Source: Anderseniella sp. Alg231-50 (GTDB lineage: Bacteria; Pseudomonadota; Alphaproteobacteria; Rhizobiales; Aestuariivirgaceae). Taken from it: a stretch of 64,000 nt of DNA. The stretch spans positions 124,001 through 188,000 of the forward strand of contig NZ_LT703004.1 of assembly GCF_900149695.1 (NCBI RefSeq), read 5' to 3'. The position numbers were made by a program, and so were the translations under genes. The notes below the pieces were generated by a model. That model did not search any database. It was not told the DNA's origin and worked only from the letters and a program-made list of their open reading frames with translations. Position 1 is the first letter of the stretch, and the number at the start of each line of letters is the position of its first letter. This document shows, piece by piece, positions 1-64,000 of the stretch.

Positions 1-1495
1 GGTCAATCGCGGGTTTCCGGTAAGTTTCCAGTACCTGCTTCAGCACCGCGCTGGCCTTGTCGCCGGCACGCGGTGAACCCGCCGATTGCCATTGCTCGAA
101 ATTGCGCCAGTCTGAAATCAGCGGTGCGTAAAATGCGTTCTGGTAGCGTGCCATGGTGTGGGCGCAACCGAAGAAATGCCCACCGGGCCCAACCTCGTCC
201 ATGGCATCGAGCCCGAGCGCGTCACGCGTCAGATCCAGAGGCTGCAGAAACGATTTGACCATCTGTATCAGGTCGCAGTCGAGTACGAACTTTTCCAGTG
301 ACGCGACCAGCCCGCCTTCCATCCATCCGGCACCATGCATGACCAGATTGCCGCCGCCCATGGCGACACCCCACAGGGAAAACACACTTTCGTAAGCGGC
401 CTGGGCATCCAGCGCATTGGCAGCACAGGTATTCGAGGTGCGATACGGAATGGCGTAGCGGCGGGCCAATTGACCACCAACCATCGCCGCCTTCATGTAT
501 TCCGGCGTGCCGAATGCAGGCGCGCCCGACTTCATGTCGACATTGGAGGTGAAGCCACCGTAAATTGCCGGTGCGCCGGGGCGCACAAGCTGGGTGAGAG
601 CAATGCCGGCAAGGGCTTCGGCGTTCTGCTGCACCAAAGCGCCGGCAACCGTCACCGGGGCCATGGCGCCTGACAGCGTGAACGGCGTGACGCAGACGAT
701 CTGGTTGCGGCGCGCCATTTCAATGACGCCCTGCAGCATCGGCACATCCATTTTCAGGGGCGAGTTGGTGTTGATGATGGTGAACAGCGACGGCTCGGCC
801 TCAAGCTGTTCATGGCCTACACCACGGGCGATGCGGGCGATCTCGATGCCGTCACGGATCCGCTCCAGGCCCAGCGAATAGGCATGGAACGGCTTTTCGG
901 TCATCAACGCCATGTCCTTCAATGCGACCAGGTGGCGAACCGAGGCATGGACATCGATCGGCTCGACCGGATATCCCGATATGAAATCGATGCAGTTGAA
1001 ACTCTGGGCGAGTTTCAGGAAACGCCGGTAATCTTCAAGGTTGCCCGGGCGGCGGCCATGCTCAAGGCCGGAAGAGTTCGGCGCCGAGCCAACAGTGCCG
1101 AATGCCAGCCAGCCATCGCCAATCTGAATTGTCTTGTCCGGGTTACGGGCGTGGAAAGTGAACTGCGACGGCACGGTTGCGATTGCATTCATGATTACAT
1201 CGCCGGGAATGCACACCCGCTCGCCGTCAATTCGGGCCCCTGCCCGCGCAAAATAATCACGTGCCTCCGGCAGCATCACGTCAATGCCGATGGTTTCCAG
1301 CACCTCCAGAGATGCCAGATGCAGGCTTTCCAGCTGGTCATCAGACACAACTCTGGCCGCCTCAAACATGAGCCTTGCCTGACCTGCAGGCTGCTGCGCC
1401 AGTGTCGCCTGGCCTGCATCACCAGCCGCGGCGGCGCGGCGGGCATTTCCACGTCTGCGCGACTTGCGCGGTCCTGTATCCGTCACGTCGCTCAT
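1..1495 (-). CDS. MttB-family (trimethylamine methyltransferase-like) protein, C-terminus cut by window edge
   Basis: About 498 codons are visible and the 3' end lies outside the window. I translated it from the minus strand: it starts MSDVTDTGPR, has an Arg/Ala-rich N-terminus, and continues with MttB-family blocks such as LASLEVLETIGIDV, FGTVGSAPN and TNSPLKMD. MttB enzymes move a methyl group from a quaternary or tertiary amine to a corrinoid protein. No in-frame TAG is seen in the visible part, so it looks like a non-pyrrolysine homologue (the MtgB/glycine-betaine type is known); the substrate cannot be read from sequence. Its ATG overlaps the stop of the upstream LysR gene by 4 bp, so the two are probably co-translated. 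A paralogue lies on the other side of LysR. The family call is firm, the substrate unknown. Confidence 0.88.
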   Translation of the reverse strand, partial: MSDVTDTGPRKSRRRGNARRAAAAGDAGQATLAQQPAGQARLMFEAARVVSDDQLESLHLASLEVLETIGIDVMLPEARDYFARAGARIDGERVCIPGDVIMNAIATVPSQFTFHARNPDKTIQIGDGWLAFGTVGSAPNSSGLEHGRRPGNLEDYRRFLKLAQSFNCIDFISGYPVEPIDVHASVRHLVALKDMALMTEKPFHAYSLGLERIRDGIEIARIARGVGHEQLEAEPSLFTIINTNSPLKMDVPMLQGVIEMARRNQIVCVTPFTLSGAMAPVTVAGALVQQNAEALAGIALTQLVRPGAPAIYGGFTSNVDMKSGAPAFGTPEYMKAAMVGGQLARRYAIPYRTSNTCAANALDAQAAYESVFSLWGVAMGGGNLVMHGAGWMEGGLVASLEKFVLDCDLIQMVKSFLQPLDLTRDALGLDAMDEVGPGGHFFGCAHTMARYQNAFYAPLISDWRNFEQWQSAGSPRAGDKASAVLKQVLETYRKPAID

Positions 1496-2424
1496 GCGTC
1501 ACTCATCTCCCTGGTCGCTGCCGGAATGTCTTCATCACCGGCAACCTGTTCAACCAACCAGTCTTCAAACAGTTTTACCTTCGGCAACAGCCGATCTGTT
1601 GCGCGGCAGGCGAATGTCCACCAGTGCTGGTGCGGCACCTCAAGATCAACCGGCTGCACCAGTCTGCCCGACGCAAGTTCGTCACGCGCATAAGGGCCAA
1701 TGGTCATGGCAATGCCCTGGCCTGCTACCGCAGCCTCCTGCGCCAGCAGGTAACTGTCGAAGGCGAGCGTGGCGGACAGCTTGGTTTCGCCGAGACCGGC
1801 CGCCTTCAGCCACAGCCGCCAGTCTTCTTCTGCGGAATAGACATAAAGAAGCTTGTGCCGCAGCAGATCCTGCGGCGTCTCTATCTTGCCGACGCGGGCC
1901 AGATAGTCCGGCGAGCAAACCGGTTTCAGGCGGGACCGGAACAGGTTCCGATAGTGATGTCCCTCGGTGCGCTGGCGCGCCAGGATGATCGCGACATCAG
2001 CGTTTTCGGCATCGAAATCCCAGTGAAAATACGACGTCGACAGGCGCACACGCATGTTCGGATGGCGCCGCTCGAAGTCATGCAGGCGCGGCAGCAGCCA
2101 TTTCATCGCCACGGTCACATAGACCTGTACCGTCAACTCATTGCCCGACGCCCGCGGCCGTATCACCTGGGTCTGGCTTTCAATCTGGTCAAAAGCCTCG
2201 CGGACTGCCGGAAAATAGATCAACCCCGGCCCGGACAATTCAGCCCGTTTGCCGTCACGTGAAAACAAATCAACACCGAGGACCTCTTCCAGCGCCTTGA
2301 TCTGGTGGCTGATGGCTGATCTGGTGAGACCAAGCTCATCAGCGGCACGGCGGAAGCTGCCCAGCCGGGCGGCGGCTTCAAACGCTGTCAGTGCGCGCAA
2401 GGGCGGCAGGTTTCGCTTGGTCAC
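1492..2424 (-). CDS. LysR-family transcriptional regulator (GcvA-like)
   Basis: 310 aa, the usual LTTR length. An N-terminal winged helix-turn-helix (residues about 5-65, containing ALTAFEAAARLGSFRRAADELGLTRSAIS) is followed by a LysR substrate-binding domain (about 90-300). The RLGSFRRAADELGLT helix resembles GcvA-type regulators. It is transcribed ahead of, and overlaps, an MttB-family gene, and it diverges from a second MttB-family gene at 2622. A 15-bp LTTR-type palindrome lies in the shared intergenic region. It therefore probably responds to a methylated amine and controls both methyltransferase genes. That role is inferred from context. Confidence 0.9.
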   Translation of the reverse strand: MTKRNLPPLRALTAFEAAARLGSFRRAADELGLTRSAISHQIKALEEVLGVDLFSRDGKRAELSGPGLIYFPAVREAFDQIESQTQVIRPRASGNELTVQVYVTVAMKWLLPRLHDFERRHPNMRVRLSTSYFHWDFDAENADVAIILARQRTEGHHYRNLFRSRLKPVCSPDYLARVGKIETPQDLLRHKLLYVYSAEEDWRLWLKAAGLGETKLSATLAFDSYLLAQEAAVAGQGIAMTIGPYARDELASGRLVQPVDLEVPHQHWWTFACRATDRLLPKVKLFEDWLVEQVAGDEDIPAATREMSDA

Positions 2425-2522
2425 GTTTATTCACCCTGTTGGCGTCATTGATGTTCCGTGTCGGCAATATTGACCCGAAACTGCTTTGTATCAACAGGAA
2501 ACAGCATCATCACGGTGAAAAA

Positions 2523-2537
2523 ATTTCAACTTGAAAT
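2523..2537. promoter_or_regulatory. Candidate LysR operator (T-N11-A palindrome)
   Basis: ATTTCAA-C-TTGAAAT is a perfect inverted repeat with 7-bp arms and contains the T-N11-A core typical of LysR sites. It lies 98 bp from the lysR start and 84 bp from the divergent mttB-like start at 2622, so it could serve both. Confidence 0.6.
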
Positions 2538-2621
2538 GAGAACTATGCGCTTTCCAAGATTCGCAGAAACGCGCACACTCCGGATCACAATAACAAGGCT
2601 CTTAGTCGAGGAAACCCGCGA

Positions 2622-4199
2622 ATGTCCGTAGCTGAAGATACCAACCGCCGCCGCGGTGGGCGTGAAGCCCGCAAAGCCATGCGCTCGCGCGCCATTCCTG
2701 TCGATGAGGCTGCGGTTCGCCCCGGCATGAAAGGCGGGCAATACAAGCCGCTCTCCCAGGGCGAACTCGAAAAGATCCATGAAGCAGCCCTGACGCTTCT
2801 CGAGACCGTTGGTATCGGAAATTCTATTCCCTCGTGCATCGAAATGATGACCGAGAAAGGCTGCACGCTGGACGAAAACGGCCGCTTGCGGTTTCCACGT
2901 GCCCTGATCGAGGACACGCTGACAATTTGTGCGCGCCGCTTTCCGCTGTTTGCCCGCGATCCCAAATACGACCTGGAACCATGGGGCACCAATGTTCATT
3001 TCGGCACTGCCGGTGCCGCCGTTCACGTTGTCGAACCGGAGACGGAGGCCTATCGGGATTCATTGCTGGTCGACCTGTATGACGCTGCCCGCATTGTCGA
3101 CAATTGCGAACACATTCACTTCTTCCAGCGCCCGTTGGTGGCGCGCGACATGGTTGAACCGCGCGACCTTGATGTGAATACGCTTTACGCCTGCCTGGCG
3201 GGCACATCCAAGCACATCGGCACCTCGATGGTGGAACCGGATCATGTGCGCGAGTGCCTGGATATGCTGCACGTGGTAGCCGGCAGCGAAGCCAAATGGC
3301 GCGAGCGCCCGTTCGTCAGCCAGTCAAACTGCTTCGTTGTGCCGCCGATGAAGTGGGCGGAGGATGCCTGCCGGTGCCTGGAAGTCGCCGTTCGCGGCGG
3401 CATGCCGGTGTTACTGCTGTCGGCAGCCCAGGCGGGTGCTACATCACCGGCCGCGCTGGCCGGAACCATAGTTCAGGCGGTCGCCGAATGCCTGGCCGGG
3501 CTGGCCTATGTCAATGCCATTCAGCCGGGTGGCTACGCACTGTGGGGACCGTGGCCGTTCGTTTCCGACCTCAGAACCGGCGCCATGTCGGGCGGCTCCG
3601 GCGAACAGGCCCTGATCTCGTCGGCATGTGCGCAGATGGGCCAGTTCTACGACCTGCCGACCGGATCCGCTGCCGGCATGGCCGACAGCAAACTGCCGGA
3701 CATGCAGGCCGGTTGCGAGCATGGTGTGAACGCGGCCCTTACCGCATTGTCAGGCATCAACATGCTCTACGAAGCCGCCGGCATGCACGCCTCTCTACTC
3801 GGGTTCTGCTTTGAAAGCCTGCTGATCGACAACGACATGCTGGGCGCCATCAACCGCAATGTGCGCGGTATCGAGGTCAATGACGCAACCTTGTCCATCG
3901 ACGTGATCACCGAGGTCTGCACCGAGGGACCGGGCCACTATCTGGGGTCAGGCCAGACACTGGACCTGATGCAGAAAGACTATGTCTATCCGGACGTCGG
4001 CAACCGCATGAGCCCGAAGGAATGGAACGAGGCGAAGAAGCCGGACGTGGTCAAGGTAGCCGCAGCGCGCAAGGACAAGATACTGTCGGGATACTTCCCG
4101 GACTACCTGCCGGAAGACCTGGACCGGCAACTTCGCGCCAACCACGACATCAAACTGGACAAGGCTTTGCTGCAGGCAGGCCATTCACGCTTTGCCTGA
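2622..4199 (+). CDS. MttB-family (trimethylamine methyltransferase-like) corrinoid methyltransferase
   Basis: 525 aa, full length for non-pyrrolysine MttB homologues. An Arg-rich N-terminus (NRRRGGREARKAMRSR) is followed by family blocks: LSQGELEKIHEAALTLLETV near residues 43-62, VHFGTAGAAVHV, AVRGGMPVLLLSAAQAGATSPAAL, and GSGGEQALISSACAQMGQFYDLP in the C-terminal half. No internal stop codon is read through, so no pyrrolysine is implied. The expected reaction is methyl transfer from a methylated amine to the corrinoid protein, probably the one at 8078. The following gene overlaps its end by 8 bp. It is divergent from lysR with an LTTR box between them. The substrate is unknown; glycine betaine, proline betaine or other quaternary amines are possible. 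Confidence 0.92.
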   Translation: MSVAEDTNRRRGGREARKAMRSRAIPVDEAAVRPGMKGGQYKPLSQGELEKIHEAALTLLETVGIGNSIPSCIEMMTEKGCTLDENGRLRFPRALIEDTLTICARRFPLFARDPKYDLEPWGTNVHFGTAGAAVHVVEPETEAYRDSLLVDLYDAARIVDNCEHIHFFQRPLVARDMVEPRDLDVNTLYACLAGTSKHIGTSMVEPDHVRECLDMLHVVAGSEAKWRERPFVSQSNCFVVPPMKWAEDACRCLEVAVRGGMPVLLLSAAQAGATSPAALAGTIVQAVAECLAGLAYVNAIQPGGYALWGPWPFVSDLRTGAMSGGSGEQALISSACAQMGQFYDLPTGSAAGMADSKLPDMQAGCEHGVNAALTALSGINMLYEAAGMHASLLGFCFESLLIDNDMLGAINRNVRGIEVNDATLSIDVITEVCTEGPGHYLGSGQTLDLMQKDYVYPDVGNRMSPKEWNEAKKPDVVKVAAARKDKILSGYFPDYLPEDLDRQLRANHDIKLDKALLQAGHSRFA

Positions 4200-4875
4200 C
4201 GCACCTCCAGACGCTGCAGCAATCGAAGCGCGCATCCGTGGCGAGAGCTTTGAGGTTCTGGGCTGGCTGGATCATGGGGACGGTGTAGAGTTTGAAGGCC
4301 GGTCGCTGGTTCTGATCGGCAATGCCGGACCTGCCATGTTTGGGCGCTTCGCGTCGGAGCGGGACCCGGCGCACGACCTGATGGACCATTGGACGCGAGA
4401 CGTGCTTGCCCCGCTGGCCGATGAGCTTGGCGCGCACGCACAGTTTCCGTTCGACACGCCGCATCCGCCGTTCCTGACCTGGGCACGGGCTGCAGGGGCC
4501 GGTCACACGTCGCCTCTGGGCATGAACATTCATCCGAAATTCGGCCTGTGGCATGCCTATCGCGCCGCCTTCCTGTTTGATCATGGCATCACGCATCCAT
4601 CTGTCACTGACAGCGGGTCACCATGTGACAGTTGTCCGGACAAACCATGCCTTGCGACCTGTCCCGTCGGTGCCTTCACGCGCGATGGCTATGATGTTCC
4701 AGCCTGTGCGGCACATCTGTCGTCGCCACAGGGTGAGCCCTGCCGGACAGGAGGCTGCATGGCCCGCAATGCCTGCCCGGTGGCTCTTGAGTATTTCTAC
4801 TCGCCAGACCAAACCCGCTTCCATATGGTCGCTTTCATGAAAGCACGCGGCGTGGATCCCGAGACAATCGGATAG
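4192..4875 (+). CDS. 4Fe-4S protein with a QueG-like C-terminal cluster domain
   Basis: 227 aa, with a TTG start overlapping the previous stop by 8 bp, so translational coupling is likely. The C-terminal third has CDSCPDKPCLATCPVGAF, a classic ferredoxin motif (C-x2-C-x3-C-x3-C-P), followed by more cysteines in CRTGGCMARNACPVA. That could hold a second cluster, as in epoxyqueuosine-reductase-type domains. The N-terminal part (LVLIGNAGPAMFGRF) resembles the same group of ferredoxin-like proteins. It could donate electrons for re-reducing inactivated cob(II)alamin in the adjacent methyltransferase system. That is inferred only from position; no RamA/RACE-type activator is seen in this window. 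Confidence 0.75.
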   Translation: MPDAPPDAAAIEARIRGESFEVLGWLDHGDGVEFEGRSLVLIGNAGPAMFGRFASERDPAHDLMDHWTRDVLAPLADELGAHAQFPFDTPHPPFLTWARAAGAGHTSPLGMNIHPKFGLWHAYRAAFLFDHGITHPSVTDSGSPCDSCPDKPCLATCPVGAFTRDGYDVPACAAHLSSPQGEPCRTGGCMARNACPVALEYFYSPDQTRFHMVAFMKARGVDPETIG

Positions 4876-4908
4876 AGCTCGCTGCCTCTTAAAAGGAATA
4901 CCCCCGGC

Positions 4909-5823
4909 ATGTATGCGCACATAAAATCCAAACTCGACAATGGTGAACTGGTCATTCTGGACGGTGGCACCGGCACGGATATCCAGCGCCGCGGCGTGAA
5001 AATGGATTCAGATGTGTGGTGTGCGGAAGCCAACCGCACCCATCCGGAAGTGGTGCGGGCAGTGCATGACGACTACATCAGGGTCGGCGCCGAAGTCATC
5101 ACGGCCAACACCTATGCATCCGCACCCTTGATGTTCAATGCGCATGGCCGAGATGCCGACCTGATCGAAACCGACACCATCGCCATGCGGGTTGCGCGCG
5201 AGGCCGCAGACGCGGCTGATCACACGGTGTGCGTTGCAGGCTCCATTTCCGTCATGCGCCCAATGACCAGGGGAACCGATGATTTCGATCCCAATTATTC
5301 CTGGGACGACGACACCGTGCGGCGCCTTTTCGACGCCAAAGCCGCCAACCTGAAAGCCTGTGGCGCGGATCTGCTGATCATGGAAATGATGCGCGACATG
5401 AAGTTTTCAAGCTGGGCAGTTGAGGCAGCGATCAATACCGGACTGCCGGTCTGGGTCGGCATTGCGGTTGAACGCAATGGCGACGGCGCACTGGCGGGCG
5501 TCAACCACCCGGACCAGTTGCTGGAACCGATCGTCGCGGAGCTGACCCGGTTCAATCCGGATGCCTGCCTGATCATGCATTCGCCGATCGACACCATACT
5601 GGAAGGTCTTGAGGTGATTTCCGCCAACTGGTCGGGTCCGACAGGCGCCTATCCGGAAGCCGGTGAGTTCACCATGCCGGACTGGCAGTTCGTTGACATT
5701 GCACCGGCAGACTTTGCCATTGCTGCCCAGGACTGGCGCAAGGCAGGCGCGCGGATCGTCGGCGGTTGCTGCGGTGTCACGCCGGATCACATTGCAGCCC
5801 TTTCGACCATGGGCACGCGATGA
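4909..5823 (+). CDS. Homocysteine S-methyltransferase-family protein
   Basis: 304 aa, single-domain HMT/BHMT type. It shows DGGTGTDIQRRGV at the N-terminus, the VITANTY block near residue 65, and the paired-cysteine zinc motif IVGGCCGVTPDHI near the C-terminus. The family transfers methyl groups to homocysteine or a related thiol from donors such as betaine or S-methylmethionine. It sits 33 bp after the Fe-S gene and overlaps the GFA-family gene by 4 bp (ATGA), so it belongs to the MttB gene string. It may accept the methyl group released by the corrinoid system (inference). A separate BHMT-like protein is encoded at 12039. Confidence 0.85.
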   Translation: MYAHIKSKLDNGELVILDGGTGTDIQRRGVKMDSDVWCAEANRTHPEVVRAVHDDYIRVGAEVITANTYASAPLMFNAHGRDADLIETDTIAMRVAREAADAADHTVCVAGSISVMRPMTRGTDDFDPNYSWDDDTVRRLFDAKAANLKACGADLLIMEMMRDMKFSSWAVEAAINTGLPVWVGIAVERNGDGALAGVNHPDQLLEPIVAELTRFNPDACLIMHSPIDTILEGLEVISANWSGPTGAYPEAGEFTMPDWQFVDIAPADFAIAAQDWRKAGARIVGGCCGVTPDHIAALSTMGTR

Positions 5824-6242
5824 GTACGTCACACAAGGCAAGCTGCCTGTGTGGCGGTGTAAAGTTTGAAGTTACCGGCCAACTGCGCGATGTCGTTGCC
5901 TGTCACTGTGTGCAGTGCCGCAAGCAGACCGGCAACTATATGAGCGCCACGGGCTGTGATGATGATGCGTTGAGTATGAGCTCGTCAGACGGCCTGGCCT
6001 GGTATGAATCGACCCCCGGCTACAAGCGCGGGTTTTGCTCGACCTGCGGGTCAACCCTGTTCTGGAAAGCCGACGGGACTGACCGTATTGCAATTGCCGC
6101 CGGTGTGTTCGACGGCCCTCTCGGTGTTCCCCTCAAGGGCCACATCTACTGCGACTATGCCGGTGAGTATTATGAGATCGCAGGCGGCGAATTTCGTGAA
6201 CCGCTAAGTGATGACTACTCGGACGCCAAGCCTGAAACCTGA
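5820..6242 (+). CDS. GFA-family (glutathione-dependent formaldehyde-activating-like) zinc protein
   Basis: 140 aa from the ATG that overlaps the preceding stop (ATGA). Zinc-ligand blocks typical of the GFA/CENP-V fold are all present: SCLCGGVKFEV at residues about 8-18, CHCVQCRKQTG about 28-38, and GFCSTCGSTLFW about 71-82. Members are annotated as forming or releasing S-hydroxymethylglutathione, although few have shown activity. Being last in a demethylation operon fits handling of formaldehyde or a formaldehyde adduct, but that is inferred from context. An in-frame ATG 54 bp upstream lies inside the previous gene and is less likely. Confidence 0.85.
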   Translation: MSTSHKASCLCGGVKFEVTGQLRDVVACHCVQCRKQTGNYMSATGCDDDALSMSSSDGLAWYESTPGYKRGFCSTCGSTLFWKADGTDRIAIAAGVFDGPLGVPLKGHIYCDYAGEYYEIAGGEFREPLSDDYSDAKPET

Positions 6243-6247
6243 CCGGG

Positions 6248-6706
6248 TCAATACCCCTTCAGCTCGCCGTTGATCACATAACGCAGGATATCCACGACCT
6301 GGGCCGGTGTTTCGGTGACGGCAAGGGCGGCGGCATCGACTTCTTTCAAAGCATGCTGGTGGTCTGCGCCATGCATGATGATGACCGCCTTGCCGAGCGC
6401 CGATGCGTAACCTGCATCGAAGGCTGCATTCCACTGCTTGTACTTTTCACCGAAACGCACCACGACGACATCGGCTTTTTCAATCAGGGTACGGGTGCGA
6501 ATGGCGTTGACATTGGCGCCCTTGTTGTCGTGCCAGAACTTGTTGGGTTCCTCGCCCAGGATCGCGACACCGCAATCATCCGATGCCGGGTGATTGGTGA
6601 CAGGAGCGGAAAAACTGACCGGCAGCCCGGCAGCCTTGGTACCCTCTTCCAGTTCTTCGCGCCAGTTGGTGTGAATTTCGCCCGACAGGTAAACGTTCCA
6701 GGTCAT
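6248..6706 (-). CDS. YtoQ-family protein
   Basis: 152 aa, full length for YtoQ-type proteins. It begins MTWNVYLSGEIHTNWREEL and has the pattern of a nucleoside 2-deoxyribosyltransferase-like Rossmann fold: YLSGEIH, DDCGVAILGEEPNKFWHDNKGA, and IEKADVVVVRFGEKYKQWNAAFDAG. The biochemical function is not established. It is convergent with the GFA gene, with 5 bp between the stops, and sits upstream of DUF1638 in the same orientation. Confidence 0.82.
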   Translation of the reverse strand: MTWNVYLSGEIHTNWREELEEGTKAAGLPVSFSAPVTNHPASDDCGVAILGEEPNKFWHDNKGANVNAIRTRTLIEKADVVVVRFGEKYKQWNAAFDAGYASALGKAVIIMHGADHQHALKEVDAAALAVTETPAQVVDILRYVINGELKGY

Positions 6707-6808
6707 ATGCTTTAGGCCCTTATCGCTGATTGGAATTTGAACCCGGTATAACCGCCCTACCCCGGATTACGAAACCGCATGGCGGATTTGTTGGCCTGCA
6801 GCCGGTGT

Positions 6809-7450
6809 TCAGATGGTTTCCAGCCTGGCCATGTCCACCGCCAGGTCGCCATAGCCGGTGAACCGGTACTCATACTCAAGCTGCAGTTTCTCCGCTGCCG
6901 CCCTGGCCATTTCCTGCAAGGTTTCATCCTCGGTCTGTGCCAGATAGACAACCTTGGTGTAGTGGGCAAACATCATGTCACGCAGTTCCGGGTGCGCGGC
7001 CATGCCGAAGCCCTCCCAAACAAGCTTGTCAAAATGCCGGGCCAGATAGTCGGTCAGGTAAAAGGCGGTTATTTCGTCATCCTGGTGGGCGGCCCATTTA
7101 TCGTTGCCGGAAAAGAACGAATAGCAGTGCGGCCCGTCAATGCGTTTTACGCCTTCCTGCTCGATGACCTTGTCCAGCAGTCCGCCGGTGCCACAGTCAC
7201 CATAGGCAATGAAGATTTCGCGATAACGCCCGGTTGCCCGCGCCTTTCGGATGGCGTCGCGCACGCCGTCAGGGATCTTGTCCGGTGTATTGTGCCAGAT
7301 GGCCGGCAGGCATTGTATATCAAGATGGGACCAGCGGTTCATCTCGATCAACGCCACCATTTCACGCCCCAGCGCGCCGCAGGCAATGATCAGCACATCG
7401 CCGGACTTCTTGCGGAACTCAAATTTTTCTTCCGGGCCGAGTTGTTTCAT
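6809..7450 (-). CDS. DUF1638-family protein
   Basis: 213 aa from the internal ATG (MKQLGPEEKF). A longer reading from 7501 would add 17 residues that do not resemble the family. Recognisable blocks are LIIACGALGREMVALI near the N-terminus, CLPAIWHNTPDKIPDGVR, IFIAYGDCGTGGLLD (a conserved Gly/Cys motif) and GPHCYSFFSGN. DUF1638 proteins are often found near MttB- and corrinoid-type methyltransferase genes, and the same association is seen here. The molecular function is unknown. The C-terminal helix-rich part ends AVDMARLETI. Confidence 0.8.
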   Translation of the reverse strand: MKQLGPEEKFEFRKKSGDVLIIACGALGREMVALIEMNRWSHLDIQCLPAIWHNTPDKIPDGVRDAIRKARATGRYREIFIAYGDCGTGGLLDKVIEQEGVKRIDGPHCYSFFSGNDKWAAHQDDEITAFYLTDYLARHFDKLVWEGFGMAAHPELRDMMFAHYTKVVYLAQTEDETLQEMARAAAEKLQLEYEYRFTGYGDLAVDMARLETI

Positions 7451-7559
7451 AGACGCCAGTATAGACCGGCCCGAGAGGCCCCGCGATGCTGAAAACGACA
7501 AACGCCGCCGAAAATGTCCGGCAGCGCTTGCGCAAGTTTGGAGAGATTAAACTGTGTGA

Positions 7560-7841
7560 TCAGTAGCCGCGGCGAGCCATGCAGCGTTCCCAGCGCCATG
7601 TGTGCCAGCCAAAGCGGCGGGCGCAACGGCGGGCTGAACGGCGATAGTGGCGGCCACCGCGATAGCCGTGGTCATAGTAGCCGTGGCCGTGTGCAGCGCC
7701 GAGGGCACCAAATGCGGCCATCGTGCCGACACCGGCCCAGAACGCGCCTTTTTTCGAAATTGCATGGGCGGGAGAGGCCATTGCTGCAGCGATGGTGATA
7801 GCGGCGACGGCGGCGATTGCTGTATTGCGGATGGTAGTCAT
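7560..7841 (-). CDS. Small secreted Gly/His/Arg-rich protein
   Basis: 93 aa from the ATG preceded by a strong GGAGG (MTTIRNTAIAAV). Residues about 1-26 form a signal peptide ending SPAHA. The mature part has a hydrophobic Gly/Ala stretch, then GHGYYDHGYRGGRHYRR, and a basic tail with two cysteines (RRCARRFGWHTWRWERCMARRGY, residues about 70-92). This pattern is seen in many small alphaproteobacterial envelope proteins of unknown role. A similar protein is encoded at 27869, and a CRP-like site lies at a comparable distance upstream of both. No function can be assigned. Confidence 0.75.
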   Translation of the reverse strand: MTTIRNTAIAAVAAITIAAAMASPAHAISKKGAFWAGVGTMAAFGALGAAHGHGYYDHGYRGGRHYRRSARRCARRFGWHTWRWERCMARRGY

Positions 7842-7932
7842 TGCTCTGTTTCCTCCAGTATAAATTTTTGTGATCTGTTTCATGTCAGTCACGTTGATGT
7901 CACTGAAGATGACAAAAATGTAATCGAAGTGA

Positions 7933-7948
7933 TGTGCAGATCGTCACA
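7933..7948. promoter_or_regulatory. CRP/FNR-like site TGTGC-N6-TCACA
   Basis: TGTGC-AGATCG-TCACA matches the CRP-type spacing (5-6-5). It lies 92 bp upstream of the small secreted gene at 7841. Near-identical sites occur at 21176 and 28299. Confidence 0.45.
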
Positions 7949-8011
7949 CGGCGGATGTTGAAAATCCGAATGCGCTGCGAAAAAACGCAGAAAAAAGCCG
8001 CTAAACGCCAA

Positions 8012-8044
8012 AAAAAATACGCCCGCAGTTTCAAGCTGCAGGCG
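8012..8044 (-). terminator. Rho-independent terminator of the corrinoid protein gene
   Basis: Read on the minus strand, a 9-bp stem with one mismatch and a 7-nt loop (8020-8044) is followed by a run of T (the A-run at 8011-8017 on the plus strand). It lies 34 bp after the stop of the gene at 8078. Confidence 0.7.
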
Positions 8045-8077
8045 CATTGACTTCGAAAAAGTTCAGAAAATACCGGC

Positions 8078-8776
8078 TCAGGCGGTGACCTGGTTGTGCT
8101 TGCGCGCCATGAATTCCTTGGCGGTTTCAACGGCAACGGCAGCATCGCGGCAATAGGCGTCCGCGCCGATGGCAGCGGCAAATTCCTCGTTCAGCGGCGC
8201 GCCGCCGACCAGCACGATGTAATCGTCGCGCATGCCCTTTTCCTTCAGGGTATCGATGACCACCTTCATGTAGGGCATCGTGGTGGTCAAAAGCGCAGAC
8301 ATGCCGAGAATGTCAGGTTTGTGCTCTTCAATGGCTTCCAGGTAATTTTCGACCGGATTGTTGATGCCGATATTGATCACTTCGAAACCGGCACCTTCCA
8401 TCATCATGGACACCAGGTTCTTGCCGATGTCGTGAATGTCACCCTTGACCGTGCCGATGACCATTTTGCCGACGCGCGGCGCGCCGGTCTCAGCCAGCAA
8501 TGGTTTGAGAATGAACATGCCCGCCTTCATGGCGTTGGCGGCCAGCAGCACTTCCGGCACAAACAGGATACCATCGCGGAAGTCGATACCGACAATGCGC
8601 ATGCCCTCAACCAGGGCTTCGGTCAGGACCTTGTACGGGGTCCATCCGCGCTCAAGCAGGATGTGGACGCCTTCCTCGATCTCTTCCTTGAGACCGTCAT
8701 AAAGGTCGTCGTGCATCTGCTGGGTAAGCTCTTCGTCATCCAGCGACCGCAGGTCAAGATCGTCTTCTTCAGTCAT
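8078..8776 (-). CDS. Corrinoid (B12-binding) protein of the methyltransferase system
   Basis: 232 aa from the ATG preceded by GGAG (MTEEDDLDLR). A longer reading from 8821 adds 15 residues with no good ribosome site. The N-terminal helical B12-cap domain (residues about 15-95, LLERGWTPYKVLTEALVEGMRIVG) precedes the Rossmann B12-binding domain with the cobalt-ligand signature GDIHDIGKNLV (D-x-H-x-x-G) and GMSALLTTTMPYMK, GGAPL. It carries the methyl group between an MttB-type enzyme and an acceptor methyltransferase, in the cytoplasm. Its gene is single-copy here, with its own terminator, so it probably serves both MttB-like proteins. Confidence 0.93.
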   Translation of the reverse strand: MTEEDDLDLRSLDDEELTQQMHDDLYDGLKEEIEEGVHILLERGWTPYKVLTEALVEGMRIVGIDFRDGILFVPEVLLAANAMKAGMFILKPLLAETGAPRVGKMVIGTVKGDIHDIGKNLVSMMMEGAGFEVINIGINNPVENYLEAIEEHKPDILGMSALLTTTMPYMKVVIDTLKEKGMRDDYIVLVGGAPLNEEFAAAIGADAYCRDAAVAVETAKEFMARKHNQVTA

Positions 8777-8988
8777 CGTCTTCTCCACTAGATGCGCCAT
8801 GCGTGCGACGTGATTAGACATTCATAACCGTTAATGAATCAAGCATGCGCACGAACTTGCGACGAAAAGCTGCCCGATTGCGACTGGTGCAGTGCAAAAG
8901 AAATGCACCTGCTTGACTAAGCTGCTGATACCGCGCACCTTTAACCAACCAAGCACCCTTCCCCGACAGCTATCGTTTCAGGATCATC

Positions 8989-10242
8989 ATGACCGGATTT
9001 TCTATTGCTGGCGTTCGCGCCCAATTCCCTGCCCTTTCCATCACCGATGACGGAAAATCACGCATTTACCTGGACAATCCGGCCGGCACACAGGTGCCTC
9101 AGCATGTCATCGACCGCGCCACCCGTGCCATGATCGAGCAGAATGCCAATCTGGGTGGTGCCTTTGTGACCTCGGAAAAAGCGCTGGCCCTGTTTGATGA
9201 AGCCCATGAGGCGGCAGCCCAATTCTACAATGCACCTGCAACCACCGACGTCTTTTACGGCGCCAACATGACTACGATAACACTGGCCATGTCGCGCAAC
9301 CTGCAAAAAACCCTGGCCTTGAGCGAAGGTGACGAGATCGTGCTGTCGCGGATGGATCACGATGCAAACGTGGCACCCTGGCTGCTGGTGGCAGCCGATA
9401 CCGGCGCCACCGTAAAATGGCTCGACTTCGATACCGATACGTTTGAATTCCCGGACGATGCCTTGGACAAGGTGTTGAGCGACAAGACCAAAATCGTCGC
9501 CGTGAGCTATGCCTCAAACTGCACCGGCACCATCAATGACGTGAAATCCATGTGCTCCAAGGCGCGCAGCGCCGGTGCAATCAGCTATGTGGACGCGGTG
9601 CAGTTTGCTCCACACGGCGTCATCGATGTGCAGGACATCGGCTGTGATTTCCTGGTGTCGTCCGCCTACAAGTTCTTCGGGCCCCACCAGGGTATCATGT
9701 ACGGGCGTGGTGACCTGCTTGAGAGCATGTTCTCCTACCAGGTGCGGCCTCCGCTTGAGTATGGTTCCCCCGCCAAGTTTGAAACAGGTACCGCGCCTCG
9801 CGAAACCCTGGCGGCATCACTGGGGGCCATCGAATACATCGCATCGCTGGGCGATGGTGACACCGGTTTACCACTGTCGCGAAACCGGATTGCATCCGGC
9901 ATGCACGCAGCCATGGGCCATGAAATGGCGCTGACCAGGCAGATGATCGGCGGCCTGACCTCCATAAAGGGCGTCAAAGTGCGCGGCATCACGTCGGACA
10001 ACGCACTGGCGCGGCGGGTGCCTACCGTATCCATCACCATGGACGGGAAAAACCCCGAGGACATGGCCAAATCGCTGGCAGATAAGAACACGTTCCTGTG
10101 GTCGGGTCACAATTATGCGCTGGAGCCGATCAACCACATGGACCTGATGAAGGATGGCGGCGTCCTGCGCATCGGCCTGGCGCACTACAACACGGCGGAA
10201 GAAGTGGACACATTGCTGGAGCAGCTGGAAGACCTGGCCTAA
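8989..10242 (+). CDS. Cysteine desulfurase-like class V aminotransferase
   Basis: 417 aa. A PLP-dependent class V aminotransferase fold is indicated by YLDNPAGTQVPQHV near the N-terminus, SRMDHDANVAPW, SYVDAVQFAPHG (PLP aspartate) and the Schiff-base lysine K228 in VSSAYKFFGPHQG. Members annotated as cysteine desulfurase-like lack a proven substrate. It diverges from the corrinoid gene (213 bp apart) and is convergent with the MFS gene. It could act in sulfur mobilisation or on another amino acid. The desulfurase catalytic-cysteine loop was not clearly recognised by eye. Confidence 0.85.
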   Translation: MTGFSIAGVRAQFPALSITDDGKSRIYLDNPAGTQVPQHVIDRATRAMIEQNANLGGAFVTSEKALALFDEAHEAAAQFYNAPATTDVFYGANMTTITLAMSRNLQKTLALSEGDEIVLSRMDHDANVAPWLLVAADTGATVKWLDFDTDTFEFPDDALDKVLSDKTKIVAVSYASNCTGTINDVKSMCSKARSAGAISYVDAVQFAPHGVIDVQDIGCDFLVSSAYKFFGPHQGIMYGRGDLLESMFSYQVRPPLEYGSPAKFETGTAPRETLAASLGAIEYIASLGDGDTGLPLSRNRIASGMHAAMGHEMALTRQMIGGLTSIKGVKVRGITSDNALARRVPTVSITMDGKNPEDMAKSLADKNTFLWSGHNYALEPINHMDLMKDGGVLRIGLAHYNTAEEVDTLLEQLEDLA

Positions 10243-10255
10243 GGCGAAATGAGGA

Positions 10256-11929
10256 TCAGGAGGCCCGGGTAACGTCCGTCAGCGGATCGGCAAGCTCGCG
10301 GCCGCCCGGCGGTTGTGCGGTCGGCATCGAGCCGGGCTGGCGTTCGACCATGCGATGCACCACGGCGGGTGCCCCTTCGATATGAAGTTTTTCCACCTGC
10401 TCATAGATTGAAGCATCCGCCCTGGTCCGGCGCTGCGCATCGCGGACATAGTCCAGCCAGGTCGGAACGTGAAAGCGCTCCATCCACAATTGTGGGTCCG
10501 ACAGGTCGCGCAACAGCGTCCAGCGTAAAAACCCGTCCCTGCGGCAGATGCGGCGGCGCTCGTTCATGACGTTCAGGAAGGCCACGACATCCTTTTCGGC
10601 AATACGGTGCTCGACCGTGATGACCACCGGGCCACTGCGCGGCTCCAGCGGTACGGCAATGTCCGGTTCGCGCCAGTGGTCGAGAGGAGCAAGGTCGACA
10701 GTCTCGATCTGCTGCAACGAACGCACGAGGCCCGGCAAAATGGCCACGGCCATCATCGCCGCAGCGGTGAACAACGCGATCGGTATGGAATAGTGCGAGG
10801 CCACATAACCGGACAGCCAGCTCCCGAACGCCATGCCGCCAAATGTCACCATCTGGTATATGGACAGCGCCCGGGCAACCACCCAGCGCGGCGCGGCCAT
10901 CTGAACAGAGACATTGAACGTCGACAGCGCCAATACCCATCCCGCGCCGGTGAGCATCAACGCCGGCATTGTCAGGATCAATTGCGTACTCGCAGCTGTA
11001 ATGATGGTACCGGCGAGCACCGCAACCGATGCAACGCGCACAATCCATTCCGTCGAGTATTTCTTGCGCAACCGCCCGCTGGACAGTGCGCCGCCGACGG
11101 CGCCGACACCGAAAGAGCCAAGCAACGCGCCAAAGACCAGCGGGCCGCCGGTTATGATATCGCTGGCGACGACCGGCATCAGTGCCGGCACGGCTGCCGC
11201 GGCCGCACCGAAAAGACAGCTGCGCAGCAACACGGCACGGATGTTGGGGGACATGGCCACGAACCGAATGCCCGCTGATATTGCAAGGTCGATCCGTTCA
11301 CGCGGCAGCGTGCGCGGCATGGTGTCCGGCCGCCAGCGCACCAGCACGGCCAGCAATGCTACGTAACTGAGTGCGTTGGTGGCGAAAGCCGCGGCCGCTC
11401 CGCCTGCCGCAACGATCGCCCCGCCAACGGCGGGACCGACACTGCGGGCAATGTTGAAACCCATCGAGTTCAGGGCCACAGCGCCGGGCAACAGGTCACG
11501 CGGAACCATGTCACCGACCGAAGCCTGCCAGGCCGGATTGTTCAATGCGGTGCCGCAGCCAATGAGGAAAGTGAAGCCGATCAGCAGCCAGGGCGTCAGA
11601 ACTCCGTACCATGCGCACACGGCCAGAACCACGGAGACAATCAACATGAATGCTTGCGCGCAGATCATCACGCGCCGGCGATCGAGATTGTCGGCAATGG
11701 CACCCGCCAGCAGCGCAAACAGCATGATCGGCAGCGCGGTAGAGGCCTGGACCAGCGCGACAAATTGCGGCGAGTCCGTCAGCGTGGTCATCAGCCACGA
11801 TGCGCCCACCGCCTGCACGAGACCACCAAAGTTCGAACTCATGCTGGCCAGCCAGATAGACCGGAAAACCGGCACTCCCAGGGCCGAGGACGGAGCGGAA
11901 TCCGGACTGTCTTCTAAATCGTCAGGCAT
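10256..11929 (-). CDS. MFS transporter (MFS_3/EntS type) with C-terminal soluble domain
   Basis: 557 aa, longer than the usual 400-430 aa of the MFS_3 (EntS-like) family. Residues about 20-410 hold 12 hydrophobic segments with family blocks (FRSIWLASMSSNFGGLVQAVGASWL, LDRRRVMICAQ, NNPAWQASVGDMVPR). The last about 145 residues (from VITVEHRIAEKDVVAFLNVM) are hydrophilic and resemble the alpha/beta-barrel add-on seen in some MFS_3 proteins. The substrate is unknown. It is convergent with the class V aminotransferase. The C-terminal domain could be regulatory or enzymatic. Confidence 0.85.
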   Translation of the reverse strand: MPDDLEDSPDSAPSSALGVPVFRSIWLASMSSNFGGLVQAVGASWLMTTLTDSPQFVALVQASTALPIMLFALLAGAIADNLDRRRVMICAQAFMLIVSVVLAVCAWYGVLTPWLLIGFTFLIGCGTALNNPAWQASVGDMVPRDLLPGAVALNSMGFNIARSVGPAVGGAIVAAGGAAAAFATNALSYVALLAVLVRWRPDTMPRTLPRERIDLAISAGIRFVAMSPNIRAVLLRSCLFGAAAAAVPALMPVVASDIITGGPLVFGALLGSFGVGAVGGALSSGRLRKKYSTEWIVRVASVAVLAGTIITAASTQLILTMPALMLTGAGWVLALSTFNVSVQMAAPRWVVARALSIYQMVTFGGMAFGSWLSGYVASHYSIPIALFTAAAMMAVAILPGLVRSLQQIETVDLAPLDHWREPDIAVPLEPRSGPVVITVEHRIAEKDVVAFLNVMNERRRICRRDGFLRWTLLRDLSDPQLWMERFHVPTWLDYVRDAQRRTRADASIYEQVEKLHIEGAPAVVHRMVERQPGSMPTAQPPGGRELADPLTDVTRAS

Positions 11930-12038
11930 GCACCTTTGTCAGGCCATCCGCGCCGATTTGCAAGGTCGCGACAGGGCTTACCGGAAATATTGCTGAAAGA
12001 CGCGGGCCCGTGACGCCTAGATGGTCACAAGACCTGCA

Positions 12039-13067
12039 CTACCCCCGGCGCCTGCCCCTGCCCTCGCGGCCGCGTCGGGCAGCGCCCTCGGCGGCAGTGT
12101 CCGTGCCGTGAGCCAGGGCGGAGACCTTGCCAAGCTTTGCCTCGACCTGATCGACCGTCGGACGGGCACCACCTGAATAGGTTTCCAGCGACGTGCGCAT
12201 GGCGCGCACGTGCTCATAGGTCGTGCCGCAGCACCCGCCGATGATCTTTGCACCTGAATCAAACGCCAGCCGGGCATAATCGGCCATCAGTTCCGGCGTG
12301 CCGTCATAGTGGATGTGGCCATCCATCCAGGCGGGGATGCCGCAGTTGCCCTTGGCCACCACAATGGCGCTGCCATCGGCCTCGGTCATGCCCAGCACGG
12401 TCGCCACCAGTTCAGCAGCACCGGTGCCGCAATTGGCGCCGATGGCGTCTGGCGCGACCTGCTGTGTCGCCGCGAGAGCCGCGTAGGCCGCAGGTGTCAG
12501 TCCCATCATGGTGCGGCCATTGGTGTCAAAGCTCATGGTCGCCACCACCGGCAAGCTGGTGGTGCGAGCCCCTTCAAGGGCGGACTTGAATTCTTCTTCC
12601 GAGGAAATGGTTTCGATCCACAACACATCCGCGCCGCCTGCCTCAAGCGCCTGGGCCTGCTCGGCGAATGCCGCGACACCCTGTTCGTGGGTCATTGTGC
12701 CGACCGGCTCAAAAATCTCGCCCGTCGGACCCATGGAGCCAGCCACGATAACCGGGCGATCCACCGCGTCCGCCTCCATGCGGGCAAGCTGGGCCGCCTT
12801 CATGTTGAGTTCGCTCACGCGGTTTTGAGCATCATGCAGCTTGAGCCGGTAGGCGTTGCCGCCAAACGAATTGCTCAGCACGATGTCGGACCCTGCCTCG
12901 ATGAAGTTGCGGTGCAGCGCGCGAACCCGGTCGGTGTGATCTTCATTCCACAGTTCCGGGGCGTCGCCGGACTGCAAACCCATTGCGAACAGGTTTGTGC
13001 CGGTGGCCCCGTCGGCCAGCAGCCAGTCACGGGAATTCAGGAGATCGAGAAAGTTTGCACGGGCCAT
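12039..13067 (-). CDS. bmt: Betaine-homocysteine methyltransferase-type protein (Bmt/BHMT)
   Basis: 342 aa. The zinc-binding HMT fold shows LADGATGTNLFAMGL at the N-terminus, VLSNSFGGNAYRL, GANCGTGAAEL (first Cys) and KIIGGCCGTTYEHVRAM (paired Cys), which matches rhizobial-type betaine-homocysteine methyltransferases. It makes methionine from homocysteine using betaine or a related methyl donor. A SahR-like palindrome sits 45 bp upstream of the start, consistent with methionine-cycle regulation. The C-terminus is a low-complexity Arg/Gly tail (GRRRG). The 109 bp between it and the MFS start show no feature. Confidence 0.87.
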   Translation of the reverse strand: MARANFLDLLNSRDWLLADGATGTNLFAMGLQSGDAPELWNEDHTDRVRALHRNFIEAGSDIVLSNSFGGNAYRLKLHDAQNRVSELNMKAAQLARMEADAVDRPVIVAGSMGPTGEIFEPVGTMTHEQGVAAFAEQAQALEAGGADVLWIETISSEEEFKSALEGARTTSLPVVATMSFDTNGRTMMGLTPAAYAALAATQQVAPDAIGANCGTGAAELVATVLGMTEADGSAIVVAKGNCGIPAWMDGHIHYDGTPELMADYARLAFDSGAKIIGGCCGTTYEHVRAMRTSLETYSGGARPTVDQVEAKLGKVSALAHGTDTAAEGAARRGREGRGRRRG

Positions 13068-13111
13068 GATTTGTAGGACTCACCTTGTCAGAATTGGAGC
13101 CCTCACATAAC

Positions 13112-13131
13112 ACATAAAGATTTCTTTATGT
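13112..13131. promoter_or_regulatory. SahR-like operator upstream of bmt
   Basis: ACATAAAGA-TT-TCTTTATGT is an inverted repeat with 9-bp arms, 45 bp upstream of the BHMT-type gene. It resembles the ArsR-family SahR site of alphaproteobacterial methionine-cycle genes as I recall it; I could not check the consensus. Confidence 0.55.
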
Positions 13132-13147
13132 AGTTATTTCTGGACTG

Positions 13148-13987
13148 TTATGCTGTGAAGCTTTCGGCAGAAAACCGCAGGTCCATGCGCTCGTTCACCG
13201 GCACTTCGCCTGTACGGGGCTCATCCTTCAACAGCATGGCCACCACATTGCGCAAGGCATGCAGGTCGCCGTAGCCCAGTACTGGCGCATCATCGACACC
13301 ATTTTCCGGCTGCCCGTGTGCACAGACAATCTGCACCTGTTCCGGCAGGTCGTCGAGCAACTGCTCGCAGATACGCAGATAGTCACGCAGTGATGCGCCC
13401 GGGGTCTGGGCATACAAGGCACCGCAATAAATGAAATCCGCCGCGTACAACCGGCTCCGCTCCGCCTCCCACAGCGATACAGAATCCGGCGAGTGCCCCG
13501 GCGTGTGCAGCACGTGCAGCGACCGGCCCCCTACTCTGACAACCTCATCGGGCGCAATCCAGCGGCCCACCTCAAATGTCGGCACCGGTACCGCTTCGCT
13601 TGCGCCCAGGAACATCTCATCGGTCGGGGTCAGTGTGCCATTTGTCTCGATGGCGCGCAGCATTGGCAGGTCGGCCACCGTGGCCGGCCCAAACGCATGG
13701 ATATTGCCGAGATGATCAAAATGCATGTGGGACGGAAACGCGTCCACGCGCGCCCGGCCATGGCGCGCGACCAGGGGTGCAATCGACCGTCTGCCGGAGC
13801 CGGTATCAAACAGCAGGCTGTCATCGCCGTCCGATATCAGATAGCTCCAGTTGCGCTGGTGATAGGCAGGTTCACCAATGGCAATGGTTGCATCATCGAT
13901 CGCCTTGACGCCGAACCAGCCATCTTCCAGCAGCACATCATCTGCCAGCGTAATGGTCTCTATTGCCACTTCAAGGTTTTCGCGCAT
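13148..13987 (-). CDS. MBL-fold metallo-hydrolase
   Basis: 279 aa. The metallo-beta-lactamase signature HMHFDHLGNIHAFG (HxHxDH) is near residues 88-101, HTPGHSPDSVSLW supplies the next metal histidine, and ADFIYCG and CAHGQPENG follow. The N-terminus has YLISDGDDSLLFDTGSGRR. The family includes lactonases and glyoxalase II-like hydrolases; the substrate cannot be told. It stands alone between bmt (same strand) and the divergent DUF1203 gene. Confidence 0.85.
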   Translation of the reverse strand: MRENLEVAIETITLADDVLLEDGWFGVKAIDDATIAIGEPAYHQRNWSYLISDGDDSLLFDTGSGRRSIAPLVARHGRARVDAFPSHMHFDHLGNIHAFGPATVADLPMLRAIETNGTLTPTDEMFLGASEAVPVPTFEVGRWIAPDEVVRVGGRSLHVLHTPGHSPDSVSLWEAERSRLYAADFIYCGALYAQTPGASLRDYLRICEQLLDDLPEQVQIVCAHGQPENGVDDAPVLGYGDLHALRNVVAMLLKDEPRTGEVPVNERMDLRFSAESFTA

Positions 13988-14084
13988 GGGGTGACCGGAT
14001 GTCCTGGTTGGCAGCTTCCGTAAATCGGGTCGTCAGCCAGATCATTCAATGCCATCGTGGGCCATCAATCAAGGAGAGCAGCAC

Positions 14085-14552
14085 ATGAAAATTCGTTATG
14101 AGGCCATTTCGACCGACACCGCGCGCAGTCTCCAGAACGGGGATCCGGATGCATACGGCAATCTACCGGAACGCGCCGTATCAGATGGCAGCCGGATACC
14201 GTGCCGGCACTGCCTGAAACTGGTCGATGAAGGTGACGAGTATCTGATTGTGGCGCATCGCCCGTTCGGCAATCTGCAACCCTATTCGGAAACCGGGCCG
14301 ATTTTCCTGCACGCGGATTTCTGCGAGCGCGCCGCGGCGGACGCAAAGCTTCCGGACATGCTGGACAGCCCGGCCTACCTGGTGCGCGGCTATGATGCCG
14401 GCGAGCGGATTATCTACGGCACCGGCCAGGTGGTTCCAACCGCTGACATCGGCACTTATGCCGGAGCCCTGCTGAAAGACGACAAGGTTGAATTCGTGCA
14501 TGTGCGCTCGGCAGAAAACAACTGCTTCCAGTGCCGGGTGGAGCGCGACTGA
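14085..14552 (+). CDS. DUF1203-family protein
   Basis: 155 aa from the ATG preceded by AAGGAGA (MKIRYEAIST); an earlier ATG at 14049 lacks a ribosome site. The sequence contains IPCRHCLKLVDEGDEYLIVAHRPF, GPIFLHADFCERA and FVHVRSAENNCFQCRVERD, typical of DUF1203. The function is unknown. Conserved Cys and His residues could bind a metal or make disulfides. It is convergent with the SDR gene, 4 bp apart. Confidence 0.8.
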   Translation: MKIRYEAISTDTARSLQNGDPDAYGNLPERAVSDGSRIPCRHCLKLVDEGDEYLIVAHRPFGNLQPYSETGPIFLHADFCERAAADAKLPDMLDSPAYLVRGYDAGERIIYGTGQVVPTADIGTYAGALLKDDKVEFVHVRSAENNCFQCRVERD

Positions 14553-14556
14553 CCGA

Positions 14557-15228
14557 TCAGTCTGCCAGCGTGTGAAAATCATCCCAGCGCAGAGTTTCGA
14601 CACCTGACTTGTCGAGCCTGGCGTTGAGCGCGATGGCCGTGCCCAGGGTCGCGACCTTTATGCCCCGGTATTTGGTGCGCGGCCCGGTCAGCAGGAAGTT
14701 GAGTTTCGGCCAGCCCCACAGTGTCAGTGCCTGCGTCAGGCCATAGCGGTTTTCAGGTGTCAGGATCATCGACGGCTGGAAAAGGCTCAGCCGCTCAAAA
14801 TCCAGCGCTCTCAGTGCGTCTTCCAACTCACCCTTGGTGCGCAGGAAAAATGAACGCGACCTGGAATCCGACCCGATTGAACCGAGCAGTTGAAAATGCT
14901 TCACGCCCGCCTTCCTGCAGGCGGCAGCGAAATCCAGCACCGCCAGCTTGTCTATGCGGACAAAGTCCTCGCGCGACACCTTTGAAGGTTCGCCGACACC
15001 GAGCGTGCAGATAGCCGTCGTGTGACCATCCAAATGCTCTGCGTAGGAAGCTGCACCGAAAATATCTGCGTTGTGCTGGCGCAGGCCCTCATGTGCGACG
15101 CCTTCGACAGGCCGTCGGCCCAGCAAAGTCAGCCGGGCGAGTTCGGGCATCTTGACGAGCGTGGACACAACTTCAGTGCCAACAGCTCCGGTCGCGCCCA
15201 GCATCACTATGTTCAGTCTTCTGTCCAT
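14557..15228 (-). CDS. NAD(P)-binding atypical SDR (TIP30/HTATIP2-like)
   Basis: 223 aa, Rossmann fold with the nucleotide motif VMLGATGAVGTEVVSTL at residues about 8-24, CTLGVG and FQLLGSIGSDSRS later. Length and pattern match atypical SDRs of the HTATIP2/oxidoreductase group; catalytic Tyr-Lys pairs are not obvious. The physiological role is unknown. It lies upstream of, and in the opposite direction from, the DUF1203 gene, and downstream of soeC on the same strand with a 34-bp gap, so it could be read from the same transcript. Confidence 0.78.
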   Translation of the reverse strand: MDRRLNIVMLGATGAVGTEVVSTLVKMPELARLTLLGRRPVEGVAHEGLRQHNADIFGAASYAEHLDGHTTAICTLGVGEPSKVSREDFVRIDKLAVLDFAAACRKAGVKHFQLLGSIGSDSRSRSFFLRTKGELEDALRALDFERLSLFQPSMILTPENRYGLTQALTLWGWPKLNFLLTGPRTKYRGIKVATLGTAIALNARLDKSGVETLRWDDFHTLAD

Positions 15229-15262
15229 GTTCCTGTTCGCAGACGCTGCTCAGGTCAGCCGG

Positions 15263-16204
15263 CTACACGCTCTGCTCACCGTAAAACAGCGAGACAACAT
15301 GCTTTGCCTGCGCAAAAAACAACCAGCGCTCGACGATTGCTGCAATGCCCGACAATACGACCGCGAGCACGGCAAATACCGGCGCTGCATCACCTTCAAA
15401 GCCAAACGCCGCCCACACCAGCACAAGCGCTGCAGCCAGGCAGCCCCCGACAATCATGCGCAGTTTCCGGGCGTGCTTGCGCGCAACCCTGAAACCCATT
15501 TCCGACTGGATGTAGTTCTCCGACGTATGCGGCAATTCCCACTGGCGCACATCGCTGCCGAGACCGGTGGCATCGCCCATGGTGTAGATCGGCTTCATAT
15601 TGTCGATACTGGCCCAGTAAACCAGCTTGGCAATAGCTGCCAACACCAGCGCAACGATGGTGATGACACCGAGTGCGGGAATGCCGGAACGGCCGAACAC
15701 ACTAGCCAGTGCAAACAGCAAGACGGCGCCGGTGGCAATCGAGAAAATCAGGTAGACCGGCACCACCATCCAGTGCCGCCAGGCACGGATTGTCGCCAGC
15801 GATGCATAGATCATTGCGGTGCACACCACCGTCACCATGGCCAGGATGGCCGTGAGGATGCCCAGAACCATCAACAGGCTTTCATTGCTGTCCGGCAACA
15901 CCCACAGCAATCCGAACAGGCAGGCGGGAATATAGGTGGCCACTGCCAGCACGCCTTCGCGTGACAGCCACGAAGACCGCCACTGCGAAAACGCCCGCCA
16001 GGCACGTTCCGGGTGACCAAGGTGGAACGTGGATGACAACAACCCGACGGTGATCAGGCCGAGGGCCAACAGCATGGACACGGTGCCAAACCAGAAGTCA
16101 GAAGCGCTGCCATGACTGGCACCGGTCAAACCCAGCAGCGCCAGCAGGCCATAACCGGCGCCGGACGCAGTGGTGAACAGGATTACGGAATATGCGGGAT
16201 GCAT
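15263..16204 (-). CDS. soeC: DmsC/SoeC-type membrane anchor subunit
   Basis: 313 aa with eight or more hydrophobic segments. The N-terminus (MHPAYSVILFTTASGAGYGLLALLGL) and the block STFHLGHPERAWRAFSQWRSSWLSREG are hallmarks of the DmsC family; HLGHPERAW is conserved. It anchors the molybdenum and Fe-S subunits to the cytoplasmic membrane and exchanges electrons with quinone. Its start overlaps the stop of the B subunit by 1 bp. Within a complex lacking a Tat signal on the catalytic subunit, it fits SoeC of the cytoplasm-facing sulfite dehydrogenase. Confidence 0.82.
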   Translation of the reverse strand: MHPAYSVILFTTASGAGYGLLALLGLTGASHGSASDFWFGTVSMLLALGLITVGLLSSTFHLGHPERAWRAFSQWRSSWLSREGVLAVATYIPACLFGLLWVLPDSNESLLMVLGILTAILAMVTVVCTAMIYASLATIRAWRHWMVVPVYLIFSIATGAVLLFALASVFGRSGIPALGVITIVALVLAAIAKLVYWASIDNMKPIYTMGDATGLGSDVRQWELPHTSENYIQSEMGFRVARKHARKLRMIVGGCLAAALVLVWAAFGFEGDAAPVFAVLAVVLSGIAAIVERWLFFAQAKHVVSLFYGEQSV

Positions 16205-16959
16205 TAGCTCAGGACCTCGTCAATCCAGGAAAAGACGCGCTCTGCCAGCGAGCCGTCACCCTTGCCGACCGTTTCCAGCGGTGTCGACTTTACACCGCCT
16301 GCCTTGTCACGGCGCGGCCGCGGCGGCAGGTACTTGTTGACCGGCTTGTAATCCATCTGCGGCAGCAGGTCGAAGCCGCCGCGGGCATTGACCAGCTTTG
16401 ATACTTTGGAGTTTTCGTCCCCCAGATCACCGAAATGGCGGGCACCCGTAGGACACGCCCGCACGCATGCCGGCTGGCGGTCTTCCGGTTCCAGGTTTTC
16501 ATTGTAGATGCGGTCCACACACAATGTGCACTTCTTCATCACGCCGTCGTCCTGGTCGTACTCGCGCGCGCCGTAAGGACAGGCCCATGAGCACAGCTTG
16601 CAGCCGATGCAGGTATCCGGGTTGACCAGCACGATGCCGTCTTCCTCACGCTTGTAACTGGCACCCGTCGGACAAACGGTGACACAGGCAGGCGTTTCGC
16701 AATGCAGGCAGGAGCGCGGGAAATGCAGGCCGCGGGCATTGTCACCGTCGCCGGTTTCGTAGCCGTGAATGCGGTTGAGCCACGCACCTGCCGGATCAGG
16801 CCCGTAAGGTTCAAGATCAGTGAGCGGCGCCGAGTAGCCCTGTGTGTTCCATTCCTTGCACGACACCGCACAGGCCTGACAGCCGACGCAGGTATCAAGG
16901 TCGATGACCAGGCCGAGCTTCTTCTGTCCGGGCTTTGTCGTATCTGGAAGGGTTGTCAT
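16204..16959 (-). CDS. soeB: 4Fe-4S electron-transfer subunit (SoeB-like)
   Basis: 251 aa. Four cysteine clusters are visible: CVGCQACAVSCKEWN (residues about 22-36), CLHCETPACVTVCP, CIGCKLCSWACPYGA, and CTLCVDRIYN followed by CVRACPTGA. These are the four [4Fe-4S] sites of DmsB/NrfC-type subunits. The start ATG overlaps the stop of the catalytic subunit by 4 bp and its end abuts soeC, giving a compact A-B-C operon. It passes electrons between the molybdopterin subunit and the membrane subunit. Confidence 0.87.
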   Translation of the reverse strand: MTTLPDTTKPGQKKLGLVIDLDTCVGCQACAVSCKEWNTQGYSAPLTDLEPYGPDPAGAWLNRIHGYETGDGDNARGLHFPRSCLHCETPACVTVCPTGASYKREEDGIVLVNPDTCIGCKLCSWACPYGAREYDQDDGVMKKCTLCVDRIYNENLEPEDRQPACVRACPTGARHFGDLGDENSKVSKLVNARGGFDLLPQMDYKPVNKYLPPRPRRDKAGGVKSTPLETVGKGDGSLAERVFSWIDEVLS

Positions 16960-19817
16960 GACCTGGCTCCCCGCAGCGCCCGCGAGCCGATTTTCATGGC
17001 CGCCTTGAACAGGCCCGGCGGCCGCTTGGTGGCCTCAAATTGCGGTTCCGTCATTTCCGCGCCGTCCGCCTTTTCAACGCGCACCCGAAGGTCGTACCAC
17101 GCCGCCTGCCCGGTTACCGGATCGGAATTGGAATAGCGGTAACCGTCGCCGCGTGCCGGCAACAGGTCGGAGATGATGTGGTTGAGCAGGAAACCCTTCT
17201 TGGCTTCCGGCGCATTCTTGTCAAGGTTCCAGGCCCCCGACCGCTTGCCGATGGCATTCCAGGTCCACACGGTGTCCGGGTTGACCCCGTCCATCAGTTT
17301 CAGCTGCACCTTGATGCGGCCGTGGTGGCTGGTGACATGCACCCAGTCGCCGTCCTTCATACCGAGTTTCTTGGCCCGGCCACGCTCCATGTAGAGCCAG
17401 TTGCGGCCCAGAATCTGGCGCAGCCAGGCGTTCTGCGAACCCCATGAATGGTACATCGCCATGGGCCGCTGGGTGATGGCGTGCATTGGGAATTCGCGGG
17501 CATCGGTCATGGCTTCTTCAAACGGCGCATACCACATCGGCACCGGGTCGAAGAACGACTCCACACGACGGCGGTGCACCTGCGGCGGCACGACGTCGCC
17601 ATGGCCGCGCGCGGCCTGGCGGAACTTCTGCATGGTTTCGGAATACAGGCTGAACATGATCTGGTTGGCATTGGGGTTGAAGCCGAAGCCCTGCGCCCAT
17701 TCCAGGTAATCCTTGTTGGCCATGCGGTAGTAGCGCATGTGTTCCGGCAACTCGTACTTCCAGAAACAGCCGTTCTTGATGTAGTCGTCAAGCTGGTTCG
17801 GATTGACTTCGCCGGTGCCCTGCTTGCTGCCGTCTGCGCCCCTGAATCCGGCCAGCGGACCAATGCCCGGGCCGCGCTCGTGGTTGACAATATAGTCAGA
17901 ATAACCGCCGGGGTATTTCGGCGTCATGTCTTCCTTGACCATACCCGGCAAACCCAGCCGGGCACCGAGATCCAGCATCACTGTCTGGAACGGCCGTACA
18001 TCGCGGTCCGGCTCAACGACAGGCCGGCGAATTGAATCAGCCGGACCATGGGGTTCCGAAATGGGCCGGTCCAGCATGGAGATACAGTCCCAGCGTTCCA
18101 GATAGGTCGTGTCCGGCAGGATCAGGTCGGCATAGGCCACGGTCTCTGAGTAATAAGCATCCGAATAGATGAATTTCGGGATCACATAGTCCCCGGTCTC
18201 TTCATCAATTTTGGTCAGGTGCTCCATGATACCGGTGGTATTCATGGAGGAGTTCCAGCCCATGTTCGCCATGTACATGAACAAGACGTCGATACCATAC
18301 GGGTCCTTGTTGGCCGCGTTGGTGATGACCGTGTGCATCAGGCCATGGGCGGCAATCGGCGCATCCCAGGAATAGGCCTTGTCGATGCGCCGGGGCGAGC
18401 CGTCGTCATTGACCAGCAGGTCTTCAGGTCCGGCCACAAAGCCAAGCGGCGGACCGGGCAGCGGCTTGAGCGGATTGACCTCGCCGACCTTGCCGGCCGG
18501 CCTCAGGCCGGGAGGGGCTGCCTTCGGGAATGGCGGCTTGTAAAGGAAACCGCCCGGCACATCGATGGTGCCCAGCAGAATCTGCAGGATGTGAATTGAA
18601 CGGCAGGTATGAAAGCCGTTGGAGTGGGCCGAGATACCGCGCATGGCATGCATGGACACTGGCCGACCGGTCATCTTGTCGTGTTTGTTGCCATGGGTAT
18701 CAGTCCAGGCAACGTCCAGTTCGAAGGCCTGCTCAAAGGCGGCGTGGGCCAGTTCGCCGGCAATGCGTTCGATGGTTGCAGCTTCTATGCCGCAATGAGT
18801 TGCAGCCTTTTCGGCAGAATACTCATCGGAGAGATAGCGCTCGGCAACAAACTGGAATGACGGTACGCCGATGCGCTTGGTCTTGCCGGGCAGTTTCACT
18901 TCGCCGTGCAGCGCCACCTGGTCTGCCTTGTCGACGGTCACGGGCTTTTTGGACTTCGCATCCAGCACCAGTATCTTGCCATAGCGGTCGCGTGCGATCA
19001 GGCCGTCGTCTGCCGCGCCGGGATCACGGATGACCAGGTGACCGGCATTGGTATAGCGGGCCAGGTAGTCGAGGTCGATCTTGCCTGCCTTGAGCAACTG
19101 GTGCACCAGCGCACCGACAAACAGTCCGTCGGTGCCGGGGCGAATGCCGACCCATTCATCTGCAATGGCGGAATACCCCGATTTCACCGGATTGATCGAT
19201 ACGATCTTGGCGCCGTTCTTCTTCAACTTGCCAAGGCCGGTCTTGATCGGGTTGGAGGCGTGGTCCTCGGCGACACCGAACAGCAGGAAGTACTTGGTGC
19301 GATCCCAGTCGGGTTCACCAAACTCCCAGAACGAGCCGCCAAACGTATACAGGCCAGCGGCCGCCATGTTCACCGAACAAAACCCGCCATGGGCGGCAAA
19401 ATTCGGGGTGCCGAACTGGCTTGCCCACCAGCCGGTGAGTGCCTGTGACTGATCGCGCCCGGTAAACAGCGCCAGTTTTTTAGGATCGGTCGAGCGAACC
19501 TCGGACAACCAGGTGGTTGCCGTCCTCAGTGCTTCGTCCCATTCAACCTCGCGGAATTCACCAGAGCCGCGCGGGCCAACCCGCAGCAGCGGCTTGGTCA
19601 GGCGGGCCGGTGAATAATGCTGCATGATGCCGGCAGAGCCCTTGCCGCACAAAACACCCTTGTTCACCGGATGGTCGCGGTTTCCCTCAATGTATTTGAC
19701 CGTTCCGTCTTTCAGGTAGACCTTGATGCCACAGCGGCAGGCGCACATGTAACATGTGGTGGTTTTCACCTCATCCCAGGTCTTCAGGTTGAGATCGACT
19801 TTGGGCTCGCTGGCCAT
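16956..19817 (-). CDS. soeA: Molybdopterin oxidoreductase, SoeA-type sulfite dehydrogenase catalytic subunit
   Basis: 953 aa, DMSO-reductase superfamily. The N-terminal [4Fe-4S] motif is C22-x2-C25-x3-C29-x27-C57, followed by the molybdopterin domain (CSVNMAAAGLYTFGG, LLFGVAEDHASNPIKTGLGKLKKNGAKIV) and the C-terminal dinucleotide-binding domain (HSWGSQNAWLRQILGRNWLYM). No Tat signal is present, which argues against periplasmic DmsA and for cytoplasmic SoeA. SoeABC oxidises sulfite to sulfate and feeds quinone. The same window encodes Xsc, which releases sulfite, and TauE-type exporters, which supports the assignment. Polysulfide or thiosulfate reductase-like activity is the main alternative. 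Confidence 0.8.
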   Translation of the reverse strand: MASEPKVDLNLKTWDEVKTTTCYMCACRCGIKVYLKDGTVKYIEGNRDHPVNKGVLCGKGSAGIMQHYSPARLTKPLLRVGPRGSGEFREVEWDEALRTATTWLSEVRSTDPKKLALFTGRDQSQALTGWWASQFGTPNFAAHGGFCSVNMAAAGLYTFGGSFWEFGEPDWDRTKYFLLFGVAEDHASNPIKTGLGKLKKNGAKIVSINPVKSGYSAIADEWVGIRPGTDGLFVGALVHQLLKAGKIDLDYLARYTNAGHLVIRDPGAADDGLIARDRYGKILVLDAKSKKPVTVDKADQVALHGEVKLPGKTKRIGVPSFQFVAERYLSDEYSAEKAATHCGIEAATIERIAGELAHAAFEQAFELDVAWTDTHGNKHDKMTGRPVSMHAMRGISAHSNGFHTCRSIHILQILLGTIDVPGGFLYKPPFPKAAPPGLRPAGKVGEVNPLKPLPGPPLGFVAGPEDLLVNDDGSPRRIDKAYSWDAPIAAHGLMHTVITNAANKDPYGIDVLFMYMANMGWNSSMNTTGIMEHLTKIDEETGDYVIPKFIYSDAYYSETVAYADLILPDTTYLERWDCISMLDRPISEPHGPADSIRRPVVEPDRDVRPFQTVMLDLGARLGLPGMVKEDMTPKYPGGYSDYIVNHERGPGIGPLAGFRGADGSKQGTGEVNPNQLDDYIKNGCFWKYELPEHMRYYRMANKDYLEWAQGFGFNPNANQIMFSLYSETMQKFRQAARGHGDVVPPQVHRRRVESFFDPVPMWYAPFEEAMTDAREFPMHAITQRPMAMYHSWGSQNAWLRQILGRNWLYMERGRAKKLGMKDGDWVHVTSHHGRIKVQLKLMDGVNPDTVWTWNAIGKRSGAWNLDKNAPEAKKGFLLNHIISDLLPARGDGYRYSNSDPVTGQAAWYDLRVRVEKADGAEMTEPQFEATKRPPGLFKAAMKIGSRALRGARS

Positions 19818-19980
19818 GGGCGCAATACCATCCGCAGTTTTAAATGGAAGACGACTTCGATGGTCAAACTAGCAGAGCGCTGTGCCATCGCAATAGCACC
19901 AGCCGCGGCAAAGCGACCAACCAGATGGCATTTATTGAAACAAAAAGTCTCAATAATCAAAAATTGAAATGCGTATAATC

Positions 19981-20009
19981 AAAAAGGGCGCCGCAATCCT
20001 GCGGCGCCC
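19981..20009 (-). terminator. Rho-independent terminator of the beta-barrel gene
   Basis: GGGCGCCGC / GCGGCGCCC form a perfect 9-bp stem with a 6-nt loop. Read on the minus strand it ends in TTTTT, 27 bp past the stop at 20037. Confidence 0.85.
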
Positions 20010-20036
20010 TTTGTCTAAACTGCTGTGTTCGTCAGG

Positions 20037-20987
20037 CTATTCGAGAATTTCACCTGCGGCGACCCAACGACCGAAGTTCGGCAAGTCAAGCGTCGCACCA
20101 TAACGGTCGGTTTCCCGTATTGTCTGGGTGCCAAAGCGATGCGTGAACCCGGCCATGATTGTATGTTCGGTGAATTCCGCCGAATCCGGGCTGCTTTTAT
20201 CGAAGTGTGCGCCGCGATATCCGACAAATACATTGCTGTCGCCAAGAATCGGCAATCCCGCAATCATCGTATCGTAGCGAACACCCCATTCAAGGATTGT
20301 CATGTCCGACGGAGTTATCTCATTGAAATCATTTTGCCCATCCACATAAGCGATTTCAGCCTGCACGCGGGTATCGGGGTCCATGAACCAGCGAACAATG
20401 CCACGACCAAAAAAAGCGTCCCGCAAGGCATCGCTGTCTACTATCGTCGAACTGTCTGACGATGCACCATCAATGTAACCGCCCTGAACGTAGAGAGTGA
20501 AATCGCCTGCATAGAGCTGTGCCTCACCGCCAACTGCGTAGTAGCTGAAGTCTCTGGTGCTGTCGCTACCATTATCATCAGACGCTCCACCGCCAAACGA
20601 TGCAAATGCACCGAACAACCCTGAATTCGGGTCTCTCCATGACAAATGCCCACCAGCCAGGAACGAGTGCGAAAAATGATCGTCCTCTCGCGAACCGGCC
20701 AATGCCTCAGAGGCATACTCGAACTCGACATCCGTCTGGATTGACAAATTCTCGCCAAGAGGCAGGCTCAATCGCCCGGTCAGACCGGAAACCAACTGGG
20801 AGTCGCCATCATCGAAATCGACACTGCCATCGCTGTCGTAGAAAGTGATCCCGGAAAAGGATTCAACCTCGCCGCCGACAACCAATCCGCGAATAGCCTC
20901 CTCGGCATCGAAATCCGCAGCGCTAACGCTGTTGGCTGACACTGCCAGCGCTATCGCCATTGCCGAGGTTGCGATTAGTTTTTTCAT
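20037..20987 (-). CDS. Outer-membrane beta-barrel protein
   Basis: 316 aa from MKKLIATSAM; the longer reading from 21050 adds a non-signal sequence. Residues 1-22 form a signal peptide cut after SVSA. The mature protein alternates polar and hydrophobic/aromatic residues in barrel-like strands (SIQTDVEFEYASEA, YYAVGGEAQLYAGDFTLYVQGGYIDGA, EWGVRYDTMIAGLP, HTIMAGFTHRFG) and is acidic and rich in Asp, Ser and Gly. It is probably a small porin-like or structural barrel; no specific family is certain. It is monocistronic, with a strong terminator and a CRP-like site about 190 bp upstream. Confidence 0.7.
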   Translation of the reverse strand: MKKLIATSAMAIALAVSANSVSAADFDAEEAIRGLVVGGEVESFSGITFYDSDGSVDFDDGDSQLVSGLTGRLSLPLGENLSIQTDVEFEYASEALAGSREDDHFSHSFLAGGHLSWRDPNSGLFGAFASFGGGASDDNGSDSTRDFSYYAVGGEAQLYAGDFTLYVQGGYIDGASSDSSTIVDSDALRDAFFGRGIVRWFMDPDTRVQAEIAYVDGQNDFNEITPSDMTILEWGVRYDTMIAGLPILGDSNVFVGYRGAHFDKSSPDSAEFTEHTIMAGFTHRFGTQTIRETDRYGATLDLPNFGRWVAAGEILE

Positions 20988-21351
20988 TATTTTTACCCTG
21001 CCCACTGATTTGAGTCGTGTATTTTTGAGTTGTACGGAGGAAAAAGCCATAACTGGCGGACCAGGTCAACGTGGTACACCGGCATGTGATGACTATTTTA
21101 GAAACCGTGACTTTTCTGCCACACTTCCAAAAGCACAAGCGGTGCTGATGAGTATCGCCCGGAATTGATCTGACGTGTGCAGATCATCACACGGACAAGT
21201 ATCCTGGAGTGTTAGTCTGTCGCGGCGCGAGCATCACTAGTTCGGGACGGATACCGGCATTACCAGGCACCAGGAAAACAAAGACACGATCTGTGAATCC
21301 AGCAGCAAACCTGCCGGATTTGCATGGCGAACGTTTGCCGGTTTCGGCCTG
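20988..21351. other. Intergenic region between the barrel gene and the TVP38 gene
   Basis: 364 bp. It holds the CRP-like site at 21176-21191 and, from 21241, a reading frame continuous with the TVP38 gene whose translation looks coding (SKPAGFAWRTFAGFGLM) but has no ATG, GTG or TTG. Nothing else is recognised. Confidence 0.5.
21176..21191. promoter_or_regulatory. CRP/FNR-like site TGTGC-N6-TCACA
   Basis: TGTGC-AGATCA-TCACA differs by one base in its 16 from the site at 7933. It lies between the barrel gene (189 bp away) and the TVP38 gene (160 bp away) and could serve either. Confidence 0.45.
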
Positions 21352-21978
21352 ATGCTGGCATTGCTGCTGGGCGGCGGCGCACTCGTGTGGTTCCTGAAGG
21401 ATGGCACCAGTGCTCTTTCTGGCGACACATTGGCGGCCTACATAAAATCCTGGGGTATCTGGGGAAAACTGGGCGTTGTCGGGCTGATGGTGGCGCATTC
21501 GTTCATTCCGTTTCCTGCAGAGTTCGTCGCAATCGCGGCCGGCATGTGTTTCGGTACAGTGTGGGGAACGCTGCTGACCTGGGCGGGCGCCATGATCGGC
21601 GGGCTTGTAGCTTTCGGGATTGCCCGAAAGCTGGGCCGCCCGTTCGTTGCCGACATGCTGAAGCCCGAACAACTGGCGAAGATCGACAATGGAGCGGGCA
21701 TAACAAGCGTACCGGCGATGATCGGCGTGAGGCTTATGCCGGTGATCGCCTTCAACCTGATCAATTACGGTGCCGGGCTGACCGATGTCAGCTGGTGGCG
21801 TTTCACCTGGACCATGGCAATCGGCATCCTGCCGCTGACACTCCTGATGGCGCTGCTCGGCGACCAGATGCGCGAGCCGACGATCGCCGACTGGATGGCG
21901 CTGCTTGGCGCAAGCGTAGCGATGCTGACAATCGTCCTGCTTGCCCGGCGCATTGGCACCCGCGGAACCAGCAACTAG
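21352..21978 (+). CDS. TVP38/TMEM64 (DedA-like, VTT) membrane protein
   Basis: 208 aa from the first ATG. Multiple hydrophobic helices and the VTT-domain signature are present: HSFIPFPAEFVAIAAGMCFGTVWGTLLTWAGAMIGGLVAFGIARKLGR, then a re-entrant-type block IGVRLMPVIAFNLINYGAGLTDVSWWRF. The family acts as lipid scramblases or flippases, or in envelope integrity. The first predicted membrane helix is partly encoded upstream of the ATG, so the true start may be a non-standard codon (CTG 21349 or ATT 21259). It is convergent with the EamA gene. Confidence 0.83.
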   Translation: MLALLLGGGALVWFLKDGTSALSGDTLAAYIKSWGIWGKLGVVGLMVAHSFIPFPAEFVAIAAGMCFGTVWGTLLTWAGAMIGGLVAFGIARKLGRPFVADMLKPEQLAKIDNGAGITSVPAMIGVRLMPVIAFNLINYGAGLTDVSWWRFTWTMAIGILPLTLLMALLGDQMREPTIADWMALLGASVAMLTIVLLARRIGTRGTSN

Positions 21979-21996
21979 ACCGGTTGCTTCACCAGC

Positions 21997-22890
21997 TCAG
22001 CGCCTGGCAATCGCATGTTCGCGAAACACCACGTAAAGGCCCGCACAGATGGTGATGACAATGCCCAGAGCGGCGAGGCCGTTGGGCAGGTCTGCAAACA
22101 CCAGATACCCGATGATGGTCGCGACCGGTATTTCAAGATACTGCATCGGGGCCAGCGTGGCAGACGGGGCAAACCGCAATGACCACGTCATCAGCAGATG
22201 AGCCATGGTGCCGACAACACCAATGGCCACCAGCAATGCCCCGGTGCTCAAGTCAGGTGCAATCAACCGCGTCTCCAGGACGCCGGTGATCGCGGTCAGG
22301 CAATAGACCAGGAGCAGGATAATTGTCGCCATGCCGCCGCTGACTGCCTGCAGGGAAACCGGGTCAACCTGCTTGGCAATTTGCCTGGTCACCAGCATGA
22401 ACAGGGCGAAATCCACCGCGACCAGAAGCGGCAACAGCGCCGGCGCACCAACCTCTGAAAAACTTGGCTGGACGACGAGAAGAGTGCCCAGGAACCCGAC
22501 AGCACACGCTGCCAGCCGGCGGCTGCCGACCTCTTCGTGCAGCACGAACCGGCCGAGCAACAACATGATGAACGGCATGACAAAGGCGATCGCCACTGCA
22601 TCGGCCAGCGGCAGAAACTGCAAGGACAGAAACATCGCCCCTACCCCGACAATATGAAGAACTGTCCGGGCAACGGTCAGCCAGACGACACGCCGGGACA
22701 TCCTGAAACTTCGCCCGCCCAGCAAAATCAGCGGCAGCAGCAAGACTGCCTGCAGGCCAAAGCGCACGATTAACAGTTGCAACAGCGGGACCGTACCGCC
22801 CAGCAGCTTTGCTATCGAGTCCCCGACAGGAGCCAACACACAAAATCCCAGCATCAGCAAAATGCCCAGTACAGGCCGATCAACAGTCAT
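21997..22890 (-). CDS. EamA-type DMT-superfamily permease
   Basis: 297 aa with ten hydrophobic segments arranged as two EamA repeats (residues about 8-140 and 150-285). Typical blocks are LFGVNRPV-like N-terminus VLGILLMLGFCVLAPVGDSIAKLL, LSLQFLPLADAVAIAFVMPF and APLQYLEIP-like SATLAPMQYLEIPVATIIGYLVF. It is probably an inner-membrane exporter or importer of small metabolites; the substrate is unknown. It is divergent from the MocR regulator, with 170 bp between starts. Confidence 0.85.
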   Translation of the reverse strand: MTVDRPVLGILLMLGFCVLAPVGDSIAKLLGGTVPLLQLLIVRFGLQAVLLLPLILLGGRSFRMSRRVVWLTVARTVLHIVGVGAMFLSLQFLPLADAVAIAFVMPFIMLLLGRFVLHEEVGSRRLAACAVGFLGTLLVVQPSFSEVGAPALLPLLVAVDFALFMLVTRQIAKQVDPVSLQAVSGGMATIILLLVYCLTAITGVLETRLIAPDLSTGALLVAIGVVGTMAHLLMTWSLRFAPSATLAPMQYLEIPVATIIGYLVFADLPNGLAALGIVITICAGLYVVFREHAIARR

Positions 22891-23018
22891 CCGCTACCCA
22901 TAGGCGAAGCGTACGAGTTCAGCAATCGGACCAGATCCCGAATAGGGCAACCAGATGGCCGTCGTTCACCTTTCTGTCACAAACACTGATGACATCTGGT
23001 TGTTTTGGCGCTAGCGTG

Positions 23019-23056
23019 GGTCCAATTTTGTGACGATACAGGTCCAGAGGGGTCCA
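23019..23056. promoter_or_regulatory. Triple GGTCCA direct repeat, candidate MocR operator
   Basis: GGTCCA occurs at 23019-23024, 23041-23046 and 23051-23056, so the copies are 22 and 10 bp apart (about two turns and one turn of the helix). The array ends 6 bp before the chosen start of the MocR gene. Tandem direct repeats are the usual binding layout of MocR proteins. Confidence 0.6.
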
Positions 23057-23062
23057 ACTGCA

Positions 23063-24562
23063 ATGCGAGACTGGCTTCTTCAAATCAAACGTGGCGAGTA
23101 TGCCAGCCTGCAGACCCAGATCAGGGAAGCCTTTGTGTCTGCCATTCTGGACGGCCAGCTGGGCCGCGACGAGCCGGTGCCCTCAACCCGGAAGATGGCA
23201 AAAGTACTTGGCGTTTCAAGAAACACCGTCATGCTGGCCTATCAGGGCCTGCTGGACGACGGCTATCTGGTCGCCCGGGAGCGGTCAGGATACTACGTCT
23301 CCGACAAGGCTATTCCGCAACAGGCCGCACGGCCGACGCCAACCCAGCGCAGCGGCGCGTCAGAACACGATGCACCGGACTGGAATGCCCGGTTCGCGCG
23401 CACACCGGCCACGCTGGAAAACATTGCCAAGCCGCTGGACTGGTCCAGTTACAAATACCCGTTCATTTACGGCCAGGTGGACCATAACCTGTTCCCGATC
23501 GCCGAATGGCGCGAGTGCGCGCGCCAGACCCTTGGCAAACGCTGGTTCAATGCCTGGACCGATGATCACGGTTCGCACGACGACCCCCTGCTGGTGGAGC
23601 AGATCAGACGGCGTATCCTGCCCCGCCGCGGCATCATGGCCGGCGAAAACGAGATCCTGGTGACACTCGGCGCGCAGCATGCGCTCTACATGATCTCAAG
23701 CCTGCTGGCCAAACCGCAGACCAAGGTAGTTGTTGAAGATCCCGGCTTTCCCGATGCGCGCAACATCTTCTCGCTGCACACCAACAATATCCACCTGCAG
23801 GAAGTGGACTCACAAGGTATCGTGCCGGAAAACATCCCCGATGACACCGAAATGGTGTTTGTCACCCCCAGCCACCAGGCGCCCACGACCGTCACAATGC
23901 CGCTGTCGCGCCGCCTGGAACTCATAGAAAAGGCGCGCAAGAACGACTTTCTCATCATCGAGGACGATCATGAGTTCGAGACCAACTATGTCAATGAACC
24001 GTGCCCTTCGCTCAAGTCGCTGGATGATGATGGACACGTTATCTATATCGGCTCGCTTTCCAAATCGGTGTTTCACGGGCTCAGGCTGGGTTTCCTGGTG
24101 GCCCCCAAGGCATTCATCGATGAAGCGCGCGCCCTGCGCCGCCTGATGGTTCGCCACCCGCCCAACAACAATCAGCGCACTGCCGCCCTGTTCCTGTCTC
24201 TGGGCCACCATGACACCCTGATACGCCGGCTGCACCGGGCCTATCGCGCGCGCTGGGAGATCATGGCATCCGCCATGCAGGAGCATTTGCCAAACTCGAC
24301 CAAGGTGCCGAGTTTCGGCGGCACAAGTTTCTGGGTGGAAGGCCCCAAGGGATTGGATTCAGAGCGGCTTGCCGCGGCGGGACGCGAACAGGGCCTGCTG
24401 ATAGAGCCCGGCCGCATCTTCTTCGGCGGCCCAAATCCGCCGCGCAACTTCTTCCGACTGGGGTTCTCGTCGATAGATGAAACGCGTATCGAGCCGGGTA
24501 TCGAGTTGCTGTCAAACCTGATTGACCAGGATCTGGACCTGGGCCAGGCCGCTGCGGAGTAG
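23063..24562 (+). CDS. MocR-type (GntR-aminotransferase) transcriptional regulator
   Basis: 499 aa from ATG 23063; a GTG 33 bp upstream lies within the GGTCCA array and is less likely. The N-terminal GntR wHTH (residues about 12-80, VPSTRKMAKVLGVSRNTVMLAYQGLLDDGYL) is linked to a class I aminotransferase domain with ILVTLGAQHALYMISSLL, EDPGFPDARNIF, IIEDDHEFETNY and the PLP-lysine block IGSLSKSVFHGLRLGFLV. MocR proteins sense PLP or amino compounds. The next gene, a class IV aminotransferase, begins 7 bp after the stop, so regulator and enzyme probably share one transcript. Confidence 0.9.
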   Translation: MRDWLLQIKRGEYASLQTQIREAFVSAILDGQLGRDEPVPSTRKMAKVLGVSRNTVMLAYQGLLDDGYLVARERSGYYVSDKAIPQQAARPTPTQRSGASEHDAPDWNARFARTPATLENIAKPLDWSSYKYPFIYGQVDHNLFPIAEWRECARQTLGKRWFNAWTDDHGSHDDPLLVEQIRRRILPRRGIMAGENEILVTLGAQHALYMISSLLAKPQTKVVVEDPGFPDARNIFSLHTNNIHLQEVDSQGIVPENIPDDTEMVFVTPSHQAPTTVTMPLSRRLELIEKARKNDFLIIEDDHEFETNYVNEPCPSLKSLDDDGHVIYIGSLSKSVFHGLRLGFLVAPKAFIDEARALRRLMVRHPPNNNQRTAALFLSLGHHDTLIRRLHRAYRARWEIMASAMQEHLPNSTKVPSFGGTSFWVEGPKGLDSERLAAAGREQGLLIEPGRIFFGGPNPPRNFFRLGFSSIDETRIEPGIELLSNLIDQDLDLGQAAAE

Positions 24563-24569
24563 TTTGCCG

Positions 24570-25475
24570 ATGAGCACTGATTTTTCAAAAGGCGCTGCCT
24601 GGATGGACGGCAAAATCACGCCCGTATCCGAGGCGAAAATCTCCGTACTGGACTGGGGTTTCACACGGTCTGACTGCACATATGATGTGGCCTCGGTTCG
24701 CAACGGCGCCTTCTTCCGGCTGAACGACTACCTTGAGCGGTTTCAGCAATCGCTTGCCAAGGTGCGCATCTCAGTTCCCCAGAAAACAGAGGAGATGCGC
24801 GACATCGTTCACAGCATCGTTGGCCGTTCCGGTTTACGGGATTCCTACGTGGCCATGGTGGCATGCCGCGGGGTTCCGCTTGTTCCCGGCACCCGGGACC
24901 CGCGCCAGTGCGGCAATCATTTCTTTGCCTGGTGCATTCCTTATGTACACGTAATCAAACCTGAGATTGCAGCGCGCGGCGCACATCTGTTCGTGCCGCG
25001 CGATGTGCGCCGCATCCCGCCCGACAGCGTTGATTCCACAGCCAAGAACTATCATTGGGGCGACATGACCAAAGGCCTGTTCGAAGCCCTGGATGCGGGT
25101 TTCGACACCGCCATGCTGCTTGATCACCGGGGCAATGTCACCGAAGGCCCCGGTTTCAATGTGTTTTCGCTGAAAGGCAATTGCGTGCGTACACCGGACA
25201 CCGGCGTGCTCGAAGGCATAACGCGGCGAACTGTTCTTGAATTGTGCGGAGAACTGGGCCTGGAAACAGAAGTGCGCCCGGTTTCGCTCAGTGAGTTCAT
25301 GGAATCCGATGAAGTCTTCACCTCCAGCACCGGCGGTGGTGTGGCACCGGTCACAAGGATCAATGAACGGGTGTTTTCGAACGACGCTCCCGGACCTGCG
25401 ACGAGGCGCATTTCGGAAACTTACCTGTCATGGTTTGACCGGCCGGAACACCGCCAGCCGGTCACTTACGCATAA
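24570..25475 (+). CDS. Class IV PLP aminotransferase (BCAT / (R)-amine transaminase-like)
   Basis: 301 aa from ATG 24570. Fold-type IV signatures: LDWGFTRSDCTYDVASVRNGAFFRLNDYLERF (residues about 27-58), the catalytic lysine in DSTAKNYHWGDM, GNVTEGPGFNVFSLKGN, and EVFTSSTGGGVAPVTRI. The SDCTYDV block resembles (R)-selective amine transaminases more than classic BCATs, which usually show E-G-x-R there. It may therefore act on a chiral amine or unusual amino acid (inference). It is co-transcribed with the MocR regulator. Confidence 0.85.
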   Translation: MSTDFSKGAAWMDGKITPVSEAKISVLDWGFTRSDCTYDVASVRNGAFFRLNDYLERFQQSLAKVRISVPQKTEEMRDIVHSIVGRSGLRDSYVAMVACRGVPLVPGTRDPRQCGNHFFAWCIPYVHVIKPEIAARGAHLFVPRDVRRIPPDSVDSTAKNYHWGDMTKGLFEALDAGFDTAMLLDHRGNVTEGPGFNVFSLKGNCVRTPDTGVLEGITRRTVLELCGELGLETEVRPVSLSEFMESDEVFTSSTGGGVAPVTRINERVFSNDAPGPATRRISETYLSWFDRPEHRQPVTYA

Positions 25476-25491
25476 TTCGGCAGTTGCTCAA

Positions 25492-25911
25492 TCACGCCGC
25501 CTTGGTGTCATCGTCGTTTGCGTTGGCCGCCTTGAGCACCTTGCTGGTGGTTTCCGCCATCTCCTCGGCTTCCACTTCCACTTCGCGAACGAATTCTTCA
25601 ACTGCCTCGGTGCCGGTCTCAGCCATGTTGCGGGCATGGTCCATGTAATTGTTCATCGCCGTGGAATAAAAGTCGGCCCACACGTCCATGATTTCCATGG
25701 GTGTCTTGCAGCCGGACAGGCGTTGCGGCATGGCAAAATCTTCCGACAGGCGCTGCTTCATGAACGCGGCATATTTGCCCTGGCAGCTGCTCAGGGTCTT
25801 GATCGCATCCGCGCTGTAGCGGCCGGCAAAATCCATGGCCGTTCGCGGTAGCTCACCGGCTGCATCAATGGCAGCTTGCGGGGCAGACGATGTGGTGGTT
25901 TTCTGTTTCAT
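25492..25911 (-). CDS. Phasin-family protein
   Basis: 139 aa, acidic and helical, with the phasin core residues about 35-110 (SADAIKTLSSCQGKYAAFMKQRLSEDFAMPQRLSGCKTPMEIMDVWADFYSTAMNNYMDHARNM). Phasins coat polyhydroxyalkanoate granules; some relatives have other scaffold roles. No PHA synthase gene is seen in the window. It has a strong ribosome site (GGAGG-like upstream, cctcctga on the plus strand). It is convergent with the aminotransferase gene. Confidence 0.78.
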   Translation of the reverse strand: MKQKTTTSSAPQAAIDAAGELPRTAMDFAGRYSADAIKTLSSCQGKYAAFMKQRLSEDFAMPQRLSGCKTPMEIMDVWADFYSTAMNNYMDHARNMAETGTEAVEEFVREVEVEAEEMAETTSKVLKAANANDDDTKAA

Positions 25912-26047
25912 TAGGGCCTCCTGATGGTTGATGAAAACTCAAGTTGCCCCCCGGCCGTCGAACTCCAAGAATAGGCAGTACCGCATGTCAAGAAGATGAC
26001 CGAGATCAAATGTTGCATAAAAAAGACGTATAAAAACGATCCGGCAG

Positions 26048-26515
26048 TCAGACCGGCAGGCCGGCCCATGGTTTGACGGTCCTGAGCGCAAGTGATGACT
26101 GGATACGCGCCACGCCCGGCAACCGGGTTATGGCCCGGCGATGGATGCGTTCATAGTCAGCCGCACTGGAGACTGCGATGCGCAACAGGTAGTCATACTG
26201 ACCGCCCATGAGATGACATTCGAGAATGTCGGGCAGCCGGCGAACCGCATTTTCAAAGGCTTCGAGATTTTCCTCGGTTTGCGCAACCAGGGAAATCTCG
26301 ACGAAGAATTCGATACTCAGGCCGAGCTCTTCACGGCCCAGCTGGGCGCCATAGCCACTGATCATGCCGCGCTGTTCCAGAAGCTTTATACGGCGGTGGC
26401 ATGAGGACGCAGACAGATTGACCAGATCGGCCAATTCAACCACAGAAAGCGAGCTGTTGGCCTGGAGCTCTCGCAACAACCGACGATCTGCCTTGTCCAG
26501 GTCAGCGATACTCAT
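26048..26515 (-). CDS. Lrp/AsnC-family transcriptional regulator
   Basis: 155 aa. The N-terminal HTH (residues about 5-60, LDKADRRLLRELQANSSLSVVELADLVNLSASSCHRRIKLLEQRGMI) is followed by a RAM ligand-binding domain (about 68-145, GLSIEFFVEISLVAQTEENLEAFENAV). It is divergent from alanine dehydrogenase, the standard arrangement for an AldR-like regulator that senses alanine or a related amino acid. An inverted repeat lies in the 140-bp intergenic region. Confidence 0.9.
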   Translation of the reverse strand: MSIADLDKADRRLLRELQANSSLSVVELADLVNLSASSCHRRIKLLEQRGMISGYGAQLGREELGLSIEFFVEISLVAQTEENLEAFENAVRRLPDILECHLMGGQYDYLLRIAVSSAADYERIHRRAITRLPGVARIQSSLALRTVKPWAGLPV

Positions 26516-26537
26516 TCTGAAAATTCCCCATTCATTG

Positions 26538-26558
26538 AAATTTTATCCGACAAAATTT
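26538..26558. promoter_or_regulatory. Candidate Lrp/AldR operator
   Basis: AAATTTT-N7-AAAATTT is a perfect 7-bp-arm inverted repeat in an AT-rich stretch, 23 bp from the lrp start and about 100 bp upstream of ald. Confidence 0.5.
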
Positions 26559-26655
26559 GTTAAACACAGAATATTTGATAATAAATTCGACCACAAGAGA
26601 TGTATCCTCGGGCCGGAAAACAAGCCAGACAATGCGATATCAGGAGGAAACGGCG

Positions 26656-27774
26656 ATGCTGGTCGGTGTACCAAAAGAGATCAAGAACAAGGAATTCCGT
26701 GTCGGTATGACACCGACGTCGGTTCGCGAAGTGGTCGACGCCGGCCACAAGGTGATGGTTGAGACCGGCTGCGGTGTCGGCATCGGCATGGATGATACGT
26801 CCTACCGCAAGGCAGGCGCCAAGGTCGTCAAGACCGCAGCAGAAATATTCGCCAAGGCGGACATGATCGTGAAGGTCAAGGAGCCACAGGCCAGCGAGCG
26901 CAAAATGTTGCGGGAAGGCCAAATCCTGTTCACCTATCTTCACCTGGCGCCCGATCCAGCCCAGACCAAGGACCTGGTCAAATCCAAAGCCACCTGCATC
27001 GCCTATGAAACCGTGACCAGCCCGACCGGCGGCCTGCCCTTGCTGGCACCGATGTCGGAAGTAGCAGGCAGGCTGTCCATTCAGGCCGGCGCCTACTATC
27101 TGGAAAAGGCGCACGGCGGACACGGGCTCCTGCTGGGCGGCGTACCCGGTGTCGACCCGGCCAAGGTGGTGATCATCGGCGGCGGCATGGTCGGGCGCCA
27201 TGCAGCACATATCGCGCTCGGCATGGGGGCGGACGTATGGGTGATCGACAGAAACGTGGATGTCCTTCGCTCGCTGTGGGCGCAGTTCGACCGCCCGCTC
27301 AATACGGTTTATTCGACCAAGGATGCTATTGAACGGCACTGCGCCGAAGCCGACCTGGTTGTCAGCGGCGTGCTGATTCCAGGTGCTGCCGCACCAAAAC
27401 TGATTACGCGCGACATCCTGAAGACAATGAAGGCGGGTTCGGTCATCGTGGATGTGGCCATCGACCAGGGCGGCAGTGCGGAAACGTCCAAGGCCACCAC
27501 CCATGACAACCCGGTCTATGTGGTCGACGATGTCATTCACTATTGCGTGGCCAATATGCCGGGCGGCGTGCCGAAAACATCAACCTACGCGCTCAACAAC
27601 GCGACGCTGCCATTCATCCTGCAGATTGCGAATCGCGGATGGCGCAAGGCGCTGACCGAAAACAAGCACCTGATGGCCGGGCTTAATGTGCACGCGGGCC
27701 ATGTGACCTACAAGGCGGTTGCCGATGACCTGGGCTACAAGTTCACAGCGCCGGAAGAAGCAGTTCGCATATAG
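26656..27774 (+). CDS. ald: Alanine dehydrogenase
   Basis: 372 aa from ATG 26656, preceded by AGGAGG; the longer reading from 26557 runs through the regulatory region. Family blocks: MLVGVPKEIKNKEFRVGMTP, KVKEPQASERKMLREGQILFTYLHLA, the NAD-binding VVIIGGGMVGRHAAHIALGMGADVWVID, and MPGGVPKTSTYALNNATLPF. It interconverts alanine and pyruvate plus ammonium with NAD. In taurine degradation by taurine:pyruvate aminotransferase, this enzyme regenerates pyruvate, which fits the xsc gene 2 kb away, although no tpa gene is present. Confidence 0.95.
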   Translation: MLVGVPKEIKNKEFRVGMTPTSVREVVDAGHKVMVETGCGVGIGMDDTSYRKAGAKVVKTAAEIFAKADMIVKVKEPQASERKMLREGQILFTYLHLAPDPAQTKDLVKSKATCIAYETVTSPTGGLPLLAPMSEVAGRLSIQAGAYYLEKAHGGHGLLLGGVPGVDPAKVVIIGGGMVGRHAAHIALGMGADVWVIDRNVDVLRSLWAQFDRPLNTVYSTKDAIERHCAEADLVVSGVLIPGAAAPKLITRDILKTMKAGSVIVDVAIDQGGSAETSKATTHDNPVYVVDDVIHYCVANMPGGVPKTSTYALNNATLPFILQIANRGWRKALTENKHLMAGLNVHAGHVTYKAVADDLGYKFTAPEEAVRI

Positions 27775-27800
27775 CCTGAGACGCCGCACATGGTTTGAGA

Positions 27801-27845
27801 AAACGTCGAAGGCAGCGCGGATTACTCCGGCTGCCTTCTTCGTTT
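27801..27845 (+). terminator. Terminator of ald
   Basis: GAAGGCAGC (27808-27816) pairs with GCTGCCTTC (27830-27838), extended by AAACG/CGTTT and ending in TTTT. It lies 27 bp after the ald stop. Confidence 0.75.
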
Positions 27846-27868
27846 TCAGAGATTGCTCTCTTCTGCTC

Positions 27869-28213
27869 TTAGTAGAAGAACCTGTCGCGGCAGTTGTAGT
27901 AACGGTTCCACCAGTAGCGGCGACCGGTGCGACGGGCTTTCCGCTTCAGCCAATGGCAATTGCGGAAACCGTAGCCGTGACCCCAGCCGTAGCCGTGGCC
28001 CCAGCCCCATCCATGACGCCAGCGGCGACCATGACGATGCTTGCCGCCGACCAGAACAATGCCGGTCTTTGCCGCAGGTGCGGCAGAAGTTGTGGCAACA
28101 GCAGCGGCTGCGGATGACATGCCGCCGACAACGGATGCGTTGGCCGATGGTACGGCGGCAAATGCGGCAGCGGTTACAATCGCGGCTGCCATCAGGTTGG
28201 TCTTGTTGATCAT
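27869..28213 (-). CDS. Small secreted Gly/His/Trp/Arg-rich protein
   Basis: 114 aa from MINKTNLMAAA (AAGGA ribosome site). The signal peptide covers residues about 1-26 (ends SANAS). It is followed by an Ala/Thr-rich segment, then KHRHGRRWRHGWGWGHGYGWGHGYGF repeats and a basic aromatic tail with two cysteines (RNCHWLKRKARRTGRRYWWNRYYNCRDRFFY). It resembles the protein at 7560 in layout. The function is unknown; the His/Gly repeats could bind metal. A CRP-like site lies 86 bp upstream. Confidence 0.75.
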   Translation of the reverse strand: MINKTNLMAAAIVTAAAFAAVPSANASVVGGMSSAAAAVATTSAAPAAKTGIVLVGGKHRHGRRWRHGWGWGHGYGWGHGYGFRNCHWLKRKARRTGRRYWWNRYYNCRDRFFY

Positions 28214-28298
28214 GACTTCTTTTTCCTTCTTCTTGTTTTGTGACCGGCTGTCCCGGCCATCGTTGAAATGCAAACTAGCCGCATGAACACCCGCAGAA

Positions 28299-28314
28299 TG
28301 TGCACATGATCACA
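28299..28314. promoter_or_regulatory. CRP/FNR-like site TGTGC-N6-TCACA
   Basis: TGTGC-ACATGA-TCACA lies 86 bp upstream of the small secreted gene at 28213. It has the same half-sites and spacing as the sites at 7933 and 21176. Confidence 0.45.
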
Positions 28315-28360
28315 TGCCGTTCACCTGTATGTGATTGAGCCGGATGAGCCTGAGAACGCG

Positions 28361-28395
28361 AAAAGCAACACAGGGTCAAGCTACCCCGTGTTGCT
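28361..28395 (-). terminator. Terminator of the DUF1127 gene
   Basis: A 13-bp stem with one mismatch (28364-28376 with 28383-28395), followed on the minus strand by TTTT. It lies about 94 bp past the DUF1127 stop; the stretch between shows nothing else. Confidence 0.65.
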
Positions 28396-28488
28396 CTGCT
28401 ACGCTGAAAACGATCGGATTGATGGCTGCCGGGGTACAGGCACAGGACATGCCGGTCTGGTAAACCGGACGCGCGGTACCGGCACTTT

Positions 28489-28743
28489 CTACTGCCTGGG
28501 ACCGGCAAGCCGCGACAGCTCACGGGTCGGATCATGCAACATCGATCCATTGAGTGCGTGGATCACGTCCGAGCGGGACAGGCCGATATCGGCGAGCTCG
28601 TGATCATCCATCTCCAGCAATTGCGCGGCTTCTCGGCGGTGGCGCACCAGCCTGGCAACTGCGCTCAGAACTTCAACAATCCAGTGACGCCGCTTTGTGC
28701 CGGTTGCAGCGTCGGTACGATTTGTATGAGTGGTGGTGGTCAT
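28489..28743 (-). CDS. DUF1127 small protein
   Basis: 84 aa from MTTTTHTNRTD (good AAGGAG site); a longer reading through the operator region is unlikely. The C-terminal half carries the DUF1127 core ARLVRHRREAAQLLEMDDHELADIGLSRSDVIHAL (residues about 30-64). Small DUF1127 proteins in alphaproteobacteria bind RNA or affect phosphate and carbon metabolism. It is divergent from a WYL-domain regulator, with two identical-layout inverted repeats between, so it is the probable target of that regulator. Confidence 0.85.
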   Translation of the reverse strand: MTTTTHTNRTDAATGTKRRHWIVEVLSAVARLVRHRREAAQLLEMDDHELADIGLSRSDVIHALNGSMLHDPTRELSRLAGPRQ

Positions 28744-28790
28744 TTTCGTTTCTCCTTCTGTTATCTGGAAACCACCATGAACCACCCCTG

Positions 28791-28842
28791 CTGACAGCAT
28801 ATTGTCAGCATGTGGCGGGCACTCCTGACAGCATGATGTCAG
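28791..28842. promoter_or_regulatory. Paired CTGACA-N6-TGTCAG operators
   Basis: Perfect inverted repeats CTGACA-GCATAT-TGTCAG (28791-28808) and CTGACA-GCATGA-TGTCAG (28825-28842) are 34 bp centre to centre, with a further TGTCAG half-site at 28858-28863. They lie between the DUF1127 gene and the WYL regulator gene. Confidence 0.75.
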
Positions 28843-28892
28843 TAGGCTTATGCTAGGTGTCAGCAATCGATAACAAGGAGACGCCAGGTTCC

Positions 28893-29621
28893 ATGCGCCG
28901 TGCCGACAGACTGTTCGAAATCATCCAGTTCATGCGCCGTCAACCGCTGACGCGTGCGCGTGACCTGGCCGAAAACTTCGAGGTTTCGGAACGCACCATC
29001 TATCGCGACATCCAGGATCTAATGACATCCGGGGTGCCGATCGAGGGCGAAGCCGGGATCGGCTATGTGCTGCGCGCCGGATATGACCTGCCACCACTAA
29101 TGTTCAAGGAAACCGAAATTGAAGCGCTGGTGCTGGGCGCGCGTATTGTGCAGTCCTGGGCCGACAAGGAGCTGGCAGACGCTGCCACCGATGTGATTGC
29201 CAAAGTCGAAGCTGTGTTGCCCGATGCGTTGCGGGCCTACATGACCAATACGGCCCTGCTGGCCCCGTCCGAACACTATATGGCACCGCTCAAATTTGAA
29301 CTGGGAGAGTTGCGAAACGCGCTGCGGGAGAACCGCAAGGTGACGATTGGATACGAGGATGCACGCGGTGATCCTACGAACAGGCAGGTCCGTCCGCTGT
29401 CGCTGGCCTATTTCGGCCCGGTCTGGCTGATGGCCGGCTGGTGCGAGCTTCGCGATGATTTTCGTACTTTCCGGCTCGACAGGATCGGCCAGTTTGAAGT
29501 CGCTGAAGACCGTTTCAAACCTGAACCCGGCAAGATGCTGAGAGACTTCCTAGCCCGTGATGACACATGGATTCGAGGCAGTGAAAAGCTGAAAGACACT
29601 CTGGACAGTGAAATTGGTTAA
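28893..29621 (+). CDS. YafY-type HTH/WYL-domain transcriptional regulator
   Basis: 242 aa from ATG 28893 (MRRADRLFEI); a GTG at 28857 would add 12 residues. The N-terminal HTH_11 domain (residues about 1-60, TRARDLAENFEVSERTIYRDIQDL) is followed by a WYL domain (about 140-205, GYEDARGDPTNRQVRPLSLAYFGPVWLMAGWCELRDDFRTFRLDRI). WYL domains bind ligands or nucleic acids. The paired operators lie directly upstream and suggest autoregulation plus control of DUF1127. Confidence 0.9.
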   Translation: MRRADRLFEIIQFMRRQPLTRARDLAENFEVSERTIYRDIQDLMTSGVPIEGEAGIGYVLRAGYDLPPLMFKETEIEALVLGARIVQSWADKELADAATDVIAKVEAVLPDALRAYMTNTALLAPSEHYMAPLKFELGELRNALRENRKVTIGYEDARGDPTNRQVRPLSLAYFGPVWLMAGWCELRDDFRTFRLDRIGQFEVAEDRFKPEPGKMLRDFLARDDTWIRGSEKLKDTLDSEIG

Positions 29622-29784
29622 TTATTGAGACTAAATATCTCAAATTTTGGCATCTGTCCATTACCTTTGGTGAATCTGGCACTGGCTGGCACCACAAACC
29701 CACACTAGAACACCCTCCACGGGTTGATTGATTGCCCGTGATAGCGCGCGCGGTATCCCGGCAGCACAGGAGAGGTAGTTTCCA

Positions 29785-31566
29785 ATGAAGATGACAACAG
29801 AAGAAGCATTTGTAAAAGTCCTGCAGATGCACGGCATCGAACACGCGTTCGGTATTATCGGTTCAGCCATGATGGCGATTTCCGACCTGTTTCCCAAGGC
29901 GGGCATTAATTTCTGGGATTGCGCACATGAGTGTAATGCCGGCATGAGCGCGGACGGTTACACGCGCGCCACCGGCAAGATGTCAATGATGATTGCCCAG
30001 AACGGCCCTGGCATCACCAACTTCGTTACTCCTGTCAAAACCGCTTACTGGAACCATACGCCTTTGTTGCTGGTGACCCCGCAGGCTGCCAACAAGACCA
30101 TCGGCCAGGGTGGCTTCCAGGAAATCGAACAGATGAAACTGTTTGAAGACATGGTCTGCTATCAGGAAGAAGTTCGCGACCCGTCACGCATGGTGGAAGT
30201 ACTCAATCGCGTGATTGAACAGGCATTCCGTCTTTGCGGTCCCGCACAGATCAACATTCCTCGCGATTACTGGACGCAGGTTATCGACATTGACCTGCCG
30301 CAGATCGTTCGCCTTGAACTGCCAAGCGGCGGCAACCAGGCAATCGATGATGCAGCCAAGCTTCTGTCGGAAGCCAAGTTCCCTGTCATCCTGAACGGCG
30401 CAGGCGTTGTTATCGGCGGCGCCATCCCGGCTTCTGCTGCACTGGCTGAAAAACTGTCGGCACCGGTTTGCTGCGGCTACCAGCACAATGACGCTTTCCC
30501 CGGCTCGCACAAGCTGTCGGTCGGTCCGCTCGGCTACAACGGCTCCAAGGCCGCCATGGAACTGATTGCCAAGGCAGACGTGGTCCTGGCGCTGGGTACC
30601 CGCCTCAACCCGTTCTCGACACTGCCGGGCTACGGCATCGACTACTGGCCAAAGGATGCCAAGATCATTCAGGTCGACATCAACTCGGACCGTATCGGCC
30701 TGACCAAGAAGGTCACCGTTGCCATCCAGGGTGATGCCAAGGCAGTTGCTGAGCAGTTGCTGGACCGCCTGGCCCCGACGGCCGGCAATGCCGGACGTGA
30801 AGACCGTGAAGCCCTGGTCCATCAGAGCAAGTCGGCCTGGCTGCAGCAATTGTCCTCCATGGACCATGAAGACGATGATCCGGGCACCAACTGGAACGAA
30901 CGTGCCCGCGGTCGTGAGCCTGAGCGGATGAGCCCGCGCATGGCATGGCGTGCCATTCAGAAGGTACTGCCGAAGGAAGCCATCATTTCTTCCGACATCG
31001 GCAACAACTGCGCCATCGGCAACGCCTACCCGACCTTTGAGAAGGGCCGCAAATACCTGGCTCCAGGACTGTTCGGTCCTTGCGGGTATGGTTTCCCGGC
31101 CATTCTGGGCGCCAAGATCGGCTGTCCGGACACCCCGGTCGTCGGCTTTGCCGGTGACGGTGCATTCGGCATCTCCATGAACGAGATGACAGCCTGCGGC
31201 CGCAACGACTGGCCGCCAATCACCATGGTGATCTTCCGCAACTACCAGTGGGGTGCTGAAAAGCGCAACACGACCCTGTGGTTCGATGACAACTTTGTCG
31301 GCACCGAGCTGAACCTGGGTGTTGAATATGCCAAGATTGCCGAAGGCTGTGGCCTCAAGGGTGTCCAGGTGACCAGCATGGACCAGCTGTCTGCGGCACT
31401 GGAAGATGCGATTGAAGGCCAGATGAAGCGCGGTGAAACAACCTTCATCGAATGTGTCCTGAACCAGGAACTGGGCGAACCGTTCCGCCGCGACGCCATG
31501 AAGAAACCTGTTTCTGTTGCAGGTATTGATCCCAAGGACATGCGTCCGCAACAGTCCCGGGTGTGA
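29785..31566 (+). CDS. xsc: Sulfoacetaldehyde acetyltransferase
   Basis: 593 aa, the standard Xsc length. It starts MKMTTEEAFVKVLQMHGIEHAFGIIGSAMMAISDLFP and has the TPP-enzyme blocks HECNAGMSADGYTRATGK, NGPGITNFVTPVKTAYWNHTPLL and the TPP-binding GDGAFGISMNEMT...VIFRNYQWG. It converts sulfoacetaldehyde and phosphate to acetyl phosphate and sulfite in C2-sulfonate (taurine, isethionate) degradation. The 163 bp upstream show no clear operator. Codon use is markedly C/G-ending and regular, as for a highly expressed gene. Products are handled by Pta, AckA, TauE and SoeABC encoded nearby. Confidence 0.95.
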   Translation: MKMTTEEAFVKVLQMHGIEHAFGIIGSAMMAISDLFPKAGINFWDCAHECNAGMSADGYTRATGKMSMMIAQNGPGITNFVTPVKTAYWNHTPLLLVTPQAANKTIGQGGFQEIEQMKLFEDMVCYQEEVRDPSRMVEVLNRVIEQAFRLCGPAQINIPRDYWTQVIDIDLPQIVRLELPSGGNQAIDDAAKLLSEAKFPVILNGAGVVIGGAIPASAALAEKLSAPVCCGYQHNDAFPGSHKLSVGPLGYNGSKAAMELIAKADVVLALGTRLNPFSTLPGYGIDYWPKDAKIIQVDINSDRIGLTKKVTVAIQGDAKAVAEQLLDRLAPTAGNAGREDREALVHQSKSAWLQQLSSMDHEDDDPGTNWNERARGREPERMSPRMAWRAIQKVLPKEAIISSDIGNNCAIGNAYPTFEKGRKYLAPGLFGPCGYGFPAILGAKIGCPDTPVVGFAGDGAFGISMNEMTACGRNDWPPITMVIFRNYQWGAEKRNTTLWFDDNFVGTELNLGVEYAKIAEGCGLKGVQVTSMDQLSAALEDAIEGQMKRGETTFIECVLNQELGEPFRRDAMKKPVSVAGIDPKDMRPQQSRV

Positions 31567-31603
31567 CCCCTAATACTGTAACGGCATCTAAACCTGTTAT
31601 CGG

Positions 31604-31637
31604 CAGCCTGCGTTCTTCACGGAACGCGGGCTGTTTT
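31604..31637 (+). terminator. Terminator of xsc
   Basis: CAGCC-T-GCGTTC and GAACGC-G-GGCTG form a near-perfect stem followed by TTTT, 38 bp after the xsc stop. Confidence 0.8.
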
Positions 31638-31659
31638 CATATGTATGCGATGGGTGCGC

Positions 31660-32031
31660 TTACGGGCCGGAACTCTTTGTGAACACCGTGTAGAGCATTC
31701 GCGCCACCTCACCTTCCAGAGGAAATGACAGCATGCCCATGACCGAATAGCCGAGCAGCCACGGCATCAGGTAAAACCGGACCATGTAGAAGAACCATGC
31801 CACGAACAGCGGCACCAGCGGCTTGATCAGGAAACCCGGTGTGACAGGTGCGAAGAACCTGATGATCGGGTCCGTGGATTTCACAAACACCTTCATGAAA
31901 AAAAAGTCGGAGTCCTCGGCAAGAAAGATGTTCATGGCGGCGCGGCCGATCAGCGTCCACATGACAACGCCAAGTGCGTAGTCAATGACCACGATCCAGA
32001 CCGAAAAGCTATCCAGTGGATTGTTCTCCAT
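31660..32031 (-). CDS. Small integral membrane protein, YggT-like
   Basis: 123 aa with two strong hydrophobic segments (residues about 12-34 and 68-102) separated by SDFFFMKVFVKSTDPIIRFFAPVTPGFLIKPLVPLFVAWF. The 'TDPI-x-RF-x-PVTPG' stretch recalls YggT-family proteins (two-helix membrane proteins with a conserved TDPxLxPxR-like turn), but the match is loose. The function is unknown. It lies downstream of the symporter terminator on the same strand. Confidence 0.6.
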   Translation of the reverse strand: MENNPLDSFSVWIVVIDYALGVVMWTLIGRAAMNIFLAEDSDFFFMKVFVKSTDPIIRFFAPVTPGFLIKPLVPLFVAWFFYMVRFYLMPWLLGYSVMGMLSFPLEGEVARMLYTVFTKSSGP

Positions 32032-32061
32032 GAAGCACCAACTGCCCTTTCAAGAAACCTG

Positions 32062-32089
32062 AAAAAGGCGGGGCTTTGACAGCCCCGCC
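32062..32089 (-). terminator. Terminator of the SSS symporter operon
   Basis: GGCGGGGCT / AGCCCCGCC form a perfect 9-bp stem with a 5-nt loop. On the minus strand it is followed by TTTTTC. It lies 23 bp past the symporter stop. Confidence 0.85.
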
Positions 32090-32111
32090 TCTCATTGTTG
32101 CAGTCGAAGCG

Positions 32112-33917
32112 CTATTGGACGCGCTCGAGAACGGTCTTGCCTCCCGGCAGCCGGGTCTGATCCACCATGTCCTGTATCTCCTTGCTTGGTTCCGGTGTCA
32201 TCAGTGACACGACAACCATGGAAATCAGGCTGACCGGCATGCCGATGATGCCGAAGCGCAGGCCATCAAGGCCGGCAATCTGGCCACCACCGTTCTGGAT
32301 GTAGATCAGATACAGCGTACCTGACAGGAAACCGAGCACCATGCCGGCAATGGCACCTTGCCGGTTTGCCCGTTTCCACCACACCCCGAGTACCAGCGGG
32401 AAGAACAGCCCGGAACAGGCAAAACAGAATGCCCAGGCAACTGCACCGAGAATCCCGGTCAGCTTCAGTGATGCCACCAAAGCACCCGCAACACCGATAA
32501 ACACCAGCAGGATCCGAGCCGCCATCAGACGCTTTTTGGTGTCTGCCTTGGGATCGATGATCTTGTAGTACAGATCGTGTGACAGGGCATTGGCGATCGC
32601 CAGCAGCAGGCCATCCGCAGTGGACATGGCAGCCGCCATGCCGCCTGCAGCAACCAGGCCGGAGATCACATAAGGCAGGCCGGCGATTTCTGGTGTCGCC
32701 AGAACAACGATGCCGCTTCGCATGAAGAACTCGTTGATCTGCAGAATACCATCACCATTGCCGTCAGTAACCTTGAGCATGCCGACGGCATCCCAGTTCT
32801 TGATCCACTCGATGTTGTTCACATCTGCAATGGACTTGCCGATGATGCTGGTCGCGAGTTGCGGGTCAAGAAGCTGCAACTTGGTCAGCGTGGCCAGGGC
32901 CGGTGCTGTGAAGTAGAGCAGGAAGATGAACAGCAATGACCACCCTACCGACCTGCGGGCCGCACGCACCGACGGTGTCGTGAAATAGCGCATCAGGATG
33001 TGCGGCAGCGATGCCGTACCGGCCATCATGCACAGAGCCAGCGTGAAGAACCGCCACGAGTCATAACCGCCCTGCGGCGAGTTGTGCAGCGTGGTAAGTG
33101 CCTTCAGACCGGCAAACGACTCGGTTGGAGCCGTGCCGACACCCAGCGTGGTTTCCAGTTCGGCAATACGCTGAACGGCGTCTCCGTAGCCGAAATGCGG
33201 AATCAGGCCAAAGCCCTGCACGTTGGACATCCAGATCACCGGCACCAGATAGGCAATGATCAGCACGATGTACTGTGCCACCTGGGTCCAGGTCACACCG
33301 CGCATGCCACCCAGCATCGAACACACCAGAATGCCGGCTATTCCAAACCAAACACCGACCTCGAACGGAATGCCGAGGGCGCGAGAGGCAATGGTACCGG
33401 TCGCGTTGATCTGCGCTGTCACGTACGTGAACGAGGCCACCACGAGGATAACGACCGCACAAAAGCGGGCCGTGTTGCCACCATAGCGCGTTCCGATGAA
33501 GTCCGGCACCGTATAACAGCCAAACTTGCGCAGGTAAGGCGCCATCAGCGAGTTCACCAGAACATAGCCGCCGGTCCAGCCGACAACGAAGCCCAGGTAA
33601 GGATACCCGCCAAAGTAAATGCCGCCTGCCAGCGCCACGAACGAGGCACCGGACATCCAGTCCGCTGCTGTCGCCATGCCATTGTACAAAGCCGGCACTT
33701 CCCTGCCCGCCACATAATATTCCTCCACTTGCGTGGTACGTGACAGCCAGCCAATCAGTGCGTAAATGGCGATGGTGAACAACAAGAACATAACGCCGAT
33801 GAGACGGGCACTTGCTCCAAGCTGTTCAAAAATTGCCATAAGGGCGAAGAATCCGAGAAACCCCAGCGTGTACACTCCATACACTTTGCCAAGGTTGTCA
33901 GTGAATTTACCTTGCAT
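32112..33917 (-). CDS. Sodium:solute symporter, VC_2705 subfamily
   Basis: 601 aa, SSS family, with about 13 membrane segments. Blocks: GRTTQVEEYYVAGREVPALYNGMATAADWMSGASFVALAG, GYVLVNSLMAPYLRKFGCYTVPDFIGTRYGG, and GLVAAGGMAAAMSTADGLLLAIANALSHDL. The upstream DUF4212 small subunit (12 bp gap) is the known partner of this subfamily, and nearby DUF294/CBS genes are a common companion. Relatives are annotated as acetate or monocarboxylate transporters. Acetate would fit AckA and Pta nearby, but the substrate is not proven. Confidence 0.88.
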   Translation of the reverse strand: MQGKFTDNLGKVYGVYTLGFLGFFALMAIFEQLGASARLIGVMFLLFTIAIYALIGWLSRTTQVEEYYVAGREVPALYNGMATAADWMSGASFVALAGGIYFGGYPYLGFVVGWTGGYVLVNSLMAPYLRKFGCYTVPDFIGTRYGGNTARFCAVVILVVASFTYVTAQINATGTIASRALGIPFEVGVWFGIAGILVCSMLGGMRGVTWTQVAQYIVLIIAYLVPVIWMSNVQGFGLIPHFGYGDAVQRIAELETTLGVGTAPTESFAGLKALTTLHNSPQGGYDSWRFFTLALCMMAGTASLPHILMRYFTTPSVRAARRSVGWSLLFIFLLYFTAPALATLTKLQLLDPQLATSIIGKSIADVNNIEWIKNWDAVGMLKVTDGNGDGILQINEFFMRSGIVVLATPEIAGLPYVISGLVAAGGMAAAMSTADGLLLAIANALSHDLYYKIIDPKADTKKRLMAARILLVFIGVAGALVASLKLTGILGAVAWAFCFACSGLFFPLVLGVWWKRANRQGAIAGMVLGFLSGTLYLIYIQNGGGQIAGLDGLRFGIIGMPVSLISMVVVSLMTPEPSKEIQDMVDQTRLPGGKTVLERVQ

Positions 33918-33929
33918 TGTTCCTCTCCC

Positions 33930-34190
33930 CTATTCTTCGACGCCGAGTTCATCGTCGATTTGGTCCTGTCTCCAGTTTTGGATCCAGATCAGGGCCACAA
34001 AAATCGCCAATGAACCTTGCACGCAGAAATAATATCCAAGCGGAAAGCCCATGAACGACATCCCGTTCAGGGCCTTGGCGTTCCACGGCACTATGAAGGC
34101 AAAGACAACCCAGACCACCAAAACGATAATGGTGAGCGTTCGCGTCTTCTCCCAGTGTCGCTGCGCGCCTTGTGCGTTTTCGTCAGACAT
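33930..34190 (-). CDS. DUF4212 small subunit of the SSS symporter
   Basis: 86 aa from MSDENAQGAQ (AGGAGG ribosome site). Two membrane helices (residues about 15-40 and 52-75): TIIVLVVWVVFAFIVPWNAKALNGMSFMGFPLGYYFCVQGSLAIFVALIWIQNWRQD. This is the DUF4212 signature that accompanies VC_2705-type symporters. It is cotranscribed with the large subunit. The 276-bp region upstream, to the divergent gene at 34467, shows no operator I can name. Confidence 0.88.
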   Translation of the reverse strand: MSDENAQGAQRHWEKTRTLTIIVLVVWVVFAFIVPWNAKALNGMSFMGFPLGYYFCVQGSLAIFVALIWIQNWRQDQIDDELGVEE

Positions 34191-34466
34191 AATTGCTTCC
34201 TCCTGGACCAGGATGATCCTTGATCGAAACAATCAAGAATCGAAACCTGATCGCTAAGTGTTGTTTGGATTGGGGCGGCGGCGTAAAATCGCCTGAACTG
34301 TATGTGACCCCTCACCAGTTCGCGTTGATTTATCGCGTACGCTGCAAATTAGCGCATTTATTTGAGGTCGTGACAACGTAAACAAAGGTTTAACACACGG
34401 TAATGTTCCGTATGGGGTCGAGTTTTCGCCGCAAACCGGCTAAATTCTGCGAAGGATCCGGGGAAA

Positions 34467-35138
34467 TTGAGCAACGCACTGTTGGATAAAATATCAGCAT
34501 TGTCCCGATTGATCGGCTCCAGCATGGCGTTCCGGAGCGATTCGCTTTCACTCGACAATATCGACGGACTCGAGAAATTCGTTGCGGGCCGGGCTGCTTT
34601 TGTCTCCCAGAAAAAACTCTACGGCTACCTGAAAGAGCGTATCGGCACACGCTGGCCGTCAATGTTTGAAGACGAGGTGTTCAGGACCTCAATCGCCACC
34701 GCGTCGATGCAGGTGTTCGCAGCCAGCCTGTCCGACCTGACCATTCATGCCGTGGCGCATGCGCTTTCGGACTCTTCGGCGCCGGACGAGGTCAAGGCTG
34801 GCCTTGCGCACCAAATCTATGTGTCGGGACTACAGAAAAACCAGGAAGAGGCGACTGAAGATTTTGACCGGGACCAGGTAATTGCGGAATTTGACCGCCG
34901 GCTGCAGGGAACCGACTGGAACTTCGGGGCCTTGCTGCCGGAAAACTTCACCCGGTCTCCGGCAGCACTTTTGAAGTGGGCTCCCATTGCGGACAGGCAC
35001 AAGAAATTCGACGCAGAGATCGTTGAAAACTCCCTGAAATTTGCATGGGTGGATATCCGCGAGCAGCTTGCCAGGCGCCTGGATGCAGACGCGATCGCGC
35101 GCGAGGTCAGCGCAAACAATCCCCGGCCGGAAGGATGA
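34467..35138 (+). CDS. Conserved hypothetical protein beside the symporter
   Basis: 223 aa, TTG start preceded by AAGGATCCGGGG. It is soluble, mostly helical, with no signal peptide. Recognisable stretches are LSLDNIDGLEKFVAGRAAFVSQKKLYGYLKERIGTRWPSMFED and LLPENFTRSPAALLKWAPIADRHKKFDAEIVENSLKFAWVDIREQL. I do not recognise a domain family. It directly precedes the exonuclease-CBS-DUF294 gene (4-bp gap) and diverges from the DUF4212/SSS pair, so it is probably part of the same transport-regulation unit. Confidence 0.75.
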   Translation: MSNALLDKISALSRLIGSSMAFRSDSLSLDNIDGLEKFVAGRAAFVSQKKLYGYLKERIGTRWPSMFEDEVFRTSIATASMQVFAASLSDLTIHAVAHALSDSSAPDEVKAGLAHQIYVSGLQKNQEEATEDFDRDQVIAEFDRRLQGTDWNFGALLPENFTRSPAALLKWAPIADRHKKFDAEIVENSLKFAWVDIREQLARRLDADAIAREVSANNPRPEG

Positions 35139-35142
35139 AACC

Positions 35143-37275
35143 TTGAGTTTCATGGTTGAAAGAACCGGCCTTTCCGCCCTGCCGCTGGCCCTGATACCGG
35201 CCGTGGTGATGGATACTGAAACGACCGGCCTGGACACCGGATCCGACCGGGTTGTCGAGATTGCCGCGATACGCGTTACCGATGGGCTTGCCGATCCTGC
35301 TGCCGCGTTTCAGATGCTGGTCAATCCCGGCATTGCGATCCCGGCTTCATCAACCGCCATACACAGCATCACCGATGCAGACGTGGCAGACGCAGATGAT
35401 ATTGCAAATGTGATTCCGCGGTTTTCACAGTGGACGGGAAACGCCGTCATGATCGGTTACTCGATCGGTTTTGATCTTGCCATCCTGAAAGCGGAACATC
35501 TGCGTCACGGCCTGCGCTGGAACGCGCCCAGGAGCCTGGATGTGCGGCACCTTGTTGAACTGGTGGCGGAAGACCTGCCGGAACAATCCCTCGACACTGC
35601 CGCAGCCTGGCTGGGCGTGCCGGTAGAAGACCGACACCGCGCACTGGGAGATGCCATGGTGGCACTTGGCGTGTTCCAGGCGCTTGTGCCGAAACTGAAA
35701 CAGCGCGGCATAACCACCCTGGCGCAAGCCGAGCGCTCCTGCCTGGAGCGCGCTTCACGCTATCACGGCGAAGCACGCGCGGGATGGCATGATGTAGTGG
35801 ACCCGGGGCGAACCTCACCTTTGAACGTCACAGACTATGCCCGCATTGACAGCTTTCCATACCGCCATCGTACCGGTGACATCATGCACTCCCCGCCCCT
35901 GAGCGTCTCCGGCGCCACAAAAATGTCGGAGGCACTGGCACTGGCGTTGCGCAAAGAGGTCAGCTCGGTTTTTGTCAATCCGGGCACCGGCGCCGGACAG
36001 CCCGGTATTCTGACCGAGCGCGACATGTTGCGCGCCATCGAGGCAACCGGCACAAAAGCACTGGATATGCCGGTCAGCAGATTTGCAGCTTTTCCTCTGG
36101 TCACCGTCGCCGCAGACGAATTCATCTACCGGGCCATCTCGATCATGGCCCGTCGCGGATTTCGCCATCTCGGCGTAACCGGGACGGACGGTAAACTGGT
36201 CGGTGCGCTAAGCGCCCGCGACCTGCTCAAGCAGCGCGCCGACACGGCAGTTGCGCTAGGCAATGACATCGATACCGCAAGCAGTACCGAAGAGCTCGGC
36301 AAGGTCTGGGCACGCCTGACAACAGTGGTGCGCGCGCTGGTGTCGGAAGACGTTGATCCGCGCGATATCGCGGCAGTGATATCGCGGGAACTGCGCTCTC
36401 TGACACAACGCGCATGCGAGCTGGGTGAAGCGGCCATGCAAATGCGGGGCAAGGGTCCGCCGCCGCAACCTTATACGATGTTCGTGCTGGGTTCCGGCGG
36501 GCGTGGAGAAAGCCTGCTGGCAATGGACCAGGACAATGCCATTGTATTTGGCAAGGGCGATCCCGGCGGCGATGCCGATCTGTGGTTTGCCGAACTGGGA
36601 GCCGTTGTGGCCGATACGCTCAACGATGCCGGTGTCAGCCACTGCAAGGGCGGCATAATGGCATCCAACAGTGATTGGCGCATGGACGCCGGTCACTGGC
36701 GCGACGTGGTATCGCAATGGCTGTCGAAATCGCGGCCTGAGGACATACTCAGTGCCGACATTTTCTTTGATGCCAAAGCTGTGCACGGTGACGATGCGCT
36801 CCTGGACACATTGAGCATGGATGCGTTGCACGGTGCACAAAAGGCGCACGGCTTCCTGAACGCCATGCAGCTGAGGGCCGGAGAGTTTACGTCGCCTGTG
36901 GGCTGGTTCGGCAAGTGGAAGCTTGAGGATGGGCGGGTGGATTTGAAACGGGCCGGACTGATGCCGCTGTTTTCAGCCGCACGGGTAATGGCCTTGCGCC
37001 ATGGTGTTTCCGAGCCTTCCACGCCAGGACGCCTGGAAGCGGTGCGCGCGGCCGGTATCGAGGCAGCCCATGTCATCGACGATCTAATCGAAGCTCACAA
37101 GATACTGCTGTCTGCAATACTGCGTCAGCAACTTCGAGACATAGAGGCCGGCCTGAAACTTGGCAACAGCATGGACCCGTCCCAGATGACCGGTCACGAC
37201 CTGCAGCAGGTACGCTGGGCGATTGACCAGATTCCGAAGGTTCGCGATTTGCTTGGCATCCCGGCGTATGGCTGA
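35143..37275 (+). CDS. Exonuclease-CBS-DUF294 nucleotidyltransferase-like fusion protein
   Basis: 710 aa from TTG 35143, whose AAGGA site is 7 nt upstream (ATG 35152 is the alternative). Domains in order: DnaQ-type 3'-5' exonuclease (residues about 18-195, catalytic D24-x-E26 and H165...D170); CBS pair (about 245-365, ILTERDMLRAIEATG and LVGALSARDLL); DUF294 nucleotidyltransferase-like (about 445-565, GSGGRGESLLAMDQDNA with GS and DxD); DUF294 C-terminal helical domain (to 710). CBS-DUF294 proteins are known to accompany SSS/DUF4212 transporters. The exonuclease and DUF294 parts are often separate genes, so the fusion is notable. It probably senses nucleotides and controls transport (inference). 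Confidence 0.85.
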   Translation: MSFMVERTGLSALPLALIPAVVMDTETTGLDTGSDRVVEIAAIRVTDGLADPAAAFQMLVNPGIAIPASSTAIHSITDADVADADDIANVIPRFSQWTGNAVMIGYSIGFDLAILKAEHLRHGLRWNAPRSLDVRHLVELVAEDLPEQSLDTAAAWLGVPVEDRHRALGDAMVALGVFQALVPKLKQRGITTLAQAERSCLERASRYHGEARAGWHDVVDPGRTSPLNVTDYARIDSFPYRHRTGDIMHSPPLSVSGATKMSEALALALRKEVSSVFVNPGTGAGQPGILTERDMLRAIEATGTKALDMPVSRFAAFPLVTVAADEFIYRAISIMARRGFRHLGVTGTDGKLVGALSARDLLKQRADTAVALGNDIDTASSTEELGKVWARLTTVVRALVSEDVDPRDIAAVISRELRSLTQRACELGEAAMQMRGKGPPPQPYTMFVLGSGGRGESLLAMDQDNAIVFGKGDPGGDADLWFAELGAVVADTLNDAGVSHCKGGIMASNSDWRMDAGHWRDVVSQWLSKSRPEDILSADIFFDAKAVHGDDALLDTLSMDALHGAQKAHGFLNAMQLRAGEFTSPVGWFGKWKLEDGRVDLKRAGLMPLFSAARVMALRHGVSEPSTPGRLEAVRAAGIEAAHVIDDLIEAHKILLSAILRQQLRDIEAGLKLGNSMDPSQMTGHDLQQVRWAIDQIPKVRDLLGIPAYG

Positions 37276-37354
37276 GACGATGAGATTGTCCGAGGGCTGC
37301 AATGAACGAGTTATTTTCGATCGAGGTCTTCGTCCACCCAGTATGGAGTGTGCC

Positions 37355-37516
37355 ATGGATGACCTTCAAAAGTTGACCGAAAACATGTTGCCGTTTGCCG
37401 GGCATCCCGGGATAGAATTTGCAAGTGCCGACAAGGCTTCAGTCGCTGCAACGATGCTGGTGCGGCCTGAATTGTGCTTGCGACCGGTGATTGATAAATG
37501 GGCTACACAACCTTGA
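37355..37516 (+). pseudogene. Fragment of a PaaI-type hotdog thioesterase
   Basis: A 53-codon reading frame begins MDDLQKLTENMLPFAGHPGIEF and continues VAATMLVRPELCLRPV, matching the N-terminal third of PaaI-like thioesterases. Identity stops before the expected ILHGG catalytic block, and after VIDKWATQP a stop follows. The rest of the domain is absent; acetate kinase starts 54 bp later. It is probably the remnant of a thioesterase gene cut by deletion. Confidence 0.6.
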
Positions 37517-37569
37517 ACATTCAAAGGGGCAGTTCGCTGGAGTGACCAGCGACTACCGATTCCAAAAAA

Positions 37570-38745
37570 ATGAAAAACATTCTGGTGCTCAATGCCGGCT
37601 CGTCGTCGCTGAAATTCGCAATATTTTCAGGGCGTGAACTGGATGAAATACTGCACGGACAAGTCGACGGCCTTGGCAGCACACCTGTCTTTGCCGCCAA
37701 ATGGCCAGGCGGGACAGCGCATTCAGGTGCAGTCCCTGACCTGCCCCGCGATGCGGGCCACGCCAAGGCGCTGGCTGCTGTTCTGGGCTGGCTGCGCGAC
37801 AACCACAATGGGCCCGAAACCCTTGCCGGCAGCGGGCATCGCATCGTACACGGCGGCGACATTTATACAGGCCCGGTAATTGTCGACGACCTCGTGCTGG
37901 CCAACCTGGATGAACTGCGCTCCAAGGCGCCGTTACACCTGCCGTTTGGCATCTCCGCGCTGCGCCGGATGCGGCAACTGGCACCGGAGCTGCCGCAGGT
38001 CGCGTGCTTCGACACTGCTTTTCATGCCGACCAACCCGACACGGACGTACGTCTTCCCTTGCCCCGCAAGTTTCACGAAAAGGGGTATCATCGTTATGGC
38101 TTTCATGGCCTCAACTATGAGCATGTCGTGACTGCCCTGCCCGATCTCACCGGCAAACCACTGCCGAAACGCCTGCTGATCGCGCATCTCGGTTCCGGTG
38201 CCAGCATGGTTGCTGTAAAGGACGGCACAGGGGTAGCGACCACCATGGGCTACTCCACGGCGGACGGCCTCGTCATGTCGACACGGTCCGGCGCACTGGA
38301 TCCGGGTGTCCTGATCGCCCTGATGCGCGATGAGGGCATGGACCTGAAACAGCTTGAAGACCTGCTGTACCGGCAGAGCGGTTTGCTTGGCCTGTCCGGC
38401 ATTTCAGGTGACATGCGCGAACTCCTGGCAAGTGAAGACCCGCGCGCACAGGCTGCGGTCGATTACTACTGCTATTGGGCGGCGCGCCATGCAGGCTCGC
38501 TGATCACCGCGCTTGGCGGCATAGACGGGCTGGTGTTCACCGCCGGTGTCGGGGAAAATGCGGCGCCGGTGCGCGCTGGCATTGTCAATCATCTGAACTG
38601 GCTGGATGTGGCCGTTGAAAACCAGCGTAATGTGGCCGGCGAGATGGAAATCTCTCCGCCGGATGCAACCTGCCCGGTCTGGATCATCAAGGCCAACGAA
38701 GAACTGGCTATCGCGCACCATGTGAGGCGCATGCTGAAAGGATAG
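37570..38745 (+). CDS. ackA: Acetate kinase
   Basis: 391 aa. Signatures: VLNAGSSSLKFAIF at residues 5-18 (phosphate-binding), GHRIVHGGDIYTGP, KGYHRYGFHGLNYEHV, HLGSGASMVAVKDG (ATP site) and VFTAGVGENAAPVRAGI. It interconverts acetyl phosphate/ADP and acetate/ATP. With Pta (39512) it can process the acetyl phosphate from Xsc. The stop of the thioesterase fragment lies 53 bp upstream. It is followed at 3 bp by a TauE-type gene, so the two are cotranscribed. Confidence 0.95.
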   Translation: MKNILVLNAGSSSLKFAIFSGRELDEILHGQVDGLGSTPVFAAKWPGGTAHSGAVPDLPRDAGHAKALAAVLGWLRDNHNGPETLAGSGHRIVHGGDIYTGPVIVDDLVLANLDELRSKAPLHLPFGISALRRMRQLAPELPQVACFDTAFHADQPDTDVRLPLPRKFHEKGYHRYGFHGLNYEHVVTALPDLTGKPLPKRLLIAHLGSGASMVAVKDGTGVATTMGYSTADGLVMSTRSGALDPGVLIALMRDEGMDLKQLEDLLYRQSGLLGLSGISGDMRELLASEDPRAQAAVDYYCYWAARHAGSLITALGGIDGLVFTAGVGENAAPVRAGIVNHLNWLDVAVENQRNVAGEMEISPPDATCPVWIIKANEELAIAHHVRRMLKG

Positions 38746-38748
38746 CCG

Positions 38749-39495
38749 ATGCCGATTCCGTTTGATCTTGCCGGATGGCCACTTGCCTGGATGGCCCTGG
38801 TCGTGCTCGGCGCGGCCTATATTCGCGGCTATTCGGGATTTGGTTTTTCGGCGCTTGTCGTGTCGGCCTCTGCGCTGGTCACCAACCCGCTCAATTTCGT
38901 GCCGGTGGTCATGTTGCTGGAAATCGCGGCAACGGCGGGCCAGGCACCGGCGGTATTGAAGGACGTCAACAGGCCGCTGCTCGGCTGGCTGCTGGCCGGT
39001 GCAACAATCGGCATGCCGGTATCGATTGCCCTGCTGAGTTCGCTGGACACGGATCTGCTTCGCCTGATCATTTCCATCTGGATATTGATCATGTGTGCGG
39101 CATTGCTGAGCGGCTGGAGCCTGCGCCGGAAAGTCGGCACCGCCGGCACGGTGGGAGTTGGTGTTGTGTCGGGCCTGGCCAATGCCGCGGCAATTGGCGG
39201 GTTGCCCGTAGCCCTCTTCCTCACTGCGCAGAACCTGCTGGCAAGCGTGTTTCGCGCCACCATGATTTTCTACCTGTGCGCCATCGATATCGTGGCTCTG
39301 CCGATCCTGGGATATGCCGGCGTCATTTCCACCGATACATTCATTGCAGCTGCGCTGTGCATTCCGTTACTGGGTGCCGGGGTATGGCTGGGTGGCCGCA
39401 AATTCGTGTTGGCGGCGCCGGAAAATTTCCGGCGCATGGCAATCAGCCTGCTGGCATTCCTGGCCGTGCTGGGCCTGCTGAAATCACTGATATAG
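38749..39495 (+). CDS. TauE/SafE-family permease (probable sulfite exporter)
   Basis: 248 aa with eight hydrophobic segments. The N-terminal block AAYIRGYSGFGFSALVVSASALVTNPLNFVPVVMLLEI is the TauE/SafE signature. Members export organic anions or sulfite, or are of unknown substrate. It begins 3 bp after ackA, and xsc and soeABC are in the same window, so export of Xsc-derived sulfite is plausible. It is convergent with pta, 16 bp between stops. Confidence 0.82.
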   Translation: MPIPFDLAGWPLAWMALVVLGAAYIRGYSGFGFSALVVSASALVTNPLNFVPVVMLLEIAATAGQAPAVLKDVNRPLLGWLLAGATIGMPVSIALLSSLDTDLLRLIISIWILIMCAALLSGWSLRRKVGTAGTVGVGVVSGLANAAAIGGLPVALFLTAQNLLASVFRATMIFYLCAIDIVALPILGYAGVISTDTFIAAALCIPLLGAGVWLGGRKFVLAAPENFRRMAISLLAFLAVLGLLKSLI

Positions 39496-39511
39496 AGCTT
39501 GTCCGTGAGGG

Positions 39512-40501
39512 TCAGGCCGTGGCCATCAGGATCACTGCCGCCGATACGACGTCATCAACCGAGCAGCCACGCGACAGATCGCACACCGGTTTGTCAAAAC
39601 CCTGGAAAAACGGCCCGATGGCATCTGCATTGCCCATGTACTGAACCAGCTTGTAGCCGATATTGCCTGAATTCAGATCCGGAAACACCAGCACGTTGGC
39701 ATCACCTGCCACACCGGCGCCGCCAGTGACCTTGCGCTCGGCAACTGACGGAACCAGGGCTGCGTCCACCTGCAATTCACCTTCAATGGCGAGGTCGGGT
39801 GCCTGCTCACGCGCGATGGCAAGTGCGTCTGTCACCTTGGTGACACTGTCGTGGGCCGCACTGCCCTTGGTGGAAAACGACAGCAAAGCAATTTTTGCCG
39901 GCTCGCTCAGCAGCTTGGCTGCCGTCCTGCCTGTTGCCATGGCTATCTCTGCCAGGTCTTCGGCGGGTGGGTCGATGTTCACCGCACAATCTGCAAACAG
40001 GAAGTCCTTGCGCCCGCCACCCCGGTGATTCGGCACCGACATGAGGAAATAACTGGATAAACGCCTGGTACCCGGAGTGAGGCCAACGGTGCGCAGCGAT
40101 GCCGAGATCACTTTTCCTGTCGCATTTGCGGCACCTGCTATCATCGCATCAGCCTGGCCGGAAGCCACCATGGCCCCGCCGAAGTAGAGTGGGTCCCGAA
40201 CCATTGAGGCCGCCTTTTCAGGATCCATGTCCGGCTTTTTCTGCAACAGTTTCTGTTGCAGTCCGGGCAGTTCCGGCGAGGTTTCTATGTCGAGTATATC
40301 GATACCTTCAGAGGACAATTTCAGGTTGTCGAAAACTGCCGCTACGGCACTTGGCTTGCCGAGCAATACAGCCCTGGAAAGCCCGGATTTCTGCAATTTT
40401 ACGGCGGCCTGGACAATACGGACATCTGTGCCTTCAGGATACACGATCAGGCCGTTTCGGGCGGCTGCTCTTTGGGTGAATGGTTCGACGATGCTTTGCA
40501 C
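39512..40501 (-). CDS. pta: Phosphate acetyltransferase
   Basis: 329 aa from GTG 40501 (VQSIVEPFTQRAAARNG), preceded by GAGG. A GTG at 40585 would give 357 aa but has a weaker site. Family blocks: GLIVYPEGTDVRIVQAAVKLQKSGLSRAVLLG, DPLYFGGAMVASGQADAMIAGAANATGKVISASLRT, GGAGVAGDANVLVFPDLNSGNIGYKLVQYMGNADAIGPFFQGFDKPVCDLSRG. It converts acetyl phosphate and CoA to acetyl-CoA, the exit of the Xsc pathway. It lacks the N-terminal DRTGG-type domain, as most alphaproteobacterial forms do. It is convergent with ackA-tauE. Confidence 0.93.
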   Translation of the reverse strand: MQSIVEPFTQRAAARNGLIVYPEGTDVRIVQAAVKLQKSGLSRAVLLGKPSAVAAVFDNLKLSSEGIDILDIETSPELPGLQQKLLQKKPDMDPEKAASMVRDPLYFGGAMVASGQADAMIAGAANATGKVISASLRTVGLTPGTRRLSSYFLMSVPNHRGGGRKDFLFADCAVNIDPPAEDLAEIAMATGRTAAKLLSEPAKIALLSFSTKGSAAHDSVTKVTDALAIAREQAPDLAIEGELQVDAALVPSVAERKVTGGAGVAGDANVLVFPDLNSGNIGYKLVQYMGNADAIGPFFQGFDKPVCDLSRGCSVDDVVSAAVILMATA

Positions 40502-40743
40502 GCTGATTGCCTCATGGTTGTCGGATTTCTGAACTGTGGCCCGGTCAGCCAACAGACCTGATACATAGCGCTTTCGCACCTGCACACAAGCGCCAGTTGC
40601 TCACCTGCCGTATGCCAGAAACGTCGCAAGCTGATGATCTGCCTGCACAAAATTGCCTTATACCTATCATATTGCGGTCGTTATCGGCCCTAAAGTGCAG
40701 GCTGAGGGACGGCTCTCTTATTCGATCAAGGGAAACTCTCATT

Positions 40744-41769
40744 ATGTCAGTCAGCGCCGAGCACCCCCTCGTCGGCAATGATGCTGCCAGTGAAGATGCG
40801 CACGACAATGCGCAGAACACGGTGCGCGCCAAACACGAGAATGAACAACTTCGCCCCCGCAGCGAGGATATGTCGTTTGCGTTTCGTATCGAACCTCCTC
40901 GCCAGGACGCTCAGACTGCAGACCCGTATGACGACGGCCCGATCATCAGGCGTATCGACGGCAAGCCCCAGGTCAAGCCACAGGTAAAGTCAAAGTTTGA
41001 ACCGCCTAGAAAACGGGAAAGGCGGGATTTGCGGACACCGCGCCTGTTCACGCAACCGCATGGCAGAAGTGAAGCCGCACCGCGGGAAGATCTTTCCGCC
41101 AGTATCCCTGCGATGGAGGAGAGTCTGTTGGGTGATCAAGCCGAAGAGCAAAACAGCCGTGCAGCATACAATCGCCGCCCCGGCAATATGAACTTCTCCG
41201 TTGCAGCTATCAGAGCGCAGCGCATGAGGAAACCGGCAGGCACGCACAAACCGACCAGTATCCTGGCCAAAATGGCTATTGCCACCTTTGTCGGGATCAC
41301 CTGTATTTCCAGTGGGGTTACCCTGGGCCTGTATGGCCCGGAACTGGGTTATCAGATTGAGCGCCAGGCCAGGCTGGCAAGCGCCTCTCTTGCCGGCGCA
41401 CTGACTTGGCCCGGCAGCGACAGCAGCAAACCGGTTCAGACAACCAGCACCGCGGTCAGTCAGCAAAAGCCCGCAACCCCGAAGGTCGCTACAGCCGCCA
41501 GCTACAGCAAGCCTGCGGCCACGACCGGCGCGAAACGGTATTATGACCGCATCCTGCCGTCGAAACCGCGCACCACTGCCGACATCGAGCGGACTACTCC
41601 TACCCAGACGGCTGCTCCTACCCAGACGGCTGCTCCTACCCAGGCGGCTGCTCCTGCCGAGGCGACTGCTCCTGCGCAAGCCAAGCTGACAGGCCTGGAG
41701 AAGTATCTTGCGGTACCTCTTGACCTGCAGGCGGCAAGGATAAACGAGGCTTCGACAAGCACCGAGTGA
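40744..41769 (+). CDS. Proline/alanine-rich single-pass membrane protein, unrecognised
   Basis: 341 aa from ATG 40744 (the longer reading from 40507 overlaps pta). Residues about 1-172 are hydrophilic, charged and low in hydrophobics. A single membrane helix lies near residues 175-195 (KMAIATFVGITCISSGVTLGL), followed by a Gln/Ser/Thr/Pro-rich tail with (AAPTQT)n repeats encoded by 18-bp units. The topology is probably N-in, with the tail in the periplasm. No enzyme domain is seen. It precedes a convergent L,D-transpeptidase gene, so a cell-envelope role is possible but unproven. Confidence 0.7.
   Translation: MSVSAEHPLVGNDAASEDAHDNAQNTVRAKHENEQLRPRSEDMSFAFRIEPPRQDAQTADPYDDGPIIRRIDGKPQVKPQVKSKFEPPRKRERRDLRTPRLFTQPHGRSEAAPREDLSASIPAMEESLLGDQAEEQNSRAAYNRRPGNMNFSVAAIRAQRMRKPAGTHKPTSILAKMAIATFVGITCISSGVTLGLYGPELGYQIERQARLASASLAGALTWPGSDSSKPVQTTSTAVSQQKPATPKVATAASYSKPAATTGAKRYYDRILPSKPRTTADIERTTPTQTAAPTQTAAPTQAAAPAEATAPAQAKLTGLEKYLAVPLDLQAARINEASTSTE
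41594..41682 (+). repeat. Tandem 18-bp coding repeat (AAPTQ-type)
   Basis: Five imperfect copies of an 18-bp unit (GCTGCTCCTACCCAGACG-like) encode TPTQTAAPTQTAAPTQAAAPAEATAPAQA in the C-terminal tail of the protein at 40744. The first three copies are nearly identical, so length variation is possible. Confidence 0.85.
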
Positions 41770-41821
41770 TCGGTTACCCCTGTTTCAGGCTCGGGTCGAT
41801 TGAACCCGTACCGCAATTTAC

Positions 41822-41848
41822 AAGGCCCGCCGTTTCGGCGGGCCTTTT
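41822..41848. terminator. Bidirectional terminator
   Basis: AAGGCCCGCC / GGCGGGCCTT is a perfect 10-bp stem with a 5-nt loop between the stops at 41769 and 41858; TTTT follows on the plus strand. Confidence 0.8.
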
Positions 41849-41857
41849 GCTTGACGC

Positions 41858-43504
41858 CTATGATGAGGGTTTGCCGAACAGTGCGTTGTAGAGCTTTTTG
41901 TCACGGGAATAGATGTCCTTGCGAAACTCCACGGACCCGCCTTCACCCCGCCAGGCCGTTGCATAGACAATATGGACCGGCACCTTCTGTTTGAGCCGGA
42001 CGCGGGTTGTCTTGCGGGTTTCAACGACCCGTTGCAGTTTCTGCAAATTCCAGCCGGGCTCATTTCTCAGGACCGAGACACCAAACTCAAGCGGCTTGTA
42101 TACCCGGATGCAACCATGGCTGAAGGCACGCTGGGTTCTGCCAAACAAGGCCTTCGACGGTGTATCGTGCAGATAAATTGCATGGCGGTTCGGCAGCATG
42201 AACTTGATGATGCCAAGTGCATTTTTAGCACCGGGTTTCTGCCGGATGGTAAAGGGAAAATCACCACGCGAATAGTTGTTGAAATTCACCGATGTGAAGG
42301 GGATGGAACGACCGCCTGACAGGAGTTCAAAATTGCTGCCGAGATAACCCGGATTGGCCTTGAGCTTCGGCAACATCTCCTTGGTCGCAATCGAGTACGG
42401 CACTGTCCAGGTCGGATTGATATCGACATACTCAAGTTCGTCGGAGAAGATCGGCGTCTGATGGCGGTTCTTGCCGACCATCACCGGACGGGCTTCAATC
42501 TGGGTTCCGTCTTCGTAGGTGTAGAGTTCAAACGCGGCGATATTGACCATCAGATGGCGATCGCCCATGTCCCGCGGCATATGACGCCAGCGTTCCATGT
42601 TGATGACGATCTGGCGCATCCGCTCCTCGGCCGTGACATTGAGCATGGACAGCGATCCGGGCCCGATAATGCCATCGGCGTCGAGGCCGTTGCGTTTCTG
42701 GAACTGTTCGGTCGCCAGCACCAGGTCAGGCGAATAGAGCAGCGGATCCTGGACCTGGCGCGGCAAAACATCACCGGTTTTTTCCAGGCGGGCGCGAAGC
42801 TGCATCACGCGCGGATCGCTCATGCCCGGTTTCAGGGCCTCGCCGCGGGCAACTGTGCCCCACCCGCCCTGGCCGGCGATGGTGCGATACTCGCGCAGCA
42901 ACGACTTGAGCGCCCGGTAATGGGCATTCTGCGGTTCGATAGTCTTCAGATATTGCGACGGATTACGCGCCGAGCCCAGGCCTTCGAGCAAGGCCAGAAG
43001 GTCCAGTTTGCGCGGCTTCTGAAAGTGGTCCCGATCAATTTTGGACAGAATGACACGACCTGTAGCAAGGTCGCTGGCATATCCCAGAAAGAACGCCGAA
43101 TAGGCTATTTCAGCATAAGCGCCGGCCAGCGGGTTTGACGGGTCTATCTGATCGCGAAGTCCGACCAGGTAATCGACCGGATAATCTGCGCGCTTCAGGC
43201 CATCATCGTCGGCAAACTCAAGCCGTTGCACAAACGGCGTCATGCGGCTGGTGCCGACCCAGAATATTTCGCCATTGTTTTCGACATAGTGCTTGGTCAG
43301 CGTCTTGCGAACCCGCTGGATCGGCAACGGCAAACGGTCTTTGGTGTTCAGTATCTGAATGATTGCCTGGCGCGTCGTGGCGGCATCGGGCGCGGCATTA
43401 CCCTTGGCAGCGTGCGCATAGCTGATTGTTGATGGTGCCGCTCCGGTCAGGCAGGCGGTGCCGACGCAGACCGCTGCGGCAAGCTTGATGGCTCGTGACC
43501 ACAT
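41858..43504 (-). CDS. L,D-transpeptidase of the YcbB/LdtD type
   Basis: 548 aa from MWSRAIKLAAAVCVGTACLTGA (GGGGAGA ribosome site). The signal peptide is about 1-30. A helical scaffold domain is followed by a peptidoglycan-binding domain (FQKRNGLDADGIIGPGSLSMLN, residues about 275-300) and the catalytic YkuD domain with HGCIRVYKPLE (Cys nucleophile, about 490) and the upstream HDTPSKALFGRTQRAFSH. It makes 3-3 peptidoglycan cross-links or links lipoprotein/wall in the periplasm. Length and order match YcbB-type enzymes. It ends at a bidirectional terminator shared with the gene at 40744. Confidence 0.9.
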   Translation of the reverse strand: MWSRAIKLAAAVCVGTACLTGAAPSTISYAHAAKGNAAPDAATTRQAIIQILNTKDRLPLPIQRVRKTLTKHYVENNGEIFWVGTSRMTPFVQRLEFADDDGLKRADYPVDYLVGLRDQIDPSNPLAGAYAEIAYSAFFLGYASDLATGRVILSKIDRDHFQKPRKLDLLALLEGLGSARNPSQYLKTIEPQNAHYRALKSLLREYRTIAGQGGWGTVARGEALKPGMSDPRVMQLRARLEKTGDVLPRQVQDPLLYSPDLVLATEQFQKRNGLDADGIIGPGSLSMLNVTAEERMRQIVINMERWRHMPRDMGDRHLMVNIAAFELYTYEDGTQIEARPVMVGKNRHQTPIFSDELEYVDINPTWTVPYSIATKEMLPKLKANPGYLGSNFELLSGGRSIPFTSVNFNNYSRGDFPFTIRQKPGAKNALGIIKFMLPNRHAIYLHDTPSKALFGRTQRAFSHGCIRVYKPLEFGVSVLRNEPGWNLQKLQRVVETRKTTRVRLKQKVPVHIVYATAWRGEGGSVEFRKDIYSRDKKLYNALFGKPSS

Positions 43505-43807
43505 GAAATTTCTCCCCGTATTCCAATGGTCACGCCATCCGCAGAAATAACCATCTGTTAGTGTCTCCCTCAACAAAGATGCTCAATGGTATCCGTATTT
43601 GCACCTGCATCCTCTCGCCACCTGCAGGAAACGTTCAAATCAATGATACGGATTGTTTCAACCAAAGATCATCACGACGCAGTGTAGAGGTTCGGTTGCA
43701 ATACATCAAACGGTTGCAACTTAAATTGATCACCGTTTGTCACTTTCACTTGAATTGCGGCGCGAGAGGCTTTTGCGGTTGCTGCCAATTGCTGTAATGT
43801 CCCGCCC
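43505..43807. other. Intergenic region upstream of the CNPC cluster
   Basis: 303 bp. Apart from the CGGTTGCAA direct repeat at 43693-43719 nothing is recognised; no coding sequence, RNA gene or terminator was identified. Confidence 0.5.
43693..43719. promoter_or_regulatory. CGGTTGCAA direct repeat upstream of the CNPC cluster
   Basis: CGGTTGCAA occurs twice, 18 bp apart start to start, 89 bp upstream of the 43808 start; GTTGCAAC at its second copy is itself a palindrome. It is a possible regulator site. Confidence 0.4.
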
Positions 43808-44557
43808 ATGATGACGATACAAAACATGCAGTTTGAAACGGCGCAGCATCTTGGCGTTCTCCCCCGCAGCCGGCTTGAGCAAATGGCCGAAGCCGGGCGC
43901 ACGGTGAAAGAGATGTTGAGGGTGCTGACCAAGTCGAGCCAGAACATGGTCGGGCAATGTCTTGCCAATCAGGGAACGTTCTACGAACTCGACCATTACC
44001 CGAAGGGTGATGTGTATGATGATCAGACCCATTCGCAATATTACTATCACGCCCACCGTCCCGATTCCGGAGAGCACGGACACTTCCATACCTTCCTGAG
44101 GGCTGCCGGCATGCCGAAAGGCATCGAACCGGTTCCTTACAAGGGCAAGGCGAAACGTCCCGAAGGCAAGGATGCGCTGACGCACTTCGTTGCTGTGTCC
44201 ATGGACCGGCCCGGCAACCCCATAGGCCTGTTCACCACCAACCGCTGGGTTACGGACGAAACCTTTTATGCTGCCGAGGACGTCATTTCACTGCTCGACC
44301 ATTACGAGATGGACCTGACCTATCCGTGCCTGGCCACCAACCGTGCTCTCAGTGCGGTGATGCGGTTGTTCCGGCCGCAGATCGAGAAACTGCTGATCGA
44401 ACGAGACAAGACCATGAAAAGCTGGGCCGCCATGAAGCCCGGCATCGATGTCTATGAAGATCGCGACCTGGAAGTGACCTCGATCATGGACATCAATATA
44501 GACAGGCAGATTGCCGCGGTTGAAAAGGCACTTGCCGACCTGCGCAACGTGGCATGA
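43808..44557 (+). CDS. Conserved protein of unknown function, first gene of the CNPC cluster
   Basis: 249 aa, soluble, no signal peptide. Visible stretches are LGVLPRSRLEQMAEAGRTVKEMLRVLTKSSQNMVGQCLANQGTFYELDHYPKGDVYDDQTHSQYYYHAHRP, then EHGHFHTFLRAAGMP, then HFVAVSMDRPGNPIGLFTTNRWVTDETFYAAEDVISLLDHYEMD. The His clusters YYYHAHRP and HGHFH could be a metal site. I do not securely recognise the family. Its stop overlaps the start of the FGE-like gene (ATGA), so the two proteins are made together. The remaining residues are helical and end ALADLRNVA. Confidence 0.8.
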   Translation: MMTIQNMQFETAQHLGVLPRSRLEQMAEAGRTVKEMLRVLTKSSQNMVGQCLANQGTFYELDHYPKGDVYDDQTHSQYYYHAHRPDSGEHGHFHTFLRAAGMPKGIEPVPYKGKAKRPEGKDALTHFVAVSMDRPGNPIGLFTTNRWVTDETFYAAEDVISLLDHYEMDLTYPCLATNRALSAVMRLFRPQIEKLLIERDKTMKSWAAMKPGIDVYEDRDLEVTSIMDINIDRQIAAVEKALADLRNVA

Positions 44558-45438
44558 CACCCGGCGCGGCAACGACAGCAGTGCGGGCCGGACTTGTATC
44601 TCTGACCATGCTGATGCAGTCAGTCACGCCAATACAGGCGCACGCCCCGGAAATCGACACGGTCGCCGTTGCGGCCGGACCGTTTATTCAGGGCTCGAAC
44701 AGGGCGGAGCGCGAGGCCGCCTACCAGCTCGACGAAGCAGCTTATGGACATTCCGTTACCCGCAAAAACAAGTGGTACGAGTCAGAGCCGGCCAGAAGGT
44801 CTGTCGATCTTCCGGCGTTTCACATCATGCGCACGCCGGTTACCAACGCGCTGTATGCCCGTTTTGTAAAAGCCACGGGACACCGGGTACCGGATGTGGA
44901 CAAGAAAACCTGGAAAGGCTACCGGCTCATCCATCCCTACAAGCGCACCAGGCAGTTTGCCTGGAAGGCAGGCAAGATACCAGGCGGGCGCGAGCAACAT
45001 CCAGTGGTGATGGTGTCACGCGCTGATGCAGATGCATTTGCCAAATGGCTCTCGGAACGAACCGGCAAGCAGTGGTCGCTGCCAACCGAACAGCAATGGG
45101 AAAAGGCAGCACGCGGGCCGGACGGCAACCGGTTTCCGTGGGGCGATACCTTCAATCCCGGTGTGCTGAACAGCCATGACAAGGGGCCTTTCACCACCAT
45201 GCCGGTCGGTAGTTTCGCCGATGGAGCGAGCCCATACGGCATGCTTGATTCTGCCGGCCAGGTGTTTGAATGGACGTCAACCTCGGCGTCGGCACAACGC
45301 AGCATCGTCAAGGGTGGGTCGTGGGATGACAGCGGTTGCGGCGTGTGCAGACCGGCAGCCCGGCATTCGCGACCCGACAGCATCAAGCACATTCTTGTCG
45401 GCTTCCGACTGGTTCACATGAGCCTCACGGCAAATTGA
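44554..45438 (+). CDS. Exported formylglycine-generating-enzyme (SUMF1)-like protein
   Basis: 294 aa, overlapping the preceding gene by 4 bp. A signal-like N-terminus (AVRAGLVSLTMLMQSVTPIQAHA) precedes the FGE-sulfatase domain: VAAGPFIQGSNRAEREA, PVTNALYARFVKATGH, HPVVMVSRADADAFAKWLSERTGKQWSLPTEQQWEKAARGP and the C-terminal KGGSWDDSGCGVCRPAARHSRPDS...VGFRLV. True FGEs oxidise the Cys of a C-x-P-x-R motif to formylglycine using a copper site of two cysteines. Here C262 and C265 (GCGVC) are the only nearby cysteines and the spacing differs, so it may be a divergent or repurposed member. It is followed by secreted proteins built of C-N-P-C, whose C-x-P core resembles the FGE target. Confidence 0.85.
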   Translation: MTPGAATTAVRAGLVSLTMLMQSVTPIQAHAPEIDTVAVAAGPFIQGSNRAEREAAYQLDEAAYGHSVTRKNKWYESEPARRSVDLPAFHIMRTPVTNALYARFVKATGHRVPDVDKKTWKGYRLIHPYKRTRQFAWKAGKIPGGREQHPVVMVSRADADAFAKWLSERTGKQWSLPTEQQWEKAARGPDGNRFPWGDTFNPGVLNSHDKGPFTTMPVGSFADGASPYGMLDSAGQVFEWTSTSASAQRSIVKGGSWDDSGCGVCRPAARHSRPDSIKHILVGFRLVHMSLTAN

Positions 45439-45548
45439 AAATACATGTGCCGAGTTTGACCGCAATGGTCACAATCCGCCGCTAAGGTTGCATTCGGGTC
45501 CAATACACAAACGCCATGTCGGCAAAACCCAAAGTGGAGAATACATTC

Positions 45549-45821
45549 ATGAAAATGCACAAAACCAAACTTCTGTCAGGCGCTGCAGCTCTTCCTGTTG
45601 TCCTGGGCCTTGCTGCCGGTGCTGTTGTCTTGTCACCGGTTGTCAGCGACGCGCCTGCATACGCATCCTGCAACCCATGCCAGGCTGCCAAGAAGGCCGC
45701 TTGTGGTGCCTGCAACCCATGTGCTGCTGCCAAGAAGGCTGCCTGTGGTGCCTGCAACCCATGTGCTGCAGCGAAGGCCGCATGCAATCCTTGCAATCCC
45801 TGCTCGGCAGCAAAGCAGTAA
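45549..45821 (+). CDS. Small secreted CNPC-repeat protein
   Basis: 90 aa from ATG 45549 (GGAG site; an upstream ATG at 45516 has a poorer fit). The signal peptide is about 1-36 (KTKLLSGAAALPVVLGLAAGAVVLSP...ASCNPC). The mature part is five C-N-P units with Ala/Lys spacers (CQAAKKAACGA, CAAAKAA) and 12 cysteines in about 50 residues. Its signal sequence resembles that of the large CNPC protein downstream ([17 protein letters not shown]), showing common origin. No enzyme domain is present, so it is a candidate substrate or metal-binding protein of the neighbouring FGE-like enzyme. It has its own terminator. Confidence 0.85.
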   Translation: MKMHKTKLLSGAAALPVVLGLAAGAVVLSPVVSDAPAYASCNPCQAAKKAACGACNPCAAAKKAACGACNPCAAAKAACNPCNPCSAAKQ

Positions 45822-45885
45822 TATCTGCTGATACTGTAATCCCAGTTCAGGCCAATGAGCTCTGCTGAGCTCTGGTCACTGGTTG

Positions 45886-45920
45886 AAACCGCCGGTCATT
45901 TGCGTGGCCGGCGGTTTTTA
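45886..45920 (+). terminator. Terminator of the small CNPC gene
   Basis: AAACCGCCGG / CCGGCGGTTT is a perfect 10-bp stem followed by TT, 65 bp after the stop. Confidence 0.85.
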
Positions 45921-45980
45921 TGTGTTCACGGCAAGTTGAGCCTTTTGCCCTTGATCGTGACTAGGGTCTACCAGCCCTGC

Positions 45981-46000
45981 ACATTACAGTGCCGTAATGT
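45981..46000. promoter_or_regulatory. ACATTAC-N6-GTAATGT inverted repeat
   Basis: Perfect 7-bp arms, 38 bp upstream of the large CNPC gene. It is a possible operator; no matching repeat was seen before the small CNPC gene. Confidence 0.45.
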
Positions 46001-46037
46001 TCATTATGTCGCACCGGCATATTCAAGGAGGAAACCA

Positions 46038-47408
46038 ATGAAGTCATTCAAATCCAACCTGCTGAGGAGCGCAGCCGCGCTTCCGGTTGCGCTCGGCCTT
46101 GCTGCCGGTGTGGTTGCAATCGGAACAGTCAGTGAGCCTCGCATGGCTGCTGCAACCTGCAACCCTTGTGCTGCTACCAAAGCTGCAGCGTGCAATCCAT
46201 GCGCAGCGGCAAAGGCATGTAACCCGTGCAACCCATGTGCGGCGGCAAAAGCCTGCAACCCTTGCAACCCATGCTCGGCCGCAAAAGCCTGCAATCCGTG
46301 CAACCCATGCTCGGCAGCAAAAGCCTGCAATCCGTGCAACCCATGCTCGGCAGCCAAAGCCTGCAATCCGTGCAACCCATGCTCGGCAGCAAAAGCGTGC
46401 AACCCCTGCAACCCGTGCAAGGCATCAGCCTGCAATCCATGCAATCCGTGTAAAGCGGCCTGCGGGGCCTGTAACCCGTGCAACCCATGTAACCCATGCT
46501 CGGCATCGGCTGGCGGCGCGCCAACCGGCTGTTTCGTACCGCGCCTGCAGACAGCCGCGTTATGCAACCCTTGTGCGGCTGCGAAAGCCTGCAATCCGTG
46601 CAACCCATGCTCGGCGGCAAAAGCCTGCAACCCATGCAATCCTTGCTCGGCAGCCAAGGCCTGTAACCCATGCAATCCATGCTCAGCGGCAAAAGCCTGC
46701 AACCCATGCAATCCGTGTTCTGCTGCAAAGGCCTGCAACCCTTGCAACCCATGTGCGGCGGCCAAGGCCTGCAATCCGTGCGCGGCGGCAAAGGCCTGCA
46801 ATCCATGCAATCCGTGCGCAGCGGCAAAAGCCTGCAACCCGTGCAATCCCTGCAAGGCGGCCTGTAATCCCTGTAACCCGTGCAACCCGTGTGCAGCAGC
46901 GGAAGGTCCTGAACTGACAAGCGAAGAAGCTGTTGCGCTCTACGATTGCCTGAAGCCTGTGATGGCCAAGTCATACACAGGTGGAAAGCACTGGGCAGCT
47001 ACCAGGTGGAAAGGCTTTACCCAGGTCACTACGCAGCCTTACACCAGCGCCACCCACGGTGGCCGTCAGGTACAGAACCTGGTCAACAAGATTGGCCTCA
47101 AAGCCTACAAGAAGTTTGATGACATCAAGGCGGTCCCGATCGGATCGACAATGGCGAAACCAAGCTTCACGGTCGGCAAAGACGGCCAGGCAAAACTTGG
47201 GCCCCTTTTCATCATGGAAAAGATGACCCGAGGCTTCAACGCAGATACGTCCAACTGGCGCTATGCGGCTATCCTGCCAGGTGGTCAGACCATGGGCGTC
47301 ACCAAGGCAACCAACTCTGCCGGCGTGACGTTCTGCCATGAGTGCCATGTGTCCGGTGAAGACAACGACTTCCTGTTGCTGGCGCCAGAAGAATACCGCG
47401 TCAAGTAA
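46038..47408 (+). CDS. Secreted CNPC-repeat protein fused to a cytochrome P460-type haem domain
   Basis: 456 aa from ATG 46038 (AAGGAGG site). The signal peptide is about 1-40. Residues about 41-288 consist of CNPC repeats with Ala/Lys/Ser spacers: about 38 CNP units in about 20 blocks of 9-12 residues (typical [12 protein letters not shown]), giving about 60 cysteines. Two similar halves (41-158 and 176-288) are separated by a linker with [12 protein letters not shown]. Residues about 289-456 form a cytochrome P460-type domain with a CXXCH haem motif (C433-H-E-C436-H437). It is exported to the periplasm or beyond. The cysteine load suggests metal storage or covalent modification. The FGE-like protein is a candidate partner. 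Confidence 0.88.
46158..46511 (+). repeat. Tandem 36-bp CNPC coding repeat, first array
   Basis: Ten blocks (mostly 27 or 36 bp) encode CNPC/CNPCNPC units. Several copies are near-identical at DNA level, so recombination-driven length change is likely. All copies keep the reading frame. Confidence 0.95.
46563..46900 (+). repeat. Tandem 36-bp CNPC coding repeat, second array
   Basis: A second array of ten blocks with the same order of variants as the first (CNPCAAAK start, four SAAKA units, triple CNP end). It suggests duplication of a whole module. It ends at the P460 domain. Confidence 0.9.
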
Positions 47409-47435
47409 TCAGCACTGACTGACATGCAAACAAGA

Positions 47436-47474
47436 AACCGGCGGGGTGGAAACACTCCGCCGGTTCCGGTTTTC
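47436..47474 (+). terminator. Terminator of the large CNPC gene
   Basis: AACCGGCGG / CCGCCGGTT form a 9-bp stem 28 bp after the stop, followed by a weak T-rich stretch. Confidence 0.6.
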
Positions 47475-47600
47475 CGGAGCGTTATTGCTGCGAGACACCC
47501 GAACGATGTTGAAAGCTGACGTTCATGAAGATGGCCAGCGGAAATCGGATCGTGTAGAAACCTAGTCTTTTGCTGTTCAGTTTTGCTGGTTGGCCAAGGG

Positions 47601-47954
47601 ATGGTTGTTGTGAAGCGATTTCCAGTAGAGGGTAAGGGTCGATGCAGCGCGGTCGAGTCAGGCGGACTGGTCTATGCCGTTGCGACCGATCCGCATTGCG
47701 CGGATGGACTTACCGGGCAAACCCGCAACACACTTGATGAGCTGGACAAAGTGCTCGTCAAGGCAGGCAGCGGCAAAACCGCACTGATACAGGCAACTGT
47801 ATATCTCAGCGACATTTCAGCTAAACCGGCAATGGATGCTGTTTGGAGCGAGTGGATCGGCCCAGAGGAAAACTGGCCGCAGCGCGCCTGTGTCGGGGTG
47901 GACCTCGATGCCGGGTACCTGATCGAGGTAGTGGTGGTCGCGACAGTGCTCTGA
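47601..47954 (+). CDS. RidA-family (YjgF/YER057c) protein
   Basis: 117 aa from ATG 47601; GTG 47610 or TTG 47583 are alternative starts and the ribosome site (AAGGG) best fits the GTG. The core is GGLVYAVATDPHCADGLTGQTRNTLDELDKVLVKAGSGKTALIQATVYLSD and ends RACVGVDLDAGYLIEVVVVATVL. RidA proteins hydrolyse reactive enamine/imine intermediates. The characteristic RVEI-type arginine is replaced by CVGVD here, so it belongs to a less typical subgroup. It stands alone; its neighbour on the opposite strand is a membrane protein. Confidence 0.8.
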   Translation: MVVVKRFPVEGKGRCSAVESGGLVYAVATDPHCADGLTGQTRNTLDELDKVLVKAGSGKTALIQATVYLSDISAKPAMDAVWSEWIGPEENWPQRACVGVDLDAGYLIEVVVVATVL

Positions 47955-48090
47955 AGGCTCTTTGTCGCAGAAGATGTTGTTTGCCATCTGCGTCCCGACC
48001 GGCAGGCTGGAGTCCAACTCACCGGCTTCTGCGGCCTGTCCGGCGTCCGCCTTGGCCATTCATTCCCGGCCATCTCATTGCTTCGCAATC

Positions 48091-48477
48091 TCAACTCCCA
48101 AGGTAGAGAAGCCCGGAGCAGAGAAACCAGACCATCCAGTGCGGCAACCGCAACAGGCCCGCAGCCCGCCGGTTGAGGAATTTCAGTTGAATGACCCAAA
48201 CCAGGCCCCAAAGAAAGAAGAGCAGGCTGAGTGAAAGCACGATAGGGCGTTCCAACTGCCCCAGATCAGAAAAGGCGACAGCAAAGAGTGCGACCGCAAC
48301 GACCAGAAGGTCAACTGTCAGCATTTGAAATGCGCACATGGCCTGGACCCAATTTGCAGTCAGGTCCTCGTCTTGCGAAGCGGGAGCGATGGTGGCCGTT
48401 TCCTTTGTGCCAGCAAAGACATGTGCAACAAGCGCGAGCAAAGTGATGCAGGCGACGGTCAAAATCAGGACATTCAT
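48091..48477 (-). CDS. Small four-helix membrane protein, unrecognised
   Basis: 128 aa with four hydrophobic segments (residues about 3-21, 46-68, 77-99 and 112-126) separated by short charged loops (LGQLERP, KFLNRRAAG). The N-terminal helix (MNVLILTVACITLLALVAHVFAG) is followed by a Thr/Ala-rich loop ETATIAPASQDED. No family was recognised. It is co-directional with the downstream-facing TetR gene but separated by 76 bp. Its role is unknown. Confidence 0.7.
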   Translation of the reverse strand: MNVLILTVACITLLALVAHVFAGTKETATIAPASQDEDLTANWVQAMCAFQMLTVDLLVVAVALFAVAFSDLGQLERPIVLSLSLLFFLWGLVWVIQLKFLNRRAAGLLRLPHWMVWFLCSGLLYLGS

Positions 48478-48553
48478 AAGCGGTTCTCCTCAACGTAACG
48501 ATTGAAAATGCGTGTTCCGGACATCAGAAGACTTCGGAAAGACTGCGCATTCA

Positions 48554-49177
48554 TCATCCGTCGCGGATGCATCCGGTCAAAAAGCCATCAACAGCGGTTT
48601 TTACAATTTGTTCGATCTCATCGTGGGAAGGAATTTGCGCAGTCAGCACCGCCAGCAGGTGTGCATTGCCACGAAGCATTCCCATAAACTGCGCCGCAGC
48701 CATATCCGGGTCAGCAATGTGTAAATTTTTTTGGTTTGACTGCTCGCGAAGATAATCTGCGAGATGTTTACTGGCCCGGCCCGGTCCGTTCTGTATGAAA
48801 CTGTCCGCCAGGTCAGGAAAATGTATCGCTTCCGCCACCATTGCGCGGTACAGGGCAATTCCATCGGCCGAGGTCATGACCTGGAGATAGCGAATTCCCA
48901 TGTCGATGAGCGTTTCCCTGATCTCTTTTGTTTCAATTTGAGGCGTCAGGGCAGACAGCACGCGGTCTGAAACCTGTGCGATGATAGCCTTGAACAACGC
49001 CTCCTTGTTCTCAAAATGACCATACAGGGTTCGCTTGGAACCACCGACAGCAGACAAGACGCGATCCATGGTTGTGCGTCCATATCCCTCTTTGAAAAAT
49101 AGCGTTTTTGCCGCCGCCAGGATCGCGGCGCGCTTTTCCGATTGACGCCGCTCAAGGCCACTTTGTGTGTTTTTCAT
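48554..49177 (-). CDS. TetR/AcrR-family transcriptional regulator
   Basis: 207 aa. The HTH (residues about 10-55, RQSEKRAAILAAAKTLFFKEGYGRTTMDRVLSAVGGSKRTLYGHFENKEALFKAII) is standard for TetR repressors; the C-terminal ligand domain follows with a TetR_C_7-like ending. It diverges from the OsmC gene, and two palindromic operators overlap the intervening promoter. It probably represses itself and osmC, and is released by a reactive or lipophilic compound. Confidence 0.93.
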   Translation of the reverse strand: MKNTQSGLERRQSEKRAAILAAAKTLFFKEGYGRTTMDRVLSAVGGSKRTLYGHFENKEALFKAIIAQVSDRVLSALTPQIETKEIRETLIDMGIRYLQVMTSADGIALYRAMVAEAIHFPDLADSFIQNGPGRASKHLADYLREQSNQKNLHIADPDMAAAQFMGMLRGNAHLLAVLTAQIPSHDEIEQIVKTAVDGFLTGCIRDG

Positions 49178-49200
49178 ATCCCGTTTCCATATCGATCCTA

Positions 49201-49253
49201 TTGACAGGTACGATATCGTATCCTATCTGTCAATTTGGGTACGATATCGTACC
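49201..49253 (+). promoter_or_regulatory. osmC promoter with two TetR operators
   Basis: TTGACA (49201-49206), a 17-bp spacer and TATCTG (49224-49229) form a near-consensus promoter for osmC. A GGTACGAT-ATCGTATC near-palindrome (49207-49222) fills the spacer and a perfect palindrome GGTACGATATCGTACC (49238-49253) lies downstream, 31 bp centre to centre. Confidence 0.85.
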
Positions 49254-49274
49254 GTTATCCAAAGGAGAACACTC

Positions 49275-49874
49275 ATGACGTCAGTAACCGGTACCACGAC
49301 TTTTGACGGAACGCTTGTGAAGCGCATCCCCACAATGCCCGCCCCTGTCTCATTTGAAATCGAGCCCGCGAAAAAAACCAGGGAAGGTTTGGACCTTGAA
49401 CTGCACACGATCGCCGAACTTATGCAGGGTCCCGGCTTGCTGAAGCGTTGCTACGTCAAACCGAACATCCCGTCATTTGGCGCTTTCGAAATGCACAGTG
49501 ACGAAGGTACCGTGATTGGCGGGTCGGACCTCGCGCCAGCGCCGCTCTCCTATCTGGCAGCCGGCATCGCCTTTTGTCTGCTCACTCACCTCAAGGGCTG
49601 TGCCGACAGCCAGGGACTCAACATTTCATCGATCCGTGTTGAACAGAAAATGAAATTTCAGTCGCGCATTCCGGGCATGACCGCTGACATGGGTGGCCAG
49701 ATGGAAGGGCATTCGAATGGCCTCGAGACATTTGTGCTGATTGAAACGCAAGAGGACGATGAAGTGATAACTCGAATGTCAGACATTGCCGAGCGCGCCT
49801 GCATGGCTGCCCAGACTGTTGTAAATGCGGTTCCCGCATCGCTGACTGTCACAATCAATGGGCGGCAAATCTAG
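49275..49874 (+). CDS. OsmC-family protein
   Basis: 199 aa from ATG 49275 (AAGGAGA site). OsmC fold: an N-terminal beta region, the conserved GGSDLAPAPLSYLAAGIAFCLLTHLKGCADSQGLNISSIRVEQKMKF (catalytic-type Cys in the helix) and a C-terminal VVNAVPASLTVTINGR. Such proteins reduce organic or fatty-acid hydroperoxides with paired cysteines or are redox sensors. It is under the TetR-type repressor encoded divergently, so it is likely induced by a toxic peroxide or aldehyde. Confidence 0.9.
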   Translation: MTSVTGTTTFDGTLVKRIPTMPAPVSFEIEPAKKTREGLDLELHTIAELMQGPGLLKRCYVKPNIPSFGAFEMHSDEGTVIGGSDLAPAPLSYLAAGIAFCLLTHLKGCADSQGLNISSIRVEQKMKFQSRIPGMTADMGGQMEGHSNGLETFVLIETQEDDEVITRMSDIAERACMAAQTVVNAVPASLTVTINGRQI

Positions 49875-50116
49875 TCAAAAGCCCGCGCTGTCTCGCAGCA
49901 GCGCGGACCCTTCCCCATTGCACTCTCTTGCCAAGTTAACTCGCCTGCAATTGTATCTGGCATTGGCTGGTCGCAACATTTAAACTATCCAGCCTGCCCG
50001 ACATAACTCATGTCATAGCTAAACTTGATGATCATCTGACCAGGCGGTCAGGCAAGGGCTTCACCTCGCCTTCTCCTGCCCCCTTTCCACATGTTTCCCG
50101 GAAAATGAGGCCTCAA

Positions 50117-50506
50117 ATGCCATTCAACAAACTTCATGTCCCAAAGACGCTATCAAGCGATATCTGCCGTTCGATCAACGATCAGTTGCACGCCAGCCTG
50201 GTCGAAATGTGCGGAGTGAATCCCGATGACTATTTCTGTTTGATCTGCCGATACGAGCCGGAAGATATGATCTTTCATCCAACATTTCTCGGGGAAAGAG
50301 TTCCCCGCGCCACCATCGTGATCGAAATTGCACTCCTGGGTGGCCGGTCAGACAACCAGAAAGAAAAGCTCTACAAGGATGTTCGGCACCGGCTTCGCGA
50401 AATCGGCTTCGATCCCGCGAACTCGATCATGTTTCTCGTCGAAAATGGCCCTGCCGACTGGTCATTCAGCGAAGCTGGTTCGGTGAAAACCGTGCTTGGT
50501 CTGTGA
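50117..50506 (+). CDS. Tautomerase-family protein
   Basis: 129 aa from ATG 50117, whose product begins MPFNKLHVPKTLSS and so exposes the N-terminal proline after Met removal, as in tautomerases; an ATG 12 bp upstream would not. The ribosome site is GAGG. The body is DYFCLICRYEPEDMIFHPTFLGERVPRATIVIEIALLGGRSDNQKEKLYKDVRHRLREIGFD, typical of tautomerase_2 proteins of about 130 aa. The substrate is unknown. The 240 bp upstream contain only a modest 8-bp hairpin at 49883-49906. Confidence 0.8.
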   Translation: MPFNKLHVPKTLSSDICRSINDQLHASLVEMCGVNPDDYFCLICRYEPEDMIFHPTFLGERVPRATIVIEIALLGGRSDNQKEKLYKDVRHRLREIGFDPANSIMFLVENGPADWSFSEAGSVKTVLGL

Positions 50507-50538
50507 CCTCCAGCAACTATGATGTGTCCGGAACCGGA

Positions 50539-50640
50539 TCACACGTTGAGCAGCAGGAACTCCCGTTCCCATGACGAGATAACCTTGCGATACCGAACCT
50601 GCTCTTCTTCCTTAGCCGCCGCAAATTCCATCGCTGACAC
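50539..50640 (-). pseudogene. C-terminal fragment of a glutamine-synthetase-type gene
   Basis: Reading the minus strand gives ...AAKEEEQVRYRKVISSWERE then FLLLNV and a stop, the exact C-terminus style of the GS-type gene at 57544 (which ends VKEEEQVQYRKVISSWE then the same tail). 41 bases are identical (50543-50583 with 57548-57588), then similarity fades. No upstream GS sequence remains, so it is a truncated remnant. It marks one edge of the oxidase island. Confidence 0.8.
50543..50583. repeat. Direct repeat flanking the oxidase island, left copy
   Basis: 41 bp identical to 57548-57588 and in the same orientation, 7005 bp apart. The right copy is part of the intact GS-type gene. Confidence 0.85.
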
Positions 50641-50713
50641 GGTTCGCTTCACCACGGAGTTTTGACAGTTCCCGGAACTTCATGAGGCCCGATCTGTCAC
50701 GTTCTTTTCTGCA

Positions 50714-52222
50714 TCAGATCACTTCAACCGCCTGCATCATACCCCGATCCTCGTGAAACAGAATATGGCAGTGGATGACAAACTTGCCTTTGAAATCGAT
50801 GAACCGACTTCGACAGGTTATGGAACCAGGTTCACCATCACTGCCCACAGGTAAGGCGATAGTGTCCTGCCAGCGCCTTAGTGGACTGTCCAACGGAAGT
50901 TCTTTGCCATCGATATGGGTCACAAAAAACGGATTGACGTGAATATGGAAGGGATGCGTACCACTGGTTGTGTTCTGAATCCTCCATTCCTCCGACGTCC
51001 CCAGCGCCATTTTCTGTCGCACCTGACCGCTATAGAGCTCTCCGTCGATAGCGAGGCCTTCACTTATTCGCTCGAAGGTCACGACTCTTTTGGGTAGATC
51101 ATCAGCCTGAATTGGTTCCAGGCCGGAACCAGGCAAAAGGTCATCGGTTGACCATTCGTTGTCAACCGGGTCTCCTTCGATTTCTATTCTGATTTCGGCC
51201 GGAGAAGCAGCCGCAAGGGATGCTCCATCCGTATGCAGGAATTTCGCATCGGCAGGCGCGGCAGATAATCTGACTGACTGGCTCGGGGCATCGCGTGGAA
51301 TGTAGATCATGAGATCTGTACGATTTCCTGGCGCCAGTGCCGCGGGATTGTTCCAGGGTTCTTCATCATTCGACGGGTCGATTTTTATTCTCCGCGGCAA
51401 TGTCAGGCCATCGAATGCAATCTGCCAGAGTTCCACCGTGGGCACATCAACCGCAAGGCTTACGAATGAATTGGCGAAAAGCGATCCGTTAATGATCCGC
51501 CAGCGCTGAACTGAACCTGGCCTCAGTTTTACGGTCGGATTGACATCACCACCACCATCTGCATTGACACGGATCATTTCAGCATTTCCAACGATCATAA
51601 ATATCTGCTCTTCAGCTTTTTCAACGTATCCAGGCATCAATCCGGGCTTGTCTCTGATGATCAATGGACCAGCCAAACCGCTGCTCACCTGGGTTGCCGT
51701 CGAACCATGTTTGTGTGCGTGATACCAATAGGTTCCGGGAGGATGATCTTCAGGCAATTCGAAACGATATTGTGTTTCATGCCGGCGGAAATTCTCATCC
51801 CAGCAAGGCACGTCTTGATCCTTCGGAATTATTTTCAGGAAGATGTTGTCGGCATCGTACTTGCCGCTTGAATCCTTGTAGGGAGAAACGTGCAATCCAT
51901 GTGTATGCAGATTTGTCGTATGATCGCCGTGGAATGTATTGTGGTTCAGGACGCAATCGTCATCTGCCCTGGGCAGGTTGTTGATAAGCCGGACATCTAT
52001 CGTGTCGCCGGGGTTTGCAAGAATAGCCGGTCCAGGCGACTTGCCATTGTAAGTCATCCGGCCGCCATCTTTGGCAACTTCGAGATCCAGGCTAACCACA
52101 TTTGATGCATTTGCGGGTCGCGGCAATCCAACTCCGAACGGAGATCCGGCCAGTGCAAACCCAACGCCGATCCCTGCTGTTCTTTTTACGAAAGTACGTC
52201 GGTTGACTTTGTTGATTGTCAT
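50714..52222 (-). CDS. Multicopper oxidase (laccase-like), Tat-exported
   Basis: 502 aa from ATG 52222 (AGGA site inside the preceding MRNE). The twin-arginine motif NRRTFVKR is at residues about 8-15, followed by a hydrophobic stretch. Copper motifs: HTHGLHV, WYHAHKHGST, HPFHIHVNPF and HCHILFHEDRGMM (Cys-His bridge with a type 1 Met). It is probably periplasmic and oxidises phenols or metal ions with O2. It starts the divergent pair of the island; the stop lies about 75 bp from the GS remnant. Bilirubin oxidase/CotA-like length is about 500 aa, as here. Confidence 0.92.
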   Translation of the reverse strand: MTINKVNRRTFVKRTAGIGVGFALAGSPFGVGLPRPANASNVVSLDLEVAKDGGRMTYNGKSPGPAILANPGDTIDVRLINNLPRADDDCVLNHNTFHGDHTTNLHTHGLHVSPYKDSSGKYDADNIFLKIIPKDQDVPCWDENFRRHETQYRFELPEDHPPGTYWYHAHKHGSTATQVSSGLAGPLIIRDKPGLMPGYVEKAEEQIFMIVGNAEMIRVNADGGGDVNPTVKLRPGSVQRWRIINGSLFANSFVSLAVDVPTVELWQIAFDGLTLPRRIKIDPSNDEEPWNNPAALAPGNRTDLMIYIPRDAPSQSVRLSAAPADAKFLHTDGASLAAASPAEIRIEIEGDPVDNEWSTDDLLPGSGLEPIQADDLPKRVVTFERISEGLAIDGELYSGQVRQKMALGTSEEWRIQNTTSGTHPFHIHVNPFFVTHIDGKELPLDSPLRRWQDTIALPVGSDGEPGSITCRSRFIDFKGKFVIHCHILFHEDRGMMQAVEVI

Positions 52223-52442
52223 GATTTCATTCCTCATGGTCACTACATTACACTCGAGATCAGAACCTTAAAAAAGCTTCCGTACTTCCCGATTTCAAGC
52301 GGGAAATATTTAAATGTCGCACCGTGAGCAGTAACGCATAGCCAATCAATCAATAAAACCGAAAATCTAAAATATATTATTCAATTTTTATTTGAATGAA
52401 ACTGATTAACAATCAAATATACCAGGTTTTAATTTTTTGGAA

Positions 52443-52458
52443 TGTGAAGCGCTTCACA
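52443..52458. promoter_or_regulatory. 16-bp palindrome in the island intergenic region
   Basis: TGTGAAGCGCTTCACA is perfect on both strands. It fits the CRP spacing TGTGA-N6-TCACA, and its core AAGCGCTT also suits LacI-type sites. It lies 79 bp upstream of the 52537 gene in an AT-rich 314-bp stretch. Confidence 0.55.
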
Positions 52459-52536
52459 GACCCCATTCTTTTTTCATTTATATTTCCCGATTGAAAACTC
52501 ACGCCGGATATCGTGAGAAGAACGGAGGGATGTGAA

Positions 52537-52935
52537 ATGACCAGCCCGATTGTAGGAACATGGAGTTATCGCAGCTTTCTGAACAATGCTGATTTGGACT
52601 TGGAGTTCAACAATCTCCGTTTCGGAGCGGGTACGCTTGAGATTACGGAACCGGAGAGAGGCATCGTTGCCGGCAGCCTTGGCGGAACCGGTTGGTCTCT
52701 CGGGCTTCAAGGCTGGCTCAGTTCCGGCAACCCCGGCACGATCCGTTTTCAGGGTTCAGGAGATATCGGTGGGGAGCATTGGGTTTATGATTATCTCGGA
52801 TTTCTTTCTCCGCACTGGCCAAACGGGGTGGACCAGGTTCCCTCCATCGTCGGCACAATTGTGCGAACCGCACCACACAGCAATGGCAATGCTCCGGCCG
52901 GTTTCGTTGCTTCCTGGTATGCCGTGAAACAGTAA
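52537..52935 (+). CDS. Small beta-rich protein of unknown function
   Basis: 132 aa from ATG 52537 (GGAGG site). No signal peptide. It starts MTSPIVGTWSYRSFLNNADLDLEFNNLRFG and is rich in Gly, Ser, Trp and Leu in short beta-like runs (GWSLGLQGWLSSGNPGTIRFQGSGDIGG). The 'IVGTWSYRS' opening recalls lipocalin- or avidin-type barrels but the match is too weak for a call. It is the first gene of the P460-tyrosinase string, 14 bp before P460, so it could be a ligand-binding or assembly protein. Confidence 0.7.
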   Translation: MTSPIVGTWSYRSFLNNADLDLEFNNLRFGAGTLEITEPERGIVAGSLGGTGWSLGLQGWLSSGNPGTIRFQGSGDIGGEHWVYDYLGFLSPHWPNGVDQVPSIVGTIVRTAPHSNGNAPAGFVASWYAVKQ

Positions 52936-52949
52936 GAGAGAGCAAACGA

Positions 52950-53594
52950 ATGAGCGAGCTCGAAAAACCCAGTTTAATAACCCGCACAACGAGGTGGGGT
53001 GGATTTGGCGTTTTGATCTTTGCCTTGTCCCTTTTCATTCCGAATTTCGCCACTGGTCAGCAAGCGCCCAACTTCGTGCCCCAATATGACAAAAGCGGGC
53101 GATTGAAGGTGCCTACCGGTTATGAAACCTGGGTCTTTGTCGGTTCGAATATAGGGCTGGGATACGCCGCGGAACTGCCCGCGATGACCGCGAAAGAAGC
53201 AAAACGGGTTGAGACAGGTTCCTTCCACAATATCTACATCAATCCTGCCGCACATCAACACTTCATCGAGACCGGTGAATTTCCTGATCCGACTGTACTT
53301 GTGATGGAGCATTACGAAGCCAAGGGAAAACAGCCCGAAGGCATCCTCGATAAAGGCGTTTTCAATGGCGCGCGCTCGGGATTTGAGGTGGCGGTCAAGA
53401 ATCCCGCAAGGCCAGATGGCTCAAAGACACCATGGGCTTATTACATTTTCACAGACAGGAAAGATCCCAGCCAGGTCAAGCCGGTAGCCAAGGCCTTTCC
53501 CGATGCTGCCTGCTTCAGTTGCCACGAGAAACACGCGAGCACCGACAATGTCTGGGTGCAGTTCTACCCGGTGCTTAGGAAGCATCTGAAGTAA
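52950..53594 (+). CDS. Cytochrome P460-family haem protein
   Basis: 214 aa. The N-terminal hydrophobic segment (residues about 17-36, FGVLIFALSLFIPNFATGQ) is a signal or anchor. The body has ETWVFVGSNIGLGYAAELPAMTAKEAKRVETGSFHNIYINPAAHQHFIETGEFPDPTVLVMEHYEA and a haem motif C188-F-S-C191-H192, then STDNVWVQFYPVL. P460 proteins carry a Lys-modified c-type haem and oxidise hydroxylamine or related compounds, or are redox sensors. A second P460-type domain is in the CNPC protein (46038). It is 24 bp before the tyrosinase. Confidence 0.85.
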   Translation: MSELEKPSLITRTTRWGGFGVLIFALSLFIPNFATGQQAPNFVPQYDKSGRLKVPTGYETWVFVGSNIGLGYAAELPAMTAKEAKRVETGSFHNIYINPAAHQHFIETGEFPDPTVLVMEHYEAKGKQPEGILDKGVFNGARSGFEVAVKNPARPDGSKTPWAYYIFTDRKDPSQVKPVAKAFPDAACFSCHEKHASTDNVWVQFYPVLRKHLK

Positions 53595-53618
53595 ACCAGA
53601 AACCAACAGGAGGACAAA

Positions 53619-55112
53619 ATGATCACTAGACGCACAATGCTAAGGACAACTGCCACCGCTGGCGCTTTGGCTTTTGCAGCAAACATGCCCGGCCTCCAAG
53701 CTTTGGCTCAAGGTACGGTGCCACTGCGGCGCAGCGTGGGTGAACTGGCCCTCAACGATCCTATTATCGAGACTTATCGCGAGTTCGTTGCGAAAATGAA
53801 GGAAAAGCCGTCCAACCAACCGGCCAGCTGGATCGGCTTTTCTGACGTCCACGGGACAGCCTCAGGCGGTTTCAATCTGTGTCCACATGGGAACTGGTAC
53901 TTCCTGCCGTGGCATCGCGCCTATCTTCAGATGTATGAAATCATGGCCCGAGACACGACCGGCAATCAGGATTTCGCGATGCCCTATTGGGATTGGACGG
54001 CTGACCGGCAAATCCCTAAGGCTTTCTCGGATCCGACACTCACAAACGGTGATCCGAACCCGCTTTTTGACTCGTCCAGGACCATGCCTGCCAATGCGTC
54101 GCTACCCGACCATGTGGTCGGTCAATCGCAAGTGATGGATGGCATATTTTCCGAAACAAACTTCGAGACTTTCGCAACAACCAGGCCCGCAGGCCAAAAT
54201 AACCTGGATCCATCCTGGATTACCGGAGGAGGCGGAAGTCAAGGAGCTATGGAAGGCAATCCGCATAATCAGGTTCACTGCCGAGTTGGCGGGGATATGT
54301 GTTCTGCGATCTCGCCGCAGGATCCGATCTTCATGATGCATCACTGCAACATCGACCGTATCTGGGCGGCGTGGAATGCCCTGGGCAGAACGAACACGAC
54401 CGATCCTCTATGGCTCGATATGCCTTTTACCGACAACTTCATCGCGCCGGATGGAAGCCTGTACACAAAAGTCGTCAAAGACCTCCAACAAACGGAGCCC
54501 TTGGGATATACATACACGCCACCACCACCTGATCCCATACCGGTCGATCCTGATGTCAACAACAAGTACATTGCACTCTATGGAGGAGCATCCGCCGCGC
54601 TTGCAGCTGGTGCGGGGCCTCTTCGCGTTACCGCCGACAACAGCGCAATGGCGGAGGCGCTCAAACCGCTATCGGTGGCACTGGGCGTTGATCCCAAAGC
54701 AATCGCAAAAGCCGTTGCAGTTCAGACGCCCTCTCTGGCGGCATCCTCCAACGAGCCGTCACCCCAGGTACTCGCCCTGATAAAGGATATCAAGACCAAC
54801 AATACCATGGTCACCGAGTATCGGGTTTTCGTGAACTGCGATTACCTTTCGCAAGCGGTTCCAACGACCGACCCGCATTATGTCACCACATTCGGATTCT
54901 TCGGTGATCACAAAGCAGGATCCGGCAGTAGTCACAAAAAAGACCCGTCCGTTGTCGTAAATCTCACTGACACTCTCAAGGCGCTCAGCCGGCAAAAACG
55001 CTTGGTGAACGATAAGGTGACCGTGCAGATACTGCCTGTTCCGTACCCGGGTGTTCCGCTTGAGAAAGCGGGAACGGCGGTTCCTGCCATGGTTGAGATC
55101 GCCGTCATATAG
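53619..55112 (+). CDS. Tyrosinase (Tat-exported, type-3 copper)
   Basis: 497 aa. Twin-arginine start MITRRTMLRTTATAGALAF. CuA site: H78, H90 and H99 (C88-P-H90 may form the Cys-His thioether; FLPWHR follows). CuB site: H216-N-Q-V-H220 and the HH pair at 241-242 before NIDRIWAAWN. The C-terminal half (about 330-497) is the polyphenol-oxidase-type domain ending LPVPYPGVPLEKAGTAVPAMVEIAVI. It oxidises phenols or tyrosine residues. Export with neighbouring MCO and P460 suggests a periplasmic oxidation set; the nearby subtilase could process it. Confidence 0.93.
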   Translation: MITRRTMLRTTATAGALAFAANMPGLQALAQGTVPLRRSVGELALNDPIIETYREFVAKMKEKPSNQPASWIGFSDVHGTASGGFNLCPHGNWYFLPWHRAYLQMYEIMARDTTGNQDFAMPYWDWTADRQIPKAFSDPTLTNGDPNPLFDSSRTMPANASLPDHVVGQSQVMDGIFSETNFETFATTRPAGQNNLDPSWITGGGGSQGAMEGNPHNQVHCRVGGDMCSAISPQDPIFMMHHCNIDRIWAAWNALGRTNTTDPLWLDMPFTDNFIAPDGSLYTKVVKDLQQTEPLGYTYTPPPPDPIPVDPDVNNKYIALYGGASAALAAGAGPLRVTADNSAMAEALKPLSVALGVDPKAIAKAVAVQTPSLAASSNEPSPQVLALIKDIKTNNTMVTEYRVFVNCDYLSQAVPTTDPHYVTTFGFFGDHKAGSGSSHKKDPSVVVNLTDTLKALSRQKRLVNDKVTVQILPVPYPGVPLEKAGTAVPAMVEIAVI

Positions 55113-55177
55113 TACCAACATAGGTCCGGGGTAAGTCAGATGATCTGACTTACCCCGATTTGCAAAAAGTGGGAGAC

Positions 55178-55663
55178 ATGAAGGACAGACGATTTTTCCA
55201 GGTGTTCCTGATGTGTTGTGCGACGGGGGTAACCACTTTTGCGTGCAGCGCTGAGGAACCGGAGATAGGTGAAGATGAACAAAAATTTGTAACAGCGGCC
55301 AAACCCGCTTTGATCTGCCAGTCCATCAACAGGGCAGCGTTTGACACCCTGATGGCAGGTAATGGGAGATTGACGTTAGTTGTCAAATCCTATGAAGCCG
55401 GGAACAGCCAAAGTCATGAATTCAAGGTGTCTTTGGTGAATAGTGAAACGGATGAAAAGATAATTGCTACGAGATTTGGATTGTTTCCGGGCACATCATT
55501 CAAATCTGACACGCCGGAAGATTATCAGAGGTTCCAGGTCCCAGTGGCCAGGCACAAGGATGCGTTGACCTATTCGAAACAATTATGTCTCGAGGTTTCG
55601 TTCGGCACCCCCAACGCAAAAACAAAAAATTCAGCCGCCGAGGTGGATATAGAGATCAATTAG
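55178..55663 (+). CDS. Probable lipoprotein, unrecognised
   Basis: 161 aa from ATG 55178 (GGGAG site). The N-terminus MKDRRFFQVFLMCCATGVTTFACSAEEPEIGEDEQKF has a hydrophobic stretch ending in TFAC-S, a plausible lipobox with Cys as lipid anchor. The mature part is rich in Glu, Lys, Ser and Asn and predicted to be beta-rich (RLTLVVKSYEAGNSQSHEFKVSLVNSETDEKIIATRFGLFP). Base composition is AT-richer than neighbours outside the island. No family was recognised. It sits between the tyrosinase and subtilase, 65 and 44 bp away. Confidence 0.72.
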   Translation: MKDRRFFQVFLMCCATGVTTFACSAEEPEIGEDEQKFVTAAKPALICQSINRAAFDTLMAGNGRLTLVVKSYEAGNSQSHEFKVSLVNSETDEKIIATRFGLFPGTSFKSDTPEDYQRFQVPVARHKDALTYSKQLCLEVSFGTPNAKTKNSAAEVDIEIN

Positions 55664-55707
55664 TGATGGCGAGCATTTCGCGCTAAGTTCATGAAAGGAA
55701 GCACAAT

Positions 55708-56955
55708 ATGTCAGTCCAATTAGACGCTACACTTGCGGCAAAAGGTCATGCGAAAGTTGTTGTTGCCCTCACGTCGGAGGCTGCGGCGGCTGCCGATACC
55801 AGCTCAATTCGCAACGAGTTGGAAGATTGTTTCATGGAGCCCGATTCAAGCCAGCAGGCAAGTCTGGCGACAGCCAATATGGCTTTGTCGGCAAGTCTGA
55901 GTTCCCAGAACGTAAAACCTGCACCGAAAATGCGCATCTATCCGCATCTGGGACTGGCGCTCGGCGTTGTCGATACTGATGGTGCGCGCAGGATAGCTGA
56001 AAGCAGGGCGGCAGCGGACGTCGTTGAGGCACCCGTTATCAGTCTAATTCGTCCGGTGCTGGTCCGGCCGGGGCGCCTTACGACGCGCCCAAGTTGGGGC
56101 ATCAGGCGTATCAAGGCGGATAAATTGTGGGAAAACGGGTTCACGGGCGATGGCATCGTAGTGGGCCATCTGGATACCGGCATCGATGGAAAACACGACG
56201 CGCTTGTTGATGCTATTGATGAATTTGCCGAGTTTGACTTTAACGGCAATCGTGTCGCAGGCGCGACCGCCTGGGACAGCGGCAATCACGGAACTCATAC
56301 GGCAGGAACGATCGTCGGCAGACCGTCCAACGACGCCTTTGGTGTCGCGCCCAAGGCCAAGGTCGCCAGTGGAATGGTGATCGAAGGCGGACAGGTGGTT
56401 GACCGGATACTTGCCGGAATGGAATGGGTCGCCAGTAAAGGTGTACGTATTCTAAGCATGTCGTTGGGCTTGCGTGGTTTTACACCAGCCTTTCAGGTCA
56501 TTGTCGATGCGTTGCGCAATGCCGATATCCTGCCGGTCATTGCAGTGGGCAATGAATTTGCCAATTCCAGCCGGTCGCCGGGAAACTATGCCAATGTTCT
56601 GTCTGTTGGCGCGATGGACCAAGACGAACTTGTCGCCGGATTTTCGAGTAGCGACAGTTTCAACAGACCCAATGACCCCCTGGTTCCCGATATCGTTGCG
56701 CCTGGTGTAGATATACTTTCCTGTATTCCTGGCAACCGGTACAGAAAGATGAATGGTACATCGATGGCAACACCCCATATTGCCGGGATGGCAGCGCTTT
56801 TGCTGCAGGCCAAGCCAAATGCCAGTGTCGGTGAGCTTGAGATGTCCATTCAGAAGTCCTGCATCCGACCGGCATCCATGCCTGAAGCCAGAGCAAACCG
56901 CGGTGTTCCTGATGCTATGGAGGCGTTCTTCCACCTGACAGGCCGTCGACTCTAA
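55708..56955 (+). CDS. Subtilisin-like serine peptidase (S8)
   Basis: 415 aa. A propeptide-like N-terminus (about 1-115, with VVVALTSEAAAAADTSS and VVDTDGARRIAESRAAADVVEA) precedes the S8 domain. Catalytic residues: D156 (HLDTGIDG), H194 (GNHGTHTAG) and S352 (GTSMATPHIAG). No signal peptide is evident, which is odd for a secreted subtilase in a set of exported proteins. It could process the tyrosinase or act intracellularly. The gene at 57075 encodes an I9-like domain, a likely inhibitor or chaperone. Confidence 0.93.
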   Translation: MSVQLDATLAAKGHAKVVVALTSEAAAAADTSSIRNELEDCFMEPDSSQQASLATANMALSASLSSQNVKPAPKMRIYPHLGLALGVVDTDGARRIAESRAAADVVEAPVISLIRPVLVRPGRLTTRPSWGIRRIKADKLWENGFTGDGIVVGHLDTGIDGKHDALVDAIDEFAEFDFNGNRVAGATAWDSGNHGTHTAGTIVGRPSNDAFGVAPKAKVASGMVIEGGQVVDRILAGMEWVASKGVRILSMSLGLRGFTPAFQVIVDALRNADILPVIAVGNEFANSSRSPGNYANVLSVGAMDQDELVAGFSSSDSFNRPNDPLVPDIVAPGVDILSCIPGNRYRKMNGTSMATPHIAGMAALLLQAKPNASVGELEMSIQKSCIRPASMPEARANRGVPDAMEAFFHLTGRRL

Positions 56956-57074
56956 GGGCATTTCTGCGATAGGATCAAAAGCACAAGCAATCTCGTCGAC
57001 CGGTTTGGGTTCTAAGCAGCTTGAACCGGTGCATGAGAACCATTACATCCGGATCTGGATAGATGAGGAGAACA

Positions 57075-57431
57075 ATGCCCGACGATCGAGATACTACTCC
57101 GCAATGGCAAAAGGAGACTGTGGTAGAGGAGATGCGAAGGCAGGCTCTGCCCGACCGCCCCCCCACCGCCCAGGTTTTTCTGGAAGCATCAGTGGAAGTT
57201 GACAGCAATTCGATGGAAGAGTTCGCCCGCAAAATGGTTGAAGACGCGGCTGCAAAATCACATACTCAGGCCGCAGAATCGCACATCGGAAAACTACACC
57301 CTTTAGCCAAGTCTTTTTCGGTAACGGCAGACCCGGAAGTTTTTGCTGAAATTGCAAAATCACCATCAGTCAAATCGATACTGCCATCGGAAATACACGA
57401 CATTTATCCAAAACCGTTTGAATCGGACTGA
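57075..57431 (+). CDS. Stand-alone I9-like inhibitor/propeptide protein
   Basis: 118 aa from ATG 57075 (GAGGAGAA site). The C-terminal half (residues about 60-118) reads SFSVTADPEVFAEIAKSPSVKSILPSEIHDIYPKP, the pattern of a subtilase I9 propeptide (DPE...LAxSPxVxxVxPD). The N-terminal half is hydrophilic. A free I9 domain next to an S8 gene is probably a folding chaperone or inhibitor for it. This is inferred from pattern and position; no signal peptide is seen, as with the subtilase. It is the last gene of the island. Confidence 0.72.
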   Translation: MPDDRDTTPQWQKETVVEEMRRQALPDRPPTAQVFLEASVEVDSNSMEEFARKMVEDAAAKSHTQAAESHIGKLHPLAKSFSVTADPEVFAEIAKSPSVKSILPSEIHDIYPKPFESD

Positions 57432-57543
57432 TAAGTTATTGCGATTATCGAACTGAACAGGATTCCCGTTCGCCCTTGCTTGTGATCCATGTCTGCAAGC
57501 AGCGTAGACCATGCCAAGCTCACTTCGGCCCACATCGAGCAGA

Positions 57544-58893
57544 TCAGACGTTGAGCAGCAGGAACTCCCGTTCCCATGACGAGATAACTTTACGATACTG
57601 CACCTGCTCTTCTTCCTTCACCGCCATGAAGGCTTCGACGAAACGCTGGCCCAGAACCGTCTTCAGCGGCTTGGAATAGTTCAGCTTGTTCATCGCATCA
57701 TCAAGGTTGATCGGCAGGGAATGCGCGTAGCGGTAGGCGGAGCCCTCGATCGGGGCCGACGGCTCCAGTTTCTCCATCATGCCGAGATAACCGCACGCCA
57801 GGGAGGCGGCAATGCACAGATAGGGGTTCGCATCGGCACCTGGCACGCGGTTTTCGATACGGGTGTTCTGCGGATCGGAATTAGGCATGCGCAAGGGCGC
57901 GGTGCGGTTGTCGATGCCCCAGTGGGTGTTGGTGGGGGCATCGGAGTTCGGCACCAGCCGGCGGTAGGAATTGACATTGGGTGCACAAAACCCCATTGCC
58001 GCCGGCAGGTAACGCTGCAGTCCGGCAACGTGGGCCATGAACAACTTGGACGGCTTCTTGCCACGTCCCTTGAAGAGGTTTTTTCCGGTTTCGACGTCCA
58101 GCAGCGACTGGTGCAGGTGCATTGACGAACCCGGTTCATCCTGATGCGGCTTGGCCATGAAGGTGGCATAGACATCATGCTTCAGCGCCGCCTGGCGGAC
58201 AGTACGCTTGAACAGGAACACCTGGTCGGCCAGCTCCAGCGGATCGCCATGGTTGAAATTAATCTCCAGTTGCGCCGGTCCGCTTTCATGACTGATCGTG
58301 TCGATATCAATCTCCTGCGCTTCGCAGAAGTCATAGATATCCTCAACAATCGGATCAAATTCGTTGGCCGCGTCTATGCCATAAGCCTGGCCAACCTTCT
58401 CCGCCCGGCCACTGGTTCCAATGGGCGCCTCGAGCGGATAGTCCGCATCCAGGTTCTTCTTGACCAGATAGAACTCCAGTTCAGGTGCCACGACCGGCTT
58501 CCAGCCCTGCTCGGCATAAAGCTGCAACACCTGCTTCAAAACATATCGCGGCGAGATGTCCACCGGATCACCGTTCAGGTAATGAGCATCGCAAATCACC
58601 TGCGCCGTCGGGTTGACATGCCAGGGCACCAGCTTCAGCGAATTGATATCAGGAACCAGGTAAACATCACCCGATGCATCCGAGACCGGTGAATCCTGCC
58701 ACGAATACTTGCCTGTAACGGTCAGAATAAAGATATCTTCCGGCAACCGCATCGAGGTACTGCCGATACCTTTGAGAAATTTCTTGGCCGGCAGTATCTT
58801 GCCGCGCGGTGTTCCTGCGGGATCAGGAACAAGGCACTCAATCTCATCAATGTTGTGTTTCGCGAACCATTCTTCAAATTTTGCTATCGACAT
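57544..58893 (-). CDS. Glutamine-synthetase-type ligase (PuuA-like)
   Basis: 449 aa, full length. GS domains: N-terminal beta-grasp region (ECLVPDPAGTPRGKILPA), then catalytic blocks LEFYLVKKNL, QLEINFNHGDPLELADQVFLFKRTVRQAALKHDVYATFMAKPHQDEPGSSMHLHQSL and ENRVPGADANPYLCIAASLACGYLG. The absence of a Tyr-adenylylation tail and the context (agmatinase, PuuB-like oxidase) point to gamma-glutamylation of putrescine or another amine, not ammonia. Its 3' end is duplicated as a fragment at 50539. It is divergent from another GS-type gene. Confidence 0.88.
   Translation of the reverse strand: MSIAKFEEWFAKHNIDEIECLVPDPAGTPRGKILPAKKFLKGIGSTSMRLPEDIFILTVTGKYSWQDSPVSDASGDVYLVPDINSLKLVPWHVNPTAQVICDAHYLNGDPVDISPRYVLKQVLQLYAEQGWKPVVAPELEFYLVKKNLDADYPLEAPIGTSGRAEKVGQAYGIDAANEFDPIVEDIYDFCEAQEIDIDTISHESGPAQLEINFNHGDPLELADQVFLFKRTVRQAALKHDVYATFMAKPHQDEPGSSMHLHQSLLDVETGKNLFKGRGKKPSKLFMAHVAGLQRYLPAAMGFCAPNVNSYRRLVPNSDAPTNTHWGIDNRTAPLRMPNSDPQNTRIENRVPGADANPYLCIAASLACGYLGMMEKLEPSAPIEGSAYRYAHSLPINLDDAMNKLNYSKPLKTVLGQRFVEAFMAVKEEEQVQYRKVISSWEREFLLLNV
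57548..57588. repeat. Direct repeat flanking the oxidase island, right copy
   Basis: 41 bp identical to 50543-50583, here part of the intact GS-type gene at 57544. Same orientation as the left copy. Confidence 0.85.
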
Positions 58894-59066
58894 GAACCAC
58901 CAGAAGTAATGGCGGTCACCAGCCTGTTGCTGCCGAGCCGCCCGGAAAATTCATCATAACCTGATCGCTTGACGAAAAAAATGCCTTCATTGACAATGGT
59001 GGATAAGGCATGAACAGGTTCGATGGCGTACCCGCTTTGCCGAATTTTGTTTTCTGAAGGTATTTC

Positions 59067-60458
59067 ATGAACTCCCCAACCAAGCCCGACAGTGAGGCGA
59101 TCGCTTTCCTCGCTGACAATCCCGACGTGGTGACGATCGACATGCTGATCCCCGATATGAACGGGATACTGCGCGGCAAGCAACTGACCCGCGACTATTT
59201 GCCGAAACTGTATTCCGAAGGCGCCAGGATGCCGGGATCGAACTATCTCCTGGACTGGACCGGGCGCAATGTCGAGACCTTCGAATACGGCACCAGTGAC
59301 GGCGATCCGGATTATCTGTGCTTTCCGGTCGCGGGCACGCTGACCTACATCCCGTGGGCCAAACGCCCGTCCGCCCAGGTGATCGCATCGATGGTGGATG
59401 CAAATGGTGATCCGCATTTTGCAGATCCGCGGCATTTGCTGAAAACGGTGCTCGACCGTTTCACGGAAATGGAGCTGACGCCTGTCGTGGCCATCGAATA
59501 TGAGTTTTACCTTATCGACCAGGACGCGGCGGCCCGGGGCGAAGTCGTTCCGGCGCGCTCAGGCGAAACCGGATGGCGGGCCAGCACAACCAATGTCTAT
59601 TCCATGGATGACCTGTATGACTTCGAGAGCCTGCTCGACGAAATCCAGGAAGCCTGCAAGGACCAGAACATACCTGCGGAAACGTTTGTTTCCGAGTACG
59701 CGGCCGGGCAATTCGAAATCAACCTGTACCATACGGACGACGCTCTCAAAGCGTGCGATCAGGCAATCATGCTGGAGCGCTGCATCAAGGCGGTTGCCCG
59801 CAAGCACGGCACCATTGCCAGTTTCATGGCCAAGCCCTTTGCAGAACAGGCCGGATGCGGCCTGCACATTCACTGCAGCCTGCTCGACAAGGACGGCAAC
59901 AACATCTTCCTCGGGCCCCATGACCAATCAGTGGACCGGCCGATCTCCGACAAGCTGCGCAGCGCCATAGGCGGACTGCTGGAAACCATGCAAGAAGGCA
60001 TGGCGATATTTGCACCCAACGCCAATTCCTACCGGCGCTTGCGGCCTGGCACCTATGCGCCGGTGCGCGGGCTCTGGGGCGGCGACAACCGTACGGTTCC
60101 GCTGCGCATACCCGGCGGCAGCGACAAGGCGATCAGGGTTGAACACCGCGTGTCAGGTGCCGATGCCAACCCCTATCTGGTCATGGCGGCGGTGCTGGCA
60201 GGCATTCACCACGGCATCACCAACAATGTCGTACCGCAGGACCCGATTACCGGTGACGGCTATGAAAGCGAAGACGGCGTGGACCTGCCGATCAGGTGGC
60301 CGGTTGCGCTGAAGGCGTTCGAAGACGGCACCATTCTGAAACGTTATTTCGGCGAGAAATGGTGCGATGCGTTCCACACCGCGCGGTCATTCGAGGCAGA
60401 CGCTCATCACTACACCATCCATCAGCTCGATTATGAATGGTACCTGCGCACCTCATGA
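59067..60458 (+). CDS. Second glutamine-synthetase-type ligase
   Basis: 463 aa, related to but distinct from the protein at 57544. Blocks: VTIDMLIPDMNGILRGKQLTRDYLPKLYSEGARMPGSNYLLD, VVAIEYEFYLIDQDAAARGE, FEINLYHTDDALKACDQAIMLERCIKAVARKHGTIASFMAKPFAEQAGCGLHIHCSLLDKDG, and EHRVSGADANPYLVMAAVLAG. It is a PuuA/GlnA-type gamma-glutamyl ligase. The next gene overlaps its stop by 4 bp (ATGA) and is a FAD oxidase, as in the Puu pathway. Two GS-type enzymes side by side may act on different amines. Confidence 0.88.
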   Translation: MNSPTKPDSEAIAFLADNPDVVTIDMLIPDMNGILRGKQLTRDYLPKLYSEGARMPGSNYLLDWTGRNVETFEYGTSDGDPDYLCFPVAGTLTYIPWAKRPSAQVIASMVDANGDPHFADPRHLLKTVLDRFTEMELTPVVAIEYEFYLIDQDAAARGEVVPARSGETGWRASTTNVYSMDDLYDFESLLDEIQEACKDQNIPAETFVSEYAAGQFEINLYHTDDALKACDQAIMLERCIKAVARKHGTIASFMAKPFAEQAGCGLHIHCSLLDKDGNNIFLGPHDQSVDRPISDKLRSAIGGLLETMQEGMAIFAPNANSYRRLRPGTYAPVRGLWGGDNRTVPLRIPGGSDKAIRVEHRVSGADANPYLVMAAVLAGIHHGITNNVVPQDPITGDGYESEDGVDLPIRWPVALKAFEDGTILKRYFGEKWCDAFHTARSFEADAHHYTIHQLDYEWYLRTS

Positions 60459-61741
60459 CCGACAGATCCCTCGACCAGCCGACCTATTATGCAGAAACCG
60501 CCAACCGGCAGGTTGCAGCATCTGACAGCTCTGCGGTGCCGGACAAGGTCGATGTCTGCGTGATAGGTGCAGGTTTCACCGGTCTGTCCGCAGCCCTGGA
60601 ACTTGCCCTTCGCGGACGCTCGGTCGCGGTGTTTGATTCAGGCCCGGTCGGATGGGGCGCCACAGGGCGCAATGGAGGCCAGGTCTGCACCGGGTTTTCA
60701 CCCGGTATGGAAGGCTTTGAAAGACAACTCGGAGCAGCAGATGCGCGCATCTGCTTCGATGTTGCCGAACAGGGCAAGCGGTTGATCGAGGCCCGTGTCA
60801 GGAAACACAATATTGACTGTGACCTGACCTGGGGGTTCCTGCACGCAGCAGCTCGCCCAAGTCATATGTCAGGCCTTGCTGAACACATGGAAGAGCTGGA
60901 GAAGTATGGCGTGAAAGGCTGTACAATGCTGGATCGCGGGGAACTGGCGGCAAAAATCGGCAGCACGGCATATCACGGCGCACTGCGTGAACAGGATGCA
61001 GGCCATATTCACTCCCTGAATTACGCCCTGGGTCTCGCCGATGCGGTACTTGGCAATGGCGGGCAGATATTCGAAAACACTGAGGTCGGCAGCATTGAAG
61101 GCGGCAGTTCCCCTGCCCTCAAGCTGAGGTCGGGGAAGACGGTTGCATGCAATCAGATAGTTGTGGCCTGCAACGCCTACCTTGGCTCGCTGGTTCCCGG
61201 CCTCAACCATCGCGTGATGCCTGTGGCCAGTTATGTCGTTGCAACCAAACCGCTCGGCGAGGAACGCGCACGCAGCCTGATCCGCGACAATGAAGCGGTT
61301 TGCGACAGCAATTATGTTGTCGACTATTTCAGGATGACTGCGGATCACCGGCTGCTGTTTGGCGGCCGGTGCAGCTATTCCGGCATTCATCCGCGCGACC
61401 TGGGCGCCAACATGCGACCCAGGGTGCTGTCTGTTTTCCCGCAACTTGTTGATGTAAAGATGCAATATGCCTGGGGCGGTCATATTGGCATTACTCATAA
61501 CCGGTTACCCAATATGGGACGAAGTGACGGCTCTATCTACTATGCGCACGGGTTCTCCGGACAAGGTGTTGTGCTGGCCGGTATGCTGGGCAAAGTGCTG
61601 GCGGACGCCATTGCCGGTGATACGGGGCAGTTCGACATATTTGCCCGTATACGTCACTTGCCGTTTCCAGGTGGTATGCTGCGCAGACCCGCTTTGACGC
61701 TCGGCATGCTGTATTATCGAGTACGGGATTTGCTGTCCTGA
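60455..61741 (+). CDS. puuB: FAD-dependent oxidase (PuuB/OrdL-like)
   Basis: 428 aa from ATG 60455, overlapping the GS stop. The FAD-binding fingerprint VDVCVIGAGFTGLSAALELALRGRSVAVFDSGPVGWGATGRNGGQV (GxGxxG, then the GRNGGQ motif) is near residues 35-80. Later blocks are RLLFGGRCSYSGIHPRD and HGFSGQGVVLAGMLGKVLADA. It probably oxidises gamma-glutamyl-putrescine to the aldehyde with O2, releasing H2O2 (known for PuuB). Its length is standard (about 430 aa). The aldehyde dehydrogenase and PuuD hydrolase of the pathway are not in the window. Confidence 0.87.
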   Translation: MTDRSLDQPTYYAETANRQVAASDSSAVPDKVDVCVIGAGFTGLSAALELALRGRSVAVFDSGPVGWGATGRNGGQVCTGFSPGMEGFERQLGAADARICFDVAEQGKRLIEARVRKHNIDCDLTWGFLHAAARPSHMSGLAEHMEELEKYGVKGCTMLDRGELAAKIGSTAYHGALREQDAGHIHSLNYALGLADAVLGNGGQIFENTEVGSIEGGSSPALKLRSGKTVACNQIVVACNAYLGSLVPGLNHRVMPVASYVVATKPLGEERARSLIRDNEAVCDSNYVVDYFRMTADHRLLFGGRCSYSGIHPRDLGANMRPRVLSVFPQLVDVKMQYAWGGHIGITHNRLPNMGRSDGSIYYAHGFSGQGVVLAGMLGKVLADAIAGDTGQFDIFARIRHLPFPGGMLRRPALTLGMLYYRVRDLLS

Positions 61742-61952
61742 GCCAGTTTTCTGCCGAATATCTTCCAAATGCATAAAATTTTATCAAATTTCGAAGCATC
61801 TCCATAAATACAACCGGGACCAAGCATTTTTGTTCAGAATTCGTTTATATATGTGACGGATTATCAGTGTCGCTGAAAAACGAGGCAGCGGACCGGGGCC
61901 TGGGGTCACGAGAACACGCGGCTCATACGAATTGGGCAAACGGAGATTAGAC

Positions 61953-62129
61953 ATGTACAAAACAATTGCCGAGTTCATGAGCAATGAACGCGGAGCCACC
62001 GCAATTGAGTACGCGTTGATCGCAGCAGCGACCGGCGCGGCGCTGATTGTCTCGATGCCGACCATTGGCACAGCGGTACAAGATCTGCTCACTCCTCTTG
62101 GAGTAGCCTTGGCCGCTATTATAGGTTAG
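61953..62129 (+). CDS. Flp-family type IVb pilin
   Basis: 58 aa from ATG 61953 (GGAG site). Flp pilin signature: MYKTIAEFMSNERGATAIEYALIAAATGAALIVSM, with a hydrophobic helix beginning right after ERGATAIEYA, the prepilin-peptidase region. It forms the Flp/Tad pilus subunit. No tad assembly genes are near it here, so it is an orphan copy. It is followed by the convergent TauE-type gene; the intergenic region upstream is 211 bp with nothing recognised. Confidence 0.9.
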   Translation: MYKTIAEFMSNERGATAIEYALIAAATGAALIVSMPTIGTAVQDLLTPLGVALAAIIG

Positions 62130-62151
62130 ATCAGGGTCATGTTGCCCGACC

Positions 62152-62874
62152 CTAGAGCAGTCCCTTGCGCAACAGGTTCAGCGCCATGATGAAGAGGCCT
62201 GCCATGAGAACTTTTCGAAACGTCTCCGGCGCCATGGCGTCCTGAAGCTTGAAGCCAAGCCACATGCCGACAAACGCCGGTATGCAAGCCACGGTCGAAA
62301 TGGCGGCCACGGCGGGCGTAATTGTGCCGTTCAGAATGTATCCGGCCAGAAGTGGCATGCTGCCGATGGTGAATGTTACCCCGACCGAAGGAGACCACTT
62401 GTTCTTCGGCACACCGGACGCCAGCAGAAACATGGTTATGGGCGGACCGTAGACCGAAGTCGCACCTCCCAGGGCGCCCGATACCACACCGACAATCGCA
62501 CCCACCGGTTTTTCAACACTGGCCGGAACGCTCGGCTTCCAGGGTGATACGTTCGCCATCACAAAGACCAGCAGGGCAAGGCCAAGCCCGGTCACGATAA
62601 CCGACGACGACAATTGCGTTGCAAACAGCGCGACTGTGAACAAGGTCGTGAAACAGGTGACAATGAGTGGCCAGAACCGCAACAGGGCTTCCAGAAGTTC
62701 ATCTGCGCCGGAACGCATGGCCATCTGCAGGTTGGTCAGGAATATCGGAATGACAATCATCGCTACCGCCAGCTTCGGGTCCAGCAGCATGACCATGATT
62801 GATATGCCGACCAGCGGCAGAGCCACTCCGATGATGCCCTTGCACACTCCGCCGACGAACATCGCCAGCATCAC
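62152..62874 (-). CDS. TauE/SafE-family permease, second copy
   Basis: 240 aa from GTG 62874, but the frame stays open upstream (DQLIEFFTQGFTPVQVILVMLAMFVGGVCKG) to the speB stop region, so the true start may be CTG 62922 next to a GAGGAG site. Eight hydrophobic segments, family blocks GVALPLVGISIMVMLLDPKLAVAMIVIPIFLTNLQ and GALGGATSVYGPPITMFLLASGVPKNKW. It is a probable organic-anion or sulfite exporter. It is directly downstream of speB on the same strand. Confidence 0.78.
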   Translation of the reverse strand: MMLAMFVGGVCKGIIGVALPLVGISIMVMLLDPKLAVAMIVIPIFLTNLQMAMRSGADELLEALLRFWPLIVTCFTTLFTVALFATQLSSSVIVTGLGLALLVFVMANVSPWKPSVPASVEKPVGAIVGVVSGALGGATSVYGPPITMFLLASGVPKNKWSPSVGVTFTIGSMPLLAGYILNGTITPAVAAISTVACIPAFVGMWLGFKLQDAMAPETFRKVLMAGLFIMALNLLRKGLL

Positions 62875-62918
62875 CAGTATGACCTGGACAGGCGTGAACC
62901 CTTGCGTGAAAAACTCGA

Positions 62919-63902
62919 TCAGCTGGTCATCTCCTCAGGCCGGGCACCTGCCGCATAAGCCTTGAGACACAACAGCTCCGCGGCAATCATGGCCGCAGCG
63001 TTCGATGTCATCTCGGCATGATCATAAGGTGGCGATACCTCAACCACGTCCATACCGACAAGGTCCAGTCCCTTCATGGCGCGAATGACAGACAGGGCCT
63101 GATAACTGGTAAACCCGCCAGGAACAGGCGTACCGGTACCCGGTGCCGTCGCAGGATCAAGAAAATCAATGTCGAACGTCAGGTAGGACGGCCCCGTACC
63201 CAGGCGCTCGCGTATTTCGGCGGCAACCTCTTGCGCGCTCATGTCATGGACCTGGTCTGCAAACAACACTTTCATGCCCATTGCGTCTTCGCCCTTGAAA
63301 CAGGTGCGGATACCAACCTGAATGGACCGGGCCGGGTCAACAATGCCGTCCTGCAGCGCCAGGGAAAACATGGTGCCATGGTCTATTCGGTTGCCGGTCT
63401 CAGGTTCCACATCGCGATGGGCGTCAAACTGCACAAGGCCCAAAGGCCCGTGTTGTTTAGCAACAGCTTTCAGCACCGGATAGGTGATGTAGTGATCGCC
63501 GCCAAAGGTCAGTGGACACACGCCTTTTGATACGATCGCGCTGATGTGCTTCTCGATAACACGTGGCACGTCCTGCTTGCGGCCCCAGTCGAAGAAGCAA
63601 TCGCCATAGTCGACAACCGCCAGGGTTTCAAACGGATCAAACCGCCACGGCCATACCGGGCCCCATGAATGCTGGGCCGATGCCTGGCGTATGCCCTGTG
63701 GCCCGAACCGTGTGCCGGGCCGGTTGGTCACGGCCTGGTCGAACGGTATGCCGGTCACGGCAACATCAACACCTTTGAGATTGCGGGTGTACTTGCGGCG
63801 CAGGAATGACAGGGCGCCCGCATAACTTGCCTCGATTGAGGACCCCATAAGATCCTTGCGGCGGAATGCGGCATCGCCCAGCGATGACTTGGGTGTCGAC
63901 AC
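62919..63902 (-). CDS. speB: Agmatinase
   Basis: 327 aa from GTG 63902 (AGGAG site 8 nt away). Ureohydrolase motifs: GGDHYITYPVL, QFDAHRDVE (D-A-H) and FDIDFLDPATAPGTGTPVPGG, holding the binuclear Mn site. It converts agmatine to putrescine and urea, feeding the gamma-glutamyl-putrescine pathway encoded at 57.5-61.7 kb. The gene starts 5 bp after the stop of the partial ABC ATPase, so they form one operon. The TauE-type gene follows. Other ureohydrolases such as guanidinobutyrase are possible but less likely. Confidence 0.87.
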   Translation of the reverse strand: MSTPKSSLGDAAFRRKDLMGSSIEASYAGALSFLRRKYTRNLKGVDVAVTGIPFDQAVTNRPGTRFGPQGIRQASAQHSWGPVWPWRFDPFETLAVVDYGDCFFDWGRKQDVPRVIEKHISAIVSKGVCPLTFGGDHYITYPVLKAVAKQHGPLGLVQFDAHRDVEPETGNRIDHGTMFSLALQDGIVDPARSIQVGIRTCFKGEDAMGMKVLFADQVHDMSAQEVAAEIRERLGTGPSYLTFDIDFLDPATAPGTGTPVPGGFTSYQALSVIRAMKGLDLVGMDVVEVSPPYDHAEMTSNAAAMIAAELLCLKAYAAGARPEEMTS

Positions 63903-63907
63903 GAATT

Positions 63908-64000
63908 TTACTCCTGAAGGATGAGCGTATCAGATGGATGCCAGCTTACATGAACCTCGCGGCCGTTTTCCAGCAAGCCCGCTGCAGCACGGTCGTTCTG
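63908..64000 (-). CDS. C-terminal end of an ABC transporter ATP-binding protein (TOBE domain), partial
   Basis: Only the last 30 codons are in the window; the rest lies beyond the right edge. The reading NDRAAAGLLENGREVHVSWHPSDTLILQE before a TAA matches the TOBE domain end of PotA-type polyamine ABC ATPases (VHVSWHPSD...). A polyamine importer here would feed speB and the GS/PuuB genes. The call rests on this short C-terminus and context. Confidence 0.65.
   Translation of the reverse strand, partial: QNDRAAAGLLENGREVHVSWHPSDTLILQE

Follow-up and report, generated by a model that had tools for sequence, protein, structure and literature searches.

Gene content of the locus

The window analysed here, a 64,000-nt stretch of contig NZ_LT703004.1 from Anderseniella sp. 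Alg231-50, contains a 7-kb block of seven genes bracketed by an 84-bp direct repeat. The features are, in window coordinates:

50537..50620, + strand: 84-bp direct repeat, left copy, a displaced copy of the 3' end of the glutamine-synthetase-like gene
50714..52243, - strand: multicopper oxidase (MCO; laccase/CueO-like), predicted to be Tat-exported, divergent from the other block genes
52537..52935 (longer start at 52513), + strand: orf140, 132-140 aa, without a Pfam family, homologues of which lie near tyrosinase, MCO and LodA genes
52950..53594, + strand: exported c-type haem protein of the P460 / c'-beta fold, CFSCH at 188
53619..55112, + strand: predicted Tat-exported tyrosinase of the Ralstonia TYR / R. 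etli MelA type, with a C-terminal lid
55178..55663 (listed as 55160-55663; ATG 55178 is the better start), + strand: lipo, a small beta-sandwich protein, exported or lipoprotein-like
55708..56955, + strand: S8 subtilase without a signal peptide
57063..57431, + strand: I9-like small protein without a signal peptide
57542..57625, + strand: 84-bp direct repeat, right copy, the native 3' end of the glutamine-synthetase-like gene
57544-58893, - strand: glutamine-synthetase-like gene, adjoining the block

The initial annotation had named six of the seven genes, all of which are present where it placed them; it overlooked orf140. Its Tat multicopper oxidase, Tat tyrosinase and S8 peptidase (PF00082, 1.2e-48; D156, H194 and S352 intact) are borne out, and three further names stood in part. 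The haem protein does belong to the P460 family (PF16694, 1.1e-21), but is without the Lys whose cross-link is diagnostic of cytochromes P460; the putative lipoprotein has only a weak lipobox of its own, TFAC, though many relatives carry LAAC or VAGC; and the I9-like protein does match PF05922, but with E 0.0066 and 17.5 bits, under the curated cut-off of 21.2.

A probable repeat-bounded insertion

The two repeat copies are 92% identical, are spaced 7,005 bp apart and enclose exactly the seven genes, MCO to I9-like. The Alg231-50 genome has two copies of the repeat and each same-genus genome has one; the block is missing, with one repeat copy at the locus, in all four same-genus genomes read (L132-L135, of which L134 is a short contig covering only the first part of this comparison). 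Because the repeat brackets the seven genes and the relatives have a single copy and no block, a single insertion event of 7,005 bp, placed where the glutamine-synthetase-like gene has its 3' end, appears to be the origin of the block. The bracketing repeat also argues against a chance neighbourhood: the seven genes would have moved together as a unit. Features of genomic islands found here are the flanking direct repeats, one of which restores the 3' end of the gene, and the empty locus in relatives; no integrase or recombinase was found among the seven genes by gene list and Pfam search.

The six + strand genes are spaced 14-107 bp apart. Sigma-70 promoters and terminators within the block did not exceed shuffled expectation, so an operon is proposed from the spacing only. 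PADLOC returned a generic subtilase match and nothing else on the block, and a defence-system reading was rejected.

The exported oxidases

The MCO (Cu-oxidase_2, 2.5e-18) has a twin-arginine N-terminus and all four HxH motifs (HTH 113, HAH 175, HIH 433 and HCH 491, with HEDRGMM); its best match among solved structures is the Thermus laccase 2xu9 (2.4e-26). The tyrosinase, with an RR N-terminus, matches PF00264 (1.2e-38) and, C-terminally, PPO1_KFDV (PF12143, 6.4e-9). Both sets of copper motifs are intact (CPHGNW and PWHR for CuA, NPHNQVH and MHHCNIDRIW for CuB), and the protein aligns over residues 1-497 with the full-length structure 7xio (1e-125). It is best read as a latent tyrosinase of the RsTYR/MelA type, predicted to be closed by its own C-terminal lid; RsTYR (7XIO) and R. 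etli MelA share its catalytic core and lid, with full-length homology, and the R. etli CFN42 tyrosinase is about 42% identical to it. Other latent tyrosinases lose a lid of this domain type through proteolytic cleavage (PMC10526336). How latent tyrosinases are switched on in the cell outside insects has been called still elusive (PMC11608171).

The haem protein has Met119 at the position of the cross-link Lys70 of Nitrosomonas europaea P460, as does its 51% identical counterpart in a Mesorhizobium AR10 cluster, and keeps the distal carboxylate (Glu146, aligned with Glu96 of NeP460). Since Met replaces the Lys that defines P460, the protein is, by its sequence, c'-beta-Met-like rather than a true cytochrome P460. 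It thereby resembles N. europaea NeCP-beta, which has the P460 fold with Met at the cross-link position; NeCP-beta, however, is without the distal Glu that the block protein retains. A characterised Met-type c'-beta oxidises guaiacol through peroxidase activity (PMC11928373). A search of 372 genomes of the class for P460 homologues (E <= 1e-25) returned only Alg231-50 itself.

Two small protein families beside tyrosinases

Lipo had no Pfam match. In all 34 loci where this could be tested, a member of its family is the gene immediately after the tyrosinase. With the structure model (pLDDT 84), the best match in VIA was the C-terminal domain of 7xio (Z 8.0; PNGase F gives 7.9), and in Foldseek the C-terminal lids of polyphenol oxidases (PPOs) ranked 2-4 at probability 1.0. 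CBM29, CBM15 and PNGase F match the model too, the latter two at Z 7-8, which places the lid match at the edge of the scores from unrelated beta-sandwiches. Profile comparison of lipo with the tyrosinase C-terminus gave a weak match (hhalign probability 13-22%, E about 1e-3 to 2e-3), against E 0.27-0.89 for column-shuffled controls. Lipo is thus probably a stand-alone relative of the PPO C-terminal lid domain, going by model and profile. Apparent tyrosinase-lipo fusions in Caulobacter, Jiella and Sphingomonas were rejected because the long ORFs and the tyrosinase are not read in the same frame. A tblastn search of plasmids with lipo gave no match, the family being too divergent for single-sequence search.

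Orf140 belongs to the 138-142 aa small-protein family associated with LodA, tyrosinase and MCO genes; its homologues adjoin such genes in about 12 of 14 lineages, and two homologues lie away from oxidases. Its profile had no match in Pfam or PDB, and none was found in viral contigs. The bridge to a known domain is one protein (L105), in which an orf140-type N-terminal domain is fused to a PvdP-type tyrosinase, collinear with PvdP. Through it, orf140 is probably a detached PvdP-type N-terminal beta-barrel domain; the direct profile match to the PvdP N-terminus is not significant (-1.2 bits), and the AlphaFold model, built from fragments of the block and of L066 only (the L066 orf140 being frame-shifted), has a pLDDT of 40. 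In Pseudomonas PvdP (6EYS) the beta-barrel and tyrosinase domains form a single protein, whereas orf140 is a separate gene and the block tyrosinase is not PvdP-like. Inspection showed no signal peptide in any family member, not even in AR10, where the tyrosinase looks Sec-exported, so that orf140 would not necessarily reach an exported tyrosinase to act on it in trans.

The subtilase and its I9-like neighbour

The subtilase gene starts 44 bp past lipo. Judged from its family match and position, the I9-like protein, for which no solved-structure relative was found, is probably an inhibitor or partner of the subtilase. Close subtilase relatives with an I9-like neighbour occur in Azospirillum lipoferum, between nap and nos genes, and in Rhizobium TH2, where the subtilase is fused behind amidase, GDSL-lipase and murein-endopeptidase domains; neither pair has a tyrosinase. 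Searching 372 genomes of the class for the pair with an I9 profile yielded only Alg231-50 and one weak match.

Two other tyrosinase clusters encode a different signal-less peptidase: M4 with emfourin (Mesorhizobium AR10) and M4 (R. phaseoli / R. leguminosarum). The protealysin/emfourin operon, which ends the AR10 cluster, likewise encodes a signal-less protease with its inhibitor, though as an M4 peptidase and emfourin in place of S8 and I9-like. This pair is intracellular and has been proposed to be an effector/immunity pair (PMC9505478). Neither an S8 nor an M4 gene was found in the flanks of 74 other tyrosinase loci; the count of peptidases in 3 of about 10 orf140-plus-tyrosinase lineages, compared with 0/74, gives a hand-calculated hypergeometric value of about 0.001, for loci that are not independent.

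Recurrence and known relatives

The gene-neighbourhood search proposed with the initial annotation found homologous sets in other genera, so the outcome named there as refuting, no joint conservation in any other genome, does not hold. The orders are MCO-orf140-tyrosinase in Mesorhizobium AR10, S. meliloti and Rhizobium CB3171; orf140-MCO-tyrosinase-lipo in R. lusitanum; MCO-tyrosinase-LodA-orf140 in R. ruizarguesonis and M. loti; and MCO-tyrosinase-lipo in Nitrosomonas and Acidovorax. The AR10 cluster also holds a radical SAM protein, an FAD monooxygenase and a LodA_C-like ORF.

The statement that no described system has exactly this combination is right for the complete set, though not for its core: the association of MCO, tyrosinase and a 138-142 aa gene was published in 2015 (Campillo-Brocal et al., PMC4417212). 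The core association is therefore already known, and the detached-domain idea is the new part. The LodA group-ID operons of that work have an MCO, a tyrosinase and the same small family without a known domain, as here. They also contain LodA and LodB, both absent from the block (no LodA or FAD oxidoreductase match among its seven genes), and their tyrosinase is not of the block's RsTYR/MelA type; what the block adds is the P460-fold haem protein, lipo, the S8/I9-like pair and the repeat-bounded 7-kb unit. The S. meliloti mepA-type region (pRmeGR4b) shares the order MCO, orf140, Tat tyrosinase, small protein, but with another tyrosinase subfamily, another downstream small family (hyp110) and neither haem protein nor subtilase. 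R. etli MelA on p42d is followed by a lipo-family gene, as in the block; unlike in the block, no MCO, orf140, haem protein or subtilase is annotated within 4 kb.

In E. coli, R. etli MelA functions although the lipo gene next to it is absent (PMC6821874); lipo is thus not needed for basal tyrosinase activity. In the Streptomyces MelC1/MelC2 caddie system a separate small protein is also encoded beside the tyrosinase. There the tyrosinase has no C-terminal domain and is exported on the caddie's signal, whereas the block tyrosinase, unlike MelC2, keeps its own lid and Tat signal, and MelA, its homologue, works in E. coli without a chaperone.

Proposed function and alternatives

We propose, at roughly even confidence, that the inserted 7.0-kb unit is an oxidative set around a latent, Tat-exported tyrosinase, on which lipo and orf140 act in trans. 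The tyrosinase would fold in the cytoplasm and be exported by Tat, shut by its own lid. Lipo, as an exported free-standing lid relative, and orf140, as an equivalent of the PvdP-type beta-barrel, would then hold, shield or present the active site, like the Streptomyces caddie. In the periplasm the opened tyrosinase would convert phenols to quinones, the laccase-type MCO would oxidise phenols or products in one-electron steps, and the c'-beta-Met-like haem protein may contribute a peroxidase-type step, ending in a melanin-like polymer or detoxified phenols. In the weakest step, the S8 and I9-like proteins would provide conditional proteolysis, i.e. removal or disposal of the lid before export or after lysis. 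The fullest version, with trans control by free-standing lid and PvdP-type barrel, unlocking by the subtilase, restraint by the I9-like protein, and all of these moving as a 7-kb unit, we consider quite unlikely.

The initial annotation suggested a possible periplasmic phenol or peptide oxidation set with a subtilase that may mature the tyrosinase. Phenol oxidation agrees with the laccase-type MCO and tyrosinase occurring together again in other genera and with the guaiacol-oxidising relative of the haem protein. A periplasmic location would fit tyrosinase, MCO and haem protein but not every product, because S8, I9-like and orf140 have no signal peptide by inspection. Maturation of the tyrosinase by S8 is favoured by a lid of the type removed by proteolysis and by the peptidases at two other tyrosinase clusters; it is graded as only possible because the S8 and I9-like proteins are signal-less although their presumed target leaves by Tat, because the pair turns up elsewhere with no tyrosinase beside it, and because the search of the 74 other tyrosinase loci yielded no S8 or M4 gene.

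These last observations also fit a functional core of MCO, orf140, haem protein, tyrosinase and lipo with S8 and I9-like as independent passengers of effector/immunity or housekeeping kind, a reading we rate somewhat below an even chance. The tyrosinase-free pairs in A. lipoferum and Rhizobium TH2, the missing signal peptides, the 74 other loci without S8 and the intracellular protealysin/emfourin analogue in AR10 all speak for it; the 44-bp distance from lipo, the location of both genes inside the repeat-bounded unit and the different signal-less peptidases in two other orf140/tyrosinase clusters speak against. Protease/inhibitor pairs resemble effector/immunity pairs, and the orf140 family shares several clusters with LodA, an amino-acid oxidase that produces antimicrobial H2O2 (PMC4417212), so the whole could be a competition island directing quinones, radicals and protease at neighbours, as suggested for LodA-type clusters. 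The block, however, is without LodA, shows no secretion system or toxin domain, sends tyrosinase and MCO by Tat signals to its own periplasm and has only the generic PADLOC match, which makes this quite unlikely.

Very unlikely, in our judgement, is that the set modifies peptides or proteins (by oxidising Tyr, cross-linking or forming a cofactor, on a substrate that the protease trims) rather than free phenols. The radical SAM, FAD monooxygenase and LodA_C-like genes of AR10 would suit such a role, as would the action of PvdP on a periplasmic peptide siderophore precursor (PMC9569983), but the block encodes no precursor-peptide-like ORF, radical SAM or LodB-like protein, and characterised RsTYR/MelA-type tyrosinases oxidise free L-tyrosine. 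Also rather doubtful is another role for lipo and orf140 (e.g. copper handling or carbohydrate binding), as commonplace small beta proteins that have only a general fold in common with tyrosinase accessory domains. The carbohydrate-binding and PNGase F matches of lipo, the insignificant orf140/PvdP comparison and the two orf140 homologues away from oxidases point that way; the high rank of PPO lids in Foldseek and VIA, the invariable position of lipo 3' of the tyrosinase and the fusion of orf140 to a PvdP-type tyrosinase domain argue for the link to tyrosinase control that we prefer.

Of the two uncharacterised families that occur beside bacterial tyrosinases, one is encoded just after R. etli MelA, itself in wide use. 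Both may be tied to known tyrosinase control domains, so that co-expression can test the link directly. The three cases of an exchangeable signal-less protease beside such tyrosinases, two with an inhibitor partner, would offer a candidate route of activation.

Gene content and layout

The six genes named in the initial annotation lie where it had placed them, and their assigned families stand in family searches, but it overlooked a seventh gene, orf140, which no Pfam or NCBIfam model matched.

50714-52243, minus strand: MCO, a laccase/CueO-like multicopper oxidase
52513 (better ATG 52537)-52935, plus strand: orf140, small protein
52950-53594, plus strand: P460-fold haem protein
53619-55112, plus strand: tyrosinase
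55178 (better start)-55663, plus strand: lipo, putative lipoprotein
55708-56955, plus strand: S8 subtilase
57063-57431, plus strand: I9-like small protein

The plus-strand genes are separated by 14, 24, 47, 44 and 107 bp, with the MCO gene divergent from them, 269 bp upstream. Because promoter and terminator scans of the block gave nothing above shuffled expectation, it is from spacing only that we infer an operon of these six genes.

Insertion of the block

Comparison with same-genus genomes indicates that the seven genes are a discrete inserted unit. Synteny holds left of ~47950 and right of 57536; in between, these genomes match nothing but a single 80-88 bp stretch, the 3' end of a glutamine-synthetase-like gene (57544-58893, minus strand) found in 8/8 relatives searched. 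Anderseniella sp. Alg231-50 has two copies of this end, versus one in each of five other same-genus genomes:

50537-50620 and 57542-57625: repeat copies in direct orientation, 92% identical, spacing 7,005 bp

The left copy retains the flank CCGGATCA, which precedes the gene end in two relatives (L132 and L134), whereas the flank of the right copy differs. Finding a displaced gene 3' end across the block in this way usually points to gene-end integration or to recombination with a circular donor. Exactly the seven genes, with no recombinase gene among them, lie between the two repeat copies, and the TetR, OsmC and tautomerase genes left of the block fall outside them. Among the same-genus genomes examined, gene content 3' of the glutamine-synthetase-like gene differs (window 57542-58893 and 47950-57536), so this flank may be an insertion hot spot.

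Recurrence in other genomes

The co-occurrence search proposed in the initial annotation was positive: MCO/tyrosinase/orf140 and tyrosinase/lipo sets recur in other genera. A genome-collection scan with the tyrosinase as query gave 75 loci. In the full-length tyrosinase group (L005-L038 and L064), the gene immediately 3' of the tyrosinase belongs to the lipo family in 34/34 loci with downstream DNA, L019 being left out since it stops at the tyrosinase; six betaproteobacterial loci have the order MCO-tyrosinase-lipo. The position of lipo is taken behind 13 other tyrosinases, of other subfamilies, by a second small family, hyp110 (directly downstream in L089/L090, L054, L058, L061, L065-L068, L071, L072, L075 and L079), whose profile too matches the tyrosinase C-terminal domain weakly (E 1e-3).

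Homologues of orf140 were found in 107 plasmid records and four other class genomes; two of the homologues (L107 and L109) are located apart from oxidases. A 2015 report had associated an MCO, a tyrosinase and a 138-142 aa protein of no domain with lodA (PMC4417212).

Gene arrangements with orf140 homologues
MCO-orf140-tyrosinase: Mesorhizobium AR10, S. meliloti GR4, Rhizobium CB3171
M4 peptidase-orf140-tyrosinase-DUF2182: R. phaseoli, R. leguminosarum
Tyrosinase-orf140: Burkholderia pyrrocinia
MCO-tyrosinase-LodA-orf140-FAD protein: R. ruizarguesonis, M. loti
orf140-MCO-tyrosinase-lipo: R. lusitanum
orf140 fused to PvdP-type tyrosinase, beside LodA: M. onobrychidis

The AR10 set includes a P460 protein 51% identical to that of the window, and ends in an M4 peptidase and emfourin (a protease/inhibitor pair) where the window carries S8 and the I9-like gene. 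A one-strand run on the AR10 plasmid (L117 5448-19156) encodes a LodA_C-like ORF, radical SAM protein, FAD monooxygenase, MCO, orf140, tyrosinase, P460, YCF48-like propeller, M4 peptidase and emfourin, and looks like an extended form of the window's set.

The Anderseniella genome has a second, different tyrosinase gene (G000:C1:1630183-1630896; L080 7533-9056), with no signal peptide by inspection, followed by a DUF2182 gene (PpoB2-like copper chaperone family) and by a gene for a large protein, part of which is caspase-like.

The enzymes and the question of maturation

The tyrosinase aligns full-length to 7xio (1e-125), carries both copper motifs and a C-terminal lid, and is about 42% identical to R. 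etli MelA. The haem protein, annotated initially as P460, does have the P460 fold, but is not a cytochrome P460 by definition, because Met119 replaces the cross-linking Lys. Its sequence places it near c'-beta-Met, which possesses guaiacol peroxidase activity (PMC11928373) and from which it differs by retaining Glu146. Another P460-fold haem protein in the window (44554-47408) also has Met at the cross-link position. It is preceded by 22 CNPC repeats (its 517 aa include 66 Cys; haem site CHECH), and its gene directly follows one for a protein of the FGE/sulfatase-modifying-factor family (PF03781, 1e-42). Three same-genus genomes (L132, L133, L135) keep the CNPC gene with differing numbers of repeats, and in L132 the FGE-type gene could be read as an ORF too.

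Proteolytic maturation of the tyrosinase by S8, as initially suggested, is a fair hypothesis on the gene evidence but not the sole one. The S8 catalytic motifs are intact, and S8 or M4 genes were detected in 3 of ~10 orf140+tyrosinase lineages versus 0/74 other tyrosinase loci, these loci being non-independent and their flanks unequal; the Tat-exported Verrucomicrobium enzyme is proposed to be activated by removal of its lid (PMC10526336). Yet neither S8 nor the I9-like protein has a signal peptide by inspection, and their closest relatives are the same pair without tyrosinase, in Azospirillum lipoferum and in Rhizobium TH2, the S8 of the latter forming part of one protein with amidase, GDSL-lipase and murein-endopeptidase domains. 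That plasmid-borne protein (pTH2a, L092 3353-8644; 1,651 aa, with GDSL-lipase, N-acetylmuramoyl-alanine amidase, murein endopeptidase and S8 domains) is followed by an I9-like small protein, an arrangement as might be seen in an effector/immunity pair.

Two small proteins and tyrosinase control domains

A relationship of lipo to the C-terminal lid of polyphenol oxidases (PPO) and tyrosinases is probable, not proven. Its structure model, from an alignment of 27 sequences, is confident (mean pLDDT 84); Foldseek placed PPO C-terminal domains at ranks 2 to 4 (probability 1.0), and VIA-align gave as top match the Ralstonia TYR C-terminal domain (7xio 352-494; Z 8.0, rmsd 3.7, 114 residues), with PNGase F (7.9), the apple PPO1 C-terminal domain (7.7) and CBM15 (7.0) among the others. 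Such a mixed list is as expected of a lid, because carbohydrate-binding folds are the lids' next nearest relatives (PMC10526336). The lipo profile matches the tyrosinase's own C-terminus weakly, at E 1e-3 to 2e-3 versus 0.27-0.89 in column-shuffled controls. R. etli MelA on p42d also has a lipo-family neighbour, and the family occurs in relatives of R. etli as well; MelA on its own shows activity in E. coli (PMC6821874), so basal activity does not require lipo.

For orf140, profile searches found no match and the structure model was of no use. It is probably tied to the N-terminal domain of PvdP through one bridge protein, that of the fusion locus L105: the first 150 residues of this protein score 70.8 bits against the orf140 profile, and its whole 513 aa are collinear with PvdP (3e-90), itself an N-terminal beta-barrel domain plus a tyrosinase domain (PMC9569983); direct comparison of the orf140 and PvdP profiles gave a score that was not significant.

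The block is a real oxidative set, inserted in one piece, and varies an already described association of MCO, tyrosinase and small protein. What is new is that both small proteins of no assigned family appear to point to known tyrosinase control domains, encoded here as separate genes.
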